Origin: Paenibacillus sp. FSL H8-0548
GTDB lineage: Bacteria; Bacillota; Bacilli; Paenibacillales; Paenibacillaceae
Assembly: GCF_038630985.1 (NCBI RefSeq)
Contig: NZ_CP152049.1
Location: forward strand, 5,042,501-5,106,500
Length of the DNA: 64,000 nucleotides
Direction: 5' to 3'
Shown: one piece after another, positions 1-64,000 of the stretch
Numbering within the stretch: position 1 is the stretch's first letter
Layout: each line of letters opens with the position of its first letter
Notes under the pieces: model-generated
Seen by the model: the letters and a program-made list of their open reading frames with translations, nothing else
What the model was told of the DNA's origin: nothing
Databases searched by the model: none
Program-made: the position numbers and the translations under genes

Positions 1-626
1 AGCTCGAGCTCGTGCAGCCCAGCATACCATTTAATCCGCTCATCAATGCCGGTGCTATCGCTATTTCGTCTTTAATCGCTGGTGAAAATCCGTCCGAAAA
101 ATCGAATCGCTTACTAGAGTTTCTTCGCTTAATCTCTAATAATAGCAAGCTGAGCTATGACCATGATGTTTACCGTTCCGAATCGGATTCCGCCAACTTA
201 AATCGTTCTATGGCCTATTTCTTAAAAGACAAAGGCGTGCTTAATGGATCTGTAGAGGATGTATTAGACGTTTATTTCCGGCATTGCTCCGTTAGCGTAA
301 ATTGTGCGGATATCGCGCAAATGGCTCTAGTGCTAGCTTATAACGGCAAAAACCCGCTGACCGGTGAACAGCTTATTCCTCGCCGTTATGTGCAGATCGC
401 CAAAACTTTTATGATTACGTGCGGGATGTACAACGCCTCAGGAGAATTTGCTATTCAGGTCGGCCTGCCTGCCAAGAGCGGAGTATCCGGCGGTATTTTA
501 TCGTTAGTGCCCGGTCGTTACGGAATCGGAGTAGTCGGTCCCTCTCTGAATCGTAAAGGGAACAGCATCGCAGGCGTCTCTCTTCTTGAGATTTTGTCAC
601 GGGAGTTTGATTGGAGCCTGTTCTAA
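1..626 (+). CDS. glsA: Glutaminase (partial, 5' end outside window)
   Basis: Hydrolyses L-glutamine to glutamate and ammonia in the cytoplasm. The reading frame is open from the left edge, so the N-terminal part, with the Ser-x-x-Lys region of this serine-dependent family, lies outside. What remains matches the C-terminal two thirds of the glutaminase family: PFNPLINAGAI near the edge (family motif NPMINAGAI), a YDHDVYRSE stretch and the VGLPAKSGVSGGI loop near residue 155 of the visible part. It ends with a normal TAA and is followed by a bidirectional terminator shared with the convergent DUF1232 gene. Family assignment is seen in the motifs; physiological role is inferred. Confidence 0.9.
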   Translation, partial: LELVQPSIPFNPLINAGAIAISSLIAGENPSEKSNRLLEFLRLISNNSKLSYDHDVYRSESDSANLNRSMAYFLKDKGVLNGSVEDVLDVYFRHCSVSVNCADIAQMALVLAYNGKNPLTGEQLIPRRYVQIAKTFMITCGMYNASGEFAIQVGLPAKSGVSGGILSLVPGRYGIGVVGPSLNRKGNSIAGVSLLEILSREFDWSLF

Positions 627-646
627 TAGCCGTTCAAGATACACAC

Positions 647-688
647 AAAAGGACGTGCAGCATATTCGAATACGCTGGACGTCCTTTT
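647..688. terminator. Bidirectional terminator between glsA and the DUF1232 gene
   Basis: Inverted repeat AAAAGGACGT / ACGTCCTTTT, extended inward by five further base pairs with one mismatch. The A and T tracts allow termination from both strands. It lies 20 bases after the glutaminase stop and just below the DUF1232 stop. Confidence 0.8.
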
Positions 689-706
689 ATCGGTGATCAT
701 GATTCC

Positions 707-1270
707 TTAAGACTCTTGATTGATCAGCTTTACATTTTTGTTCAAAATAAAAAACTGCTCCGCCTTCTCGCGATGCTCTTCCGTAATCTGTCCGCTTATC
801 GCTTTATAGGCTACAAATACCGCGGTCGCATCGTCAACAAATCCAACTACCGGCAAAAAGTCAGGAATGAGATCAATTGGCAAAATCCAATAGGCTAACG
901 CCCCGATTGCAGTGATTTTGGTAGCGATCGGCGTCTTCGGGTCTGCCGAGCAATAATAGAGCGTCACAACTTCCTTCGCAAAAGGAACCTTAGCTGCATG
1001 CCGCTTTACTTTCGACCAGAAGCCATCTTCTACGTATTTCGTTTGCTTCTCGTGATCTCCAATCTTCCCGATCCACTTATTAACATCGACTTCCTCGGGC
1101 TGATGGTCTTGCTTTATATCCAAGGACTGAGCAAGCTCCTTGTCCGTAATTTCAAAAGGTACAGCTTCCTGTATCAGCTTCGCCCCGCAAGAGAAGCAAA
1201 CCGCATCCATCAGCTTGCCGGCACTCATTTCGTTATTGCTTCCACAGCTCGCACATTCGGCTATCGTCAT
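707..1270 (-). CDS. DUF1232 (YkvA-like) membrane protein with N-terminal zinc-ribbon
   Basis: The C-terminal half (about residues 85-150) carries the YkvA/DUF1232 signature, a hydrophobic segment followed by LPIDLIPDFLPVVGFVDD. The N-terminus has two Cys pairs (CASC at residues 6-9 and CFSC at about 25-28) that look like a small zinc ribbon. The stretch between, about residues 35-80, is polar and acidic. The function of DUF1232 proteins is not established; they are usually small membrane-associated proteins. The start is chosen because AAGGAGGTGG precedes the ATG by about eight bases; another ATG just upstream is out of frame. Its 3' end faces the glutaminase gene. Confidence 0.75.
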   Translation of the reverse strand: MTIAECASCGSNNEMSAGKLMDAVCFSCGAKLIQEAVPFEITDKELAQSLDIKQDHQPEEVDVNKWIGKIGDHEKQTKYVEDGFWSKVKRHAAKVPFAKEVVTLYYCSADPKTPIATKITAIGALAYWILPIDLIPDFLPVVGFVDDATAVFVAYKAISGQITEEHREKAEQFFILNKNVKLINQES

Positions 1271-1333
1271 TCATGCCACCTCCTTGTTTATACCTACTTA
1301 TACTGTATCGCTCTGAAAATAGTTGCAAGAACA

Positions 1334-1352
1334 TTGGGACTAGCTGTCCCAA
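1334..1352. terminator. Short hairpin after the ABC exporter pair
   Basis: A seven-base stem TTGGGAC / GTCCCAA with a five-base loop lies 14 bases beyond the stop of the second exporter gene. There is no clear T tract, so it is only a candidate terminator. Confidence 0.3.
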
Positions 1353-1365
1353 ATTAAGCTATCGT

Positions 1366-3228
1366 TCATTCGACCAGCTCGCCAAGCATGCCATTTTGCA
1401 GCTGTCCATTTACGAGTGCACTATAATAGCCTTTTTGATCAAGCAGCTCTACATGAGAGCCTTTCTCTATAATAGTACCGTCCTTCAATACTACAATTTG
1501 ATCAGCTTGCTGAATCGTATTGAGCCGATGCGCGATAACAAAGCTTGTTCGCCCCTGCATCAGACGGTGCAGCGCCTCCTGAATTTTTATTTCAGTGACC
1601 GTATCAATGCTGCTAGTCGCTTCATCCAGCACTAAGATAGACGGATTAGCTAGGATGGCTCTTGCTATCGCGAGCAATTGCTTCTGGCCTTGGCTAATGC
1701 CGCTGCCGTCCATTTTAAGAATCGCGTCGTAGCCATCCTTCAGCCGCACAATAAAGGAGTGAGCATTCGCCAGCCTCGCCGCCTGCTCAACCTCTTGATC
1801 TGTCGCATCCAGCTTGCCGTACCGAATATTATCGCGAATGGTCCCCTCAAACAAAAAAGGATCCTGCATAACAAAAGCCATATGTGAGCGCAAATTCTCG
1901 CGTTTCAGCTCACGGCTGTCATGACCATCAATTCTAATGCTGCCAGAGCTTGGATCATAAAATCGGCATAGCAGCTGAATAAGTGTCGTTTTCCCTGCAC
2001 CGGTCGGACCTACTAGCGCAATCGTCTCGCCCGGAGACAACGAAAAGCTAACTTCGCTAATCGTAGCTTCTCTTCCCTCATAAGCGAAGGTGACACGATC
2101 GAATACGACATGACCTTTCACATGTGCGAGAGCTCTAGCTTCCCCTTCATCTGTACGCTCTTCCTCCTCGCCAAGCACGTCAAATACCCGCTCCGCGCCA
2201 GCGATCGCCGATAATAATGTATTCCACTGATTGGCTAAATCATTAAGCGGCCGCGTAAATTGTCTCGAATATTCTGCGAATATAACGATAACTCCAACCG
2301 TAATGGCATCATTCAGCACAAAAACAGCACCGATTCCGGCAATGAAGGCAAAGCTTAAATTGTTAAGCGCGTTCATCAGCTTCGGTATAAAACCCGAGAT
2401 GGTCTGTGCCCAAAAGCCGGATACGCGAATGCGCTCATTGTATACTTTGAACGCTGCAATGACCGTCTCCTCTTGCGAGAAGGCCTTTACGATTCGTTGA
2501 CCGGACAATGTCTCTTCTATATAACCGTTCAAATCGCCTAGGTTGCGCTGCTGCGCTTTAAACAGTCGACTTGTCTGCTTCGTGATCCATTTCATGCCAA
2601 GCAGCATTAACGGGACAACTAAAAACGTCAGCAGCGTTAAGACCGGACTAAGCGACAGCATCACACTGACTGTACCAATAAGTAAAAGCACGCTAGAGAA
2701 TACTTGTATCACCGAGCTATTTAAGGAGGAGCTCACATTTTCAATGTCGTTGGTCATCCTGCTCATCAGTTCCCCATGCTGTCTCTTGCTGAAAAATGGA
2801 ATAGGCAGCCGATGCAAATGATCAAATAGTTGAACACGCATACGGTAGACCGTTTTTTGCGAAATCGTGATCATCCAAATGCTTTGCAGCCACATCGTAA
2901 TCGAATGAAGACCATAAACGACCGCCATACCGATTAGAAAAACAACAAATCCGCTATCTCTATTCATTAGAAACTGATCAATTGCCGTTCCAGCCAAATA
3001 TGGTCCAAGCAATGAAAAACATGAGCTAAGAAATACCATGACAATGACTGCGGCTAGCTTTCCTTTAAAAGCAATGAGATAACCCCACATTTGTCTCAAC
3101 GTTTCGGCCGTGTTTTTAGCACGCGGTTTTTTCTTGCCTTTGTCTGCTGCAAGCGGTTCGCCCGATGTCATTCCTAACGCTTCATTCGTTTTGCGATATT
3201 GAAAAGGCTCTTTAAATTGTTTAAGCAC
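1366..3228 (-). CDS. ABC exporter half-transporter, subunit 2 (consensus Walker B, degenerate signature)
   Basis: Type IV ABC exporter half-unit: six membrane helices in about residues 40-330, then an ATPase domain. Walker A is GPTGAGKTT (about residue 406) and Walker B is ILVLDEATSSID with the catalytic Glu present. The signature is SGISQGQKQ instead of LSGGQ. The upstream subunit shows the opposite pattern, as in heterodimeric exporters such as BmrCD (YheI/YheH) and TM287/288. The GTG start at 3228 is preferred over 3237 because GGAAGG lies eight bases upstream of it; the start overlaps the previous stop by eight bases, implying translational coupling. Multidrug or lipid export is inferred; the substrate is unknown. 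Confidence 0.88.
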   Translation of the reverse strand: MLKQFKEPFQYRKTNEALGMTSGEPLAADKGKKKPRAKNTAETLRQMWGYLIAFKGKLAAVIVMVFLSSCFSLLGPYLAGTAIDQFLMNRDSGFVVFLIGMAVVYGLHSITMWLQSIWMITISQKTVYRMRVQLFDHLHRLPIPFFSKRQHGELMSRMTNDIENVSSSLNSSVIQVFSSVLLLIGTVSVMLSLSPVLTLLTFLVVPLMLLGMKWITKQTSRLFKAQQRNLGDLNGYIEETLSGQRIVKAFSQEETVIAAFKVYNERIRVSGFWAQTISGFIPKLMNALNNLSFAFIAGIGAVFVLNDAITVGVIVIFAEYSRQFTRPLNDLANQWNTLLSAIAGAERVFDVLGEEEERTDEGEARALAHVKGHVVFDRVTFAYEGREATISEVSFSLSPGETIALVGPTGAGKTTLIQLLCRFYDPSSGSIRIDGHDSRELKRENLRSHMAFVMQDPFLFEGTIRDNIRYGKLDATDQEVEQAARLANAHSFIVRLKDGYDAILKMDGSGISQGQKQLLAIARAILANPSILVLDEATSSIDTVTEIKIQEALHRLMQGRTSFVIAHRLNTIQQADQIVVLKDGTIIEKGSHVELLDQKGYYSALVNGQLQNGMLGELVE

Positions 3229-4951
3229 GGGACACACCTTCCTTCCCGAACTGCGATTCGTAAATTTTCTGATATAAGCTTGATTCCCTAATCAGCTGCT
3301 CATGCTTCCCTTTTGCGAGCAATTGCCCTTCATCGAGCAGCAAGATCGCGTCAGCCGATACCGTTGAGCTAATTTTTTGCGTGACGAGGAAAGTCGTGCA
3401 TTTCATTACCTTTAACGCCTGCAGCAGCGCTGCTTCTGTCTGAACATCCAGTGCGCTTGTACTGTCATCCAGCAGCAAAATAATCGGCTTCCTTACGAGC
3501 GCCCTCGCAATCGTCAACCGCTGCTTCTGTCCGCCAGACAGATTGACCCCTTTTTGCCCCACGATCGTATCGTATTGCTCCGGCAGCTTCATAATCGTGT
3601 CATGAATCTGGGCAAGCTTCGCTGCCTCCACAATTTCTTCATGTGTCGCAGTTTCCTTGCCCCAGCGGATGTTTTGCTCCACTGTACCTGTAAACAGCAT
3701 GATTTCCTGTGGAACATAGCCGATTTGCCCACGAAGCTGCTTAAGCTTCATCAGTCGGTTGTCTATGCCATCCAAATGAATATCGCCCGTTTGTACATCG
3801 TAAAGCCTCGGGATCAGCTGGACAAGCGAGGATTTGCCTGAGCCTGTAGCTCCCATAATGGCAATCGTCTCGCCAGGCTTAGCCGCAAACGTTATTTGAT
3901 GGAGCACGCGCTGATCTGAATCCGGGTACTGAAACGAAACATTTTCAAAAGACACATACCCATTCTTAATCGCAACGGAGTCATCACTGTTTTCTGTATC
4001 CGTGAGATCTATGTCGGTTAGAACAACCTCTTCCATTCTTTGCGCAGAAGCGCGCGCTCTGGAGAAGTTGACCACGATCATCGACATAATCGACAGAGCT
4101 CCTGTCGTTCTTGTCGCATAGTTTACAATAGCAACGATTTCGCCTACAGAAGCGCCGTTCGTATTAAGCTCAATTCGTCCAAACCAAAGCACTGCCATCA
4201 CACTCGCGTTCATCGCCAGCAAAATGATCGGCATCGTCATCTCCGTCAAACGAAGCGCTGCGATTGTCCGGTCCGTCAGTTGTCCGCTGGCGCGAGCAAA
4301 GCGCTGTGATTCATGATTCATCCGAACGAATACTCGAATGATTCGCATACCGATCAGATTCTGCTGCATTACGCTATTTACATGATCCAGATGCTGCTGT
4401 ACCGCGCGAAATAGACGCTCCCCCTTCTTAAGCACCCATAACAAAAAAACACCGAGAAACGGAATGACTACAGCAAGCCAAATAGCTAGCTTGGGCTGTA
4501 CGATAAATGCCATTACGATGCTTCCTATTACGAGCAGCGGAGCCCGCAGCATAATTCGAAGACCCATAAATATAGTGTTTTGCAGCTGCGTTACGTCGTT
4601 TGTGAGTCTTGTAATCAGCGAGGATTCTGGAAAACGATTAAAGTTAGCGAATGAGAACGATTGCACCTTTTCATACAGCTTTTCTCTCAGGTCAAACCCG
4701 AGGCTTTGACTTACATGAGAGGCAAAGAAGGAGCTGAGAATACCTGCAGCGAAAGCGACGATTGAGCAGCCCACCAAGAAGCCGCCCCATTTGAGCACGG
4801 TAGCTATGCTGTTCTCTCCAATACCATCGTCAATAATTCTCGAAATAATATAAGGCTGCAGAAGCTCAACTATGAGCTCAACAAACATTAGAAAAAGAGC
4901 AAAGTAAGCGGCAAATCGGTATTTTTTAAGAAAAGCGAACATCGTCAACAT
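3221..4951 (-). CDS. ABC exporter half-transporter, subunit 1 (degenerate catalytic Glu)
   Basis: First gene of the exporter pair, 576 residues: membrane domain in about residues 1-310 and ATPase domain after 330. Walker A is GATGSGKSS (about residue 365) and the signature LSGGQKQR is canonical (about residue 473). Walker B reads ILLLDDSTSALD, with Asp in place of the catalytic Glu. In heterodimeric exporters this substitution marks the non-hydrolysing site, while its intact signature completes the active site with the partner's Walker motifs. GGAGG lies seven bases upstream of the ATG. An AbcA/YheI-like role is likely; the transported compound cannot be read from sequence. Confidence 0.88.
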   Translation of the reverse strand: MLTMFAFLKKYRFAAYFALFLMFVELIVELLQPYIISRIIDDGIGENSIATVLKWGGFLVGCSIVAFAAGILSSFFASHVSQSLGFDLREKLYEKVQSFSFANFNRFPESSLITRLTNDVTQLQNTIFMGLRIMLRAPLLVIGSIVMAFIVQPKLAIWLAVVIPFLGVFLLWVLKKGERLFRAVQQHLDHVNSVMQQNLIGMRIIRVFVRMNHESQRFARASGQLTDRTIAALRLTEMTMPIILLAMNASVMAVLWFGRIELNTNGASVGEIVAIVNYATRTTGALSIMSMIVVNFSRARASAQRMEEVVLTDIDLTDTENSDDSVAIKNGYVSFENVSFQYPDSDQRVLHQITFAAKPGETIAIMGATGSGKSSLVQLIPRLYDVQTGDIHLDGIDNRLMKLKQLRGQIGYVPQEIMLFTGTVEQNIRWGKETATHEEIVEAAKLAQIHDTIMKLPEQYDTIVGQKGVNLSGGQKQRLTIARALVRKPIILLLDDSTSALDVQTEAALLQALKVMKCTTFLVTQKISSTVSADAILLLDEGQLLAKGKHEQLIRESSLYQKIYESQFGKEGVSRA

Positions 4952-5050
4952 CTCTAATCCTCCGAGTAAGAATGGCTTAAATTACCTATCCTACTCATTA
5001 TATCTGCTAGAATTGAAAATGGCACGCCATTTCAAGGCAGCTAAGCTGCC

Positions 5051-5971
5051 CTAAACGCCGCGCACGTCCTCATAGAAGACTCGAAACAAAATATCGTGGT
5101 TGTAGTTGCCAAAACCTTTGCCATACAGGGTTAAGCCGCCAACATGAACAGCATCCTCCTGAACCGCTATACGAAAGGTCCAAAAATTTCGCTCAAGTCC
5201 GATTTCATCAATGCTGATTGACGACATATGCTGTCCATCAATTACTGTGCCGTCCTCTTGGATACGAATAACCTTCAACAGCCCATATTGATTGACAGGG
5301 TCCCCCCACCATGCTGGTGTGAAACGACCTCTCACATCACCGTAATCTCCAGGGCTGGTCCACATGCCGATGTCCATTCCATTGAGCGAGAAATTAATAT
5401 CCGATGGCCAGTTCTCATTGACTCCAGGCGCTTCCGAGCCTAGCTCCAATGTGATTTCCAGTGCTGTGGGGCGTTGTCCCGGCATTAAATAATTCGGCAC
5501 TTTATATTCTACGTAACCTTTGCCAAACCACAAAATGCCTGCATTCATTCGCTCCGGCTCCAGGAAGAAGCGTGGATCATCAAATTGCCCAATCATCTTA
5601 TCGACAGTAGCTATGCCGCAGGTTGGGAACACCTCGAATTGTGTAAAATGACCCACGGGCACACTGACATCATGCACCTTTTTCAAATCCACGGTTGACT
5701 GTGGAAGCTCTATGGCGATGGATCGCTCAGCGAGCGTGCAAATTTTATGCGTTCCTCCTTGCTTCCGAACCATCTTCGTTTGAACGATGCCTGCCTTCTC
5801 CAGCTTTCTAATATGCATCGTCACAATAGCGCTGCTAAGTCCGACTGCCTCGGCAAGCTCCTTCACGTTCATCATATCCGTTGCTAGCAGATTAATGATG
5901 GATAGCCTTACCGGACTTGCCAATGCTTCATATAAAGGGAGCCAAGCTTCATCTGTATTAGCATTTATCAT
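5051..5971 (-). CDS. ArsR-type winged-helix transcriptional regulator with long C-terminal domain
   Basis: Residues about 8-85 form an ArsR/SmtB-like winged helix: a YEALASPVRLSIINLL opening helix, then MNVKELAEAVGLSSAIVTMHI as helix-turn-helix and RKLEKAGIV. The metal-binding ELCVCDL motif of arsenic sensors is absent, so it is probably not a metal sensor. Some 210 residues follow with many Trp, Gly and Pro, perhaps a beta-rich ligand domain. It lies 90 bases downstream of the GH51 gene with a hairpin between, so read-through co-expression is possible. A role in sugar control is inferred from context only. GGAG stands ten bases before the ATG. Confidence 0.75.
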   Translation of the reverse strand: MINANTDEAWLPLYEALASPVRLSIINLLATDMMNVKELAEAVGLSSAIVTMHIRKLEKAGIVQTKMVRKQGGTHKICTLAERSIAIELPQSTVDLKKVHDVSVPVGHFTQFEVFPTCGIATVDKMIGQFDDPRFFLEPERMNAGILWFGKGYVEYKVPNYLMPGQRPTALEITLELGSEAPGVNENWPSDINFSLNGMDIGMWTSPGDYGDVRGRFTPAWWGDPVNQYGLLKVIRIQEDGTVIDGQHMSSISIDEIGLERNFWTFRIAVQEDAVHVGGLTLYGKGFGNYNHDILFRVFYEDVRGV

Positions 5972-6020
5972 CTTAGGTCAACTCCTCTCTCTATTCATTA
6001 ATAATAGAAGGGCATCACAA

Positions 6021-6038
6021 AAGCCGCAATAGCGGCTT
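6021..6038 (-). terminator. Hairpin after the GH51 gene
   Basis: Stem AAGCCGC / GCGGCTT with a four-base loop, 23 bases after the GH51 stop and followed on the minus strand by a short T run. It may be partial, letting some transcripts continue into the ArsR-type gene. Confidence 0.5.
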
Positions 6039-6060
6039 CTGGATCCCCTGTTTGTTCCAC

Positions 6061-7889
<1,829 letters not shown>

Positions 7890-8798
7890 ATGAGCAGTCC
7901 TATAAGCTCACTAGAAGACGCAGCCGACCATATACTGGATACACTAAAGCATTTTCTTCATCTAGACACACTAGTGGTTGTAGCGACTAACGGAACCGGA
8001 AGCAATATATTGAAAGCGTTCAAACGCCATGATCATTCGAATCAAGACAACACACAGCTCACTTTATTACAAAGCTATACCAGCCTCGTTTTGAACCATA
8101 ACGCACCTATACTGAGCATATCTAACAGCTATGATGATCCGCTAACAGCCTTTCTCCCGATTACTCAGCAGTTTGAAGCCTGTTCGTTTGTTGGCATCGC
8201 AGTTAAGACATCAGATCATGAATCGGTGGGTGCCATTTGCGCAATAGATTATAAACCGATCCAATTAAATGAACAGCAGCTAGCCTTACTCAAATCCATG
8301 GCGGCTTTTTTTGGTTATATTTCAGATTTAGAGAACGCAAGCGTAACGGATAGTTTGACTGGTCTGTACAATCGACGTTTTTTGTCCCATATGTATCGCA
8401 GCGGTGAGGACAAGCAGTTCAGCGTAATGTTCATTGATATTGACGATTTCAAAGAAGTTAACGATTGTTTCGGCCATGACATAGGTGATCTGCTGTTGTA
8501 CCAAATAGCCACAAGACTTAAGCAGAGCGTTCGTAAATCAGATATTCTCATCCGATACGGCGGAGACGAGTTTGTTATTTGCTTTCAACATTTAGTTGAT
8601 CAGGATATCGATACGGTGAAAAGCAAAATCAAAGACTCCATCTCTGAACCGTTTTCCATTAATGGTCGCAGCATTGTAATTTCTGCAAGCATCGGCATTA
8701 GCTACTCGCGCGGTACAGGGAACAGCTTAAAAGAGCTGATAAGTAATGCTGACCATGCGATGTATGATATTAAGCAATGCGAGAAGAGCCTCCCATAG
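7890..8798 (+). CDS. Diguanylate cyclase with N-terminal GAF domain
   Basis: Makes cyclic di-GMP from two GTP. Residues 1-145 resemble a GAF sensor domain with no membrane segment, so the protein should be soluble. Residues about 150-302 are a GGDEF domain opening with DSLTGLYNRR, a metal-binding FIDIDDFKEVND stretch, and an intact GGDEF at residues 224-228. An inhibitory-site RxxD (RKSD, residues 215-218) lies exactly five residues before it, so product inhibition is expected. The ATG has GGAG eight bases upstream. The gene stands alone; its stop lies in the 5' arm of a terminator shared with the convergent YceI-like gene. The signal sensed is unknown. Confidence 0.92.
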   Translation: MSSPISSLEDAADHILDTLKHFLHLDTLVVVATNGTGSNILKAFKRHDHSNQDNTQLTLLQSYTSLVLNHNAPILSISNSYDDPLTAFLPITQQFEACSFVGIAVKTSDHESVGAICAIDYKPIQLNEQQLALLKSMAAFFGYISDLENASVTDSLTGLYNRRFLSHMYRSGEDKQFSVMFIDIDDFKEVNDCFGHDIGDLLLYQIATRLKQSVRKSDILIRYGGDEFVICFQHLVDQDIDTVKSKIKDSISEPFSINGRSIVISASIGISYSRGTGNSLKELISNADHAMYDIKQCEKSLP

Positions 8799-8814
8799 GC
8801 GGGAGGCTCTTCTC
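8781..8814. terminator. Terminator overlapping the cyclase stop codon
   Basis: A 14-base perfect stem GAGAAGAGCCTCCC / GGGAGGCTCTTCTC with a six-base loop. The left arm encodes the last residues of the diguanylate cyclase. It also lies downstream of the convergent YceI-like gene and probably serves both. Confidence 0.75.
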
Positions 8815-8838
8815 CATGAATTGGACATGCGGAATGCT

Positions 8839-9579
8839 TTATTTGCTTAAGGACAGCCGCAGCTCAACCGTGAGATTATTTTCCGTATCCATAACGACCG
8901 TATGCGGATTTGTCATGCCAAAATCGTCAAAGGTCACTACTGTATTTGCTTCAAGCTTTAACAGCCCCTGAACATAAGCTGCTTGTCCAGTAAACGCAAC
9001 CTCCTTCGTTATCCCCTTTACCGTTAAATCTCCTGTCATGCTTATATTGTAAACCTCATCTGTTTTCCATTCTGAAGGCAGGCCCGTGAAGGAATTAGCG
9101 GTAAAGGCCGCAGTCGGAAATTGTGTTGTATCTAAGTATGCAGCTTCCGAAATATGCTTATCTCGTTGTGAATTGCCTGAATCCATGCTTGTCACCTCAA
9201 CCATCGCCTCTGCTTTAGTTTCAGCAGCATCCTTGGAGTTCAGATTCCAAGTACCGGTAACCTTATCGAGGGCATAGTTCACCGTATCCCTTGAAGTGGT
9301 CACCGAAAAATAAACCTTCGATTCCGAGCTAATATTCCACTCCCCGTCAACCTCTGCAGCCTCGCCTGCATCCGCTGTACCTTGTGTTTCCGGCTCTGTC
9401 GTTGTCGACTCTCCGTCTATCTCACCTGATTCTTCGGCCGTGCTTTCAGGCGGTGATTGCGCGATGACACTTTCAATTTCAACATGATTGCCTGTCAGGC
9501 CATCATAAACATAATACACAGCCCCGCTAATGACGATAACTATGACTGCCGCTATCGCTATTAATTTTTTATTCTTCAT
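8839..9579 (-). CDS. YceI-family protein, membrane-anchored
   Basis: One N-terminal membrane helix (about residues 5-26) without a lipobox, then a low-complexity Glu/Thr/Ala linker to about residue 80, then a YceI domain of about 165 residues (from WNISSESKVYFSV to the C-terminus). YceI domains are lipocalin-like barrels that bind isoprenoid chains in characterised members. Motifs seen are DKHISEAAYLDTTQFPTAAF and MTGDLTVKGITKEVAF. The protein should sit outside the membrane on a flexible tether. AAGGAGGG precedes the ATG. The ligand is unknown. Confidence 0.85.
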   Translation of the reverse strand: MKNKKLIAIAAVIVIVISGAVYYVYDGLTGNHVEIESVIAQSPPESTAEESGEIDGESTTTEPETQGTADAGEAAEVDGEWNISSESKVYFSVTTSRDTVNYALDKVTGTWNLNSKDAAETKAEAMVEVTSMDSGNSQRDKHISEAAYLDTTQFPTAAFTANSFTGLPSEWKTDEVYNISMTGDLTVKGITKEVAFTGQAAYVQGLLKLEANTVVTFDDFGMTNPHTVVMDTENNLTVELRLSLSK

Positions 9580-9744
9580 AATTTCCCTCCTTCATCTCCT
9601 TGTGAAAATGATCTGCGTTCAATCCATTATGCTTATCCACTGGTTATAGAATAATAGAAATTTGTGAGCCTGTGCTGAATAGAAACTTAAAGGAAAATGA
9701 AAATGATTGATTAAGGCGATATGACAGACATTCCTCGTCTCATC

Positions 9745-9774
9745 GTCATAACCTTGGCCACTTCTTCATACTAT
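9745..9774 (+). promoter_or_regulatory. Candidate sigma-E promoter of spoVR
   Basis: GTCATAA, a 15-base spacer and CATACTAT match the Bacillus sigma-E pattern (-35 like KMATATT, -10 like CATACANT). It lies 39 bases upstream of the spoVR start. spoVR is a mother-cell sigma-E gene in B. subtilis, which supports the reading. Confidence 0.5.
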
Positions 9775-9812
9775 GGGTATGAATCGTATTTCCGAATGCG
9801 GAGGGATGACGT

Positions 9813-11264
9813 ATGAAACAAGATGAGATTCGTGCCTTAGAGCGATCCATCGATGAAATAACAGAAATCGCGCAAGGCTTTGGCTTAGACTTTTACCAAA
9901 TGCGTTATGAAATTTGCCCTGCTGAAATTATTTATACGTTTGGCGCCTATGGCATGCCGACTAGGTTTAGTCATTGGAGTTTTGGAAAGACGTTCAATAA
10001 AATGAAGCTTCAGTATGACTTTGGCTTAAGTAAAATTTACGAGCTCGTCATTAACTCCAATCCCTGCTACGCTTTCCTGCTTGATGGCAATTCCTTAATT
10101 CAGAACAAGCTCATCGTCGCTCACGTCCTTGCACACTGTGATTTTTTCAAAAACAACGCTCGCTTTGGGGTGACCAATCGCAATATGGTTGAAAGCATGT
10201 CTGCTACCGCTGACCGCATTCATCAATATGAAATGGATCATGGCACCGAGGCGGTCGAGAAATTCATTGATGCCATCCTTGCGATTCAGGAGCATGTTGA
10301 TCCTACGCTTATTAAGCCTTACCAATTAGATAAGAAACGTTACATTGAGATGGTGCAAAAAGACAGCGAGCGCTCCGAATGGAATATTCCCGCTTCCTCT
10401 TATGATGATTTATGGAATCTTGATCCTGATCGGACAGCTGCTGCCTTAGCTGCTGCAGAATCCCAGGCTGCGGATGCCAAACGTTTCCCTCCAAGGCCTG
10501 AGAAGGACGTCGTTTGGTTTATTGAGGAATACTCGCCTACTTTGCAGGACTGGCAGAGAGATATTTTATCCATGCTCCGCGATGAAATGCTCTACTTCTG
10601 GCCGCAGCTGGAAACGAAGATTATGAATGAAGGCTGGGCCTCCTACTGGCATCAGCGTATTATCCGCGAGCTCGATCTCACCAGCGATGAGACGATTGAA
10701 TTTGCCAAGCTGAACTCCTCCGTCGTCCAGCCATCAAGGCATACGCTGAACCCTTACTATTTGGGTCTGAAAATATTCGAGGATATTGAACGCCGTTTCG
10801 ACAACCCAACCAAAGAGGAGCAGGCCCGCTTCAAACGCGTTCCCGGTAAAGGCAGAGAAAAGATGTTCGAGGTTCGCGAGCTCGACTCTGACATTTCATT
10901 TATTCGCAATTATTTGACTAAGGATTTAGTCAACGACCTTGATCTCTATATTTTCGAGAAAAAAGGACCCGAATGGAAGATCACCGACAAGTCGTGGGAA
11001 AATATTCGCGACCAGCTCGTCTATTCCAAGGTTAACGGCGGCTTTCCGAGTCTAATGGTGAAGGATGGGGATTTCAACCGGGTTGGTGAGCTTTATCTCG
11101 TGCATGAATACGAGGGCATGGAGCTGGATCTCAAATACGTGGAGCGCACACTGCCGCATGTCGTTCAGCTATGGGGGAAGAACGTGCACTTGGAAACATT
11201 CGTTGAGGATAAAAAGATTGTGTTCAGCTGTGATGGGAAGAAGACAAGTCGGAAGTTTGTTTAG
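9813..11264 (+). CDS. spoVR: Stage V sporulation protein R
   Basis: SpoVR family, 483 residues, close to the usual 470-500. Family stretches are visible: [15 protein letters not shown] near residue 24, [13 protein letters not shown] near 48, [11 protein letters not shown] near 108, and [12 protein letters not shown] near 270. In B. subtilis it is made in the mother cell and is needed for normal spore cortex; in other bacteria it works with PrkA and YhbH/YeaH. Here prkA is about 47 kb away and no yhbH is in the window. The ATG follows GGAGGG by seven bases. A sigma-E-like promoter lies upstream and a strong terminator follows. Confidence 0.95.
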
Positions 11265-11326
11265 TTTATTATCACATTCTTTTTAAACACTACAAATGTA
11301 GAGCTATCATGCAAATAGATAATACA

Positions 11327-11354
11327 AAAACCCGATCTAATTCGATCGGGTTTT
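11327..11354. terminator. Terminator after spoVR (copy 1 of a repeated hairpin)
   Basis: Stem AAAACCCGATC / GATCGGGTTTT, 11 base pairs with a six-base loop. It serves spoVR and probably also the end of the converging polysaccharide operon. Nearly the same sequence, including flanking bases, recurs at 44777-44805. Confidence 0.85.
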
Positions 11355-11431
11355 CTGTTGTTCGTATAGAGGAGCTGAAGGAACTTGCCTCCTAGTAGTT
11401 AGTATAAAGCGTCATAGCAATTCTTGATTAT

Positions 11432-13087
11432 TTAGACAGTATCAAGAATAAAATCAACGATCTCCTTGGGATTTTCAAGACTGTGGGGATGATGCCCCAC
11501 ACCTGGCCTCAATATCAGCTTTATTTGACCACCACTTCTTTTTAACTGTTTTATTAATATGGCTCCATTTTCTTTATAGGGAACAACAGTATCGGCTTCA
11601 CCTGCTACAATAATTACAGGTATGCCTGCCTTTATAACCTCATCTGCTCTATGAATCGGAGATTCTATAAAACTGGATAATGTACGATCATTCCATCCAT
11701 ATATAATTTTGCATTCTTCCCATTCTCCGGGTGACCCTTCACCTTCCCCCTCGCCGCCTGGCCAGCTTCGAAGATCAAGGACAGGTGCATCCAGATAAAT
11801 CGCGGATACCATGTTAGAATAGGTTGCCGCATAGTTGAATGCATAAAGGCCTCCTCTGCTAAATCCAAACAGGACAGCCTGATTAGAAAGCCCATATGAT
11901 TTTATCAGATAATTATGAAAGTCATGCATCATGACAACAGCTTCAGGGCAGCCATATAGATTGCTGATTCGATAATAGGCTATACAATATCCCTTTTCAA
12001 GCATGGCCATATCGGCATAGGAGAAAGCATCAAAAAATTCCGTTCTCCAAATCCACGGATTTCCAGCAGCCGCACTTTTGGGTTCTACGAGAATAGCTTC
12101 TCTTCCATTCAAATAGAAATCATGTCGCCTATAGCTTTTCCAATTCGATATCTTATCTTTAAAGGACTCCTCCTGTGAAAGGATAGCTTCATTAATTTCA
12201 ATATCCAATTGTGCTGCGGCTGCTATAGCTTCATTGATTGGCAAAGCCTCCACCTTGTTGGGATTAGTGTGCCCTACATATTCCTTCCAAGCTGAGCTCA
12301 ATATTCTGTGTCGTTTCATAGTCAGTTCGAATGCAGGTACTGTACCGTCATCTGCTGTTAAATAACTAGGTTTACGTTCGAGACATATATGAAATAAACC
12401 TTTCAAAAGCACCTTTGCCATAACCCAATGACCATCCTTATCCGGATGAATTCCGTCCCCAAAAAGAAAGCCTGGATTTTGATTTCTTTCTTCTAGAATA
12501 AACTGTGATAGAGGCCCGTATAAATCAATAACCTTATCAGCTGTCCCAACCAAGTTCTCTTTTATCCACTCACCATAATGGTGTAACACAGTTGAATAGT
12601 CCTTATATGGCTCCAGATAGCTATACTGCATACCATCAGATAACAGGTTGCTTGTTCTTGCTGAAATGGAATCAAAAGGAGTTGGTGTCATAACTATAAC
12701 CCTGGATCCATACTCTTTTATCTTGCTGATAAGCTCCAGCATACCTTTTTTATAAGCTTCAAATCTTTCATATGACAGCGGATAGTAGATACCATCATTC
12801 ATCCCATAACATACAACGACCCATTCCGGTTTACATAGTTCAAGGACTTTGTCTAAGCGATCCAATACACACGGTCGTGGAAAAGGATGGTCTGGTTCAC
12901 TTAGACCAGACACTGTTTCACCGCTTACACCCAGATTAATGAAATCCAGAGTTTTATGTGGCAAATGTTGAATAAAATAATGCTTCATATACGCTATGAA
13001 AGTTCCATCAGCGGTTATGCTATCACCTAAAAAAACAATTTTTTTGGTATCCGGCACATATCCGCCTTTATTTAGAATATTTTGCAA
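11432..13087 (-). CDS. Two-domain esterase: SGNH hydrolase fused to alpha/beta hydrolase
   Basis: Residues 1-235 are an SGNH/GDSL esterase: IVFLGDSITADG (Ser23), GVSGETVSG, CYGMNDGIYYP and a late GDGIHPDKDGH box with the Asp/His pair. Residues about 320-551 are an alpha/beta hydrolase: GFSRGG with Ser410, GEADTVVP with Asp499 and VGHHPHS with His532/533. So two complete catalytic triads appear in one chain. No signal peptide is seen, so it probably de-acylates imported oligosaccharides in the cytoplasm. The TTG start sits one base after the stop of the beta-helix gene, and its GGGGGAAG ribosome site lies in that gene's last codons. Substrate is inferred from the locus. Confidence 0.82.
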   Translation of the reverse strand: MQNILNKGGYVPDTKKIVFLGDSITADGTFIAYMKHYFIQHLPHKTLDFINLGVSGETVSGLSEPDHPFPRPCVLDRLDKVLELCKPEWVVVCYGMNDGIYYPLSYERFEAYKKGMLELISKIKEYGSRVIVMTPTPFDSISARTSNLLSDGMQYSYLEPYKDYSTVLHHYGEWIKENLVGTADKVIDLYGPLSQFILEERNQNPGFLFGDGIHPDKDGHWVMAKVLLKGLFHICLERKPSYLTADDGTVPAFELTMKRHRILSSAWKEYVGHTNPNKVEALPINEAIAAAAQLDIEINEAILSQEESFKDKISNWKSYRRHDFYLNGREAILVEPKSAAAGNPWIWRTEFFDAFSYADMAMLEKGYCIAYYRISNLYGCPEAVVMMHDFHNYLIKSYGLSNQAVLFGFSRGGLYAFNYAATYSNMVSAIYLDAPVLDLRSWPGGEGEGEGSPGEWEECKIIYGWNDRTLSSFIESPIHRADEVIKAGIPVIIVAGEADTVVPYKENGAILIKQLKRSGGQIKLILRPGVGHHPHSLENPKEIVDFILDTV

Positions 13088-13088
13088 T

Positions 13089-15200
13089 TTACTTCCCCCT
13101 AAAGTCTGGCAAAAGTCCGAATCTATCCATTGGAAAATTCTTAAAGCCTAGCTTAAGCGCTGGAGACTCCGGAAGCACGGAGTAGTCACCCTGATCAGCT
13201 GCGCGAAATAACGGATTAGCGTAGACTGAATGTGTATCCCAACCAAGCTCCTTCCACTGCTCCAAATTGAATTGCTCTGTCCTTGTCCTCAAAGGTCGAT
13301 AGTGAATAATAGCTTTAAATTCCCCTATATCATTATAGAAGAGATTGTAGTCCAATTCCTGCAGCCACTTGCCATCTATAGGAGGTCCAATGAACTTATA
13401 GATTGCTCCGTTCGACTGCTCATTCTTAAAGTCAATATCAGCCTCGGGTCGATCCATTTCAGAATTCATGACGATAATATTCCGAACAAAGCGATCTGAA
13501 TTATGTTCATAACCGATATGAATGCCTGGTGGGTTAGCAGCATTAACAAATATATTATTCTCTACCAAGCGATAATCGCCTTCACGCAGCTTAATAGATA
13601 TGCCTATACATAAATTATTATAAACATGATAGTTTGAAGAACCATCATCTAAATCAATTCCCCAGCCCTTATCGTCTTTAAATCGATTATTCCTAATGAT
13701 CACTGGCTTCTGGGCATCGAGCTTGACTTGACCCGCGCCATGAGAATCTGGTCCATGAGATTGGTTCAGGCACCAGAAACGATCTCTTCCCCATGAGTTG
13801 AAAGGCCCGTGATCCCCTGTTTCCAGCACGGTATTATGAATATCATTAAATTCGATAATATGCCCGCCCCATGTGCCGTCGTTTATACAAATAGCGGCGC
13901 GTGGAACATGATGAATATGATTATGGCTTATCCAATTATTTTTGCTGACTGAAAGAAACACACCAGCTGTCTGCTTACCAAATACGCCGATGTGATGAAT
14001 TAAGTTATTAGAAACTACGTTTTCGGCAGGATACGCATATTGACTGCCTAAGGTATGAATTTTAGAACCTACAAGACAGACTCCGCTATCACCTGCATCC
14101 ATTATTCGATTGCCATAAATCTTGTTCCTTCGATTATATTGATTGAGGAATACTGCATTGCCTCCAACAGCATCCATAAAGCAATGCTCGAGAACACAAT
14201 CCTCAGCACCCTCCATGTAAACTGCTCCCCCACGGTGCAGGGCCCAGTCTCCTAGCGAAGGTGCCTCATATAACTCCAAGAATGTGCTCATAGTATGGGC
14301 TATTCGAAACCCTGAAATCGTAATATGATGGACAGGACGATCCTGCGTGCCTCTGAACACAATAACCTGCTTGAGACGAGGTGCTTCCACTATCGCACAT
14401 TGAATATCCGCTCCGGCCTGAGGAAACCAGTACAGCTTTCCTAATTCATGATTCAAATACCACTCACCTGGAGAGTCCAATTCCTCAAACACATTCTCAA
14501 TGTAATAGCGCGAATGTTCGTTGATGCCGCTCGCATTTTGGCCTTGCATCATTTCATTGATTTGAAAGCCGCCACGGCCTAATTGAATCTTATGCGTCTG
14601 TTCATCTAGATCACTTAATGCCCATTGCAAGTTTCCCCATTCTGATGTAGGGAAGATATGCATAACCGCTTCTTGGGGCTTAGCCCATTGTCGGGATGTA
14701 AATGTCTTTGGGTCATAATGGATGAACTGGTGGGGCCATTCTAAATCTGTTGAATTCGGATGCAGGTAACCTGTTGTCGGAAAACGTGCTCTTGTTTGCC
14801 TCTTGCCGTTCACGAACAATTGTGTGAATGCCGAACCATTATAAGAATAGTTGTCCAGATTGCACATCATAATTCCGTCCCGATAAGTTTCCCATTTTCC
14901 CTTCACCAGTTGCCCGCCGCTTATTGTTGGAGTTTCACCAGGATAGGCCTGGTAAGTAATTTGACATGCTTCAGTTCCTGAATCCTCTGGATTAAACTCC
15001 AGAGGTTTTTCCAAATAATACGTCCCTCCTCTGACATATACGTTAATGGGACCTTTCATCTTATCTTTTATACCACGTACAGCAAGAATCGCTCTTTCTA
15101 TTGTTGCAAAAGGCGAGTGCCTCTCTCCTGAGTGAGAATCGTCTCCATTAGTTGAAACATAAAATTCCGCCGCTGCTTCTAACTGTTGTTTAAGCACCAT
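13089..15200 (-). CDS. Right-handed parallel beta-helix protein, probably a GH141-like glycosidase
   Basis: 703 residues without signal peptide, hence cytoplasmic. The N-terminus has EFYVSTNGDDSHSGERHSPF, then a GGTYYLEKPLEF turn and PTISGGQ, as at the start of many beta-helix carbohydrate-active proteins. From about residue 300 there are parallel beta-helix rungs rich in NxIxxxG, HHI and NNIF. The same opening pattern recurs in the beta-helix part of the 2130-residue protein, so the two are paralogous modules. Assignment to GH141 (a family including fucosidases and xylanases) is inference from length, architecture and the fucosidase next door; catalytic residues cannot be fixed by eye. AAGGAG precedes the ATG. 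Confidence 0.75.
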   Translation of the reverse strand: MVLKQQLEAAAEFYVSTNGDDSHSGERHSPFATIERAILAVRGIKDKMKGPINVYVRGGTYYLEKPLEFNPEDSGTEACQITYQAYPGETPTISGGQLVKGKWETYRDGIMMCNLDNYSYNGSAFTQLFVNGKRQTRARFPTTGYLHPNSTDLEWPHQFIHYDPKTFTSRQWAKPQEAVMHIFPTSEWGNLQWALSDLDEQTHKIQLGRGGFQINEMMQGQNASGINEHSRYYIENVFEELDSPGEWYLNHELGKLYWFPQAGADIQCAIVEAPRLKQVIVFRGTQDRPVHHITISGFRIAHTMSTFLELYEAPSLGDWALHRGGAVYMEGAEDCVLEHCFMDAVGGNAVFLNQYNRRNKIYGNRIMDAGDSGVCLVGSKIHTLGSQYAYPAENVVSNNLIHHIGVFGKQTAGVFLSVSKNNWISHNHIHHVPRAAICINDGTWGGHIIEFNDIHNTVLETGDHGPFNSWGRDRFWCLNQSHGPDSHGAGQVKLDAQKPVIIRNNRFKDDKGWGIDLDDGSSNYHVYNNLCIGISIKLREGDYRLVENNIFVNAANPPGIHIGYEHNSDRFVRNIIVMNSEMDRPEADIDFKNEQSNGAIYKFIGPPIDGKWLQELDYNLFYNDIGEFKAIIHYRPLRTRTEQFNLEQWKELGWDTHSVYANPLFRAADQGDYSVLPESPALKLGFKNFPMDRFGLLPDFRGK

Positions 15201-15216
15201 AATCTACTCCTTCAAC

Positions 15217-15230
15217 ATTCACATGTGAAT
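15217..15230 (-). promoter_or_regulatory. 14-bp palindrome upstream of the beta-helix gene
   Basis: Perfect palindrome ATTCACATGTGAAT ending 17 bases before the ATG. Together with the next bases it shares a 16-base string with the region upstream of the permease gene at 28463, so it may be part of a common control element. Confidence 0.3.
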
Positions 15231-15288
15231 TCAACATACTTATTCGGATACACGAGATCGAGCAATAGATTGGGCTCGTGAGGAAGCT

Positions 15289-16611
15289 TCACATTTCTAC
15301 ATTTGTTATTCTAATAGCCACAGGATACGGCCATTGTCTATTATCATATGGACGGTAGGTGAGCATGGCTTGAATATGGAGTCCATTCTCATCCTGATCC
15401 CATTTCGCTTTTGGGTTAATGTCAGGACGATGCTCTAACACCCTGCCTGTCTGACCAACTAGCTCGATTTGAGAAGCTTCTGTAGCGCGAACACCCTTTA
15501 TTGTAATGTGTTTCCAGTTTTCCATCTTAGTCTTGAAATCACATCCATGATTCCATGCTTCTCCCAATACGAAAGCATATACGGTGTTTTCATCCTTCGC
15601 CTTTAAGTACCATATGTTTCCTTCATTCAATACCTTCCAGGGTCGAACCTTGTAAATGGCCTCTTGATTAAAAAATAAAAACAGTCCAATTTCACGCAAT
15701 ATTTCTTCTTGTTCTTTTGGTATTCTACCTTTAGAATCAGGTGCTACATTTAGAAGGAGGTTACCTCCCATTGCTCTAGTTTTTATAAGCAGCTCTATAA
15801 GCTCCATCGGCGATCTATAATTGTCTTTATATGGCTTATACCCCCAGCTGTCCCCCATAAAATAACAGGCTTCCCATGCAAAATCCATTGGCTCTGTAGG
15901 ATTGTTATTTTCCGGAGTTTGCATTTCACCTCTGGTAACAAGGCACTCAGGCTGTATATCCCAAACCATCTCCTTTAACCCTTCAGGTGGTCCGTCAAAA
16001 AATACAAGTCCTATATCACCATAGTTTGTTAACAATTCTCTCAGCTGGGCTTGGTTATATTCCATCAACTCAGGATTATTTTTCGGTAGAACCTCCGGTG
16101 TCGCAAAATGCATTTCGTGTCCTTTCTTATAATTCCATAGGAAATCAAAGGGTGAAAAATAGAATCCAGGCACAATGGATTTTCGGCGAAAAGCTTCTAC
16201 GATTTCCTTCGTAATATCTCTTTGAAAGGGTGTATTCATAATATTAAAGTCTGTGGTATGTGTATCGTACATGCAAAAACCATTATGGTGCTTCGTTGTA
16301 AAGCACATATATTTCATACCTGCCTGTCTTGCCAGATCTGCGATATCATCAGCGTCGAAGTATTTAGGATTGAATTCCTTCGGCTTATCCTCAATAAACT
16401 GATCGATTAAGCGTTCCTCCGCACCACACATCCAATGACTAACGGTAGAACCCATTACACTGTCCAAGCTCCAATGTATAAACATTCCAAAAGCAAGATC
16501 GCGAAACTCTTCTTCCTTATTGGCTTTATTACCTGCAGCTCCTCCACTTGTTTCCTTTGTGGACACTAGGTTTTCAATAGTTATATCTGCGTATACTTCT
16601 CTTATAGTCAT
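15289..16611 (-). CDS. GH29 alpha-L-fucosidase
   Basis: Family GH29 retaining alpha-L-fucosidase, 440 residues. Landmarks: FRDLAFGMFIHWSLDSV near the N-terminus, CFTTKHHNGFCMYDT (the conserved KHHDGF-type motif), FYFSPFDF, and GLVFFDGPPEG holding the probable nucleophile Asp206. GGNLLLNVAPDSKGRIP is the usual late motif. No signal peptide, so it probably acts on imported fucosylated oligosaccharides. The ATG at 16611 is chosen because AAGGAGAAG precedes it by four to five bases; the frame extends 21 codons further without a ribosome site. A terminator stands between the SLH gene and this one, so it may have its own promoter or depend on read-through. Confidence 0.92.
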   Translation of the reverse strand: MTIREVYADITIENLVSTKETSGGAAGNKANKEEEFRDLAFGMFIHWSLDSVMGSTVSHWMCGAEERLIDQFIEDKPKEFNPKYFDADDIADLARQAGMKYMCFTTKHHNGFCMYDTHTTDFNIMNTPFQRDITKEIVEAFRRKSIVPGFYFSPFDFLWNYKKGHEMHFATPEVLPKNNPELMEYNQAQLRELLTNYGDIGLVFFDGPPEGLKEMVWDIQPECLVTRGEMQTPENNNPTEPMDFAWEACYFMGDSWGYKPYKDNYRSPMELIELLIKTRAMGGNLLLNVAPDSKGRIPKEQEEILREIGLFLFFNQEAIYKVRPWKVLNEGNIWYLKAKDENTVYAFVLGEAWNHGCDFKTKMENWKHITIKGVRATEASQIELVGQTGRVLEHRPDINPKAKWDQDENGLHIQAMLTYRPYDNRQWPYPVAIRITNVEM

Positions 16612-16639
16612 TTCTCTTCTCCTTTTTCGAAAAAAATGA

Positions 16640-16680
16640 ATACATCTGCGAAATAGATCAATCCTATTTCGCAAATGTAT
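16640..16680 (-). terminator. Terminator between the SLH gene and the fucosidase gene
   Basis: A 17-base stem with one mismatch and a seven-base loop (ends at 16640 and 16680), followed on the minus strand by a run of seven T. It lies 24 bases after the SLH-gene stop and 29 bases before the fucosidase start, splitting the locus into two expression units. Confidence 0.75.
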
Positions 16681-16703
16681 ATTATCATGGATCTATAGAG
16701 CGT

Positions 16704-18377
16704 TTATAATCCGCCACTCTTCTCTAGAAGCTGATAGAGGATCGTTGCCGCTTCTGCTCTTGTTGTATCATCAAGCGGTGCAAATAAATATCCTGGCTTT
16801 CCGTTAATAATGCCCATTTGCTGCGCACTGGCAACGGATTCCCCCGCCCATGGTGCGATGCTTACGCCATCCGCGAATGCAGCTACCGCGAGCTTGTTAT
16901 CTATGGGTGCACCCAGCTTCTCATAGACCCGCATGGCCACAATCGCCATCTCTTGGCGTGTGATATTATCGTTAGGACGCATAGAGGTTCCGTCGCCGGC
17001 TAAAATACCTGACAGACTGGCCGCAGCAATCATATCTGCATACCAGGCACCTGAGTGGACATCCCGGAATTCTCCCTTATACTCAGCTTCAGGCAATTTC
17101 AACATTCGTACCGCCATAGCAGCAAACTCGGCTCTTGTCACCTTGTCGTTCGGATTGTAATGTGTATCATCCACGCCGAAGACAATATGCTTCGCTGCCA
17201 ATACTCCAATAAAGTCATTAGCCCAATGGGCACTGTCAATGTCAGCAAAGAATTTGTGGTATTCGAGCACCGCATACTCGGAAAAGTGTTTCGCCTTGAA
17301 GGTAATAGACTTCTTGTCCTTGCTTATCTTGCCGCCAGCGTACTCCCATTCTCCAGTCGTCTCATTATGGTAATATACGCCCGCTTTCCGTGAGTCATAT
17401 TCTTCGCCAAGACCGAGCGTGACTTCCACCAGCTTGTCGATCTTCACATCCATGTTCCCGGCCTTAATGGAAATATCGAAGATATTGGTAACGGGCTTCA
17501 GCCCAGCTCCTGGGGCTACGGCAAACGCATCTCTGTCCGCGATTGATATCCGTATATAGTCCGTGATTCCATCCAACTTAAGAGAAACTTTCGACAGTAC
17601 CATACTTACCTCGCCCGACCTGATAATAATATCCTTGTTGTTATCTTGAATTCGGGTCAGCACTGACAGCGGAATAACCAGCACCTTGCCGAATGTTTTC
17701 CCGATGGAGCTTAAATCAATCGTAATGGCTTCCTCGGAACTTTGAATGGCGCTAGCTATTCGTACTGGATCTATCATCAGTACCCTAGTGTCGCCGGAAA
17801 CTGTAATTGTCCCCCACTCATGAGTTGTATCGTCGGGATCTCCAATGCTGATTGGATCGTTTGGATTACCAGTCCCGCTTGGATTGCCGTCAGCCGCACT
17901 AATCTTCAGGCTAACAGAATTGCCCGTATATAAGTCTGAGCGAGACAACTGCGAGTTAAGAGTCTTCACCGATTCCAGTGCGATTACTGCCTGTCCGTCG
18001 GTCAATCCCTTGAATGTAAAGCTGCCCAACAATACGTTTCCGTTCTCCCCCGAGCGATTTCCAGTTTTGGTGAAGGCAAAAGTCGCCTTGTTGCCGTTCT
18101 TGATCGGTCCAACCGGAAACCCCTGCAAATTAGAATGTGCACCTTTCAACTCCACAATCTGCGGGTCATAGGCGAGTACAATCTCGTAAGAATATAGATC
18201 GTTGAGATTTTCACCCGCTAAGCTAAGCGCTGCCGTCATACCCGGCTTGATGTCCGTTTTGTCCAGGGAAATCGTAAACTTTGCCGGGCTAATTGTATCT
18301 GCCGCGTAGGATAATTCTCCGAATGCTGTCATCATGAAAAAAACTGCCAGCAGTATACAAATCCATGTCCTCTTCAT
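16704..18377 (-). CDS. Surface-anchoring protein: cohesin-like domain plus three SLH repeats
   Basis: 557 residues. A signal peptide (MKRTWICILLAVFFMMTAFG, ending about residue 26) is followed by a cohesin-like domain at about residues 30-160, with FTISLDKTDIKPGMTAALSL, an EIVLAYDPQIVELKG strand and GSFTFKGLTDGQAVIAL. A middle beta-rich domain spans about 190-370. Three SLH repeats fill about 375-557 (for example FADIDSAHWANDFIGVLAAK and NPNDKVTRAEFAAMAVRML). SLH repeats bind secondary cell-wall polymer, so the cohesin-like domain should be displayed outside. This is the plan of small cellulosome anchors such as OlpA. The upstream neighbour ends in a dockerin, 82 bases away in the same direction. 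AGGAGGTGG precedes the ATG by six bases. Confidence 0.88.
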   Translation of the reverse strand: MKRTWICILLAVFFMMTAFGELSYAADTISPAKFTISLDKTDIKPGMTAALSLAGENLNDLYSYEIVLAYDPQIVELKGAHSNLQGFPVGPIKNGNKATFAFTKTGNRSGENGNVLLGSFTFKGLTDGQAVIALESVKTLNSQLSRSDLYTGNSVSLKISAADGNPSGTGNPNDPISIGDPDDTTHEWGTITVSGDTRVLMIDPVRIASAIQSSEEAITIDLSSIGKTFGKVLVIPLSVLTRIQDNNKDIIIRSGEVSMVLSKVSLKLDGITDYIRISIADRDAFAVAPGAGLKPVTNIFDISIKAGNMDVKIDKLVEVTLGLGEEYDSRKAGVYYHNETTGEWEYAGGKISKDKKSITFKAKHFSEYAVLEYHKFFADIDSAHWANDFIGVLAAKHIVFGVDDTHYNPNDKVTRAEFAAMAVRMLKLPEAEYKGEFRDVHSGAWYADMIAAASLSGILAGDGTSMRPNDNITRQEMAIVAMRVYEKLGAPIDNKLAVAAFADGVSIAPWAGESVASAQQMGIINGKPGYLFAPLDDTTRAEAATILYQLLEKSGGL

Positions 18378-18459
18378 GTTTGCCACCTCCTGTGGTGGGG
18401 AATGCAGAATCACACTCCCCGCATATGACCAAATTATCTATCGTATACCATTAAGCAAA

Positions 18460-21400
18460 TCAGTTTCCGATGATCCTTCTGGCCACGAAGGTTAGGTCGA
18501 AGATGTCAATTGCACCACTGCTGTCAATGTCAGCGATCTTAATCGCAGCCCAGTCATTGCCCGCAGAGCTCTCTCCAAAATGGTATGCCACATAACCCAG
18601 ATCGGCGATGGTGATCCGTCCGTCTGATCCGGTCACATCACCGGTATTTGCAGTAATGACCATGCTCTCGAACGAGACCATAGCCTGATTCAGTTGCACG
18701 ACCACCTGATCCAGTTCGGCATTCGTTGCATCCGTATCATCTAGTACGACTTGAACTTCTATCAGAGCTGTATTCAACGCAGCCTTTGCTCCCAGCACAT
18801 ACTGACCGTTGGCATAGCCTTCTATTGCGCTATCATACAAACTTTGCGCGGCTTGCACGGCTGCCTGCAGCGCTGCCCGATCGATCTTCTCCACAACTGT
18901 TACCGACTTCTGCACAAGCACGTTCTGTTGCTCATTCCCATTGCCGTCTGCCAGTACCGCTTGGTTGATGACAAATATCGAATCAGTTGAAGCGACTTTC
19001 GCCTGGAAGGTCAGATTCAGCACAGGCACATCGCCGTTCAATGCATTCCCGGAACCGGTTGTCGCTAGGATGTACCTTACCGTTCCAGGAGTGCTGCTGT
19101 ATGTGCTCGCAATTACTGTGTTAGATTCCAACGATACTGCGTCAATCAAATCAAACACTTGGCTATCATAAGAAAGCGTGACATCCTGCGCTGACACATC
19201 TGTCGCGCCGATCAGTCCATAGGTGAGCGTGTAGGTGTCCCCCACATCTGCCCAGTCATCACCTGTCAATGCAACAGCCATAATATTTAGCGCTTCAGAA
19301 TTACTTAATGTCATGGAACCAGCACCGACAATAACACCGAAATAACCTGGCTCAGTCAAAGCATTGCTCGCGGTGTCCAGATAATTGACAACCGTTATAC
19401 CGTCTACAATTAATTTGATCCTTACATGTTCACCTTCGTTTATCGCTCCAACTTGAATGTGATGTGTTTCCCTAAACTGCACCATGGTGTTCAGAATCGC
19501 ATCACCGCCTAGACTTGGAGATCCCGCGATATTCCCATAAATAACGGTTCGTACACCATTATTAAAACGCTGAACCTCAAGAACGCTCTTCCTAAAGGAA
19601 ATGACATAACCTGAATTCCCTGCATTCACAGGCCTGATCGTGTCAGTTGGACTACGAAGTGTTATAGAAGGCCAATCACTATCTGTCGTATCAATGTTCA
19701 TATTGAAATCTAATATTTCATTCGAAAATTTATTCTGATACACAGCATAACCCGATGGTGTTATAAGCTTAATACTATCCGGTGTGATTGTTTTTGTTCC
19801 GGAACCACTTACATACCAATACGGATAGTCCAAAGCCACATCTCCACTTGGTGCATCAATAATCTCAATTTCGAATATCGCAGTTTTACTTATTCCAGCA
19901 TAAGTTCCTGACACTGAAATTTCAGCTATACCCGCACCAACTCCGGTCATACTGCCGCTTTCATCTATCGTGACTGCAGATGAGTTCGATGTATAGGTGA
20001 GCGATACAATCGGAACAGTTCCACCGATTGCCGTTACACCTACAGCAGTTAGCTGCTGAGATTCCCCGACCTTCAATTTAGAATAAGGAGCGTTTAACTC
20101 TATGAGAGCTAATTCATCATCAACATAGATGAAGGTTTTGGCAACCTTTGTAATCCCATTAGAAGTTACTTCGGCTGTAATCTCTGTTACGCCAAAGCTT
20201 AAAGCGGAGACCAAACCATTCTCATCTACTGTTGCGACTTGTGTATCACTGCTACCATATACAATCTGAGCTTGTGTTAAATCCGCATAGACGCCTCTTA
20301 TTGTCTTACCTTCCACATATAATTGAACCGTATAACCGCTTTCAACATTCGAATCTTCGCTAGAAAATTGCACTTCGCTCAGATCGTAGAAATCCTGTCT
20401 AAGATGAGCGTAACCGCTCTCCAGACCCGCATTTGCTATCAACTGCCTTGCCTCTAATGGCCAGTTAGCATCAGGGTAAACCTGAGGCTCAGAAATTTGG
20501 ATGTTCGGTTGATTTAGCTCTGGTCTGAACAATAGATCTCCACCTGTAATATAGCTATTGTTAATAGAAATATTCTCATTTGCTGAATTGGCGATATTCA
20601 CATGTGCCCAGATCGGTGTATTCTCCATAACGTTATCTTCAACTACCCAGTTGGAGCTTCCCATATCAAAATAAAGCGCACCATATTTCGGTTCTCCCTG
20701 ATTTCGAATAAAATTCCCGGATATCACGTTAGGATGGGTAGTCGTGCCATTCGTGGCACCTATCGCGTAGATCGCCCCTCCATCGGTCATATCATGCATG
20801 AAGGTATCGATATAATTATTCTGGATTCGGTTAGATTGCGTGACAGGATGAACTTCACCCCACCCGTAACCAAAATGAATCGCACTATAGGGAACATTGT
20901 AAATTTCATTATTGCTAATATCCATTTCAATCGGATATGCAGCTGAAATCGCTGTTCCCGATTGATATTCCTGAGCAATGTCATGAATAACATTATTCAG
21001 AATATCGTTGTTATATAGCAAATATCCTAAGTTGTCCGGATTGATGTTGTTTTTGTTCTCCTCCCCACGCCAAGACGGATCGCCTACGCTAATCGCATTT
21101 CCAGATATATCATGGAACTGATTGCCACGAATCAAATTATTTTGACTGCCTTTAACAACTTTAATCCCTGTAATCCCCATCTTCGAAAAGTCATTGCGTT
21201 CGAACAGGATCAATCTTGCATATTCTAACGTTATTGCCGCATCGGGTAACAGATCGTTATAGTCAGGTGATAATCCCCATTCCCGAATATGATTATTCTG
21301 TGTATCGGAATGCCCATTCACTCCATTAGGTCTTAACCAACCCGTATATTCAAACTTAATATCCCGAAATTGAATATGGTGTATAGGGTTATTCACCGAG

Positions 21401-24400
21401 CTCCCTTGTAGCTTAAGCAGTTCATCTACAACTGGAACGACTACGTTTGCAGTCGACATATCTTCTCCTGCTGTTGGCTTGTAGTACAAATATCCCGTGG
21501 AGCGGTTTAGATACCATTCCCCTTCACTATCTAACAATTCATATGCATTCTCAATATAACTGGGCAGAACAGCTGAAGTTCCGCCTTTATGTGTGACATA
21601 GTAGCTCCCCGGCTTCTTCATGTAAATATTCAAGCGATCATTGGCAACGTTGACCTGATCAATTCCTAAACGTGAAACCGTGAATATGTTCTTATAAACA
21701 AATTCCACATCTTGAATGTTGCCCCAGCTTGCCATAGACAAATCCGTTGTTGTATGAGCAGGGTTCCCATTCGAATAGGAATCTATATTGTAGGTTCCAC
21801 TCGCAAGTCCTCCAGTACTTCTTGCCCGGATAGCTCTTGTACCATTAACATATAGCTGTCTTGTCTCCACTTCAGTCCCTATATAGGCTTTATAGATATT
21901 CTTATCAGCATCGTGTATGGACCAGTCATTAATCTGCATTCCCCCGCTGATCACAGATGTTTCATCCTCATAGGATTTATAGATAATGTTAAAACCGTTT
22001 GTTCCTGAATCTCTATCATCAAAAACTAACGAGCTCGTCCTAAGCGGAAAGCTCGATGCGGGAGCCGTACTGTCCAATTTATTAATTAATGGAATATTAG
22101 ATACCGTTACGCTCTGCGGTTTATATGTCCCCTCGCGCAGATTAACAACAATATCACCCGACATATTGCTATTTATTGTACGAACATAATCCCTAGCCTT
22201 CTCAAGGCTAGCGAATGGAGCGGTAAGTGTGCCTGGGTTATTGTCATTGCCGTTCGTAGGATCAACATAGAGCTCCACTTCCGCATTAATTTCCATTCGA
22301 ATCGCTTCGACCGTTGGTGTGTACACATTACCAGCTTTAATCAGGTCCAATTCTGCCGTGGTGAGCGTAGATATCTTAACATCATCGATTTCGTTTCCTG
22401 GATCATCATTCTTGAAAATCCATTTTAGCTTAGCGATGTCGTTGCTAGTGCTGTAGAGTGGATATAATGCCACCGGATCCTGCGAATCCCCCATCCAAGC
22501 TCCGTACTGGGCATTAGCCAAATCAAATACAATACTCATGGAAAACCATTGATCTTTCTGGATACCGATTGAATTGGGTATCCTATAAATCGTATTGCTG
22601 TTTGTATATTTCAGTAAGGCACCTTTATCTTGAACAAAAGTAATTTCGCCAAGCTGAACATTACTACTATTGTAAAATCTGATTACCTTGCTTATTCCGG
22701 AAGCAGTTCCATAGTTCGGATCCGTGAATTTCATTTTGAATTGCATAAGTACATTTCCGCTTAGGGGTGTAAAGGTTCGATTGTATTCACCGAACACGGT
22801 AGCGCTGTCGTTAATGATCAGTAACGATTTATCGATATCTGTTACTGGAACAACTTGCATGGTTCCTGCATTCTTACTCCAACCAATTAAATCTTGATTT
22901 CCTGCTAAATCGTTGAAGGTATCGTTGATCACTAAATTTTCAGGCTCTGGCTCTGGCTCCTCTGGCCCAACAATGATTGAACTTGTTGTCATAATCTCTG
23001 AACTTACAATACTTCCTATGGAATCGATGAGATTATAATAATAGGCCTTCGTATTTGCTGGCAAATGAGTCGTTATCATCTTTTCTGTATGGTTAATGCT
23101 TACCGAAGTCTGTTCCCATGTGCGACCAACACCTATATCTGTTGTGTAAATCAGCATTGCAGCATTTAAATCTTCTGGTGAGCTGTAATTAACCCAGGCA
23201 TGTTCATCGACCAGACCTTGATCAACAACCTTTGGACGTGCTGCACCATCTTTGAAATGCATGTCGGCGTACGCTACGAAATCCGGAGCATTCCAGTTTT
23301 CGCGATTGCCATGCACACTATCGGTTATGAGTCTTAATGAAACCTCTCCTTGAACAAGCTGATAGCTTTTCTGCCAGATTTCCACCGGATAGAATCCGTC
23401 ATTTGTTCCATTAGCATACAGCATAGGCATTTGCGCATGATCCAAATAGCTGCTTGGATCAAAATAATCAATCCAAAGCTGCCTTTGCCTAGCAGTAAGC
23501 TTCGTGTCGAGGATACTCTTCCAGGCACTATCCTCATAAATAAATCCACTACCGTACACGGGCATGGCTAAATTTAAGCGCGGGTCCAATCCGGCAACCA
23601 TATTCGTAAAGTAGCCACCCCAAGAGATCCCCATCACTCCAATTTTATCGGGATTTACCTCCGGCTGATTGTACAAGAAGGAAACAGCCCTGATTGCAGC
23701 CGTGGTAGCATGATATGACCACATTTCCTTCAGATTTTCGTTTGAGATCTTCGTAAATCGGTCAACTTCTGAAGTCGTAGGACCTCCTACTCCTTCGCTA
23801 GCGCTACCGTTCATGTCAATAGCAATAGCTGCATATCCTTTCGCTGTCCATTGTTCAACCCATTCTTGATAAGCATAACCCCCGCCTCCATGAAGCAATA
23901 GCATAGCTGGAACTTTTTGCGTAGCCGAAGCGCTTTTTGGGTATCCATAAATAGCGAATATTTTTGTATCTGCCCCCATGTAAGGTTCATTTTTGTACAG
24001 TAAGGATTTTACGGTGTAATTAGCCGTATCCTTAATTGTTGTAACCGATTCAACTTCAGGAGCCTGGGTCAATTGATCCATATTCCATAGATTTATAGGT
24101 TCCTGTGGCGGTTCTTCAACCCCGGATTTAATCAGGTCCAATTCTGCCGTAGTTAACGTAGATATCTTAACATCATCAATTTCAGTTTCTGTATCTTCAT
24201 TCCTAAAAATATATTTGAGTTTTTTGATGTCACTGCTAATATTGTAAAGTGGATATAATGTCACTGGATCTTGCGTATCTCCCATCCAAGCGCCATACTG
24301 GGCATTCGCCAAATCAAATACAATATTTATGGAAAACCATTGATCCTTCTGGATACCGATCGAATTGGGTATCTTATAAATCGTATTGCTGTTTGTATAT

Positions 24401-24852
24401 TTCAGTAAGGCACCTTGGTTTTGAACAAAAGTAATTTCGCCAAGCTGAACATTACTACTATTGTAAAATCTGATTACCTTGCTTATTCCGGATGCAGTTC
24501 CATAGTTCGGATCCGTGAATTTCATTTTGAATTGCATAAGTACATTTCCACTCAGGGGTGTAAAGGTTCGATCATATTCGGCAAATACGGTAGTACTATT
24601 GTTTAAAATCTGCAGCGACTTTTCGGTTGCATAGGTGCTGTCTGTGACTGAAACGACTTGCATGGTTCCCGCATTCTTACTCCAACCGACTAAGTCCTGA
24701 TTGCCTGCTTGATCGTTGAAGGTATCATTGACCATGATATCTGCAGCATGAGTTACAGATGCATAGCTACCAGTAAATAGTAATTGAAAGACTAATACAA
24801 AACATATGATGAGGCTTAGTTTCCTTGGAAATTTCCAATTCAAAGAAATCAC
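18460..24852 (-). CDS. Secreted multidomain esterase / beta-helix protein with cohesin-like and dockerin modules
   Basis: 2130 residues with a signal peptide (about 1-37). In order: a lectin-like jellyroll (40-245); an alpha/beta hydrolase (255-600) with nucleophile Ser410 in GISWGGY, Asp in NGTNDGFYP and His in DSVHGN; a second lectin-like domain nearly identical to the first (637-840); a right-handed beta-helix (855-1440) paralogous to the 703-residue neighbour; two Ig-like BIG2 repeats (1490-1660); a third, diverged lectin-like domain (1670-1855); a cohesin-like domain (1860-1985); a FIVAR-like helical segment (1988-2060); and a type I dockerin (2068-2130) with DVTGSDGRITIAD and DIDSSGAIDIFD calcium loops. 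It probably deacylates and cleaves a polysaccharide at the cell surface. Start is GTG 24852 or TTG 24843 (GGGTGA upstream favours the latter). Domain limits are approximate. Confidence 0.85.
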   Translation of the reverse strand: MISLNWKFPRKLSLIICFVLVFQLLFTGSYASVTHAADIMVNDTFNDQAGNQDLVGWSKNAGTMQVVSVTDSTYATEKSLQILNNSTTVFAEYDRTFTPLSGNVLMQFKMKFTDPNYGTASGISKVIRFYNSSNVQLGEITFVQNQGALLKYTNSNTIYKIPNSIGIQKDQWFSINIVFDLANAQYGAWMGDTQDPVTLYPLYNISSDIKKLKYIFRNEDTETEIDDVKISTLTTAELDLIKSGVEEPPQEPINLWNMDQLTQAPEVESVTTIKDTANYTVKSLLYKNEPYMGADTKIFAIYGYPKSASATQKVPAMLLLHGGGGYAYQEWVEQWTAKGYAAIAIDMNGSASEGVGGPTTSEVDRFTKISNENLKEMWSYHATTAAIRAVSFLYNQPEVNPDKIGVMGISWGGYFTNMVAGLDPRLNLAMPVYGSGFIYEDSAWKSILDTKLTARQRQLWIDYFDPSSYLDHAQMPMLYANGTNDGFYPVEIWQKSYQLVQGEVSLRLITDSVHGNRENWNAPDFVAYADMHFKDGAARPKVVDQGLVDEHAWVNYSSPEDLNAAMLIYTTDIGVGRTWEQTSVSINHTEKMITTHLPANTKAYYYNLIDSIGSIVSSEIMTTSSIIVGPEEPEPEPENLVINDTFNDLAGNQDLIGWSKNAGTMQVVPVTDIDKSLLIINDSATVFGEYNRTFTPLSGNVLMQFKMKFTDPNYGTASGISKVIRFYNSSNVQLGEITFVQDKGALLKYTNSNTIYRIPNSIGIQKDQWFSMSIVFDLANAQYGAWMGDSQDPVALYPLYSTSNDIAKLKWIFKNDDPGNEIDDVKISTLTTAELDLIKAGNVYTPTVEAIRMEINAEVELYVDPTNGNDNNPGTLTAPFASLEKARDYVRTINSNMSGDIVVNLREGTYKPQSVTVSNIPLINKLDSTAPASSFPLRTSSLVFDDRDSGTNGFNIIYKSYEDETSVISGGMQINDWSIHDADKNIYKAYIGTEVETRQLYVNGTRAIRARSTGGLASGTYNIDSYSNGNPAHTTTDLSMASWGNIQDVEFVYKNIFTVSRLGIDQVNVANDRLNIYMKKPGSYYVTHKGGTSAVLPSYIENAYELLDSEGEWYLNRSTGYLYYKPTAGEDMSTANVVVPVVDELLKLQGSSVNNPIHHIQFRDIKFEYTGWLRPNGVNGHSDTQNNHIREWGLSPDYNDLLPDAAITLEYARLILFERNDFSKMGITGIKVVKGSQNNLIRGNQFHDISGNAISVGDPSWRGEENKNNINPDNLGYLLYNNDILNNVIHDIAQEYQSGTAISAAYPIEMDISNNEIYNVPYSAIHFGYGWGEVHPVTQSNRIQNNYIDTFMHDMTDGGAIYAIGATNGTTTHPNVISGNFIRNQGEPKYGALYFDMGSSNWVVEDNVMENTPIWAHVNIANSANENISINNSYITGGDLLFRPELNQPNIQISEPQVYPDANWPLEARQLIANAGLESGYAHLRQDFYDLSEVQFSSEDSNVESGYTVQLYVEGKTIRGVYADLTQAQIVYGSSDTQVATVDENGLVSALSFGVTEITAEVTSNGITKVAKTFIYVDDELALIELNAPYSKLKVGESQQLTAVGVTAIGGTVPIVSLTYTSNSSAVTIDESGSMTGVGAGIAEISVSGTYAGISKTAIFEIEIIDAPSGDVALDYPYWYVSGSGTKTITPDSIKLITPSGYAVYQNKFSNEILDFNMNIDTTDSDWPSITLRSPTDTIRPVNAGNSGYVISFRKSVLEVQRFNNGVRTVIYGNIAGSPSLGGDAILNTMVQFRETHHIQVGAINEGEHVRIKLIVDGITVVNYLDTASNALTEPGYFGVIVGAGSMTLSNSEALNIMAVALTGDDWADVGDTYTLTYGLIGATDVSAQDVTLSYDSQVFDLIDAVSLESNTVIASTYSSTPGTVRYILATTGSGNALNGDVPVLNLTFQAKVASTDSIFVINQAVLADGNGNEQQNVLVQKSVTVVEKIDRAALQAAVQAAQSLYDSAIEGYANGQYVLGAKAALNTALIEVQVVLDDTDATNAELDQVVVQLNQAMVSFESMVITANTGDVTGSDGRITIADLGYVAYHFGESSAGNDWAAIKIADIDSSGAIDIFDLTFVARRIIGN
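22336..22931 (-). repeat. Internal duplication, copy 2 (lectin-like domain)
   Basis: About 600 bases closely matching 24127-24733, with long stretches identical at nucleotide level, encoding the second lectin-like domain of the 2130-residue protein. Copy 2 lacks about four codons near its 5' coding end. Confidence 0.85.
24127..24733 (-). repeat. Internal duplication, copy 1 (lectin-like domain)
   Basis: Partner of 22336-22931, encoding the first lectin-like domain just after the signal peptide. The nucleotide-level similarity, including third positions, implies recent duplication or ongoing gene conversion. Confidence 0.85.
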
Positions 24853-24898
24853 CCATTCCAGTTTTATTTTAACAAGAAAGTATTGAGTGCCAACACAA

Positions 24899-24913
24899 TT
24901 GTATCCGCTTTCA
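24899..24913 (-). promoter_or_regulatory. cre-like site upstream of the 2130-residue protein gene
   Basis: TTGTATCCGCTTTCA fits the CcpA box consensus WTGNAANCGNWNNCW with one mismatch. It lies about 47 bases upstream of the start. Catabolite repression would suit this gene, but a one-mismatch hit is weak. Confidence 0.3.
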
Positions 24914-25002
24914 TTTCTTGTTCAACATATCCATGTCATTTTCCCCTACATCTATCAAGAGTGAGCCTATTCGGAAGAGTTGCTGTTGAATAACGCGTTG
25001 TA

Positions 25003-25040
25003 CGAATAGCTCCCACTAAAATACAGGGGGAGCTTATTCG
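25003..25040 (-). terminator. Terminator after the solute-binding protein gene
   Basis: Stem CGAATAGCTCCC / GGGAGCTTATTCG with one bulged base and a 13-base loop, 19 bases after the stop. It closes the permease-permease-binding protein operon and separates it from the large dockerin gene. Confidence 0.65.
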
Positions 25041-25058
25041 TTTGTTATGAGTAATAGC

Positions 25059-26603
25059 TTACCTCGTAGCTAACCAAGCATCTAATTGTTTTTGCTTCTC
25101 TGCTATGATGATTTCTGCTCCCGCTAACTTTAGTTTCTCAATGAACTCTGGCATATACTTTTCAGGATCAACTGAACCTGTCCATAGTGAAGGTGCAAAC
25201 TCATCTACAACGGACTTAGATTGAGCAATCTCTGCTTTCACGGGTTCTTGGTCAAAGATGAAACCGAGTATTCTAGAAGCTTTAGCCGAGCTATTAAGTG
25301 CAATCGTCTGCTCCCACACATCATCCGGTTGTCCTGGAAGTAAGTAAGCATTGAACTGGTTCCCGAATGCCCATGCTTTGTTAGGGTAATATCCAGCATT
25401 CGCAATTAATTCGATCTTCTTGTCTCCAACCTTCTTGTAGTGCTTATCCTCGATGCCAAAGGTCATCAAGTTGTACAATTCAACATCGGTATTCATGAGC
25501 TCGATCATCATCATTGCACGCTCAGGATTTTTCGAATTACGATTAACCGCTTGCAGGGTAGCCGCAATATTTCCTGTCGTCACGTATGGCGTGTCAAGCG
25601 GCTGGAATAGATATTCCACAGGAACAAGTGAGAGCGACGCAGCTTCGTCTCCCGGTGCCTTATTTGAATAGCTTGACATGACATTACCCGTTTTTAATAA
25701 TGGCTGGATTTCTGTTAATGTACCTGCATCACGTGGAATATATCCTTTGTTGTACCAATCTCTCATTAAGTTAATATGCTCAAGAAACTGTGGAGATTCA
25801 AATTGATTAAACACTTTATGGTCAGTTCCATCAATACTTATTACGCCCGGTGTATCAAATCCTCCAATTTGCTCTAACCCATAATGGGTCAAAGCATCGT
25901 TGAACATACCGAGTTTATAATTTAGAACTGGTACTGCGCTTGCCGGTTCATTCTCCTTGATTGCTGCAAGGAAGGGTTCAAGATCTGCCATTTTAGTCAT
26001 TTTGGTAATATCAAAATTATATTTTTCTGCCATTAACTTTTGGACCTTAAAACCATTATTTCTAGCTACGATCTGATAGTTCGGAACTGCGTAAATATCA
26101 CCCTTAACGGTAACCGCTCCCCAGAAAGCTTCAGGAATGGTTGCATACGTGCCTGGGGCATACTCTTTTACTAAATCTGTAATCGGCAAGAATGCGCCCT
26201 TGGATTGACTACCGTAGAAATCTCCAATACCAGAACCAATCATAACGACATCATAATTCTCATTGGCAGCAATCATTGTTCTTACTTTGTCATTGTATGA
26301 ACCTGGATCGATGAACTTAATGTCCACCTCTGCATTGATTTTCTCTTTGAATACTTTATTCATCTCTGCAATAACTAACTTCGTATCTGCTTCTTCAGCA
26401 GCACGCATAATCCATGTGAGATTGACGAAAGGCAGCTCCTCTTTCACTTCTGCATCTCCTTCTGCTGTCCCCGTAGGTGAAGCAGCTGGAGATGCAGTTT
26501 CTTTCGCGACTTCATTGTTGTTACCGCATGCAGCTAGAGCTAATGACAAAAGCATGATGACAGCTAGCAGCAATAAAGCACCTTTTCTTGTAACCTTTTT
26601 CAT
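25059..26603 (-). CDS. Sugar ABC importer, solute-binding lipoprotein
   Basis: 514 residues. The lipoprotein signal ends in LALAAC with the lipidated Cys26, followed by a Pro/Ala/Thr spacer, then an extracellular solute-binding protein family 1 fold (DVVMIGSGIGDFYGSQ, VPNYQIVARNNGFKV). It resembles the LplA/YtcQ group of oligosaccharide binders found with YteP/YtcP-type permeases. It is the last gene of a three-gene operon; the permease genes precede it. The ATG at 26603 is chosen because AGGAGGG stands five bases upstream; the longer frame's ATG lies in that site. It should capture oligosaccharides released by the surface enzymes encoded downstream (inference). Confidence 0.9.
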   Translation of the reverse strand: MKKVTRKGALLLLAVIMLLSLALAACGNNNEVAKETASPAASPTGTAEGDAEVKEELPFVNLTWIMRAAEEADTKLVIAEMNKVFKEKINAEVDIKFIDPGSYNDKVRTMIAANENYDVVMIGSGIGDFYGSQSKGAFLPITDLVKEYAPGTYATIPEAFWGAVTVKGDIYAVPNYQIVARNNGFKVQKLMAEKYNFDITKMTKMADLEPFLAAIKENEPASAVPVLNYKLGMFNDALTHYGLEQIGGFDTPGVISIDGTDHKVFNQFESPQFLEHINLMRDWYNKGYIPRDAGTLTEIQPLLKTGNVMSSYSNKAPGDEAASLSLVPVEYLFQPLDTPYVTTGNIAATLQAVNRNSKNPERAMMMIELMNTDVELYNLMTFGIEDKHYKKVGDKKIELIANAGYYPNKAWAFGNQFNAYLLPGQPDDVWEQTIALNSSAKASRILGFIFDQEPVKAEIAQSKSVVDEFAPSLWTGSVDPEKYMPEFIEKLKLAGAEIIIAEKQKQLDAWLATR

Positions 26604-26663
26604 TTTGACCCTCCTCATATTTATCTTACTTATTTACTATCCCACAGGGAGAATAGCCCGACT

Positions 26664-27542
26664 TTAGCCCTTCAATGCTCCTACTGTTAATCCCTTAATG
26701 AAGTACTTCTGAAAGAAGAGGAATATAAACAGCATAGGACCAGCTGCGATAATGGCCATCGCCATTCGTGCCGACTCCGAAGGGAAATTCACAACCTCCA
26801 CGATCCCTAGCTGTCCAGCAGATCTCGCTAACTCTTGGATATTGGACATGATTTTGTGCATCAACAGCTGTAGTGGATATAGGTCGCGATTTTCGATAAA
26901 GAGCAAGCTTAACCACCAATCATTCCAATATCTCAGAACAGCTAATAATCCGACTGTGGCCAATGCCGGTTTAGATATTGGCAATATGATCTGAAGTAAT
27001 AAGCGATATTCGCTACAGCCTTCCACTCGTGCTGCTTCAATAATTTCAGTTGGAATAGCTGCAAAAAAAGTTCTTAATAGAATTAAAAACCAAGGGATTA
27101 CCGCATACGGCAGAATGAGCACCCAGAGGGTATCCTTCAAGTGATAATAATTGGATATTACGATGTACCAAGGAACAAGCCCGCCATTAAACAGCATCGT
27201 GAAGAATACATAAAACATGACAGGACGTTGAAATTTAAATTCTCTCCTGGACAGGGGGTAGGCAATTAAACAAAGCACAGCCAAGGAGAATAAGGTACCA
27301 AATATCGTAATAAATATGGATACTGCATAAGCCTTCATTATGACCATGGTGTCACTTAAAATATAGGAATAGGCCTCCCAGCTAAACTCCTTGGGGAATA
27401 AGGTATACCCGTGCTTATAGATACTGTCAATATCCGAGAATGAAATGGAAATAACCAATATTAACGGTAGAATACATGCTACTGAGACAATGGTCAGTAA
27501 TAGAATCGGAATCGCTGAGCTTATCCGTGATATCCATGTCAT
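26664..27542 (-). CDS. Sugar ABC importer permease (YtcP/LplC-like)
   Basis: 292 residues with six predicted membrane helices. The EAA loop that docks the ATPase is EAARVEGCSEYRLLLQIILP at about residues 178-197. It ends in FIKGLTVGALKG, typical of the MalG-like carbohydrate-uptake permeases. It follows the first permease gene by 15 bases and precedes the binding-protein gene. AAGGAG lies eight bases upstream of the ATG. No ATPase gene is present, so a shared MsmX-type ATPase is expected (known for this class in B. subtilis). Confidence 0.92.
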   Translation of the reverse strand: MTWISRISSAIPILLLTIVSVACILPLILVISISFSDIDSIYKHGYTLFPKEFSWEAYSYILSDTMVIMKAYAVSIFITIFGTLFSLAVLCLIAYPLSRREFKFQRPVMFYVFFTMLFNGGLVPWYIVISNYYHLKDTLWVLILPYAVIPWFLILLRTFFAAIPTEIIEAARVEGCSEYRLLLQIILPISKPALATVGLLAVLRYWNDWWLSLLFIENRDLYPLQLLMHKIMSNIQELARSAGQLGIVEVVNFPSESARMAMAIIAAGPMLFIFLFFQKYFIKGLTVGALKG

Positions 27543-27557
27543 CTTAAGTTCTCCTTT

Positions 27558-28463
27558 CTAGAAGAGCGCATTCTCTGCATTAATCTTACGTACAATCGTG
27601 TTCACCGTTATGACAAGTAGGAATCCTACAATCGCTTGGTAGAAACCAACTGCAGCAGACATGCCGACATCGCCTACAGCAATAAATGAACGGTATACAT
27701 ACGTATCAATAACAGAGGTTGTAGAATATAAGGTACCTGTATCTTTGGTTACCATATAGAACAAGCCAAAGTCTGAATGGAAGATACCACCTAGAGCAAG
27801 AATAGTTAAGATTACAATTAGAGGCGTTAACAATGGAACGGTAATCTTCCACCGCATCTGATTTTTAGTTGCACCATCTACTTCAGCTGCTTCATAATAA
27901 GAACGATCAATAGCCATTATCCCTGCATAGAAAATGATGGTGTTGTAGCCGACCTGCTTCCAAAAGTTAACGATTGTCAGAATATACGGCCACAGCTCCG
28001 GCTTCTGATACCATAGGATAAAATCGAATCCCAATTTCTCTAACCAACGATTCAATATACCCAAATCTACATTTAAAAAGGCAAAGGTTATAAACGCAAC
28101 AACCGGCCAGGATAAGAAGTAAGGGAAAAATAGTGTGGTTTGAAAAATTTTAACCGCCGTCTTTCGAGTAATCTCACTTAGAATGATGGCTAAGAATATA
28201 GCTCCTACGGTCACAGTAACAATAAAAAGAAGATTCATGAAAATCGTATTAAAGGTAACACGGAAGGCATCTTGTGAGCTAAAGAAAAATTCAAAATTTT
28301 TAAAGCCTACCCAATCGCTGCCCCAAATGCCCTGATCGTAACGGTAATCCTTAAAAGCTAGAATAACTCCGAACATAGGCACGTATTGGAATAGAAAGAG
28401 CAGCGCGATAGCTGGGAAACACATAATGAGTAAACTACGGTGTATCGATTTTTTCATCTGCAT
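27558..28463 (-). CDS. Sugar ABC importer permease (YteP/LplB-like)
   Basis: 301 residues, six membrane helices, with the EAA loop EAAEVDGATKNQMRWKITVP near residue 190. The N-terminal FLFQYVPMFGVILAFKDYR is typical of LplB/YteP permeases. First gene of the importer operon, preceded by GGAGGTGATTTGA. Its upstream region shares a 16-base string with the region before the beta-helix gene at 15200. The order regulator, permease, permease, binding protein, polysaccharide enzymes resembles the B. subtilis ytdP-yte-ytc rhamnogalacturonan region (established there; the parallel is inferred). Confidence 0.92.
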   Translation of the reverse strand: MQMKKSIHRSLLIMCFPAIALLFLFQYVPMFGVILAFKDYRYDQGIWGSDWVGFKNFEFFFSSQDAFRVTFNTIFMNLLFIVTVTVGAIFLAIILSEITRKTAVKIFQTTLFFPYFLSWPVVAFITFAFLNVDLGILNRWLEKLGFDFILWYQKPELWPYILTIVNFWKQVGYNTIIFYAGIMAIDRSYYEAAEVDGATKNQMRWKITVPLLTPLIVILTILALGGIFHSDFGLFYMVTKDTGTLYSTTSVIDTYVYRSFIAVGDVGMSAAVGFYQAIVGFLLVITVNTIVRKINAENALF

Positions 28464-28621
28464 TCAAATCACCTCCTCATTCATCGATCATTCATTTTGT
28501 GAATTCAACATACCAAATCGAATATCCCTATTCATACTATCTGATTTACTAAATCCTATTTTTTTCACTGTTAATTAACCGAATTTCTCTACTATTTAAA
28601 TCAACCTTCATAATTACACAA

Positions 28622-28650
28622 AGAACCTACCCTTATTTCTGGTAGGTTCT
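28622..28650 (-). terminator. Terminator after the AraC-type regulator gene
   Basis: Stem AGAACCTACC / GGTAGGTTCT, ten base pairs with a nine-base loop, 34 bases beyond the regulator's stop. Confidence 0.6.
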
Positions 28651-28683
28651 CCAATTATTATCATTTATTGAAGATTAGATTAG

Positions 28684-31014
28684 TTAAAGCTTATTGTTCT
28701 GTTTCAAAACCAAATTGTGTCGATATTCTGCTGGAGTGATTCCATACTGTTTTTTGAACAGTTTATAGAAAGTCGCTTCGTTATTATATCCAACTTTGGC
28801 TGCTATTTCTTTCACACTTTTGCTCGTGTTTTTCAAAAGTTCAAGCACGTGTTCCATTCTAAGATCATGAATATATTGCGCCACTGACTTCCCAACCTCA
28901 TCCTTGAATATCTGTCCTAAGTAATTCGCCGAAATGTTAAAGCTAGCGGCGATTGCTTTCAAGCTTAAATCAGTGCTATCACTTTCCTGTTCAATATAAT
29001 GCAATACCGAGCTAATTAACAAACTATGCTTCTGTTCTGTATCGGGCTGTAAACGAGCCATAATACTTTCAATCATCTCAAGGAATAAAGGTGCAATTTG
29101 CTTTAATTCATCTGCTTTAAGAATATCTGCACAAAATTCATTGAAATTATATTCAATGACTTGCATTCTGTTCGTATTAAGTTCATGCACCATACGATTG
29201 ATCATAAAAGCAATTCGCAATATGGGGAAAACGGTGGCATCTCGATCATAATTTACAGTTACCTGATCAATAGTTTCCTTTATTCTAGAACTAGCCTCCT
29301 CCAAATGACCACTCCGAATATCGACCATTAATTGATCAACGCTTTGACTTGGAAATACGAACTCCCTTTGTTCAAAAGTGGAATCCTGATTCCGTTCTCT
29401 TAAGATTTGTCCATAACCTACAAAGAAACGATCTTCAAATCGACTCTGTAAGCGCAAAAATTGCTCTCTGATTGCTGAATGATCATCCAATACCGCCGAA
29501 TAGACAACAGATACCGATAATTTTCTTGAAATCCGGTTGATTAAGCTTTGAATTTGATGAATATGATCTTCCAAAGCTTTGCTTAAAGCTGGCTCATCCG
29601 GATCACATTGAACATAATAAACAAAATTACGTTTATCCAGATGGGCTTGAATAAATGGATTTTCTTCACCTAACACTTCATCGGCTACATTCGTTACTGC
29701 AAAGTGAATCAGCTTTTCTTCTTCCACATTCATACTATTAAGAACATGGAACTGATCAATTTGAATGAGGATGAGCCGATAATGACTTACATTAAGCAGT
29801 AAATCTTGAATCTCATTATTACGTACATCTTTCATTGGATTATTCGCTACGCTATTCCCTAATAATATCGACTTGAAGGCGTTATCACGAATAATTTCAT
29901 CCGCCGTGCTTTTCCTTTTTTTGTAGTCGCCCAATTCTCGAAGGCTTATATTGAATATGGATGTTAAATACTCATGATCATCTTGGAAATTAACGGGTGT
30001 TGACGGATCATCCCATGTGTTTTTCACTAATTTCACTAATTTCCCGAAGGGTCGATAAATCGTTCGAGATACGAATAAAGCTACAATGACCGCAAGGAAA
30101 ATAAAAAAGAATGTATACCAAATCGTTTGATTAAGCACATAACGAATGGGCTTGAATACAGTTTCGTACGGTTCATTGGAGATAATGTACCATTCTGTAT
30201 CTGGAATCAAGAGGTATGTTAAGACACGTTTCTTGTTGTCTATTTCCATTATAAAGCTTGACCCTGCTTCGTCTTCCGCTATAATTCGGTTGAATAATGA
30301 TTCTGGAATGCGATCGAACATTGCGAGCTGACTACTGCCATCAACAATAACATTACCATCCTTGTCTATGATCATGATTGATCGATCATTTCGACTAAAT
30401 TCGTTCAGGTTGTTTCGAAGCCAATCCATATTAACATTGACTATTAATGCACCCATGGGCACTTTCTGCTCATCGACATCATCATATAATAGATAGGTAA
30501 ACACTTCTCGATTCATAGTCGCCATAACAAGTGGTAATAGCCGTGGAATAGGTTCTAATATTGGGTAATGCTGGCCTTCCGTGATCAACAATTCAACTTC
30601 GGGATCATGGGTAAATGCCCCACTCCCTGAGGTCGAATAAAATCCTTGTAGGAAATGGTTGTAAATAACAGCCGAGTGTAACATAGCATTACTCTTGACT
30701 GTTAATGCTAGACTATTGATAAAGGATTGCGTGAAAAAATTTTCTTCTTCCTTACGATACATTAAATTTGCAGTGTTTGGCTGCAAAAATTGAGCCGTCA
30801 TAAAATCCTTAACAGCATTATTCATATACTTTATATTCTGACTATTTTGCGACAAGATACGTTGGTTATAATCGTAGGTTATATTCAGCCCAAGCTTTTC
30901 AATCTGCCGGAACATAATATTCGAGAAAAACACAACTAATAATACGCTGCACATCGTAATGATTATGAAGATTTTCACTATCGTTTTGGAACCAATTCTA
31001 TATAATAGAGTCAT
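28684..31014 (-). CDS. Membrane-bound AraC-family regulator with extracellular sensor (YtdP-like)
   Basis: 776 residues: a membrane helix at about 10-30, an extracellular Cache-like sensor region to about 285, a second helix at about 290-310, a long cytoplasmic stretch, and a C-terminal AraC DNA-binding domain at about 670-770 (LKAIAASFNISANYLGQIF and VKEIAAKVGYNNEATFYKLF). The plan and length match B. subtilis YtdP, which sits next to rhamnogalacturonan genes. It lies directly upstream of the importer genes and probably activates this locus on sensing an oligosaccharide, perhaps through the binding protein. The ATG at 31014 is favoured over a TTG six bases earlier because GGTGAT stands eight bases upstream. 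Confidence 0.88.
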   Translation of the reverse strand: MTLLYRIGSKTIVKIFIIITMCSVLLVVFFSNIMFRQIEKLGLNITYDYNQRILSQNSQNIKYMNNAVKDFMTAQFLQPNTANLMYRKEEENFFTQSFINSLALTVKSNAMLHSAVIYNHFLQGFYSTSGSGAFTHDPEVELLITEGQHYPILEPIPRLLPLVMATMNREVFTYLLYDDVDEQKVPMGALIVNVNMDWLRNNLNEFSRNDRSIMIIDKDGNVIVDGSSQLAMFDRIPESLFNRIIAEDEAGSSFIMEIDNKKRVLTYLLIPDTEWYIISNEPYETVFKPIRYVLNQTIWYTFFFIFLAVIVALFVSRTIYRPFGKLVKLVKNTWDDPSTPVNFQDDHEYLTSIFNISLRELGDYKKRKSTADEIIRDNAFKSILLGNSVANNPMKDVRNNEIQDLLLNVSHYRLILIQIDQFHVLNSMNVEEEKLIHFAVTNVADEVLGEENPFIQAHLDKRNFVYYVQCDPDEPALSKALEDHIHQIQSLINRISRKLSVSVVYSAVLDDHSAIREQFLRLQSRFEDRFFVGYGQILRERNQDSTFEQREFVFPSQSVDQLMVDIRSGHLEEASSRIKETIDQVTVNYDRDATVFPILRIAFMINRMVHELNTNRMQVIEYNFNEFCADILKADELKQIAPLFLEMIESIMARLQPDTEQKHSLLISSVLHYIEQESDSTDLSLKAIAASFNISANYLGQIFKDEVGKSVAQYIHDLRMEHVLELLKNTSKSVKEIAAKVGYNNEATFYKLFKKQYGITPAEYRHNLVLKQNNKL

Positions 31015-31260
31015 AACCAATCATCACCGATCCTTATCGTAAAGTACACCCATAATATACTAGAAACATAACAGTTCTGCGATGAACTAGCCACTGTCCG
31101 AATTAACAAACACTCCAATTTATAAGAAATCCGGTTCAACTTCATTGGTAAACCAGAATATCTGCTATGACCAAGTGATTCTCCTCTCTACTACAAATCA
31201 TATTTACCTTACGAAAGTATACTCTAAGTTCTCACATATTTATAAATGCAAGACCTAGCA

Positions 31261-31617
31261 TTCAGCGAGTATCCACGTGGATCTAAAAAACTCATCAAGA
31301 AACAAGAAAGGTTCTATGTCATCCGTTCTCGGGTGACTACCTTTATGAAGACTTTCAAGCGAACCTCTCAAGTTATTATTGATCGGTTGCTTCTTCAGGT
31401 ATAGAGATTATTAATTCAATATACATTACCTGCAATCGGCTCAGCATCGAGGACCAACCAGGAATCAGCTCCAACTACAAAACGTTGGATTCGCTTGACC
31501 CTTCAGGCCATGGAAGGGTTCATTATGTGCCAATCCATCACCATGGGGCTCCTGCAATTGATCGCTTTGCGCTACTCCGGTCGTGTCCCCACTTTATTTT
31601 TACGCTTATGCTCGTAA
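31261..31617 (+). pseudogene. Probable transposase remnant
   Basis: One frame stays open over most of this stretch apart from a TAG at 31402. It reads GSKKLIKKQERFYVIRSRV, then KTFKRTSQVIIDRLLLQV, and after the stop AMEGFIMCQSITMGLLQLI, ending LRLCS and a TAA at 31615. The Gln/Leu-rich end with ALRYSGRVPTLFLRL looks like the C-terminal end of a DDE transposase. No start codon with ribosome site and no terminal inverted repeats are seen. Family cannot be named; the call rests on style and on surrounding decay. Confidence 0.35.
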
Positions 31618-31804
31618 TACCTCTCTTAACATAAGTTCTTTTTTGGGGGTCGTGAATCTGCTGAATGTTGAAACAAAAGTGGACTTTGTCGTTAATCTCA
31701 TTTATATGAGCAATATAGGAGCATTTACTAAGAGGTGTGTTAGAGTCCAATCTGACCGCAAAGATCAAGTCTTATTGCATAAGGTCGAATGAATTGACGT
31801 ATTA

Positions 31805-31832
31805 AAGCCACCTTCATGGCTGAAGGTGGCTT
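31805..31832. terminator. Hairpin in the accessory patch
   Basis: Perfect 11-base stem AAGCCACCTTC / GAAGGTGGCTT with a six-base loop. No intact gene abuts it on either side, so it is probably left from a lost gene. Confidence 0.5.
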
Positions 31833-31904
31833 CTCCTCGGTTTCGTGTTACATCCAATCTTAATATTATTGCCTGACATAACTGATTGCTTTCCGCGACC
31901 TATT

Positions 31905-31937
31905 GACTAAGCCAACACGTGAAGAGTGGGCTTAGTC
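31905..31937 (-). terminator. Hairpin below the frameshifted secreted-protein gene
   Basis: Stem GACTAAGCC / GGCTTAGTC extended by further pairs around a bulge. It lies 68 bases after the stop of the broken gene. Confidence 0.45.
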
Positions 31938-32004
31938 TGGACTATATATTTAAATCAGTTCTTGCTCCCTCTTACTTTATACAGCATTGCTTTATTATCA
32001 ATTA

Positions 32005-32599
32005 TTACGCGAAAATATTTGATAATTGAATAGACCATGTAGAACCGAAACCAGATAGAGTAGCAGTTGAAGTTACTCCAACATTTGGTTTACTTATACC
32101 AGATCCTGTAGATAAAACTGCTTTCCAAGTTGATGGCGCAAAATAATTAAATGTGAGAGATGTCGGATTCTTAGTTACGCTATTTTGAAACAAACCTCCT
32201 CCAACTGGAATTCCATAAACTCCATATATCACTTCTTGATTTGTCAAAGTGATACCCGAGGCATATATCCCCCATCCTCCATCAACGTGATCCAGCAACC
32301 AATATACGAATCCGTTACTATCATAAACATAAGAAACGTAAATTGTGCCGTTTTATATTTAGTAACATATAAAGTACTCTCGTTGTCCTGAGAATAAACT
32401 GTTTCTTCAGTAAGCTGGTTGCCAATTGGTAAATCTGAAACATTATTCTTCGCTCTTTCTACCAATTCATCTTGATCCTTTATTTCTGTATGCCTCTCTA
32501 ATAATTTGGATTGAGCATTCGGAGATGAGGCCATTATCGGGATACTAATAAAAGTGCAACTAACGTTGATAAAAACAAACTAACAATCTTTTCCCTCAA
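32005..32599 (-). pseudogene. Secreted protein gene with two frameshifts
   Basis: Three frames join into one sensible protein. A TTG at 32599 opens a signal peptide (MREKIVSLFLSTLVALLLVS) that runs into a stop. The next frame, from about 32545, continues the cleavage region SIPIMASSPNAQS and a polar N-terminus, then loses sense after TLYVTKYKTAQ near 32343. The third frame restores IYVSYVYDSNGFVYWLLDHV and runs through GGWGIYASGITLTNQE to QLSNIFA and a stop at 32005. The rebuilt protein would be about 195 residues, secreted, beta-rich in its C-terminal half. I do not recognise a family. Either the gene has decayed or there are two sequencing indels; both halves still read as clean coding sequence. 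Confidence 0.7.
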
Positions 32600-32683
32600 C
32601 TTCAAAACATCCTAAAATTTTATATTTATTATATAAAATGATATTAGTTCAACTAGAATAATCAATCAATTAATTTTATGTGT

Positions 32684-33082
32684 TTAGTCGGATTTAAATT
32701 TACAAAAACTGCTGATTAAAGAAAAACCAAATAAAAACGCCACTAGATAGTGTCCGTTGTAATTGTATAATCCATTAAAAATAAAAGCCAATCCAGACAA
32801 CTTTAAGTAAAAAGCGAGAAATGGATATGAGGCTACTATAGAACTCAAAACAAGGATTATAAGATGTGATTTATTTACTGTAAAAACCTTAGGAATACCT
32901 CTGTACAAAGAAAAATAAATTCCAATTAAGATTGGAATTGTTCCCCAAGACCATAAATTGTAGGCATAATTCATTGTTTCTTTATATTTCGTATCAAAGT
33001 AATCAAAAGACTTGTTTGACAGAAATAATACTCCAAAGAACCCAACAGTCCAAAAAAACAAATATAAATTCCGCTTAAGCAT
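32684..33082 (-). CDS. Small hypothetical membrane protein, four predicted helices
   Basis: 132 residues with four hydrophobic segments (about 7-24, 38-58, 71-90 and 105-125), rich in Phe, Tyr and Leu. I recognise no family. The ATG at 33082 is chosen because GGAGG lies seven bases upstream; the frame extends 12 codons further without support. It stands alone, about 85 bases upstream of the broken secreted-protein gene in the same direction, in an AT-rich stretch unlike the surrounding core genes, which suggests acquired DNA. Confidence 0.65.
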   Translation of the reverse strand: MLKRNLYLFFWTVGFFGVLFLSNKSFDYFDTKYKETMNYAYNLWSWGTIPILIGIYFSLYRGIPKVFTVNKSHLIILVLSSIVASYPFLAFYLKLSGLAFIFNGLYNYNGHYLVAFLFGFSLISSFCKFKSD

Positions 33083-33473
33083 CTGAGAACCTCCAAAATT
33101 TTTCATACTAAATTCCATATTCTACAAACTGATCACAAATTCCTTTTTTTACATTTTAACGATGAAATTTTATAAATATGATTTTAGACTACCCTAACTA
33201 TTTTACCATCCCAGGAATAGCCATGTATTTCTGCTGATTAAACCAGTTAAAACCGTTTTCCACGAAACGTTTGTTCCTATTATTTCAGGAACATGTATTC
33301 ATACTTAATTAGTAAATAAGGGACTAACGTCATTCGATAGTCCCTTCAAACAGTTTCCTCAGCTATGGTTCATTGCGGAGTATTCTTTCATATTAGAGTC
33401 GTAGCAGCATACAATCTCTTTAACTCTTGATCTCTTTTCTAACAGTTCCTCGACAATTTTCACAATCCGAATT
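33083..33473. other. Intergenic stretch after the GH2 gene
   Basis: AT-rich. It holds the hairpin at 33318-33346 and, on the minus strand at 33359-33463, a 34-codon open frame beginning GTG that continues directly from the GH2 stop but lacks a ribosome site. Nothing else is supported. Confidence 0.4.
33318..33346 (-). terminator. Terminator downstream of the GH2 gene
   Basis: Stem AAGGGACTA / TAGTCCCTT with an 11-base loop, about 130 bases past the GH2 stop. It probably ends the second sugar operon. Confidence 0.5.
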
Positions 33474-36293
33474 TTAGAGTACATCGTAATTGACAGCGGC
33501 TATTGGGAATTGTGCAAGAAGCTCGGCCGCACTGATCCTCTTCTTAGGCTTGAACTGCTCACTCATCAGATAGGCAAAAATTTCGTTGAATAAAAACAGC
33601 ATTTCCGGTCTTTTGTTAACAGCATCGTCCGTCAGCCGTAGTGTCGACACAAACAGCTTGCCTTGTCCTACGCCACATTCGAATACGGTAGCCAGTGATT
33701 TCATTCGGGCAAAATGATCTATGACCTCTACAATCGGCTCAATCGATGGCATGGAATCCAAGCTGATCGCCACGGAATGCTCAGTCATCTCATACATATG
33801 CCAATCCGTTTGCCCCTCGTGGGGGAAACGCTCCAGCGCCGGATGCTTATGAAGTATAAGTCCCATTGTCGTACCGCGCTGATTCGGAAACCATAGATAG
33901 TTCCAGAAAATTGGCAAATGACGGATCGAGACGCTATCCTGTATGGCCTCCTTGGCTGGCATTAACCACACATTGCCGCCATCTTGCATAAATTGCAGCA
34001 GCTCCTTGCTCATCCGGTCAGCAATGACAAGCTTGGTTTCTTCCGCCATCCGGTAGCTTAACCAATGAATACCGATCTGTTGGCTGTAAACGGCATCCTG
34101 CAGAAACGTGCGGACATTGTTGATGTTGGTAAGCACCTTCCCTTTGTGCTCTTGCCATACAGGCCGAGGAAATACCCAAAAATCCCATTCGTTGGTACAT
34201 ACCTCTCGTCCACTTTGCGTTAATTTCACTGAAAGGCTTATCTTCTCTGCACCGATTTCCGGCATATGAAATACGATCTGCGGAAGCTTTGTTGTTTTAC
34301 CGTTAATGATAGACTCTATAGATACAGCTTCCATGTTCAAGACACCTGACTCTCCCGTGAAGCTCCACGACAGTTCTGCTTCGTTCAGTAATTCTCTACC
34401 GAAATGAGAAACCTCCAGATCAATTTCTGCCTGCTCTCCTGCAAAGAAAGTGCGTCCGCTGCTCCGCATCAGTAGGACGGTCTCTCCATTGAAGGCGCGT
34501 ACCTCCTCCGCTGTCGCTATCCCTTTATCATCCCAGAACACATCAAGAATTCCAGTTGTCGCATGGCCCTGGCCGGGAAAGTCACGAATATCAAGCAGTT
34601 GGATGCCTGCCAGATTCGGCGTTCGCCGAGCTCGCTCCATTGCCTCCTTCAAGGATTGCATAAGCAAGGAGCCGGTAATTTTCTGAAATTGTGGAAGCCG
34701 CTCTTCCCACTGTTTGTATCTCAGGTTTTCATTGATGTAACCGAGCCATGAGGGCTCCAGCACACCCGTATATTTCTCAGCTTCCTGCGGTCTTACATAC
34801 ATCGTGAACTGTCCATGCTCGTGTGCAAGCATTGGCTTAGTTCCCAAGCGTGTAACTGCAGCGAAATCCTGTGTCGTGTTAGGCGTTGCCGCATAATCGG
34901 TGTTAACCGGTGGATGCCAATTCATGGTCGGAATGTAGAAATCCCCTTCTCTGTCCCCCTCAGGCAGATGGCCAAAGCCGGTATTATCTGTATACAGGCG
35001 AGTTGGATCAAGCTCCCGCGCTTTCCTTACAAGCTCATTGAGCTGCTCATGACCTTCTTTGCCAATCAGTTCATTGCCTAAGGATAATAAGATGAAGGAT
35101 GGATGCTCATTTATGGATTGAAGCAGCTCCGTAAGCTCCTCCCTGTAGAATTCATGAGCCTTCGGATTGGCTTCATGTGAACGGGTAATATAGTGTCTGG
35201 ACCATTGAGGGAGCTCGGTCTGGACCAGCATGCCTTCCTCATCTGCCGCTAACCAGAATGGCTTCGGCGGACTCCAGCTGTGCAGCCGAACATGATTAAA
35301 GCCATAACTTTTGGCAATTTGAAATTGCCTGCGGTAAGCTTCAACATCCCAAACTGGATAACCAGTAAGCGGAAATATACAACAGTCCACATAACCGCGT
35401 AGAAATACGGCTTCGCCGTTCAGCTTTAGCTTGGTGCCCTCTGTTTCAATACAGCGCAGTCCGAAGCGTCTAGACTGATTATCGACCATCCGGCCGTCCT
35501 GTTTAAGCACTATATCTGCTGTGTAAAGATGCGGATTGGAATCCGACCAGAGTACCGCATCCTCACCAAGCATTAGCGTGACAACGGCTGTACCCTTGCG
35601 ATCCGGGATGACGGATGCGTTTACGTTGAGCCCATTATGGACGTTGACAATTGCTTCAACCGACCAGTCTCCAGCTTCATTGAATCCGTCAGCATTTGCC
35701 ATGCCTGCAAGGCTCGTCACAAATGTGATTTGCTTATGCTCTACATCCGGCACCAGCTTTATATGCTGTATGGAAACCTTAGGAATAGCCTCCAATTTAA
35801 CGCCGCCGGTGATACCGCCCCAATTCGTCGCAGTATGGTAGGAATGAATATGTGTTTCTTCCATATCCATATGCATCTCATTATTAACCCGAATCAATAG
35901 CTTGATTTTCTCGCCAGCAGCAGCAATCTCATTCAGCTCGTATCGGTGATCGTTAACGAGTGACTGGCGCTCGCCCATTGCTTTTCCATTCACCCACAAT
36001 GCCGTATGCCAATGCACACCGGAGATGACCAGCCGGAATTTGTGATTCTCTAGATGCTCCGGCAGTTCAAGCACTGTGCCGTACCAGGCGCTGCCGATAT
36101 ACTCTCGCTTTTTCTTCCAGGCTCCGATCGGCTGGTGAGCGGAGGGCTCACCGAAGCCCTGCTCCTCCCAAGAGCCATTCACATGGATCAGTGATTCAAG
36201 CTTATTAACGGACGTAGATTTACCCAGAAGCCTATCCTCAGGATCAAGCTGGAACCGCCATTCCCCATTAAGGGGGATAATCTCTCTTGTCAT
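33474..36293 (-). CDS. GH2 glycosidase (beta-galactosidase / beta-glucuronidase type)
   Basis: 939 residues, no signal peptide, so cytoplasmic. Order: sugar-binding jellyroll (1-170, opening LNGEWRFQLDPEDR), Ig-like domain (170-280), TIM barrel (285-600) and two further C-terminal beta domains. The acid/base Glu408 is in LLSLGNELIG and the nucleophile Glu492 in MLAHEHGQFTMY, 84 residues apart as is usual for GH2. The substrate specificity (galactose, glucuronic acid, mannose or arabinose) cannot be read. It is the last gene of an operon with two permeases and a binding protein, so it should cut what they import. The start follows a GGAGGAGG site. Confidence 0.9.
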   Translation of the reverse strand: MTREIIPLNGEWRFQLDPEDRLLGKSTSVNKLESLIHVNGSWEEQGFGEPSAHQPIGAWKKKREYIGSAWYGTVLELPEHLENHKFRLVISGVHWHTALWVNGKAMGERQSLVNDHRYELNEIAAAGEKIKLLIRVNNEMHMDMEETHIHSYHTATNWGGITGGVKLEAIPKVSIQHIKLVPDVEHKQITFVTSLAGMANADGFNEAGDWSVEAIVNVHNGLNVNASVIPDRKGTAVVTLMLGEDAVLWSDSNPHLYTADIVLKQDGRMVDNQSRRFGLRCIETEGTKLKLNGEAVFLRGYVDCCIFPLTGYPVWDVEAYRRQFQIAKSYGFNHVRLHSWSPPKPFWLAADEEGMLVQTELPQWSRHYITRSHEANPKAHEFYREELTELLQSINEHPSFILLSLGNELIGKEGHEQLNELVRKARELDPTRLYTDNTGFGHLPEGDREGDFYIPTMNWHPPVNTDYAATPNTTQDFAAVTRLGTKPMLAHEHGQFTMYVRPQEAEKYTGVLEPSWLGYINENLRYKQWEERLPQFQKITGSLLMQSLKEAMERARRTPNLAGIQLLDIRDFPGQGHATTGILDVFWDDKGIATAEEVRAFNGETVLLMRSSGRTFFAGEQAEIDLEVSHFGRELLNEAELSWSFTGESGVLNMEAVSIESIINGKTTKLPQIVFHMPEIGAEKISLSVKLTQSGREVCTNEWDFWVFPRPVWQEHKGKVLTNINNVRTFLQDAVYSQQIGIHWLSYRMAEETKLVIADRMSKELLQFMQDGGNVWLMPAKEAIQDSVSIRHLPIFWNYLWFPNQRGTTMGLILHKHPALERFPHEGQTDWHMYEMTEHSVAISLDSMPSIEPIVEVIDHFARMKSLATVFECGVGQGKLFVSTLRLTDDAVNKRPEMLFLFNEIFAYLMSEQFKPKKRISAAELLAQFPIAAVNYDVL

Positions 36294-36316
36294 TAATTAA
36301 TTCCTCCTCCTATGTA

Positions 36317-37120
36317 TTAGCCCTTAACAGCTCCGGCAGTTACACCTTTAATAAAGGTTTTTGAGCCCAGGATAAAGATAATCAGAAGCGGTATCGTTGT
36401 CATCGTAAGTGCAGCCATTCGCGCAGCGTAATCTGTACGATGAACGATGCCTAGATTGGATATAAATACAGGAATCGTATACCATCTGCTATCGTTAATA
36501 GTAATGAGCGGGAGCAAATAGTTATTCCATGACCAGACAAAGATCAGAATGGACAAGGTAACTAACCCGGATTTGATGATTGGAAATACGATTTGAAACA
36601 GAATACGCGGCTCAGTACAACCATCTATGCGCGCGCATTCGATGACTTCATCAGGTATGGTATCCCGCATGAACTGTGTCATGAAGAAGGCTCCGAATGG
36701 AAACGCAAACCAGATCAGAATAATGGGCCATAATGTGTTGCCAAGACCCAACACTCGCATTTCCGTAATATAGCCGATAAGGCCAACCTGTGTAGGGACC
36801 ATCATCGTAATAACAATAAAATAATTGAGTGCTTTCTTAAACCTGAATTGATATTTGGCGATAGCAAAGCCGATCAGCACACTGAACAGCACACCAGCCA
36901 CCACGGAGCCGATCGATACGATAAGACTGTTGGAATATACCTGCACAAAATTCGACTTCAATACCGTTGTGAAATTTTCAAACATATAGCTGCCTGGCAG
37001 CAGCGGGATTCCCTGAAATAAATCCTCATTGTAATGGGTAGACATCACAATCATCAGATAGAAGGGAAAGAGAGATAATATCGTTAAAATAATCAGAAAG
37101 CTGCGAGAAATGATTTTCAT
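36317..37120 (-). CDS. Sugar ABC importer permease, MalG-like
   Basis: 267 residues with six membrane helices; the EAA-loop variant ECARIDGCTEPRILFQIVFP is at about residues 160-180 and the C-terminus is FIKGVTAGAVKG. Its ATG shares the A of the preceding permease's TAA stop (TAATG), so the two are translationally coupled. The GH2 gene follows 23 bases later. No ATPase subunit is encoded nearby. Confidence 0.92.
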   Translation of the reverse strand: MKIISRSFLIILTILSLFPFYLMIVMSTHYNEDLFQGIPLLPGSYMFENFTTVLKSNFVQVYSNSLIVSIGSVVAGVLFSVLIGFAIAKYQFRFKKALNYFIVITMMVPTQVGLIGYITEMRVLGLGNTLWPIILIWFAFPFGAFFMTQFMRDTIPDEVIECARIDGCTEPRILFQIVFPIIKSGLVTLSILIFVWSWNNYLLPLITINDSRWYTIPVFISNLGIVHRTDYAARMAALTMTTIPLLIIFILGSKTFIKGVTAGAVKG

Positions 37121-38040
37121 TATTTATCCGCCTTTCCCGACGTCACGCGATAACTAATTAGAGAGAAGATAACAATAAAAATAAACAGCATATAGGCCAT
37201 TGCAGAACCATAACCCATACGGGAATCAGAAATGAAGGAATTGTCTACAAACTTCCAAATAACCGTCAAAGCAGCATTATCTGGTCCGCCAATCGTATTG
37301 GCCCCCCAGCCGCCATAAAGCAGCTTAGGCTCATCGAAGAGCTGGAAGCCCGTAATAATGGTTGTTACGATGAGAAAGATAGAAATATTTTTTAGAAGCG
37401 GCAATGTAATCTTGAAGAAGGTGTTCACACTTGATGAGCCATCCATCTTCGCTGCTTCATAAACGTCCTGTGGAATGGCGGTCATGCCTGCCAAATATAT
37501 TGTCATAAAATAACCGAAGTTCTTCCAAACGAACATAAGCGCAATAATACATTGGGCAGTAAACGGTGTCTGCAGCCAGTAATAAGGCTCAGCCAGCACA
37601 CCTATCTTCGTTAGAATCGTATTGAGAATACCTGACTGCCAGTCAAACATATAAGAGAAGATAAATCCAATAGCAACAGGTGTTGTAATGTATGGAGTGA
37701 AAATAGCCGTCTGAAAAAAACGTTTGCCTTTCACCAGTTGGAAAGTCAATTGAGCCAGCAGCAAGCCGATTCCGATTGTAAGTGGTATGGCAAGCATCAT
37801 AATGGTAATCGTGTTTCTTAACGATTTCCAGAACAATGGATCATGAAACAGCAGATCCGAATAGTTTTTTAAGCCGATGAATTCACGATCCGACACGCCA
37901 TTCCAGTCAAACAAGCTTAAGAAGAAGGAATAGCCGACCGGAAACAACTGAAATATGAGGTAGCTCAGCACGAATGGAAGAGCGAATAAATAGGGCCACA
38001 TTTGAATTTTACGGGAATACCCCGCGCCTGACTTTTTCAC
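37120..38040 (-). CDS. Sugar ABC importer permease, MalF/UgpA-like
   Basis: 306 residues with six membrane helices and the EAA loop YEAAKMDGSSSVNTFFKITL near residue 200. The N-terminal WPYLFALPFVLSYLIFQLFP is typical of UgpA-type permeases. It follows the binding-protein gene after 112 bases that contain a stem-loop, a usual way to keep binding protein in excess over permease. Start preceded by a GGAGG site. Confidence 0.92.
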   Translation of the reverse strand: MKKSGAGYSRKIQMWPYLFALPFVLSYLIFQLFPVGYSFFLSLFDWNGVSDREFIGLKNYSDLLFHDPLFWKSLRNTITIMMLAIPLTIGIGLLLAQLTFQLVKGKRFFQTAIFTPYITTPVAIGFIFSYMFDWQSGILNTILTKIGVLAEPYYWLQTPFTAQCIIALMFVWKNFGYFMTIYLAGMTAIPQDVYEAAKMDGSSSVNTFFKITLPLLKNISIFLIVTTIITGFQLFDEPKLLYGGWGANTIGGPDNAALTVIWKFVDNSFISDSRMGYGSAMAYMLFIFIVIFSLISYRVTSGKADK

Positions 38041-38073
38041 ACTAATTCCTCCATGATACCGACTTGAAATAAG

Positions 38074-38126
38074 AGGCAGCTGCCCCGATCCCGCCTCCAG
38101 TGGAAGCTTGAAAGGGACGGCTGCCT
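38074..38126 (-). other. Stem-loop between binding-protein and permease genes
   Basis: AGGCAGC with partly paired continuation on one side and GCTGCCT on the other, enclosing about 39 bases. Such hairpins after binding-protein genes are known, as in the malE-malF gap, to protect upstream mRNA or partly terminate. Here the role is inferred from position. Confidence 0.45.
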
Positions 38127-38152
38127 GTTATACGTAAAACCGTATTAGCGCT

Positions 38153-39508
38153 TTATTTTACCGTTACACCAGTTACCTTGTTCTTGACCTCTGTAATATA
38201 TTTATTCAAAGCAGTATCTGCATTGATCGTTGTATCCTTCGTAAATAGTGGATACAGCATATTGAATGTATTTCCTACGATGCTCTCGTATTTGGTTTGT
38301 GTCTGCCCCTTCATCTCAGGTACAACATTTTCGGAGAAGTACTTCATAATATTTTGTCCACCGAAAAATTCATCGTATTCTGTGCCTTTCTCGATCAACT
38401 CGTTGTTCTCATAGAACGATTTTGTACCTGGCGGGAATCCGAATTTCTCAAAGGACTTGCTTGTACCCTCATGGGAGAAGTATACAAAGTTTATATAAGC
38501 CCATGCTGCTTCTTTGTTTTTACTATCTTTATAAACACTGATGGATGTTCCACCAACTGTAGTACCGCCACCAGGTGCCTTGACTAGTCCCCAGCGTCCG
38601 GAACCATCTTTGTCATTAGCTGCTATGGTCCATTTAGGACCCCATGGTGCCAGTGGGTAGAATATGGTTTCTCCCTTAGCGAATGAAGCAGACCATGCAG
38701 GTGTATCCGTTTCCAGCTTACCTAGAATGCCAGCATCTCGCATCTGGAACAAGGTGGTTAGTGGCCCCTTAACCCTTGAGGTTAGATCGATTTCATTGTC
38801 AGTAATATATTCACTAGCTGTCTGGCCATACAGAACACGGAATGCATCGCCAAGTCCCGACATCATCGCAATCTTACCGCCGCTCTTTTCCTTCACTTCA
38901 ATTCCTTTTTGTGTAAAAACGTTCCAGTCGGTCAGAATATTCGCAAGCTCATCTGGATCGTCGGTTCCCAGGTATTCCTTAGCTAAATCACGACGATAAG
39001 CAAGTCCGCCCGGCGTAATCTGCTGGTCTAAGGCTAACAGTTCGCCCTTGCTGTTAGATAGCAGCGGCAGTAGGTAGTCGAATAGCTGATCCTTATTAAG
39101 GTTATAAGGAGCTTCCTCCAGATTAGCGAGCACACCCAGATCAAACAATTGACCGCGATACGTCATTTCGCCAAGAATAACGTCCGGTACGTCTGAGCCG
39201 GAAGCAATACCGCTTTGCAGCTTCTGTAAATAGTCAGTTGGATTGACAATAGAGTATTCAACTTTAATATTCGGATATACTTTGTTGAACTCAGGAATCA
39301 TGTATTCAAGAAAAGCTTCGTCCCAATCCCATACCTTAATCGTTGCTTTCATATTTTCCGGTAATGCAGTTTCCCCTGTATCTCCCGATGCGTTCTGCGG
39401 ATTACTTGCTTCATTTGTGTTGTTGCCCCCGCAACCTGTCAGCGCTAATGCAATTACTAGTAACAGGCTTACAAAAACTGTGATTCGTTTTTTGGACTTC
39501 ATGCTCAT
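38153..39508 (-). CDS. Sugar ABC importer, solute-binding lipoprotein
   Basis: 451 residues. The signal ends in ALALTGC with lipidated Cys26, then an Asn/Ser/Thr spacer and a family 1 extracellular binding fold (MKATIKVWDWDEAFLEYMIP, then DVPDVILGEMTYRG). It heads the binding protein, permease, permease, GH2 operon. The ATG at 39508 is chosen because GAGGAGG lies seven bases upstream; an in-frame TTG two codons earlier abuts that site. The control region above carries a cre-like box and phased repeats. The sugar bound is not predictable, though GH2 suggests a beta-linked oligosaccharide. Confidence 0.92.
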   Translation of the reverse strand: MSMKSKKRITVFVSLLLVIALALTGCGGNNTNEASNPQNASGDTGETALPENMKATIKVWDWDEAFLEYMIPEFNKVYPNIKVEYSIVNPTDYLQKLQSGIASGSDVPDVILGEMTYRGQLFDLGVLANLEEAPYNLNKDQLFDYLLPLLSNSKGELLALDQQITPGGLAYRRDLAKEYLGTDDPDELANILTDWNVFTQKGIEVKEKSGGKIAMMSGLGDAFRVLYGQTASEYITDNEIDLTSRVKGPLTTLFQMRDAGILGKLETDTPAWSASFAKGETIFYPLAPWGPKWTIAANDKDGSGRWGLVKAPGGGTTVGGTSISVYKDSKNKEAAWAYINFVYFSHEGTSKSFEKFGFPPGTKSFYENNELIEKGTEYDEFFGGQNIMKYFSENVVPEMKGQTQTKYESIVGNTFNMLYPLFTKDTTINADTALNKYITEVKNKVTGVTVK

Positions 39509-39549
39509 GACCAATCCTCCTCAATTTTTCTCTAATGCTGCGAGCTTTT

Positions 39550-39563
39550 CGCAAGCGCTTACA
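39550..39563 (-). promoter_or_regulatory. cre-like CcpA site upstream of the binding-protein gene
   Basis: CGCAAGCGCTTACA differs from the ideal palindrome TGTAAGCGCTTACA at two positions in one half. It lies about 42 bases upstream of the ATG, just below a -10-like TATACT (39570-39575), a position suited to catabolite repression. Confidence 0.6.
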
Positions 39564-39594
39564 AATTTAAGTATAAGGGATGTCAAGAAGGTCA

Positions 39595-39634
39595 ATACCC
39601 GGACAATCCGGGTATTTTGTTGAAAATCCGGGTA
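39595..39634 (-). promoter_or_regulatory. Phased repeats, candidate operator for the YesN-type regulator
   Basis: The ten-base string AATCCGGGTA occurs at 39605-39614 and 39625-39634, exactly 20 bases apart. A third, inverted copy makes a perfect nine-base inverted repeat (39595-39603 with 39607-39615). They lie just upstream of a TTGACC -35-like box, where AraC-type activators bind in direct repeats on one DNA face. The inverted part could also act as a terminator for the kinase gene. Confidence 0.5.
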
Positions 39635-39645
39635 TACGATAGACT

Positions 39646-41403
39646 TTAAGATGGAATACTCGATTCTGCTGGCAAAAGGAGGGTAACGGTTGTACCACAG
39701 CCGGGTTCGCTTTCGATCGCAATATCATATTTTCTTCCATAATGATATTGAATTCGCTCCCGAATATTAGACAGTCCAATGCCTTGGCCTTCTACAGAAG
39801 GTTTCTCTATGGGCTGTGACCTAAGCTTTGATAGCTGATTAGGCTGCATGCCTCTCCCATTGTCATTTATACTCAGCTGAATGTCTCCACCGATACGTAT
39901 AGCAGTAATGCGGATATAGCCAAGCTCGGTTCGGTACTCGGCGCAAATACCGTGGAAGAGTGCGTTCTCAATAATAGGCTGCAGAATCATTTTAGGCAGC
40001 TTGACCTGCTCCAATCCTTCTTCAATCTCCCAAACTGCTTCGAACCGCTGTGGATAACGGACAGTCTGAATATTGAGATAGCGAGAGGCAATCTGTTTCT
40101 CCTCACCAAGCGTAGAGAAGAAGGTATCATCTCCGCGATGAATAGATTCCTGCAGCAGACTGATCAGTAAACGAGTAATGTTCACGGCTTCATCGTTGCG
40201 ATTGGCATTAGAAAGATAGATGACACTGTTGAGTGTATTATAGATAAAATGAGGATTAATCTGGGCCATGAGTAGCTTAACCTGCATGATCCGCTTTGCA
40301 TTTTCATTCTCCATCGCTAGATGTACATGCTCTTGCAGCTCCTTGACCATGCGGTTAAACCCATATCCCAGAATCTCTAATTCGTCTCCACTATTTATAG
40401 AAACCTGACTGTTTAAATTCCCATCCGATACCCGTCGCATCGCTGATACCATACGTGATATCGGCTGAATCATTCGGGAGATAAGCGGAAACATCAACGA
40501 GAGCATAAGCAGCAGGCTGACTGTAAGAATCAATACATAAAAAACCAGAATGGATTTTACCTTTGCAAATAGCTTATCCTTGGAAATAACCGCGACCTGC
40601 ACCCAATCCTCCAGCATGGATCGATTATAGATGCTGAGATAATCCGCGCTCTCCTCCCATTCTGGCATAGGCTTATCTGTCTCGGGGTGATGAAGCGCCA
40701 ATGATGGGAATTCACCAGTACCGCTATCATACAAGAGCTGATCCTGCTGATTGAAAAGCATGATTCTTTCATAATTTCCTAGACTCTTCTCCATCGTGTT
40801 AAAGAGATTGGAATATTTGATGTCTATAATGAGGGTGTTCGTTGCGGCCGAATCGTTTTCACCTATTCGCTTGTAAGGGACGACATAGCTTATGGCGGAA
40901 TAACTTTGGCTTACAAAATAAGATTCATGGGGAACAGAAAAACGCATACCCGATTCGGGTAAGCGTAATTGATTAAACCATGCCTGTTCCTGATAGGAAG
41001 AGAAAAAGTCGGCATAGCCGCTTTTATTGGAGAAAATCTCTCCATCAGAACGAATAATCACAATATTCATGAGAAAATCGTTCAACACAATAAATTTTTT
41101 TAGCTTCTCCCCTACGGTCAGCTTATGAAAATAATCATCCTCAATGCTTAATGGTTTTTCTTGATAGATCAGATTTTGGATTTCCGTATCCACGATAATA
41201 TACTCAGCGATTTGTTGTGTCTGCTCTTGAATACGCTTCAACTGCAATCCGTTTTGAGACAATTTAACCAGACTGTCTTGAATCGACTGCTCACGAATGA
41301 TTTGAGTAACATAAAAATAAGTAAAGAATCCGCTAAAAAGCAGCGACACGCATAAAATACTGGAGGTAACTCCGATAATCTTCGTTCTAATTTTTGTCCT
41401 CAT
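39646..41403 (-). CDS. YesM-type sensor histidine kinase
   Basis: 585 residues: membrane helix at about 10-32, extracellular Cache-like sensor region to about 280, second helix at about 285-310, HAMP (about 310-360), then a LytS/YesM-type kinase core with phospho-acceptor motif QINPHFIYNTLNS (His near 383) and an ATP-binding domain with NDNGRGM and GQGIGLSNI. It partners the response regulator directly upstream; its ATG begins one base after that gene's TAG, and GGAGG sits in the last codons of the regulator. It probably senses an extracellular sugar or the loaded binding protein and controls the downstream importer operon. Confidence 0.92.
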   Translation of the reverse strand: MRTKIRTKIIGVTSSILCVSLLFSGFFTYFYVTQIIREQSIQDSLVKLSQNGLQLKRIQEQTQQIAEYIIVDTEIQNLIYQEKPLSIEDDYFHKLTVGEKLKKFIVLNDFLMNIVIIRSDGEIFSNKSGYADFFSSYQEQAWFNQLRLPESGMRFSVPHESYFVSQSYSAISYVVPYKRIGENDSAATNTLIIDIKYSNLFNTMEKSLGNYERIMLFNQQDQLLYDSGTGEFPSLALHHPETDKPMPEWEESADYLSIYNRSMLEDWVQVAVISKDKLFAKVKSILVFYVLILTVSLLLMLSLMFPLISRMIQPISRMVSAMRRVSDGNLNSQVSINSGDELEILGYGFNRMVKELQEHVHLAMENENAKRIMQVKLLMAQINPHFIYNTLNSVIYLSNANRNDEAVNITRLLISLLQESIHRGDDTFFSTLGEEKQIASRYLNIQTVRYPQRFEAVWEIEEGLEQVKLPKMILQPIIENALFHGICAEYRTELGYIRITAIRIGGDIQLSINDNGRGMQPNQLSKLRSQPIEKPSVEGQGIGLSNIRERIQYHYGRKYDIAIESEPGCGTTVTLLLPAESSIPS

Positions 41404-41404
41404 C

Positions 41405-42949
41405 CTAATGTCCTCCGCGCTTCACATACATCAGCGGGTTAACCCCCACGGCTTTGCGAAAAACCTGGCTGAAATACTGGCTGTCTCGATAACCCACCAT
41501 TTCCGCAACTTCACCGATCTTGTATTTCTCCAATTGAAGCAGCTTCTTCGCTTCCCTGATCCGCACCTGCGTTAGATAATCAAGTGCACTCGTTCCGGTC
41601 TCCTGTTTGAAAGTACGACGAAGTCGGTCTCCACTAATCCCTACCTGTTCCGCAAGCTCTTCAATTGTCAGTCCTTCTGAGTACCTAGTATCTATGGCAT
41701 GCAATGTTTCTCTAACCTTTCTTGAATAGCGTCCGTACTCCAGCTTCTGGCATTCCTGTACATTTTCTCTGTATAAGGCCTGAAGATGAGCGCTCATTTC
41801 CAAAAACGTATAATTCTCACACCTCTCTTGAGCTGGTAGGGGCAAATTTCGCGCTGCTCGAAAATTGTGTATCATGTTCAGCAGCTTGTCCCCGAGCCAA
41901 TAAACACCTTTTATATGTAACCGTTTGATCTCCAGCTCAAAGGCAGCAGCAATAAGCTCTGCACCTGAATAATCGAGGTGCTCTTGATTCCTCCGAATCG
42001 CCTCAAGATGATCCTTCGCCTCCTGTATGTCTCGATCTTCACCGAAAATGACCGTTTCTGGGTGCATCACGATCTCGCGACCATAAAATGGTGCATATGC
42101 AAGCGTTCGCTCATAAAGCATAAGTCTATGCTTGATCTCGTCAAGCGTGTAGAGGCTCGAAGAAACTACAGCAGAGATCGTCTCACCTGTCTCTCGCTTA
42201 AATCGCTGCTGTATATCTCTAATTATCGACATCGTAATCGGTTGAAAATGGCTGTATCCGCCTTTCTCTGAAACCGTAGCAATAATTCCCCATCGGCAGG
42301 GTGCCAACTGAATGGCATCAAAACACATAATTCCTTCATACGTACCTTCATCTGAAAGCTGGAGCTGGCTCGGTGGAGCATAGGGATGAGTTGAAGAGAA
42401 AGGGCCAACGGGAAGATCCACCCCGATTAACATAAGTAGAAACTGGCTTCGCGTACTCATATTCTCTGCCCAGAGACGCTTTTGCTCGACAAGCGGTTTG
42501 ACGCCCTTCACGAGATCGAGAAACAATTGGCGGCGTATCAACCGTTCTTTGTGATCCTGCTTTAGCAGTTCGTCCTTCATGATTCTGAGCAATGAAGTTA
42601 ACTGATCAGCGCTTAGTTCATGCTTAACCAGATATTCTGAAATTCCCAGCTTTATTGCTTCCTTCGCATAGTCGAACTCCTTGTAAGAGGTGAGCAACAC
42701 AATCTTCGTACCTCCAGCCTCGCTAAGCAGAGCCCTGCTTAGCGTAAGCCCATCCATGCCTGGCATCTTAATATCAACAAAAACGATATCTGCACGATGT
42801 TTGCGATGTAATTCAACCGCCTGCTGCGGATAGGTAGTTTCAGCGACAATTTCAAAGCCAAGCTCGTGCCACGGTACCAAATGCCGGAGATGTTCTATGG
42901 CCAGCAGCTCATCGTCGACGAGTATTACCTTAAGTAAATCGGTGCTCAT
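41405..42949 (-). CDS. YesN-type response regulator with AraC DNA-binding domain
   Basis: 514 residues. N-terminal receiver domain (1-125) with acidic pocket Asp12/Asp13 and phospho-acceptor Asp59 in VFVDIKMPGMDG, a linker of about 270 residues, and a C-terminal AraC helix-turn-helix pair (about 410-510: LTIEELAEQVGISGDRLRRT and KIGEVAEMVGYRDSQYFSQ). It lies four bases below the dehydrogenase gene, with GGAG in that gene's end, and is followed at once by its kinase. Phased repeats upstream of the importer operon are a plausible target. Confidence 0.92.
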   Translation of the reverse strand: MSTDLLKVILVDDELLAIEHLRHLVPWHELGFEIVAETTYPQQAVELHRKHRADIVFVDIKMPGMDGLTLSRALLSEAGGTKIVLLTSYKEFDYAKEAIKLGISEYLVKHELSADQLTSLLRIMKDELLKQDHKERLIRRQLFLDLVKGVKPLVEQKRLWAENMSTRSQFLLMLIGVDLPVGPFSSTHPYAPPSQLQLSDEGTYEGIMCFDAIQLAPCRWGIIATVSEKGGYSHFQPITMSIIRDIQQRFKRETGETISAVVSSSLYTLDEIKHRLMLYERTLAYAPFYGREIVMHPETVIFGEDRDIQEAKDHLEAIRRNQEHLDYSGAELIAAAFELEIKRLHIKGVYWLGDKLLNMIHNFRAARNLPLPAQERCENYTFLEMSAHLQALYRENVQECQKLEYGRYSRKVRETLHAIDTRYSEGLTIEELAEQVGISGDRLRRTFKQETGTSALDYLTQVRIREAKKLLQLEKYKIGEVAEMVGYRDSQYFSQVFRKAVGVNPLMYVKRGGH

Positions 42950-42953
42950 GCTG

Positions 42954-44081
42954 TTACTCCGATATGCCGGGCAGAAGAAGTACCTTCAGACAATCTTTTC
43001 CCTGCTTAACGAGCTCGAAGCCTTCCTTATAGGACGCAAGCGGCAGCTTATGGGTGACGACGCCTTTGGTCGGCAGACTTCCCTTTGCGATGCCTTCAAT
43101 AACGATTGGATAGCAGTAGGGGCCTAAATGTGAGCCCAATATATCGAGCTCCTTACGATCGCCGATGATGCTCCAATCTACGGTTACCGGATCCTTGAAT
43201 ACACTGAATTCAACGAATCGGCCCAGCTTACGAATCATCGCAAGACCCTGCACGACAGATTGTGGATGGCCAGTAGCTTCAATATATACATCACAGCCGT
43301 ATCCCTCGGTCAATCGCTTGATCTCATCCACCACATTGATCTTAGCCGGATTCAGAACAATATCCGCACCAAATGCTTTGGCCGTCTCGAGACGATCTTC
43401 GAACAAATCCAGAACGATTAGCGTACTTGCTCCACTTAATTTGGCGGCTCCAACCATCCCCAGGCCAAGGGTTCCCGCTCCTGAAATGACAACGACATCA
43501 CCGAGTTCAATTTTTGCCCGTTGAACGGCGTGCATCGAGCATGCATAAGGCTCTATTAGAACAGCCTCTTCTAATGTGAGCTGTTCAGGAACCTTATGAA
43601 CAATCGCTTCCTTGGGAAACAACATATATTCAGCCATGGCACCGTTTACATTTGTTTGAAAACCATAAATATCATGCTTCTCACACATCCAATACTGTCC
43701 CCGATTGCAGAACCGGCAGTCCCAGCAGGGTACGATTTGTTCCGAGATCACCCGCTCGCTGATACTGACCTTAGTTACACCTTCGCCAATCGCGACAACA
43801 TGGCCAACAAACTCATGACCAGGAATAACGGGAGCCTTCACATAGGCTGGCTGAGTCTCATCGCCCCAGAACATCGGTGCGCCCGAGTAAGCTTTGACGT
43901 CACTCGCACAGATCCCAACGCCCTCTACCTTTATCAGAATTTCACCCGGTCCCGGTTGTGGGGTAGGCACTACTTCGTATCGATAATCACCGGCGGTATA
44001 TGCGATGATAGCGTTCATCGTAGAAGGAATATGCCTCGTAGTAGTCTCGCTTGATGAATGGTTTGTTGTCATAATAGTCAC
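42954..44081 (-). CDS. Zinc-dependent medium-chain alcohol/polyol dehydrogenase
   Basis: 375 residues. Catalytic zinc site: GICASDVKAY and GHEFVGHV. Structural zinc loop: CWDCRFCNRGQYWMC with four Cys. NAD(P) fold: GAGTLGLGMVGAAKL. It groups by eye with sorbitol/threonine-type dehydrogenases. As first gene of the unit with the two-component system, it probably oxidises a sugar or polyol from the same pathway; the substrate is not visible. The start is uncertain: GTG 44081 and ATG 44072 are both near a GAAGGGCG site, and a further ATG (44018) matches where the family usually begins but has no clear ribosome site. Confidence 0.85.
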   Translation of the reverse strand: MTIMTTNHSSSETTTRHIPSTMNAIIAYTAGDYRYEVVPTPQPGPGEILIKVEGVGICASDVKAYSGAPMFWGDETQPAYVKAPVIPGHEFVGHVVAIGEGVTKVSISERVISEQIVPCWDCRFCNRGQYWMCEKHDIYGFQTNVNGAMAEYMLFPKEAIVHKVPEQLTLEEAVLIEPYACSMHAVQRAKIELGDVVVISGAGTLGLGMVGAAKLSGASTLIVLDLFEDRLETAKAFGADIVLNPAKINVVDEIKRLTEGYGCDVYIEATGHPQSVVQGLAMIRKLGRFVEFSVFKDPVTVDWSIIGDRKELDILGSHLGPYCYPIVIEGIAKGSLPTKGVVTHKLPLASYKEGFELVKQGKDCLKVLLLPGISE

Positions 44082-44248
44082 ACGCCCTTCATTAATTAGT
44101 ATAGTTCAGTATACAATACAAGGTAGATATTAAAAGTACCATTAACGATCTACGGCTTATGATGGACAATATTCGGAAAAATTACGTTTTTTAATAATTT
44201 ATCTATTTGACATGATTGACCATCAAAAAATGAAGGCGAGGTTAGATT

Positions 44249-44715
44249 ATGTATTCGCACCATAAGCAATCACTAGACTATTTCGTAGAAACACTGCAAT
44301 TCGATCCAAACATACTAGCCGTTATTACAGCCGGCTCCATCGCGAAAGGCACTGCTAAGGAGACATCAGATATTGACGTTTATTTGCTTGTCACCGATCA
44401 TGAATTTGAGGAACGTAAGAAGATAAATAGATTGTCCTACACAAATCATGAGGTTTGCAGCTATGAAGGCGGCTATGTTGATGTCAAAATCATTAATATG
44501 CAGTTTCTGGAGCTGGCAGCCGAGAAAGGCAGTGAACCGACTAGCTTTCCCATGAACTGCTGTTAAATCCGACCTATGAGAAATGCAAGGAACTAGCACA
44601 AGTCATATTAGGCTTCCGAGAACCTGAATTATCGTTTGAGCAGGCGGTCAGTCAGTTCATCCAGAACAATGAATGGAACTGGATGGATCAGTCCCCTCCT
44701 TTACAAGACAGATAA
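44249..44715 (+). pseudogene. Nucleotidyltransferase-fold protein, frameshifted
   Basis: The first 100 residues are a nucleotidyltransferase domain with the catalytic pattern GSIAKGTAKETSDIDVYLLV. The frame then stops after SFPMNCC near 44566. A shift of one base near 44550 opens ELLLNPTYEKCKELAQVILG and continues through SFEQAVSQFIQNNEWNWMDQ to a stop at 44713. The rebuilt protein (about 155 residues) is still shorter than the 240-270 residues usual for this stand-alone family, and a join of two segments missing a middle part is likely. A shared terminator hairpin follows. The 5' end is intact, with AAGGCGAGG before the ATG. Confidence 0.75.
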
Positions 44716-44776
44716 ACTTTTAAAAAAGCGTCAACCGCTGCAACTTAATCCGGAGCTATTATGCATATAACGATAC

Positions 44777-44805
44777 AAAAACCCGATCTTAATCGATCGG
44801 GTTTT
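44777..44805. terminator. Terminator between the broken nucleotidyltransferase and DUF817 genes (copy 2 of a repeated hairpin)
   Basis: Stem AAAACCCGATC / GATCGGGTTTT, identical in both arms to the hairpin after spoVR, with flanks ATACAAAAA and a TAAT-containing loop also kept. Its right end overlaps the DUF817 stop codon. Confidence 0.85.
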
Positions 44806-45571
44806 ATAATGTTCGACCAGCTTTAACATATTTAAGCTGAGCAACGATAATGACACTAATGATTACTAAAAGGAACCACGAGCTAATCTTACTGAAACCA
44901 ACCAACTGCCAGGTTTGATGCTGGTCAGGGTATTTCCAAGCATCAAAAAATGTGGCTATATTTTCGGCTAACCAGATGAAGAAGCCTACAATGATAAAAG
45001 CGAGTGCTAAGGGCATTCGATAGGTTATCGTCCTTACCCGATATATGATCCATGTTTTCCAGAAGACAATAAATACAAGCGCCGTCAGCCACCAGCGGAA
45101 ATCAGGAATAAAATGATGTGTAAAAAAGTTCAAATAGATGGCTCCTCCTAGCAGCACTGAAGGCATAAGCCCAGGCCAGCCGGTCATGTCCATCCGAAGT
45201 CTCCGCCATACCTGACACATAAAGCTCGCTACACTTGCGTACATAAAACCGCTATAGAGCGGCACACCGAGCAGCTTCGTATAACCGGGCTCAGGGTATG
45301 ACCACGATCCCATCCCTACCTTGTATATCTCCAGCACCAAGCCAATAAAATGAAATACACAAATTACTTTGATTTCATCACGCGTCTCTAATCCGCTAAG
45401 GTACATGAGGTATTGCACGCCAAGCAATATAAGGAGAATGGCATCATAACGATAAATGAAAGGGATCTCTATTACACTGGAGAGAGCTAAAGTTCCGAAG
45501 ATAGCAATAGGAAATATGCAGCTCATCGCCTGATGATAGCCAAAATGCAGTAGTTGTACTATAGGTTTCAA
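44804..45571 (-). CDS. DUF817 integral membrane protein (YoaT-like)
   Basis: 255 residues with about eight hydrophobic helices. Motifs GSWSYPEPGYTKLLGVPLYSG and FFTHHFIPDFRWW, and a late IWLAENIATFFDAWKYPDQ, match the DUF817 family (B. subtilis YoaT). The family has no established function; conserved Trp, His and Asp residues in the membrane suggest an enzyme or carrier. The ATG lies below a GGGAGAAAAA site. The gene stands alone, convergent with the broken nucleotidyltransferase gene. Confidence 0.85.
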   Translation of the reverse strand: MKPIVQLLHFGYHQAMSCIFPIAIFGTLALSSVIEIPFIYRYDAILLILLGVQYLMYLSGLETRDEIKVICVFHFIGLVLEIYKVGMGSWSYPEPGYTKLLGVPLYSGFMYASVASFMCQVWRRLRMDMTGWPGLMPSVLLGGAIYLNFFTHHFIPDFRWWLTALVFIVFWKTWIIYRVRTITYRMPLALAFIIVGFFIWLAENIATFFDAWKYPDQHQTWQLVGFSKISSWFLLVIISVIIVAQLKYVKAGRTL

Positions 45572-46057
45572 TTATGTTTTTCTCCCTCCACGCCCTTTTA
45601 TCATACGATTCCCTTAACTAAAATACGTAATCAAATGGAGTATCTTTTAATTATAATAAAGGCGTAATGGTTTTGGAAAAAGAGAAATTAGCTTTTGTGG
45701 ATTTTCATGTTTTGTGTTCACTGATCAGATGCCTCTCACTTTGGCGTATTAAAAAAAGGGAAGAACTAACCTAGAAGGATAGTTCTTCCCTGACTCGATT
45801 GAACACCTCACTAGACCGACAAACCATGATCGTTGGAAGCCTAAGTCCGCATAATTAACATTTCACCGTTTCAAAATGCTGAGAAGGTGCGAGGATCGAT
45901 TTATTCAATTCTCAAAGCTTGTCCGGATCGAGTTGCGTTCCTCGGAGATGGGCTCCAGTACCGAGCTTTCTTGAATTAAGGAACAATGATTGTTTACCTA
46001 GCTTACGGTTGGAGATACTGATCAGTAACATTTAGTAATCAGAGGTGAATCATCCTT
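45572..46057. other. Intergenic region upstream of the germination operon
   Basis: 486 bases between divergent genes. It contains a terminator-like hairpin at 45758-45790 oriented for the minus strand, with about 260 bases above it that hold no convincing coding frame. The germination-operon promoter must lie at its right end, but no clear sigma-G pattern was found. Confidence 0.4.
45758..45790 (-). terminator. Orphan terminator reading leftward
   Basis: Stem GGGAAGAACT / AGTTCTTCCC, followed on the minus strand by seven T. No annotated minus-strand gene ends here, so it may close an unrecognised transcript starting in the 45.8-46.05 kb region. Confidence 0.65.
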
Positions 46058-47470
46058 ATGAATAATCCAAACAGCAAACTTTCACATACACTTTTAGAGT
46101 TTAAGGATTGTTCGGATCTTACGCATAGAAATTATCCTGAAATAGATATTGATTTAGTCTTTTTTAGTCATCAAGTGGATCAGGATAAGCTGTTTCGTGA
46201 AGTAATGAATCCTCTATTAAACGTGCAAAAGGAAGAAGTTTCTGCGCTATTAAAGCAATCACAGTTTTCATTCATTACAGATTCCAAGGTACTCATTAAG
46301 GATATTTTAGCAGGTCAAGTAGCTGTTTATTTTAATGAGGATGTATATGTAATAGATGTATTCGGAGTAGAGTCCCGCTCTGTTACTCAATCAGAGACAG
46401 AGTCAGTCATTACCGGTTCTCATGACGCTTTTACTGAACAGGCAGGAGTAAACATCGCTCTAATTCGTAACCGTATTAAGAGTTCTCATCTGAAAGTAAT
46501 TAAGTTATCTGTCGGAGAAATCACCAAAACGGACGTCTATATTTTGTATATCAAAGATATTGCGAATATGGATTATGTGGATGAGATTGTTTATAGAATT
46601 AAAAACATTGAAATTGATGCCGTATTTGATACTAGTATGCTTCTTCAGTTTATTGACGATTTTCCCTATTCGATTTTCCCGCAATTTCTTACTTCTGAGC
46701 GTCCAGAAGCAATTTCATCAAAATTAGTTGCAGGCAGAGTGGTTGGATTTGTGGATGGGAGCCCTTCAGCGTTAAGCGCACCCAACTCGTTTTTTGAGTT
46801 TTTCTCATCTTCCGATGATTATAATCAACGTTGGATGCTAGGTACAGCAAGTCGAATACTACGCCTAGTTGCACTCGCAATTACGCTGTTATTTACTGCA
46901 CTATATGTATCGATAACAACCTACCATTATGAAATGATACCCGAGAACTTGCTCTTGACCTTAACAGAATCTAGAAGTAGAGTACCATTCCCGCCCATCT
47001 TTGAAGCAATCTTCATGGAAACGACTATTGAATTACTCCGAGAAGCAGGAGCTCGATTACCAACCAAAATTGGACAAACCATTGGTATCGTTGGCGGTAT
47101 CGTTATTGGACAAGCAGCAGTACAGGCCGGATTGACAAGCAATATACTCATTATTGCTGTAGCCTCTTCTGCCATAACATCCTATGTTACGCCGTCTTAT
47201 GTTATGAGCGCATCAATTCGTCTTCTTCGGTTTGGATTAATTATTTTAGCAGGCATATGGGGGAATTTTGGTTTAGCTATAGGGATTGCTGCGATTGTCA
47301 TTCATTTGAGTGGTATTACTAGTCTCGGTTCTTCTTATCTCACTCCTGTTGCCCCCTTCCAACCGAAGGATTGGCTGGATACATTTATTATTGCTCCATT
47401 CAGATTTCTCAAGAATAGACCTACCCAAAGCAAATCACCTAATCCAATAAGAAATAGAATGAAAAAGTAA
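46058..47470 (+). CDS. Spore germination protein, GerA family (A subunit)
   Basis: 470 residues. A soluble N-terminal domain (about 1-265) is followed by four to five membrane helices. Family stretches: FITDSKVLIKDILAGQVAVY, DYNQRWMLGTASRILR, SRVPFPPIFEAIFMETTIEL, and PTKIGQTIGIVGGIVIGQAA near residue 345. A subunits form the channel-like core of germinant receptors in the spore inner membrane. The B and C subunit genes follow at once in the order A-B-C of the classic gerA operon. AGAGGTGA lies nine bases before the ATG. The germinant recognised is unknown. Confidence 0.95.
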   Translation: MNNPNSKLSHTLLEFKDCSDLTHRNYPEIDIDLVFFSHQVDQDKLFREVMNPLLNVQKEEVSALLKQSQFSFITDSKVLIKDILAGQVAVYFNEDVYVIDVFGVESRSVTQSETESVITGSHDAFTEQAGVNIALIRNRIKSSHLKVIKLSVGEITKTDVYILYIKDIANMDYVDEIVYRIKNIEIDAVFDTSMLLQFIDDFPYSIFPQFLTSERPEAISSKLVAGRVVGFVDGSPSALSAPNSFFEFFSSSDDYNQRWMLGTASRILRLVALAITLLFTALYVSITTYHYEMIPENLLLTLTESRSRVPFPPIFEAIFMETTIELLREAGARLPTKIGQTIGIVGGIVIGQAAVQAGLTSNILIIAVASSAITSYVTPSYVMSASIRLLRFGLIILAGIWGNFGLAIGIAAIVIHLSGITSLGSSYLTPVAPFQPKDWLDTFIIAPFRFLKNRPTQSKSPNPIRNRMKK

Positions 47471-47481
47471 GGATGATCCTT

Positions 47482-48561
47482 TTGAAGGAAAAATTATCTC
47501 AATTTCATGTCGCAATACTAATCTACATGATTCAAACAGGTACGGTTATTATTACGCTGCCTCGTCTTTTAGCTCAAAACTTTGGAACCAATGGCTGGCT
47601 GGCTTTGGTTCTTGTTTCTGTGATCATTTCTTTAAATCTGCTTTTAATTTCTGGTGTATATCAATTAGGAAAAGGGAAATCTATATTCGAAATTCTAGAG
47701 AAATCTATACCAAAGCTAATCCTTTATCCCTTTTATTTTACTTTGGCTACATTATGGGCACTAATCGGCTGTTTCGTGGGCAAGCAGTATATCCTTATAT
47801 TTAAAATGATTGCATTTCCTACGACAAATCCAATGATATTAAAACTAGTATTAGTTGTGCTTGCATTTTTCCTAATTATCAAGAATGTGTACAATATTTC
47901 AAAAGCAGCAACCGTCTTTTTTTGGTTCATCACTTGGATGCTGATACTCATGTTTTATTTTTATAATGATTTCCAATTCTCGAGGTTGACTCCCTTTGTT
48001 TTTAAAGAGGCTGATTTATCAATAAATGGATTTTTTACAATCTATATAGCATTTTTAGGGTATGAGCTATGTCTGCTGCTATTCCCTTACACCAACAAAA
48101 AGACCAAATTAATGAGAGCTGCTCAGATCGGCAATCTCATGGTTACCTTGAGTTATTTATATATCTGTTTTATCGCTTTCGGTTTCTATGGTCACGAGCA
48201 TTTAAAAACACTTCAGTTTCCATTGCTCAATATGATGGCATACATACAATTCCCCTTCATTCAGGGGACAGAAAATTTGCTTTATGCCTTTCTAATGTTC
48301 TCCATTATTATAACTTCAGTTATGTATTGGTGGAGTGCAAGGGTAGTAATCCAGAGAGTTTTTTCTATTAATAACAAAGCCATTACGATTATTATCCTTG
48401 CTTTCTCTTTTGGCATCTCCTTTTTTTCAGACTCATTAAATCATGCGGAAAAGTGGTTAGCGATTTTGGGGTTTACTGAATTAGGTGTGGCCTATCTGCT
48501 TCCAGTGTGCTTAATCGTTATTTTGTTAATTCAAGGAAAAAGAGGCGAGCCTAGTGAATAA
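47482..48561 (+). CDS. Spore germination protein, GerB family (B subunit, APC-type permease)
   Basis: About 360 residues with ten membrane helices, the endospore-germination permease family of the APC superfamily. The N-terminus (KEKLSQFHVAILIYMIQTGT) and FVFKEADLSINGFFTIYIAF are typical. B subunits bind the germinant. The TTG at 47482 is favoured because AAGGATGA stands seven bases upstream and family members usually begin with KEK; an ATG at 47473 abuts that site. It follows the A subunit by a few bases and overlaps the C gene by eight bases. Confidence 0.93.
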   Translation: MKEKLSQFHVAILIYMIQTGTVIITLPRLLAQNFGTNGWLALVLVSVIISLNLLLISGVYQLGKGKSIFEILEKSIPKLILYPFYFTLATLWALIGCFVGKQYILIFKMIAFPTTNPMILKLVLVVLAFFLIIKNVYNISKAATVFFWFITWMLILMFYFYNDFQFSRLTPFVFKEADLSINGFFTIYIAFLGYELCLLLFPYTNKKTKLMRAAQIGNLMVTLSYLYICFIAFGFYGHEHLKTLQFPLLNMMAYIQFPFIQGTENLLYAFLMFSIIITSVMYWWSARVVIQRVFSINNKAITIIILAFSFGISFFSDSLNHAEKWLAILGFTELGVAYLLPVCLIVILLIQGKRGEPSE

Positions 48562-49657
48562 AAATCGCTTATTGAAATGTTTGCTCATCCTCCCGATTCT
48601 ACTTATTGGCTGCAGGGACCAGCGTATTTTAGAGGAAACTGGATTCATTCAATCCATAAGCTATGATCTAGCAGAAGATGGAAAAATAAAGAATGCAATA
48701 AGTATTCCTCTTGCTAATCCTGTGATAAAAGCAAACCGGGGTTTTTTTTCAACTGTAGCAGAAAGCAGTAAAGAAGCCCGAACCATATTTGCTAGACAAA
48801 CTAATCTTATATTAGTAAGCGGACAAGCACGCCTCACTCTCTTTGGTCTTTCATTAGCAAAAACGGGGATTTGGAGTTATATGGATACGTTCATGAGAGA
48901 TCCGACTATTGCCGAGAAATTAAAAATTATAATTGTTAACGGGGACGCTGAAAGCTTGCACAAAAAAAACTATCCAGAATTCCCGCAAACAAGCAAATAT
49001 ATCGATCGGCTTATTCAAAAGGAAGTTAACAATCAAACGATATCGGATGCAACTTTGTATTCCTTTACTCGTGATTATTATGATGATGGAGTTGATCCAG
49101 TTGCTCCTATCATTAAAGATACAGGGAAAAGCATCATCCTCGATGGAATCGCTCTTTTTAAAGATGACATATATGTAGGCAAAATAAATCCAGATGATTT
49201 AATGACCTATGCTTTTTTACATGGTAAATTAGACAATGGTGAAATGAGCATGGATCTGAGCGAACAAACAAAAGATAGTAAAGCGTTAATGTTATCCTCA
49301 TTAAAAAGCTCAAGAAAAATTTCCATTAAGCATGAAAAAAACGGAAACATCAATGTAGAGGTAAGGGCTAAGGTGACAGCATCTGTAATCGAATACATCG
49401 GTGAATTAAAACTAAGTAATGATTCTGACAAAAAGAAGCTTGAGCAGGAAATTTCAATGATTACAACTCAACAAGCAAATCGCATCGTAAAACTGCTGCA
49501 GGAGAAGAACGCCGACAGTTTGGGAATAGGAACCCATGTCAGAAATAGCATGACGCATAAAGCGTGGAAATCATTGGGGTGGCCTGAGCTATATCCTCAA
49601 ATAAATGTACAATGCATAGTAAACATTAAGATCACGGATCATGGGTTTCGCTATTAA
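48554..49657 (+). CDS. Spore germination lipoprotein, Ger(x)C family (C subunit)
   Basis: 367 residues. The lipoprotein signal ends LLIGC with lipidated Cys20, then CRDQRILEETGFIQSISYDL, the usual opening of Ger(x)C proteins. A C-terminal domain from about residue 230 ends with AWKSLGWPELYPQINVQCIV. The GTG start overlaps the B-subunit gene by eight bases and follows GGCGAG. It completes a three-subunit germinant receptor. A strong terminator follows. Confidence 0.93.
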   Translation: MNKNRLLKCLLILPILLIGCRDQRILEETGFIQSISYDLAEDGKIKNAISIPLANPVIKANRGFFSTVAESSKEARTIFARQTNLILVSGQARLTLFGLSLAKTGIWSYMDTFMRDPTIAEKLKIIIVNGDAESLHKKNYPEFPQTSKYIDRLIQKEVNNQTISDATLYSFTRDYYDDGVDPVAPIIKDTGKSIILDGIALFKDDIYVGKINPDDLMTYAFLHGKLDNGEMSMDLSEQTKDSKALMLSSLKSSRKISIKHEKNGNINVEVRAKVTASVIEYIGELKLSNDSDKKKLEQEISMITTQQANRIVKLLQEKNADSLGIGTHVRNSMTHKAWKSLGWPELYPQINVQCIVNIKITDHGFRY

Positions 49658-49695
49658 AAAAAGTAGGGCGCAGCATTTCCCACGCCCTACTTTTT
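49658..49695. terminator. Terminator after the germination operon
   Basis: Perfect 13-base stem AAAAAGTAGGGCG / CGCCCTACTTTTT with a 12-base loop and A/T tracts on both sides. It serves the germination operon and the converging SpoIIP-like gene. Confidence 0.85.
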
Positions 49696-49756
49696 CTTAA
49701 CTCACAGATGGCTAGTACTTGTTTCATCTATTCAGTGAGCGTCGTCATCTTTACCT

Positions 49757-51016
49757 TTATTTATTAGATTTATAATATTCAGCGAATACATTCGCAAAAG
49801 CCTCTGCTGTAAGCAAGCTTTCTTGTAATGTATTATTGACGCCTCCCACTTCAAGCAGCAAGCTCCCATTTGAGATAGATTGATTGTATTCCCCATTTCC
49901 TTGATGGCTGCTTTTCAGTAAAATACCTCGCGATAAGCCCGGGTATTTCTTATTCAGCAGTTCAATCAATGCTTCGGCAAATTTTTTGTTCTCTTTATGG
50001 TTTGGATTAGCATCTCCAATGACAAACATAATGCGTGCGTATGATTTCCCATTAATTAAAGCCGTTGTTTTGCTGCGCGGAACGTCGGAGTCCCGATGAA
50101 TATCGAAGAAATAAGACAAGGAAGAATTCGATTGAATCGCTTGATCAACAGCTTTACGCGATATGGAGTAGGCCTGTGAGTAGCCTAATTTCTGCTCAGT
50201 CATCTTATTCGCAAAGTCAGATTCTTCTATAATAGAAGGGATTCCTTTTTTCTGTAAGCTCTGCGCCAATTGCTTGCCTACCAGCGTAATGTTCACTTTA
50301 GGGTCATCAATGGATACTCCCTTCGTGTTGCTTGAAACATTTTTCCAAGACTCACGATTATGGGTATGGTAGATGTACACTTTATTATCACTTTGGCTAG
50401 CAGTGCCCGTCTTTACAACCCAGTTGGCAACATAAGCCGTTCCACCGCTTGGCAGCGAAACCTGGTACCAATCCCCCTTCGATCCAATGATCGAATAGGC
50501 TTCCCCCACCTTTGCCTTGGCTACAATCTCGTAATTAAGGCCTGGCCCTTTGCGTAAATTAGTCGTGTCCACAATACTAACAACCGATTTCTTATCTTGT
50601 ACACTATTTTTCTCAGCAGTGCTGCTTGAATTTTGTCCAGCATTTGAAGAGATCTTGCTGCTGTCAACGACATCGGTTTCTACGACCCAATTAGCAACAT
50701 AAGCATTGCTGCTGCCTGAAAGCGATACGAGATACCAATCTCCTTTAGTTCCTACGATCGGCAACGAGTCTCCCGCCTTAGCCTTGGCTACAATATCATA
50801 ATCAAGCCCAGGTCCTTTGCGCAAATTAGTCGTATTTACAATATTAGCAACGGTTGTTTTATTTTTAATGGAATTAGACTGCACATATTGCTGTGCTCCC
50901 ACGCTGATGCTTTTTCCTAGCGAGCTGCTCTGAATAGACGCATATGCGGCATCGGCTCCTCCGGATAATAAAACAAAAACAGCAGTTCCACTCAGTATTT
51001 GATTTCGAAGTCTCAA
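49757..51016 (-). CDS. SpoIIP-like peptidoglycan hydrolase with two SH3b domains
   Basis: About 419 residues: signal-like helix, then two bacterial SH3 repeats (each with VDTTNLRKGPGLDYDIVAKA-type sequence and YVANWVV end), then a SpoIIP-type amidase/endopeptidase domain at about 220-419. Catalytic landmarks: YIYHTHNRESW, FFDIHRDS, GNGEYNQS and LLLEVGG. SpoIIP degrades septal peptidoglycan during engulfment; the standard protein has no SH3 repeats, so this may be a paralogue targeted to the wall. The TTG at 51016 is preferred because GGGGG lies about nine bases upstream; the frame extends 30 codons further without a ribosome site. Confidence 0.85.
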   Translation of the reverse strand: MRLRNQILSGTAVFVLLSGGADAAYASIQSSSLGKSISVGAQQYVQSNSIKNKTTVANIVNTTNLRKGPGLDYDIVAKAKAGDSLPIVGTKGDWYLVSLSGSSNAYVANWVVETDVVDSSKISSNAGQNSSSTAEKNSVQDKKSVVSIVDTTNLRKGPGLNYEIVAKAKVGEAYSIIGSKGDWYQVSLPSGGTAYVANWVVKTGTASQSDNKVYIYHTHNRESWKNVSSNTKGVSIDDPKVNITLVGKQLAQSLQKKGIPSIIEESDFANKMTEQKLGYSQAYSISRKAVDQAIQSNSSLSYFFDIHRDSDVPRSKTTALINGKSYARIMFVIGDANPNHKENKKFAEALIELLNKKYPGLSRGILLKSSHQGNGEYNQSISNGSLLLEVGGVNNTLQESLLTAEAFANVFAEYYKSNK

Positions 51017-51466
51017 AGCTTGCTTTCCCCCATTCCAAAAACTTACTCTACGAAATTTCGACAGCAATAAAGGAAAATCCTTCTTGACGTTAAATTCGCA
51101 GAGCAAAATCGAGAGGAAAACCTAAGTGGAAATAGCGAATTAGCTCTATAAATACTAAATAAGATAGATTCATGCATATTTCGTCTCTTCCATACCTCAT
51201 GCTCAAACATTATGCTCATTCTCCAGCAATCCTCGTAACTACTCTCCTTTAGCCTAGAGTATGAGAAGTTATTTTCGACGAGTTCAAATCTGCCTCCAAG
51301 CTAGTCTGCTTATAGCCGCAGAAAAAAGAGTATGACCGCTGCTGCCGTACGCAGCGCATTCATACTCTTAAGCCTATTTTCATAACTGACAAAACCACCG
51401 TTGCTGCTTCCTTGGCAGCAGCCATTTATAGCCTCACCTAGTATCCCCGAGCTATCGTTTGGCAAT
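51017..51466. other. Intergenic region
   Basis: About 450 bases between two minus-strand genes. It contains the terminator at 51326-51369, a small GCTGC/GCAGC hairpin near 51395-51415, and the promoter region of the SpoIIP-like gene. No further gene is visible. Confidence 0.4.
51326..51369 (-). terminator. Terminator after the polysaccharide deacetylase gene
   Basis: Outer stem AAGAGTATGA / TCATACTCTT with a second inner pairing of GCTGC and GCAGC. On the minus strand it is followed by a T tract. Confidence 0.75.
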
Positions 51467-52201
51467 TTACTGTATCGGTATATTTATCATCGTATTCATG
51501 AGCTCCGTTACGGTCACGAATTCGAAGCCGCGTTTGCTAAGCTCAAACAGTATCGTCTCTAAAGCCTTTACCGTTTGCATTGAGCCTGGAATATAATCAT
51601 GCAGCAGCACAATATCTCCGTTTCGAGCATTGTTCAACACCTTGTTGACAATTTTGTCCACACCAGGGCTCTTCCAATCGTTCGTGTCCTGATGCCAAGA
51701 CCACATAATCGTCGTGTAGCCAAGCGCTTTAGCAATTTGTATAGACTGCTCATTGTAATAGCCTCCCGGAGGGCGGAACAGCAGCGGCTTTTTCCCCGTT
51801 AGAGCCTCTAATGCATTTTCCGTTCTTACAATTTCTTCCTTAATCGTCGCTTGACTAATAGAACGCTGGAAATACACATGATTAAATGTATGATTAGCGA
51901 CCTCATGCCCTTCTGCAATCTCTCGCTTTATCGTTTCCGGGTATCGCTCAACTTTATTTCCCAAAACAAAAAAAGTCGCCTTTGCATTATATTTTTTCAA
52001 TAAATCCAATATTTTATTTGTCATTTCCGGGTAAGGACCATCATCAAAGGTTAAAGAAAGTTTTTTATCCTTGGTCGGAACCTCCCATACAATTTCGCCT
52101 CTTTGCTCATAAAAGAATCGATCTTTTTTTATCGGGATGCTGAAGCCTGCAATAAATAAGAGGATAAGCAATAAGAGTAGGCTGCGTTTGATTATGAACA
52201 C
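51467..52201 (-). CDS. Polysaccharide deacetylase (NodB domain), membrane-anchored
   Basis: 244 residues: N-terminal membrane helix (about 5-22), then a NodB/CE4 domain at about 45-235. Motif 1 is TFDDGP, motif 2 NHTFNH (metal-binding His pair), motif 3 RPPGGYY, motif 4 WSWHQDTNDW and motif 5 LLHD, so a full metal-dependent catalytic set is present. It removes N-acetyl groups from peptidoglycan or another amino-sugar polymer; the sporulation neighbours suggest a PdaA/PdaB-like cell-wall role. The GTG at 52201 is chosen because AGGAGG lies seven bases upstream. Confidence 0.9.
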   Translation of the reverse strand: MFIIKRSLLLLLILLFIAGFSIPIKKDRFFYEQRGEIVWEVPTKDKKLSLTFDDGPYPEMTNKILDLLKKYNAKATFFVLGNKVERYPETIKREIAEGHEVANHTFNHVYFQRSISQATIKEEIVRTENALEALTGKKPLLFRPPGGYYNEQSIQIAKALGYTTIMWSWHQDTNDWKSPGVDKIVNKVLNNARNGDIVLLHDYIPGSMQTVKALETILFELSKRGFEFVTVTELMNTMINIPIQ

Positions 52202-52236
52202 TATTTTTCCTCCTAGCAGCATTCAATATGTAGAAA

Positions 52237-52278
52237 GAACGGTTGGCAGCTTCCTTCCAAGGAAGCTGCCAACCGTTC
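52237..52278 (-). terminator. Terminator after the YhcN/YlaJ-like gene
   Basis: Perfect 18-base stem (GAACGGTTGGCAGC... with its complement) and a six-base loop, just below the stop of the YhcN-like gene and above the deacetylase start. The two genes are therefore separate units. Confidence 0.8.
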
Positions 52279-52289
52279 CTTTAATGCTT

Positions 52290-52913
52290 TTAACGCATAG
52301 GAGCAGTCAAAGCATCGCCGATGTCGCGAATCATAATATTAATGTCATTCGCTAATGTTTTGATCGGATGTCCGCTTGTCATATCGGTATTCATTGATCT
52401 TATTTTCTGATGCATGCCTTGATCTGAGGTCACATGAATGTCATATTGCGGATATTGTCCTTTCAAAGCGGCATAAACTTGTTTTTCAATGATTGATTTT
52501 TTGCCCACATTATCTATATCCAGACCAACAATCGCATCTTTATTATGCAATACTACAGTCGCCTTTTTCACTCCGCTAACCTTCTCAGCTCGATCAACTA
52601 ACTGCTCAGCGCCTATTGATGAATTATTGCCAGTCACGCGGCCATCCATTGTATTATTATTTATTCCATTCGGTGCATAAGCGCTATTCGGTGAGTAAGT
52701 CCCATCTGTACCATAGTTTCTATTAGTCCCATAGTGTCGGTTATCCAGCATTCTTGTACCATTAGGAACGTTCTTCGTTTCAACACGATTCAGACTGTTT
52801 TCCACTCTTCTTGTTTGTTGTTTTACGGTATGGTCTTGACTACATGCGGCTAAAGAGAAACCTAATGCGAGCACCATAACAGACGTCAATACGGGTTTAA
52901 TCGTTTTTTTCAA
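52290..52913 (-). CDS. YhcN/YlaJ-family sporulation lipoprotein
   Basis: 207 residues. The lipoprotein signal ends LAAC with Cys24, followed by an Asn/Tyr/Gly-rich low-complexity stretch (about 45-90) and a C-terminal YhcN/YlaJ domain at about 100-190 (RAEKVSGVKKATVVLHNKDA, then GLDIDNVGKKSIIEKQVYAAL). YhcN is a spore inner-membrane lipoprotein in B. subtilis with a role in spore outgrowth. The TTG start follows GGAGG by nine bases. Confidence 0.88.
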   Translation of the reverse strand: MKKTIKPVLTSVMVLALGFSLAACSQDHTVKQQTRRVENSLNRVETKNVPNGTRMLDNRHYGTNRNYGTDGTYSPNSAYAPNGINNNTMDGRVTGNNSSIGAEQLVDRAEKVSGVKKATVVLHNKDAIVGLDIDNVGKKSIIEKQVYAALKGQYPQYDIHVTSDQGMHQKIRSMNTDMTSGHPIKTLANDINIMIRDIGDALTAPMR

Positions 52914-53070
52914 TTCTGTGCACCTCCTGTTTGATGCTTATAATGTGTACTATTTACGAGCCATCATACATGGAAAAAACATTTCACCTGCGCTTGTTCA
53001 AACAAAAAAAAGAACAGCTCAACCGCAACTGCGGCTTACCGTTCCTTTTTCACATTGGAATATTCATGTA

Positions 53071-53961
53071 TTAATCCTCAACATTTGTGACGTCCACGGC
53101 GACATGCAAAATTTGCTCGCCTGTTCCGCGATATACACCCTTAACTGGCACAATATCCTTATAATCCCGTCCATGTCCAAGCTTCACATACCGTTCGCCA
53201 ACAGGGTCCATATTCGTAGGATCAAAGCTGCACCAGCCAAGGCCAGGCACGAATGCCTCCACCCATGCATGAGAGGCCTGCTCAAAATCAGCGCTTCCGC
53301 CCTGTAAATCGCCTACAAAGTGATACCCGCTCACATATCTGGAAGGTATGCCAAACGCTCTGCAGCTAGCAATCATCAAATGAGCAAAGTCCTGACAAAC
53401 GCCGCGTTTGCTCAAAAACATATCTGACGCTCTTGTCTTCACATCCGTCGCTTCCGGATCATAAATAAATTCATTGCGAATTTTGGTCGATAACGCACTA
53501 AGCCAGTCCAATACACTCAGCGGGCCGCTCTCGGTTAAGCCTTCCAGCTCATTCGCAAATTGCTCAACCTCTTCGGTAACGGCTGTGTATTCTGTCGTAA
53601 GCAGAAATTCAGTAAAGCGATTAGCCGCATCCTCTGTTTGCAGCCAGCCCCACGCCTGCTCTACTGGGCGTTTGCTTAAATATTGCGCTCTCTCCTCCGA
53701 AGAAGGCGCCTGCTTCGTTACAACGGTCATTTGAGTGCGTATCGTAAGCCGCTTATGTGGACCATTGACCGAGAAAGCATGGACACGGTTGCCGAAATAA
53801 TCCTCATACGTAAATAACGAAGCATTCGGCTCAATGGAAATGGCCTGCTGATAGCAGGATTGTCTCTCATTCGTGCTGGGTGTCAGTCTAATTTCATTGA
53901 CACTGTCCGTAACCGATTCTGCGTATTCGTACTGTGTCACATGAGATATACTCAGCTTCAT
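53071..53961 (-). CDS. Transglutaminase-like protease-fold protein
   Basis: 296 residues. N-terminal beta domain opening LSISHVTQYEYAESV, typical of the bacterial transglutaminase-like N-terminal domain, then a papain-like transglutaminase core with Cys189 in RGVCQDFAHL, His231 in ASHAWVEAF and Asp247 in CSFDPTN: a complete triad. It is the third gene after the ATP-grasp and alpha-E genes, overlapping the alpha-E stop by four bases. GGAGG lies seven bases before the ATG. This gene trio is a known conserved set, proposed to make and break amide links on a peptide or peptide-like compound; the product is unknown. Confidence 0.92.
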   Translation of the reverse strand: MKLSISHVTQYEYAESVTDSVNEIRLTPSTNERQSCYQQAISIEPNASLFTYEDYFGNRVHAFSVNGPHKRLTIRTQMTVVTKQAPSSEERAQYLSKRPVEQAWGWLQTEDAANRFTEFLLTTEYTAVTEEVEQFANELEGLTESGPLSVLDWLSALSTKIRNEFIYDPEATDVKTRASDMFLSKRGVCQDFAHLMIASCRAFGIPSRYVSGYHFVGDLQGGSADFEQASHAWVEAFVPGLGWCSFDPTNMDPVGERYVKLGHGRDYKDIVPVKGVYRGTGEQILHVAVDVTNVED

Positions 53962-54956
53962 GCGCTTGCCTCCCCCATTCGAAAAAAGGTTTTGGCAAAC
54001 GACATACCAAGCTGCTGGCAAGCATCAAGCAGATGCGCAACGATCGTGCCGCTGCGATCAATTACCATATCCTCCCGCTCGAGACAAGCCAAATCAGCCT
54101 TCACCTTGCCTACCTGACGGAGCACGCGCTCATGTGCGGTGCGCAGCTGTTTATCCTGCAGCTCGATATCCCGCATATGATCATCAAGCGTATGAAGCGC
54201 AAAATGGAGAGAACGCGGAAACGCATCATTTAGGACAACAAATTCAACGATCGCTTCAACTGAAATCCCGTCTGCATAATAACGGCGAAATGCTTGGTAG
54301 CCGCTGACAGAACGAAGCACAGCCTGCAAATAAGAATAGGCACTCGCACTATTAAAGCCCTCTCCGCTTGCCGCATTGCCTACTGCTTTTATAATTCGCA
54401 GCGTATTTTCCGAGCGTTCCAAGTAACGGCCGCATTCAATGAAATGCCATTCGTTCTCTCTGGGCATAACCGATTGACTTACACCTTGGAACAATGCCGT
54501 CCATTCCTTGATCCGCCCAAAAAACAAATGTGGAGACTCATTCAACAGGTCATCCGGCTGCTTCTCCCTCAGCCACAAATAAAAACCATTTGTCGCGTCC
54601 CACATCTCACTTGGCACCTTCTCGCGAAGCGTGCGGAGGTTGCCGCGGGCATGACTGACACAGGAGACAAGCGAGTTCGCATTATCCCGATCAAGCGTCG
54701 TATAAAAGAGGACATCTCGCTCATTATAGCTGCCATACTGCTGCTCGTAAGCTTCCCGACTGCCTAAGGCATCAACGATTCTTACCCACTTGGAGTAGGA
54801 GGGCTCGGATGCTTCTGCATTAAGCTTTCCTTCGATGCTGACCATCTCATCGTCCACCTGCAAGTGATAGTGAACATCAATCAGCCTGGCATGATTTTCA
54901 GCACGCTCCATATAACGACCAATCCAAAATAATGCCTCTGCATTCCGGTTCAGCAT
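53958..54956 (-). CDS. Alpha-E domain protein
   Basis: 332 residues, all-helical alpha-E family, opening LNRNAEALFWIGRYMERAEN, the usual start. It always travels with circularly permuted ATP-grasp and transglutaminase genes, as here. The family has no established activity. It overlaps the following transglutaminase gene by four bases (ATGA) and sits 20 bases after the ATP-grasp gene. GGAGG lies seven bases upstream of the ATG. Confidence 0.92.
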   Translation of the reverse strand: MLNRNAEALFWIGRYMERAENHARLIDVHYHLQVDDEMVSIEGKLNAEASEPSYSKWVRIVDALGSREAYEQQYGSYNERDVLFYTTLDRDNANSLVSCVSHARGNLRTLREKVPSEMWDATNGFYLWLREKQPDDLLNESPHLFFGRIKEWTALFQGVSQSVMPRENEWHFIECGRYLERSENTLRIIKAVGNAASGEGFNSASAYSYLQAVLRSVSGYQAFRRYYADGISVEAIVEFVVLNDAFPRSLHFALHTLDDHMRDIELQDKQLRTAHERVLRQVGKVKADLACLEREDMVIDRSGTIVAHLLDACQQLGMSFAKTFFRMGEASA

Positions 54957-54976
54957 CGCATTCCCTCCAAATTTAT

Positions 54977-56434
54977 TTATCGATTAAGAACCCAAGTGTC
55001 CTTGACTCCGCCGCCTTGAGATGAATTGACCACAAGAGAGCCTTCCTTCATTGCAACTCGGGTTAAACCTCCCGGAATGACATGTGTCTCTTCTCCCATC
55101 AATGCAAATGCGCGTAAATCAATATGACGAGGCGTCATGCCGCCATCCACCATAACAGGCGCCCGAGAGAGCATCATCGTCGTTTGTGCAATATATCGCC
55201 CAGGCTCGCGCTCGATAGCCTCGGCAAACGTTTGAATTTCCTTTGAAGTTGCACATGGTCCAATCAACATGCCGTATCCGCCTGACAGCGAGGTTTCCTT
55301 TACTACCAGCTGATTCAAATGATTCAGCACATATTTACGCTCTTCCTCGCGCGATAAAATATAGGTAGGAACATTTTGCAGGAGGGGCTCTTCACCTAAA
55401 TAGTAGCGAATCATGTCTGGAACATATGCGTAAACCGCCTTGTCGTCAGCAACTCCTGTACCAGGCGCATTTGCTATCGCAACATTTCCTGCGCGATAAG
55501 CATTCATTAATCCCGGAACGCCTAGAACGGAGTCTGGCTGGAATGCGAGCGGATCAAGAAAATCATCGTCTATGCGGCGGTAGATCACATCTACTTGGCG
55601 CAGACCGCGCAAGTCGCGCAAATATATTTTATGATCCTTATAGACAAGATCCCTTCCCTCTACGAGATGAATACCCATTTGCTGCGCCAAAAAGGTGTGC
55701 TCATAATAAGCTGAATTATATGCACCCGGGGTAAGCAGTACAATTAGCGGATCGCGATTGCCATTAGGGGATAAAGCACGAAGCGAGCTCAAAAAGCAAT
55801 TTAAGCTGCGGTCAATGCTTTGAACGGAGCTCGATAAATATAAATCATGGAAAAGCTCGCTCATTAACGTCCTGCCTTTAAAAAGATAAGAAAAACCGGA
55901 AGGAGATCGCAAATTATCCTCCAGAACATAATAACGGCCTTTTTCATCACGAATTAAATCAATACCCGATGCTGTAATATATACACCGCAGGGAACATGT
56001 AGACCAGCCATTTCCGGTCGAAAATAAGTATTTGAAACAATCATCTGCCGAGGGATGATACCATCTGATACAATTCGTTGTCCGTGATAAACATCATGAA
56101 GGAATGCATTGAGCGCGCGTATCCGCTGTTTTACCCCGCGTTCAACCACTTCCCATTCATGTTTAGGAATGACGCGGGGAATGAAATCAAAAGGAATAGT
56201 CCTCTCCAGCGGCTCGTTTTGAGATTCGCTGTAAAGTGTGAACGTAATCCCTTCCTCCAGCATTCTTTGGTTAATTGCATTTTGACGAATCGCCAGCTCT
56301 GCCGGTTTGATTTTCCCGAATAATCTATGCACACTATCATAGTGCGCTCGAACAGATAAGTCCTTTTCGAACATTTCATCGTAAAAAGATTGGGAATCAT
56401 AATATTGCGATTGCGACTGTTTGGCCGTCGACAT
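54977..56434 (-). CDS. Circularly permuted type 2 ATP-grasp protein
   Basis: 485 residues. Family stretches: FDFIPRVIPKHEWEVVERGV, ALNAFLHDVYHGQRI, DLIRDEKGRYYVLEDNLRSP (ATP/metal binding) and VDVIYRRIDDDFLDPL, ending with a SSQGGGVKDTWVL tail. Such proteins are predicted carboxylate-amine ligases. First gene of the ATP-grasp, alpha-E, transglutaminase operon. The ATG at 56434 is chosen because GGAGGAGG stands eight bases upstream; the frame continues nine codons further. Confidence 0.92.
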   Translation of the reverse strand: MSTAKQSQSQYYDSQSFYDEMFEKDLSVRAHYDSVHRLFGKIKPAELAIRQNAINQRMLEEGITFTLYSESQNEPLERTIPFDFIPRVIPKHEWEVVERGVKQRIRALNAFLHDVYHGQRIVSDGIIPRQMIVSNTYFRPEMAGLHVPCGVYITASGIDLIRDEKGRYYVLEDNLRSPSGFSYLFKGRTLMSELFHDLYLSSSVQSIDRSLNCFLSSLRALSPNGNRDPLIVLLTPGAYNSAYYEHTFLAQQMGIHLVEGRDLVYKDHKIYLRDLRGLRQVDVIYRRIDDDFLDPLAFQPDSVLGVPGLMNAYRAGNVAIANAPGTGVADDKAVYAYVPDMIRYYLGEEPLLQNVPTYILSREEERKYVLNHLNQLVVKETSLSGGYGMLIGPCATSKEIQTFAEAIEREPGRYIAQTTMMLSRAPVMVDGGMTPRHIDLRAFALMGEETHVIPGGLTRVAMKEGSLVVNSSQGGGVKDTWVLNR

Positions 56435-56606
56435 GACAACCGCCTCCTCCATGATGAGCAATATACCAAATGGGTGTAGATCGGTGAATAATTACGATGA
56501 TATGTTACATAACTAGTTAAAAAACTTAACATTAGTGGGATATGCGCTTCTTATTGTTAAGATTATCATACTGAATTAGGTAATGTATGTCAACTTATAT
56601 AACACG

Positions 56607-56642
56607 AAAGCAGGAACCCCCGAATGAGAGAATTCCTGCTTT
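56607..56642. terminator. Terminator below the globin-coupled sensor gene
   Basis: Ten-base stem AAAGCAGGAA / TTCCTGCTTT with a 16-base loop, 20 bases beyond the sensor's stop. The T tract is stronger in the plus direction. Confidence 0.6.
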
Positions 56643-56661
56643 TTCTAAGCTGCGTATCATT

Positions 56662-57705
56662 CTAATATTGGTTTAATTGCTGCAAATCGCTTGTAACTTT
56701 ATCGACCATATTCACAAACGCTGCAAGCTCCTGCGACCGAGCCGCTTGGTCGCGTGCTTCAATCGAGGTTTGTTCGGATTCCTTACGCACCGAGGATAAC
56801 TTCTTATCAATCTCCTCAAGCTTCGCTTGTATACCTTCAAGCGCATTCCGGGACGATGAAGCAAGCTTGCGCACTTCATTGGCTACTACCTCAAAGCCGA
56901 GCCCATGCTCGCCTGCCCTTGCAGCCTCAATCGCAGCATTAAGACCGAGCAAATGCGTCTGATCGGCTATCCCACGAATTAACGTGCCCATTTCATGAAT
57001 GCCGTCAAGCTCAACGCGGAGCTCTCCTACTAGTGTATGCGTCTTATCCTGCGAATGCGAGGTTGAAATAGCAGTTGCCGCAATGGATTGCGCACCCTTG
57101 TCCAATTCAAGCATAAGCGAAGCAAGCTCCTGCACTGCACTGGTCACCGTAGTGAGCATTGCGGAGCGGTCATCCGCAAGCTCCTGAATTTTCAACTGCT
57201 CTTGCTTGTTGTAGGCTTCCAATACAAATTGTGAATCTAGATTAAACATCTTCGTCAAAGTATGTACGACTTCCTGCCAACTGTCTGGAAGAACTCTTTG
57301 CAAAACATTTGTTGATATGTCCAAATAAGTCATATATGTACCTAGATACCAATCTGTCGTCAAACCAATTCGAGAATGAACATCGCCAATTTTTATACGA
57401 TTATCAATAAATGCTTGATCAATGACTCCATCGGTAAGCGACATATAATACCACCGCTGTGTTTCCTTAAGACGATCAATCGTACTGACTTTGGAAATAA
57501 GCTCAACTAATTGGGGCTGCTTGCCTACGCTTTCATAAAATCGGTCCACCACTTCATCAACAATCTTCTGGAAAATAGGTCTGCATTCAGCAAGATATTT
57601 TAAATCCCGTTCTGTAATGCCAATATACTCAATCTGTCTCAAACGCTCTGCTGATAATTTAATCAAATAACCCGACTCCTTCGGTGTATACTCGTTCACT
57701 AACAC
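56662..57705 (-). CDS. Globin-coupled sensor / soluble chemotaxis-type transducer (HemAT-like)
   Basis: 347 residues without membrane helix. Residues about 15-175 are a globin-like sensor domain with the probable haem-ligand His110 in [11 protein letters not shown], and a Tyr-rich distal side. Residues about 185-345 are a methyl-accepting chemotaxis signalling domain with the hairpin tip [20 protein letters not shown]. It is shorter than B. subtilis HemAT (432), so the coiled coil has fewer heptads, and it has no C-terminal receptor-tether motif. Probably senses oxygen or redox state. Start: GTG 57705 or GTG 57699, both close to AGGTG; not resolvable by eye. Confidence 0.88.
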
Positions 57706-57779
57706 CTATTATATCGGAAAACATATAAGAAATAGTATGGGCAATTAAATTTCTTTTTAAACGCATGACCGTACAGAAA

Positions 57780-57805
57780 AGCTGATAGACATTCGTCTAT
57801 CAGCT
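57780..57805 (-). terminator. Terminator after prkA
   Basis: Perfect 11-base stem AGCTGATAGAC / GTCTATCAGCT with a four-base loop, 24 bases beyond the prkA stop. Confidence 0.75.
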
Positions 57806-57828
57806 TCTGCTGAGCTCGCGCTGCTCGA

Positions 57829-59724
57829 TTACCTATTCAACAGGCTTCCGACATAACGCAGCAATTCATTGGAGCAAACTGGGCAATAAGCATGCTCATC
57901 CATCAGGCGCTTGGTAACTTCATTGATTCGTTTCAATTGGCTCTCATCAGGTGTCTTCGTAGACGTTGTAATTTTCACAATGTCCTTCAAGTCGGCGAAT
58001 AGCTTCTTCTCCACCGCTTCACGCAGCCGCTCATGGCTAGTAAAATCAAATTTTTTGCCTTTTCGCGAATACGAGGAAATACGAATTAATATTTCTTCAC
58101 GGAATGCTTTTTTGGCATTTTCAGAAACGCCGATTTGCTCTTCGATGGAACGCATAAGCCGCTCATCCGGGTCCATCTCCTCGCCAGTCAGCGGATCTTT
58201 AATTTTCGCCCAATTGCAATAAGACTCAATGTTATCCAAATAGTTCTCAAATAAGGTTCGTGCAGACTCCTCATACGAATAAACAAATGCTTTTTGAATT
58301 TCCTTTTTCGCCAGCAGGTCATATTCCTTGCGCGCAACCGATATGAAGTTTAAGTACCGCTCACGTTCTTCCTTTGTGATAGAAGGATGACTATCGAGCC
58401 CCTCCTTGAGAGCACGCAGTACGTCAAGCGCATTAATGCATTGTGTATCCTGTTTAATCAATGCACTGGAAATTCGGTTGATGACATAGCGCGGATCAAT
58501 GCCCGTCATGCCTTCCTCCAAATATTCATTTTGCATCTCCTTCAAATCTGCTTCCTTAAAGCCCTCTACTTCCTCCCCATCATACATCCGCATCTTCTTC
58601 ACTAAATCCATACCTTGCTTTTTCGTTTCTTTAAGCCGTGTAAGAATGGAGAAAATAGCTGCTGCTCGCAAGGCGTGCGGCGCAATATGGATATGGCGCA
58701 TATCGCTTTGTGCAATCAGCTTCTTATAAATTTTCTCCTCATCGGATACTCTCAAATTGTATGGCACCGGCATAACGATCATCCTGGAATGAAGAGCTTC
58801 GTTTTTCTTATTGCTAATAAACGATTTATACTCAGATTCATTCGTGTGAGCAATAATCATCTCATCGGCAGAAATTAGAGCGAAGCGGCCCGCCTTAAAG
58901 TTGCCTTCCTGTGTCAAAGAGAGCAAATTCCACAAAAACTTCTCATCGCATTTCAGCATCTCTTGGAATTCCATCAAGCCGCGGTTCGCTTTGTTGAGCT
59001 CTCCATCAAATCGATAAGCACGCGGGTCGGACTCCGAGCCAAACTCCGTAATCGTTGAGAAATCAATGCTGCCCGTCAAATCAGCAATATCCTGTGATTT
59101 GGGATCAGAAGGGCTAAATGTCCCAATACCAACACGATTGTCCTCTGAAATGAATACACGCTCCACGAGAACATTTTCAATATCGCTGCCGTACTCCGTT
59201 TGAAGTCTCATTTGGCATGAAGGGCATAAATTACCTTCAATTCGAACGCTGAGCTCTTTTTCAATATCAGGGCGAAGCTCATGAGGGATAAGATGCAGCG
59301 GATCCTCATGCATCGGGCAGCCTTTAATAGCATAAACGGCACCCCGTTCTGTTCTGGAGAAGCTCTCGAGCCCTTTTTTGAGCATTGTAACAATGGTTGA
59401 TTTCCCTCCGCTTACCGGACCCATCAGCAGCAAAATCCGTTTACGCACCTCAAGCCGGCGTGCCGAGGAATGGAAATATTCCTCAACTAGCTTCTCAATT
59501 GCACGATCCAGTCCAAATATTTCTTGATTAAAAAATTTGTACTGCTTGTGCCCCCCTGCGTCCTCTACCCCATGAGATTCAATCATTTCATAAACGCGTG
59601 AATGTGCAGTCATGGCCGGGGACGGGTCCTCTCTGAGCAGTTCAATATACTCCTTAAATGTTCCTGTCCATGAAAGCTTTTCGCTTTCAGCTTGATACTC
59701 CGATATTCGCTTGAAAATGTCCAT
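57829..59724 (-). CDS. prkA: PrkA serine protein kinase / AAA ATPase
   Basis: 631 residues, the length of B. subtilis PrkA. N-terminal AAA-type region with P-loop LMGPVSGGKSTIVTML at about residue 100, a Cys pair in GNLCPSCQMR, then the C-terminal PrkA kinase-like domain and a final CPVCS pair. In B. subtilis it is a sigma-E-controlled sporulation protein affecting sigma-K activity; in other bacteria it works with YhbH/YeaH and SpoVR/YcgB. The ATG at 59724 is chosen because GGGAGGAGG lies six bases upstream. Confidence 0.95.
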   Translation of the reverse strand: MDIFKRISEYQAESEKLSWTGTFKEYIELLREDPSPAMTAHSRVYEMIESHGVEDAGGHKQYKFFNQEIFGLDRAIEKLVEEYFHSSARRLEVRKRILLLMGPVSGGKSTIVTMLKKGLESFSRTERGAVYAIKGCPMHEDPLHLIPHELRPDIEKELSVRIEGNLCPSCQMRLQTEYGSDIENVLVERVFISEDNRVGIGTFSPSDPKSQDIADLTGSIDFSTITEFGSESDPRAYRFDGELNKANRGLMEFQEMLKCDEKFLWNLLSLTQEGNFKAGRFALISADEMIIAHTNESEYKSFISNKKNEALHSRMIVMPVPYNLRVSDEEKIYKKLIAQSDMRHIHIAPHALRAAAIFSILTRLKETKKQGMDLVKKMRMYDGEEVEGFKEADLKEMQNEYLEEGMTGIDPRYVINRISSALIKQDTQCINALDVLRALKEGLDSHPSITKEERERYLNFISVARKEYDLLAKKEIQKAFVYSYEESARTLFENYLDNIESYCNWAKIKDPLTGEEMDPDERLMRSIEEQIGVSENAKKAFREEILIRISSYSRKGKKFDFTSHERLREAVEKKLFADLKDIVKITTSTKTPDESQLKRINEVTKRLMDEHAYCPVCSNELLRYVGSLLNR

Positions 59725-59964
59725 ACCGTGCCTCCTCCCATCGCTTCCGCATTCCACTACTCTTTCTACGCCCGGGATTTGTCTCTAGACGCTCTATCGA
59801 GTGATGCCAACTTTTATTGAGATACTACATTCCTATGCTTATTCGAGGAGATAATTGCACACTATTTTTGTCCATCATCCATCAAATTACGACAAGCATA
59901 CAAAATCCTTTGTTATAATGGGATCAAAAGCATCGATAGAATCGATCGGGAAGGAGACGGAACA

Positions 59965-60690
59965 TTGGCAGTTCAACGAGAAGAAGAGCTCTATAAGCCT
60001 ATAAAAAAATACTACGAGCAGCTTGGCTTCACCGTAAAAAGCGAAGTGCTGCATTGCGATTTAGTTGCGATTCATCCTGAGCTTTCCGATATCGTTATTG
60101 TGGAAATGAAAAAAACGTTCAACCTCGCCTTGCTTCTGCAAGGGGTTGAACGTCTTCGATTAAACAGTCATGTCGTGCTTGCCGTTGAACGAAACCGCAA
60201 GAAGAGCGGCGCCCACAACCAACGATTTGGTGATTTGACTGAGCTATGCAGAATGCTCGGTCTTGGACTCATGACCGTTACTTTTTACAAAACAAAGCCG
60301 CCGGTCATCGAGCTGCTGTGCCAGCCTGGTGATCCGCCGCAGCGCGGCGCCAGGCGCAGGAAGCAGGCGCAGCTGCTGAATGAATTCAGAGAGCGCAGCG
60401 GCGATTACAACGTTGGCGGCAGTACCGGCCGCAAGCTCGTTACCGCTTATCGCGAGAAGGCGCTGCGCTGCGCCTACGCGCTTCATATCGCTGGCCCGCT
60501 CGCGCCTCGCGAGGTAGCAGCCATGACCGGCTACAGCCGCAGCGGAGATACGCTTCGCAAAAATTATTACAGCTGGTTCGATCGCATCGAGCGCGGCAAA
60601 TACAGCCTGCGCCCGGAAGGCGCAGCTGCACTGACTGAATATGGCGAGGTCATAGCTGATTGGGTAGCTTCGATTAACTCCGCGCCGTGA
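59965..60690 (+). CDS. DUF2161 protein with predicted PD-(D/E)xK nuclease-like fold
   Basis: 241 residues. N-terminal part (about 1-115) shows a restriction-nuclease-like core: Glu in EEELYKPIKKYYE, CDLVAIHP and IVIVEMKKTF, fitting the D-ExK pattern. The C-terminal part is Arg-rich with a winged-helix look (PLAPREVAAMTGYSRSGDTL). The DUF2161 family is a predicted PD-(D/E)xK phosphodiesterase of unknown role. The 3' half is notably GC-rich and differs in codon use from the 5' half. The TTG start follows GGAAGGAGA. It overlaps the convergent aminotransferase gene by 17 bases. Confidence 0.85.
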   Translation: MAVQREEELYKPIKKYYEQLGFTVKSEVLHCDLVAIHPELSDIVIVEMKKTFNLALLLQGVERLRLNSHVVLAVERNRKKSGAHNQRFGDLTELCRMLGLGLMTVTFYKTKPPVIELLCQPGDPPQRGARRRKQAQLLNEFRERSGDYNVGGSTGRKLVTAYREKALRCAYALHIAGPLAPREVAAMTGYSRSGDTLRKNYYSWFDRIERGKYSLRPEGAAALTEYGEVIADWVASINSAP

Positions 60691-61870
60691 ACTCGCTGAG
60701 CGCTTCTACGAAGCGCTCAACCCCCTGCTCCGTGCGTGCACCGGAATTATACGTATAGTTCAGTCTAGCCGTGTTGCGCTGCGGCTGATCGGCGTAGAAG
60801 GAGCTGCCCGGAACGAACGCCACACCTTTCTGAACCGCGCAGCGAAGCAGCGCCTCTGCGTCCAGCCCCTCTGGCAGCTCTAGCCATAGGAACATTCCAC
60901 CTTTCGGCTTTACCCAGGATACATCCTGAAGCCCTTGCCGTTTTAACAGCTCATGCATTTCGAGCATGCGCTCGCCATAGGACTTGGAAATTAACTTAAT
61001 GTGATCATCAAGATTAAAACCTTTAAGCAGCTGGCTCAAAATTTGCTGGTCGATCGCGCTTGAATGCAAATCTGCCGCTTGCTTAGCTTTCGCCACCATG
61101 TTAATAACGCTGCTGTCTCCGATTGCCCAGCCTGCACGCAGTGCCGGCGCTACTGTTTTTGAGAATGTGCTCGTATAGAATACAGTTCCTCCCTCCACCT
61201 GGCCATCTAACGATAGCAGCGTTGGAAACTGTTCATTTTCATCAAATTTAATATCACCATAAGGATCATCCTCAATAATCGGCATTTCATTTTGTTTACA
61301 TAGGGCCAGAAGCTTTTTTCGACGCTCCGTACTCCAGACACGGCCTGTCGGATTTCCAAAAGTCGGCACAGCATAAAGAAGCTTCGGACGATGCTCGCGA
61401 ATAAGGCGCTCCGCATCCTCTGGAATGATGCCATCCTCGTCGCTTTCTGCCGCAATAACTTTGAGCCCATGCAGCGCAAATACCTGCAAGCTTGCCAAAT
61501 AGGTCGGCTTCTCAACCAAAATCGAATCCCCTGGCTCTGTAAGTACGCCAACTAATAAATCAATGGCTTGCTGCGAGCCTGTGGTCAAAATCATTTGCTC
61601 AGGGTTAACATTCATTTGCTTAGCTGCCATACGCTCACAGAGCTGCTCTCGCAGCGGCAAATACCCTTCAGTTAATCCGTATTGCAAAGCGCCCGCTCCT
61701 GCCGCAAATACGCGATCAGCAGCTTCACGCACCGCTTGTACAGGGAAGAGCTCCTCCGCTGGAAGTCCTCCAGCAAACGAAATCATATCCTTCCCCTGTG
61801 TAAGCTTCAAAATATCTCTAACCGCAGAAGACTTTAGCTGTGCTACCTTAGATGAAAAACGATAATTCAT
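60674..61870 (-). CDS. PLP-dependent aminotransferase (2-aminoadipate / aromatic type)
   Basis: 398 residues, fold type I class I/II aminotransferase of the LysN / MocR-C-terminal group, without a DNA-binding domain. MISFAGGLPAEELFP, TTGSQQAIDLLV, AVPTFGNPTGRVWS and the PLP lysine Lys238 in STFSKTVAPALRAGW are all present. Likely transfers amino groups between 2-oxoacids such as 2-oxoadipate or aromatic oxoacids; exact substrate not readable. AAGGAGGAG stands eight bases before the ATG. Its 3' end overlaps the convergent DUF2161 gene. Confidence 0.92.
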   Translation of the reverse strand: MNYRFSSKVAQLKSSAVRDILKLTQGKDMISFAGGLPAEELFPVQAVREAADRVFAAGAGALQYGLTEGYLPLREQLCERMAAKQMNVNPEQMILTTGSQQAIDLLVGVLTEPGDSILVEKPTYLASLQVFALHGLKVIAAESDEDGIIPEDAERLIREHRPKLLYAVPTFGNPTGRVWSTERRKKLLALCKQNEMPIIEDDPYGDIKFDENEQFPTLLSLDGQVEGGTVFYTSTFSKTVAPALRAGWAIGDSSVINMVAKAKQAADLHSSAIDQQILSQLLKGFNLDDHIKLISKSYGERMLEMHELLKRQGLQDVSWVKPKGGMFLWLELPEGLDAEALLRCAVQKGVAFVPGSSFYADQPQRNTARLNYTYNSGARTEQGVERFVEALSEFTARS

Positions 61871-62010
61871 ATCCAATACTCCTCCTTGCAAGCTTTATTG
61901 CTCGCTATGCTTATCTTCTCTATGTTAACAATGTGTTCACAACTTTTAAAGTTTTCTTTTTGTCTAACGTTGGTTATAATAAAGACAGCATATTTGGAGG
62001 TGTCTCACAG

Positions 62011-62103
62011 ATGAACTTTATTATTGTCATGACTGTGTTTACTTTGTTCATTGTTGCGATGCTGACCAGCTCCTACAATGAAGACAAAACAAGTGGACTG
62101 TAA
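62011..62103 (+). CDS. Very small membrane peptide (30 residues)
   Basis: MNFIIVMTVFTLFIVAMLTS followed by a charged tail SYNEDKTSGL: a single membrane helix and a short polar end. GGAGGTG lies eight bases upstream, TATAAT at 61975-61980 could be its -10 box, and a strong terminator follows, so it has a complete gene outline. No family is recognised. A longer frame from 61852 runs through the promoter region and is rejected as the start. Confidence 0.6.
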   Translation: MNFIIVMTVFTLFIVAMLTSSYNEDKTSGL

Positions 62104-62133
62104 GCTAAGCATCTTGCCGGCTTGCTCCACGCT

Positions 62134-62180
62134 AAATAATAAAGAAGTATAGGGCATGTTCCTATACTTCTTTATTATTT
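62134..62180 (+). terminator. Strong terminator after the small membrane peptide
   Basis: Twenty-base perfect stem with a seven-base loop; the right arm ends TTTATTATTT. Arms begin at 62134 and end at 62180. Confidence 0.8.
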
Positions 62181-62185
62181 ATAAA

Positions 62186-62238
62186 CGAAATAAAGCTTCC
62201 TGCCGAGCATAGATGCTCTAGCCGGAAGCTTTATTTCG
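62186..62238 (-). terminator. Terminator after the AbrB-type gene
   Basis: Outer stem CGAAATAAAGCTTCC / GGAAGCTTTATTTCG (15 pairs) with an inner GAGCAT / TGCTC hairpin. It lies 25 bases beyond the AbrB-type stop. Confidence 0.75.
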
Positions 62239-62263
62239 TTAAAATAGCAAGCATTAACGCTTA

Positions 62264-62512
62264 TTAGCGCTGAATAACTGCCATTTCTTCCATACATACG
62301 CCACATACATAACGATCCTTAAAATCACGCACCTCAGCCATAGAGCCGCAAAAAACGCATTTCGGACGATAACGCTCCAAAATAATATGGTCACCTTGGA
62401 CGAATATTTCTACTGGGTCGCCCTCGTTCATCAAATAACGTTTACGTAATGATTTTGGTAGGACAATACGGCCGAGTTGGTCCACTTTCCTTACTACACC
62501 TGCTGGTTTCAT
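62264..62512 (-). CDS. AbrB/SpoVT-type transition-state regulator with C-terminal zinc ribbon
   Basis: 82 residues. The first 50 are a SpoVT-AbrB swapped-hairpin DNA-binding domain (AGVVRKVDQLGRIVLPKSLR, then YLMNEGDPVEIFVQGDHIIL). B. subtilis AbrB and Abh continue with a dimerisation domain; here instead there are two Cys pairs (CVFCGS and CGVCMEEM), a probable zinc ribbon. It should repress stationary-phase or sporulation genes, by analogy. The ATG at 62512 follows GAGGTG by six bases; two in-frame GTGs lie in or next to the ribosome site. Confidence 0.9.
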   Translation of the reverse strand: MKPAGVVRKVDQLGRIVLPKSLRKRYLMNEGDPVEIFVQGDHIILERYRPKCVFCGSMAEVRDFKDRYVCGVCMEEMAVIQR

Positions 62513-62690
62513 CACTTTCACCTCTTCTGTGTCTGGTTTCGCATGTCATTGATGAGAAACCTCTGCGTTATAGTGTTTCGATGGCTTATCCGTATATCCT
62601 TCATTAATTCATAATTTCTTAATATCCTGCAACAAAAAAATGTTTCCAAAAGATAAAAATTACATAAAATGTATAATTTTTAATCTTTTT

Positions 62691-63155
62691 TCATTTTAGT
62701 CCCGGGAAATCATTTTGCCTAAGCGCCTCATAAATGAAGATTGCTGCTGAATTGGATAAGTTAAGCGACCTAACGGTATCCGTCATCGGCATTCTTACAC
62801 AGCTATCTATATTCGCTTCAATAAGCTCCTCCGGCAACCCCTTCGTTTCTTTGCCAAAAACGAAAAAGTCCCCATCCTTGTACTCAAACTGTGAATAGGT
62901 TTTTTTTGCTTTCGTGCTGGCATAAAAAAAACGTCCCTCCGGGTAGCCTGCCAGCACCTCATCGAAGGAATCATGATACTCGATCTGGACAGAATGCCAA
63001 TAATCAAGACCTGCCCGCTTCAACGTACGGTCGTCCGTATCGAAGCCGAGCGGTCTAACTAAATGCAAAATCGTGCCTGTTGCTGCGCAGGTGCGCGAAA
63101 TATTCCCTGTGTTTGCCGGAATTTCCGGCTCTACCAAAACAATATGAAATGCCAT
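62691..63155 (-). CDS. trmL: tRNA (cytidine/uridine-34-2'-O)-methyltransferase TrmL
   Basis: 154 residues, SPOUT-fold methyltransferase of the YibK/TrmL group. The N-terminus FHIVLVEPEIPANTGNISRT, the middle FFVFGKETKGLPEEL and the trefoil-knot end PMTDTVRSLNLSNSAAIFIY are all present. It methylates the ribose of the wobble base of leucine tRNAs using S-adenosylmethionine. GAGGTGA lies about 11 bases upstream of the ATG. It is divergent from the response-regulator gene. Confidence 0.95.
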   Translation of the reverse strand: MAFHIVLVEPEIPANTGNISRTCAATGTILHLVRPLGFDTDDRTLKRAGLDYWHSVQIEYHDSFDEVLAGYPEGRFFYASTKAKKTYSQFEYKDGDFFVFGKETKGLPEELIEANIDSCVRMPMTDTVRSLNLSNSAAIFIYEALRQNDFPGLK

Positions 63156-63209
63156 GCTGTTCTATCTCACCTCTCATTTTGATAATTATACACGAAAATA
63201 ACGAATATT

Positions 63210-63237
63210 TTTACACTCACTTTACGTGCCGTTAATC
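63210..63237 (+). promoter_or_regulatory. Candidate PhoP box: three hexamers at 11-base spacing
   Basis: TTTACA (63210), TTTACG (63221) and TTAATC (63232) recur exactly every 11 bases, like the TT(A/C/T)ACA repeats bound by PhoP in B. subtilis. They end ten bases before a TTTACA -35-like box (63248) that has CATAAT 16 bases further on. phoPR is autoregulated in B. subtilis. Confidence 0.5.
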
Positions 63238-63304
63238 TTAGGCATAATTTACACCGTCATAATAGAAAGCATAATAGGCTGAAAACATGAAGGAGAGCTG
63301 AACC

Positions 63305-64000
63305 TTGCGAAAAAAAATATTGGTTGTGGATGACGAACCATCCATTTCAATGCTGATTGAATTTAACTTAAAGCTAGCAGGCTATGATGTGCGTTGCGTA
63401 GGTGATGGTGAAGCTGTATTCGACATACTAAAGCCTTTTCGTCCCGACTTGATTGTTCTTGACCTTATGCTTCCCAAAATGGACGGCATCCAAGTATGTC
63501 GTGAGCTGCGTAAGCAGAGCAACGCCGTGCCAATTGTTATGCTTACCGCACTTCAGGATGTTACAGATAAAATAGCTGGACTAGACAACGGTGCTGATGA
63601 TTATATGACTAAACCGTTTAGCCCGCAAGAACTCGTATCCCGCATACAAGCGATATTGCGCCGCATGCAATCACTGCCAGGAATAACCGAGGAGACTGCT
63701 TTCGAGATTGGCCACTTAAAGGTCAAGGTTGAGCAGCGGGAGGTTTTCATTGATGGAAAGCCCGTAGAGCTTACGCCAAAAGAATTCGAGCTGCTCTTAT
63801 TCCTGTGCCGCCACAAAGGAAAGGTGCTTAGTCGCCAGCAGCTGCTTCATGGCGTTTGGGATTATCATTTTCTTGGTGATACTCGAATAGTCGACGTTCA
63901 TATTAGCCATCTGCGTGACAAAATCGAGAAAAACGCGCGAACGCCTGAGTATATCATGACCGTTCGCAATGTTGGCTACAAAATGAATGGACCTCAATTA
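63305..64000 (+). CDS. phoP: OmpR-family response regulator, PhoP type (partial, cut by right edge)
   Basis: The frame opens with TTG at 63305 (AAGGAG nine bases upstream) and stays open to the edge, giving 232 residues. Receiver domain (1-120) with Asp9/Asp10 and phospho-acceptor Asp53 in LIVLDLMLPKMDG, Thr in MLTA and Lys in DDYMTKPFSP; then an OmpR-type winged helix with ELTPKEFELLLFL and DTRIVDVHISHLRDKIE, which is very close to B. subtilis PhoP. A kinase gene (phoR) would be expected just outside the window. PhoP controls the phosphate-starvation response. Confidence 0.9.
   Translation, partial: MRKKILVVDDEPSISMLIEFNLKLAGYDVRCVGDGEAVFDILKPFRPDLIVLDLMLPKMDGIQVCRELRKQSNAVPIVMLTALQDVTDKIAGLDNGADDYMTKPFSPQELVSRIQAILRRMQSLPGITEETAFEIGHLKVKVEQREVFIDGKPVELTPKEFELLLFLCRHKGKVLSRQQLLHGVWDYHFLGDTRIVDVHISHLRDKIEKNARTPEYIMTVRNVGYKMNGPQL

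Follow-up and report, generated by a model that had tools for sequence, protein, structure and literature searches.

A dockerin enzyme and its neighbouring SLH-cohesin protein in Paenibacillus: probably one cassette of a genome-wide cohesin–dockerin display system

In the usual account, cellulosomes are machines that anaerobes build on a scaffold. In the stretch of 64,000 nucleotides analysed here (the window), a gene for a dockerin enzyme adjoins a gene for an SLH protein with a cohesin-type module, which raises the question of whether the two genes form a complete surface complex or belong to a larger system. In the original prediction, the whole set appeared reduced to these two genes, in a minimal system with a single purpose. 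The two open reading frames were confirmed as co-directional and spaced by 46 bp, and a crude hydrophobicity scan found the predicted secretion signals as signal-peptide-like N-termini on both proteins. The pair and its modules are as follows.

18460..24852, minus strand: enzyme, 2130 aa, with a signal-peptide-like N-terminus, alpha/beta-hydrolase (AXE1/DLH-like), GH141-type beta helix, Big_2, cohesin, FIVAR and dockerin
23218..23973, minus strand: alpha/beta-hydrolase domain (acetyl xylan esterase/dienelactone hydrolase-like), about residues 294-545
20413..22302, minus strand: GH141-type region, GH141_M (residues 993-1126) plus right-handed beta helix; query of the homologue search
18919..19278, minus strand: enzyme-borne cohesin, residues 1859-1978; Pfam 42.4 bits, above cut-off; nearest solved structures 2vo8 and 2jh2
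18664..18879, minus strand: FIVAR-like three-helix domain, about residues 1992-2063, from a structure model; FIVAR-dockerin homology to 2jnk/2ozn
18463..18651, minus strand: dockerin, residues 2068-2130; loop 2 canonical, loop 1 with one additional residue
16704..18413, minus strand: SLH-cohesin anchor, 569 aa when counted from the first GTG; alternative ATG at 18377 with signal-peptide-like sequence
17901..18290, minus strand: anchor cohesin, residues 42-171, of the anchor class by profiles; fold seen for the homologue L084 only
16746..17249, minus strand: three SLH repeats, residues 389-556

The predicted dockerin was found at the C-terminus of the enzyme, where the tail runs in the order cohesin–FIVAR–dockerin, and the three SLH repeats of the smaller protein scored 99 bits with Pfam. 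The enzyme-borne cohesin and the FIVAR-like domain had been overlooked by the original prediction. The Pfam models gave the window dockerin 14.3 bits against a cut-off of 22.9, and the window anchor cohesin 17.8 bits against a cut-off of 24.1. Profiles from the same genome, built without either of these two domains, gave 49.8 bits (conditional E 2.2e-16) for the dockerin and 51.3 bits (conditional E 1.6e-16) for the anchor cohesin among the ORFs of the stretches read, so that both are unlikely to be chance matches.

We then searched the genome for further dockerin genes, the check that had been proposed with the prediction. The search returned 14 Pfam dockerin and 25 Pfam cohesin matches, and 12 stretches around them were examined together with the window. 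These held 18 enzyme-type proteins bearing both a cohesin and a dockerin, one small adaptor and nine SLH-cohesin anchors. With 19 dockerin proteins and nine anchors in the genome, the set is not reduced to two genes, nor is it single-purpose, since the enzyme modules of the dockerin proteins cover many families (GH2, GH3, GH5, GH30, GH43, GH51-like, GH53, GH127, PL11, alginate-lyase-like and esterase). The non-catalytic scaffoldin with many tandem cohesins that marks a classical cellulosome was absent from the stretches of the genome examined; among the 25 Pfam cohesin matches of the genome, the 12 stretches around them and the window, no ORF had more than two cohesins, and one (L043:8671-9948) had two.

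The same arrangement recurred in the genus. SLH-cohesin anchors were found in 37 of the 51 genomes examined, and 65 of the 70 anchors examined had a dockerin gene within 1 kb on the same strand; among the relatives' anchors, 5 of 61 had no dockerin gene within that distance. Two proteins stand outside these counts: L141, whose A1 match of 45 bits lies in an ORF without SLH repeats, and L051 (1374 aa, with a cohesin-like domain and SLH repeats), which was left out because the anchor profile fails to match it. A Pfam cohesin was present in 32 of the 43 dockerin proteins of other genomes, and some of these proteins may, by sequence, lack one.

Since the enzyme and its anchor are one of many such pairs in the genome and its relatives, they appear to belong to a larger display system, as opposed to a two-gene machine that works alone. 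The window pair is probably a single cassette within a cohesin–dockerin system that is poor in scaffoldins and spans the genome, and the best reading is that a utilisation locus often supplies its own anchor. The SLH protein would sit in the cell wall, its single cohesin gripping the dockerin of the adjoining enzyme, and the enzyme's own cohesin would form a socket that could receive another enzyme's dockerin. With such a socket, enzymes would serve as their own scaffold, and chains could extend from the anchor. We infer this chain growth and surface location, as well as the substrate.

That the anchor holds this enzyme alone and nothing else joins, as in a true two-gene mini-cellulosome, is unlikely. 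The private adjacency and the co-divergence of anchor and neighbour would fit such a device, and the divergence of the window anchor and dockerin from the others could mean an insulated pair. The anchor is an isolated branch with a best identity of 38%, and a short-word search of limited sensitivity against 5.8 billion proteins gave its cohesin one match, a protein of 559 aa at 57% identity. However, the enzyme's second cohesin would then be useless, and 18 other dockerin proteins are encoded in the genome.

To examine the binding, a homologous dockerin–anchor pair (L084, n = 1 pair) was co-folded. The model reached a pTM of 0.80, which implies docking of that pair, and we infer binding in the window's own pair. 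The predicted role of the SLH protein, a cohesin-type module probably holding the adjoining dockerin enzyme at the surface, stands on gene linkage together with the cohesin fold and the co-fold of the homologue. Co-divergence of anchor and dockerin was rejected as proof of binding, because the signal was mostly gone when the enzyme cohesin was held constant (partial r 0.05); in the ligand-poor class described below, the partial r was -0.02 with SLH held constant. Since the signal largely vanishes in these partial correlations, shared cassette history may account for it.

The strongest co-divergence was that between enzyme cohesin and dockerin (r 0.77). Together with the presence of both modules in one chain, it favours a reading in which the dockerin binds the enzyme's own cohesin, in a closed form or a homodimer, leaving the anchor cohesin with some other function. 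We regard this as improbable, because 65 of 70 anchors adjoin dockerin genes. The single-chain model of the window enzyme tail (pTM 0.63) also argues against the closed form, as the domains were well folded with no confident internal docking of the dockerin onto its own cohesin; a homodimer lies outside the scope of that model.

Whether the anchor domain is a cohesin was also addressed by structure. Profile and fold, the latter from the homologue L084, give a cohesin-type beta-sandwich, and the anchor combines a cohesin, SLH repeats and a signal peptide (crude scan) in the manner of an SLH-anchoring scaffoldin of the OlpA kind. A plain structural Ig-like spacer is very improbable: although the domain lies under the Pfam cut-off and, taken singly, matched no solved cohesin significantly (5g5d at E 0.085, with designed proteins ranked above), the profile from the genome's other cohesins recovers it, a solved type II cohesin is matched by profile A1 at E 1.3e-5, cohesins lead the structural matches of L084 (in which the Coh-OlpA structure 3ul4 also appears), and the anchors are linked to dockerin genes.

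Type I dockerins have two EF-hand-like calcium loops, and a helix accompanies each loop. The original prediction assigned both calcium loops to the window dockerin; loop 2 is canonical, while loop 1 keeps ligand-type residues yet has an extra residue compared with the genome's 19 other dockerin domains, and lies within model blocks of pLDDT 66-71. Scored at what we take to be the calcium-ligand positions, 27 of 85 dockerins had incomplete ligands in both loops. At E 0.001 the Pfam dockerin model missed all eight ligand-poor dockerin proteins tested (L041 twice, L050, L110, L100, L094, L128 and L092), which bears on a remark in PMC11557425 that dockerins may have escaped domain models. The cassettes are natural sets of possibly orthogonal cohesin–dockerin pairs, and the ligand-poor class, if it binds, would be a calcium-free version of this pairing. 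We tentatively suggest, as a doubtful extension, that the genus displays its polysaccharide enzymes on scaffoldin-poor, self-extending cohesin–dockerin chains with a private SLH-cohesin anchor per utilisation locus and, in parallel in the same genome, has calcium-free cassettes in which few or no ligands are left in either dockerin loop, although domain and partner are both maintained by selection.

The general architecture is already in print for one species, Paenibacillus guangzhouensis, whose "scaffoldin-containing" system has 28 dockerin-cohesin proteins and 5 SLH anchors (PMC11557425, in part). As here, its GH enzymes carry a single dockerin-cohesin pair, nearly all dockerins lie in cohesin proteins, and the SLH-anchoring cohesin proteins are separate; unlike here, anchor–enzyme gene adjacency, an anchor-cohesin class, ligand-poor dockerins and genus spread go unmentioned in the text available (PMC11557425). 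Searches of a library of open-licence papers turned up neither the private-anchor rule nor a distinct class of anchor cohesins, nor dockerins whose calcium ligands are incomplete in both loops.

The OlpA comparison drawn by the prediction fits the role, in which a dockerin enzyme is held by a cohesin with SLH repeats, but it is Clostridium perfringens that has the modules closest to those of the enzymes. Anchors of the OlpA kind work beside a large multi-cohesin scaffoldin, whereas here the enzymes bear cohesins and most anchors adjoin a dockerin gene. Among solved structures, the enzyme cohesin and the FIVAR-dockerin (the latter at E 1.7e-14 to 2jnk/2ozn) have their closest relatives in the cohesin (X82) and FIVAR-dockerin glycoside hydrolases of C. 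perfringens (2ozn, 2vo8, 2jh2), and the C-terminal FIVAR-dockerin and enzyme-borne cohesins of that type are present here. In C. perfringens, too, enzymes bear these modules, mostly on separate enzymes with both on one GH31, whereas SLH anchors are not mentioned in the part of the source available (PMC12997984). The Paenibacillus curdlanolyticus B-6 multienzyme complex likewise has an SLH surface protein, S1, but the sequence given in that paper lacks both cohesin and dockerin modules (PMC6823336). Our results point to a recurrent alternative to the scaffold-built cellulosome, with enzymes as their own scaffold and wall anchors encoded alongside.

The surrounding locus contains the following genes.

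28684..31020, minus strand: AraC-type regulator, dCache match under the Pfam cut-off
25059..28463, minus strand: ABC importer (solute-binding protein and two permeases), upstream of the enzyme and co-directional
15289..16674, minus strand: alpha-L-fucosidase family protein (PF01120), no signal peptide seen
13089..15200, minus strand: second beta-helix/GH141_M protein, no signal peptide seen
11432..13087, minus strand: GDSL esterase and alpha/beta-hydrolase fusion, no signal peptide seen

The regulator probably controls the locus, and a fucose-related substrate is plausible from the fucosidase-family gene that follows the pair. Products would be taken up by the adjacent ABC transporter, and cytosolic enzymes from the same locus would complete their breakdown. 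Homologues of the GH141-type region were collected at E 1e-60 from the 51 genomes of the genus, and 12 stretches with 13 ORFs were read. Since none of the 13 carried a dockerin, the whole window cassette was not found elsewhere in the genus; two of the 13 had SLH repeats, and two others of the matches were cohesin-like but weak, at 14 and 30 bits.

The enzyme and its putative anchor are encoded by neighboring open reading frames (ORFs), enzyme first and anchor next, with 46 bp between them:

24852-18460, minus strand, window enzyme ORF (2130 aa)
18413-16704, minus strand, window anchor ORF (569 aa)

The enzyme has a signal-peptide-like start and contains an alpha/beta-hydrolase, a GH141-type beta helix, Big_2 domains, a cohesin and a dockerin. 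In Pfam, its dockerin was weak (14.3 bits), as was the anchor cohesin (17.8 bits) beside three SLH repeats (99 bits). We then rescored both domains with profiles derived from this genome's other proteins, neither window domain being included. Among the ORFs of the DNA stretches read, the dockerin scored 49.8 bits (conditional E 2.2e-16) and the anchor cohesin 51.3 bits (conditional E 1.6e-16). Since both scored clearly with profiles that exclude them, the dockerin in the enzyme and the cohesin in the SLH protein, as originally predicted, are real. A third module had been overlooked: a cohesin inside the enzyme itself (42.4 bits in Pfam). The window dockerin falls on the calcium-type side; its loop 1 is one residue longer than in the genome's other dockerins.

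The further claim that the system consists of only two genes did not hold. The genome's Pfam hits number 14 for dockerin and 25 for cohesin. When 12 stretches around these hits, plus the window, were read with profiles, 18 enzyme-type proteins came to light, all of them bearing a cohesin and, at the C-terminus, a dockerin. The same reading yielded one adaptor and, counting that of the window, nine SLH-cohesin anchors. All 19 dockerin proteins found contained a cohesin. The adaptor (L043:8671-9948, 425 aa) has the order cohesin-dockerin-cohesin-dockerin; it has a signal-peptide-like start, and its gene sits between an enzyme gene and an anchor gene. The catalytic parts included glycoside hydrolases (GH2, GH3, GH5, GH30, GH43, GH51-like, GH53 and GH127), PL11, an alginate-lyase-like protein and GDSL/YXIM-type esterases, which we take to represent mostly pectin side-chain and hemicellulose chemistry. 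In one of the 18 enzyme-type proteins (L041:8735-16054), no recognized catalytic domain was found. Another protein (L051:5496-9620, 1374 aa) has a cohesin-like domain distant from its SLH repeats and is not matched by the anchor profile.

All nine anchors of this genome have a same-strand cohesin-and-dockerin gene within 1 kb. Relatives were sampled in 60 stretches, all but one taken around a match of at least 75 bits to A1, a profile of the nine anchor cohesins. Of the 61 anchor ORFs in these stretches, 56 have a same-strand dockerin gene within 1 kb (53 within 400 bp); none was found within 1 kb of the anchors of L087, L089, L114 and L133 and one of the two in L105. Three of the 56 neighboring dockerin genes lack a visible cohesin: a 1236-aa ORF with a dockerin only, and two short ORFs. 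For the 65 passing anchors of both sets, the median gap was 66 bp, with the dockerin gene lying upstream of 50 anchors and downstream of 15. Across both sets of stretches, a cohesin was also present in 81 of 84 dockerin ORFs, a count that is biased because the stretches were chosen around anchors. When the count in four relatives was instead based on dockerins, Pfam alone found a cohesin in 32 of 43 dockerin ORFs, and the family profile recovered one in two of the remaining eleven, from L137 and L101. We also observed a single long chain of 1452 aa (L105:6217-10575) ending in an anchor-type cohesin and SLH repeats. In another relative (G054:C1:4972802-4973946), two cohesins stand in tandem in a 777-aa frame, possibly a small scaffoldin, which adjoins a 522-aa dockerin frame.

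Anchor and enzyme cohesins form two classes. The A1 profile scored the relatives' anchors at 75-172 bits versus 20-45 bits for the other matches listed. It found the type II cohesin 3l8q (E 1.3e-5), and the single window anchor domain had no significant cohesin match among solved structures. The enzyme cohesin was nearest by sequence to the Clostridium perfringens cohesins 2vo8 (E 3.9e-5), 2jh2 (0.0081) and 2ozn chain A (0.011), and the FIVAR-dockerin matched 2jnk/2ozn (E 1.7e-14); 2ozn is, by its title, a cohesin-dockerin complex. Anchors at E 1e-18 or better occurred in 37 of 51 genomes of the genus, and at E 1e-15 in at least 6 of 398 sampled genomes of the class (up to ten candidates scored per genome), all from one family; both counts include the window's genome. 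A smaller sample gave one strong anchor match in another family of the order (G031).

Like the window's genome, Paenibacillus guangzhouensis has dockerin–cohesin GH proteins and SLH anchors: its published account lists 28 proteins that combine dockerin and cohesin, many of which also contain GH domains, together with five SLH anchors (PMC11557425). The general architecture is thus already published for one species. In the open-licence literature searched, we found no report of the private-anchor rule, the separate anchor-cohesin class or dockerins with incomplete calcium ligands in both loops (ligand-poor).

Among 62 anchor-enzyme pairs, anchor-cohesin distances correlated with those of the neighboring dockerin (r = 0.53; within-genome shuffles, mean 0.11, highest 0.27) and the neighboring cohesin (r = 0.66; shuffles, mean 0.15, highest 0.33). 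The values were 0.38 and 0.46, respectively, in a thinned set of 42 pairs, and 0.38 and 0.56 when SLH distances were held constant. When the enzyme cohesin was held constant, the anchor-cohesin/dockerin correlation fell to 0.05. Together, these correlations indicate that the cassettes travel together. The anchor and enzyme cohesins change in step, as would be expected if one dockerin type faces both. Alternatively, the in-step change may reflect shared history.

Four calcium-ligand positions per loop were compared in both loops of the 85 dockerin domains in the stretches. Ligand-type residues occupied all positions in 54; each of the two loops lacked at least one in 27, and a single loop did in 4. 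Most of the 27 ligand-poor dockerins share the motif LVxG...ITIxDLS, with few or no ligands, and most belong to long enzymes adjoining SLH-cohesin anchors. Twenty-three are in the relatives' stretches and four in the window's genome:

L041:2842-8589, ligand-poor dockerin protein
L041:8735-16054, ligand-poor dockerin protein
L050:7491-13310, ligand-poor dockerin protein
L047:8892-11270, ligand-poor dockerin protein

The first three scored 35.7, 42.3 and 54.5 bits with a profile of the 14 Pfam dockerins, which excluded them. With a slightly different ligand cut, the 62 paired cassettes split into 40 of the calcium type, 21 that are ligand-poor and 1 mixed. The ligand-poor ones came from 11 genomes, 8 of which have both kinds, and median enzyme length was 1983 aa for ligand-poor versus 1057 aa for calcium-type cassettes. 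In six ligand-poor members of one lineage, dockerin pN/pS was 0.20 (15 pairs, median pS 0.61), compared with 0.13-0.26 in four calcium-type groups; therefore, selection keeps the dockerin domain in that lineage. On the anchor-cohesin tree, the ligand-poor trait required 6 changes; 200 shuffles averaged 18.5, and none was that low. Of the 21 anchors, 17 grouped together with weak support (SH-aLRT 84), and four (L092, L093, L094 and L120) lay elsewhere.

Upstream of the window pair are an AraC-type regulator and an ABC importer; downstream are a fucosidase-family protein, a second GH141-type protein and an esterase fusion, in which no visible signal peptides were found. The importer and the downstream enzymes without visible signal peptides suggest surface digestion, then import, then finishing inside the cell. 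GH141 members include a fucosidase. By the title of PMC5593877, a xylanase is also among them. Among 13 GH141-homologous ORFs in other genomes of the genus, none had a detectable dockerin, two had a weak cohesin-like match and two had a direct SLH fusion. The latter (L153:7974-13988 and L157:7284-11450), homologues of the window enzyme, are fused straight to three SLH repeats, which is an alternative route to the surface.
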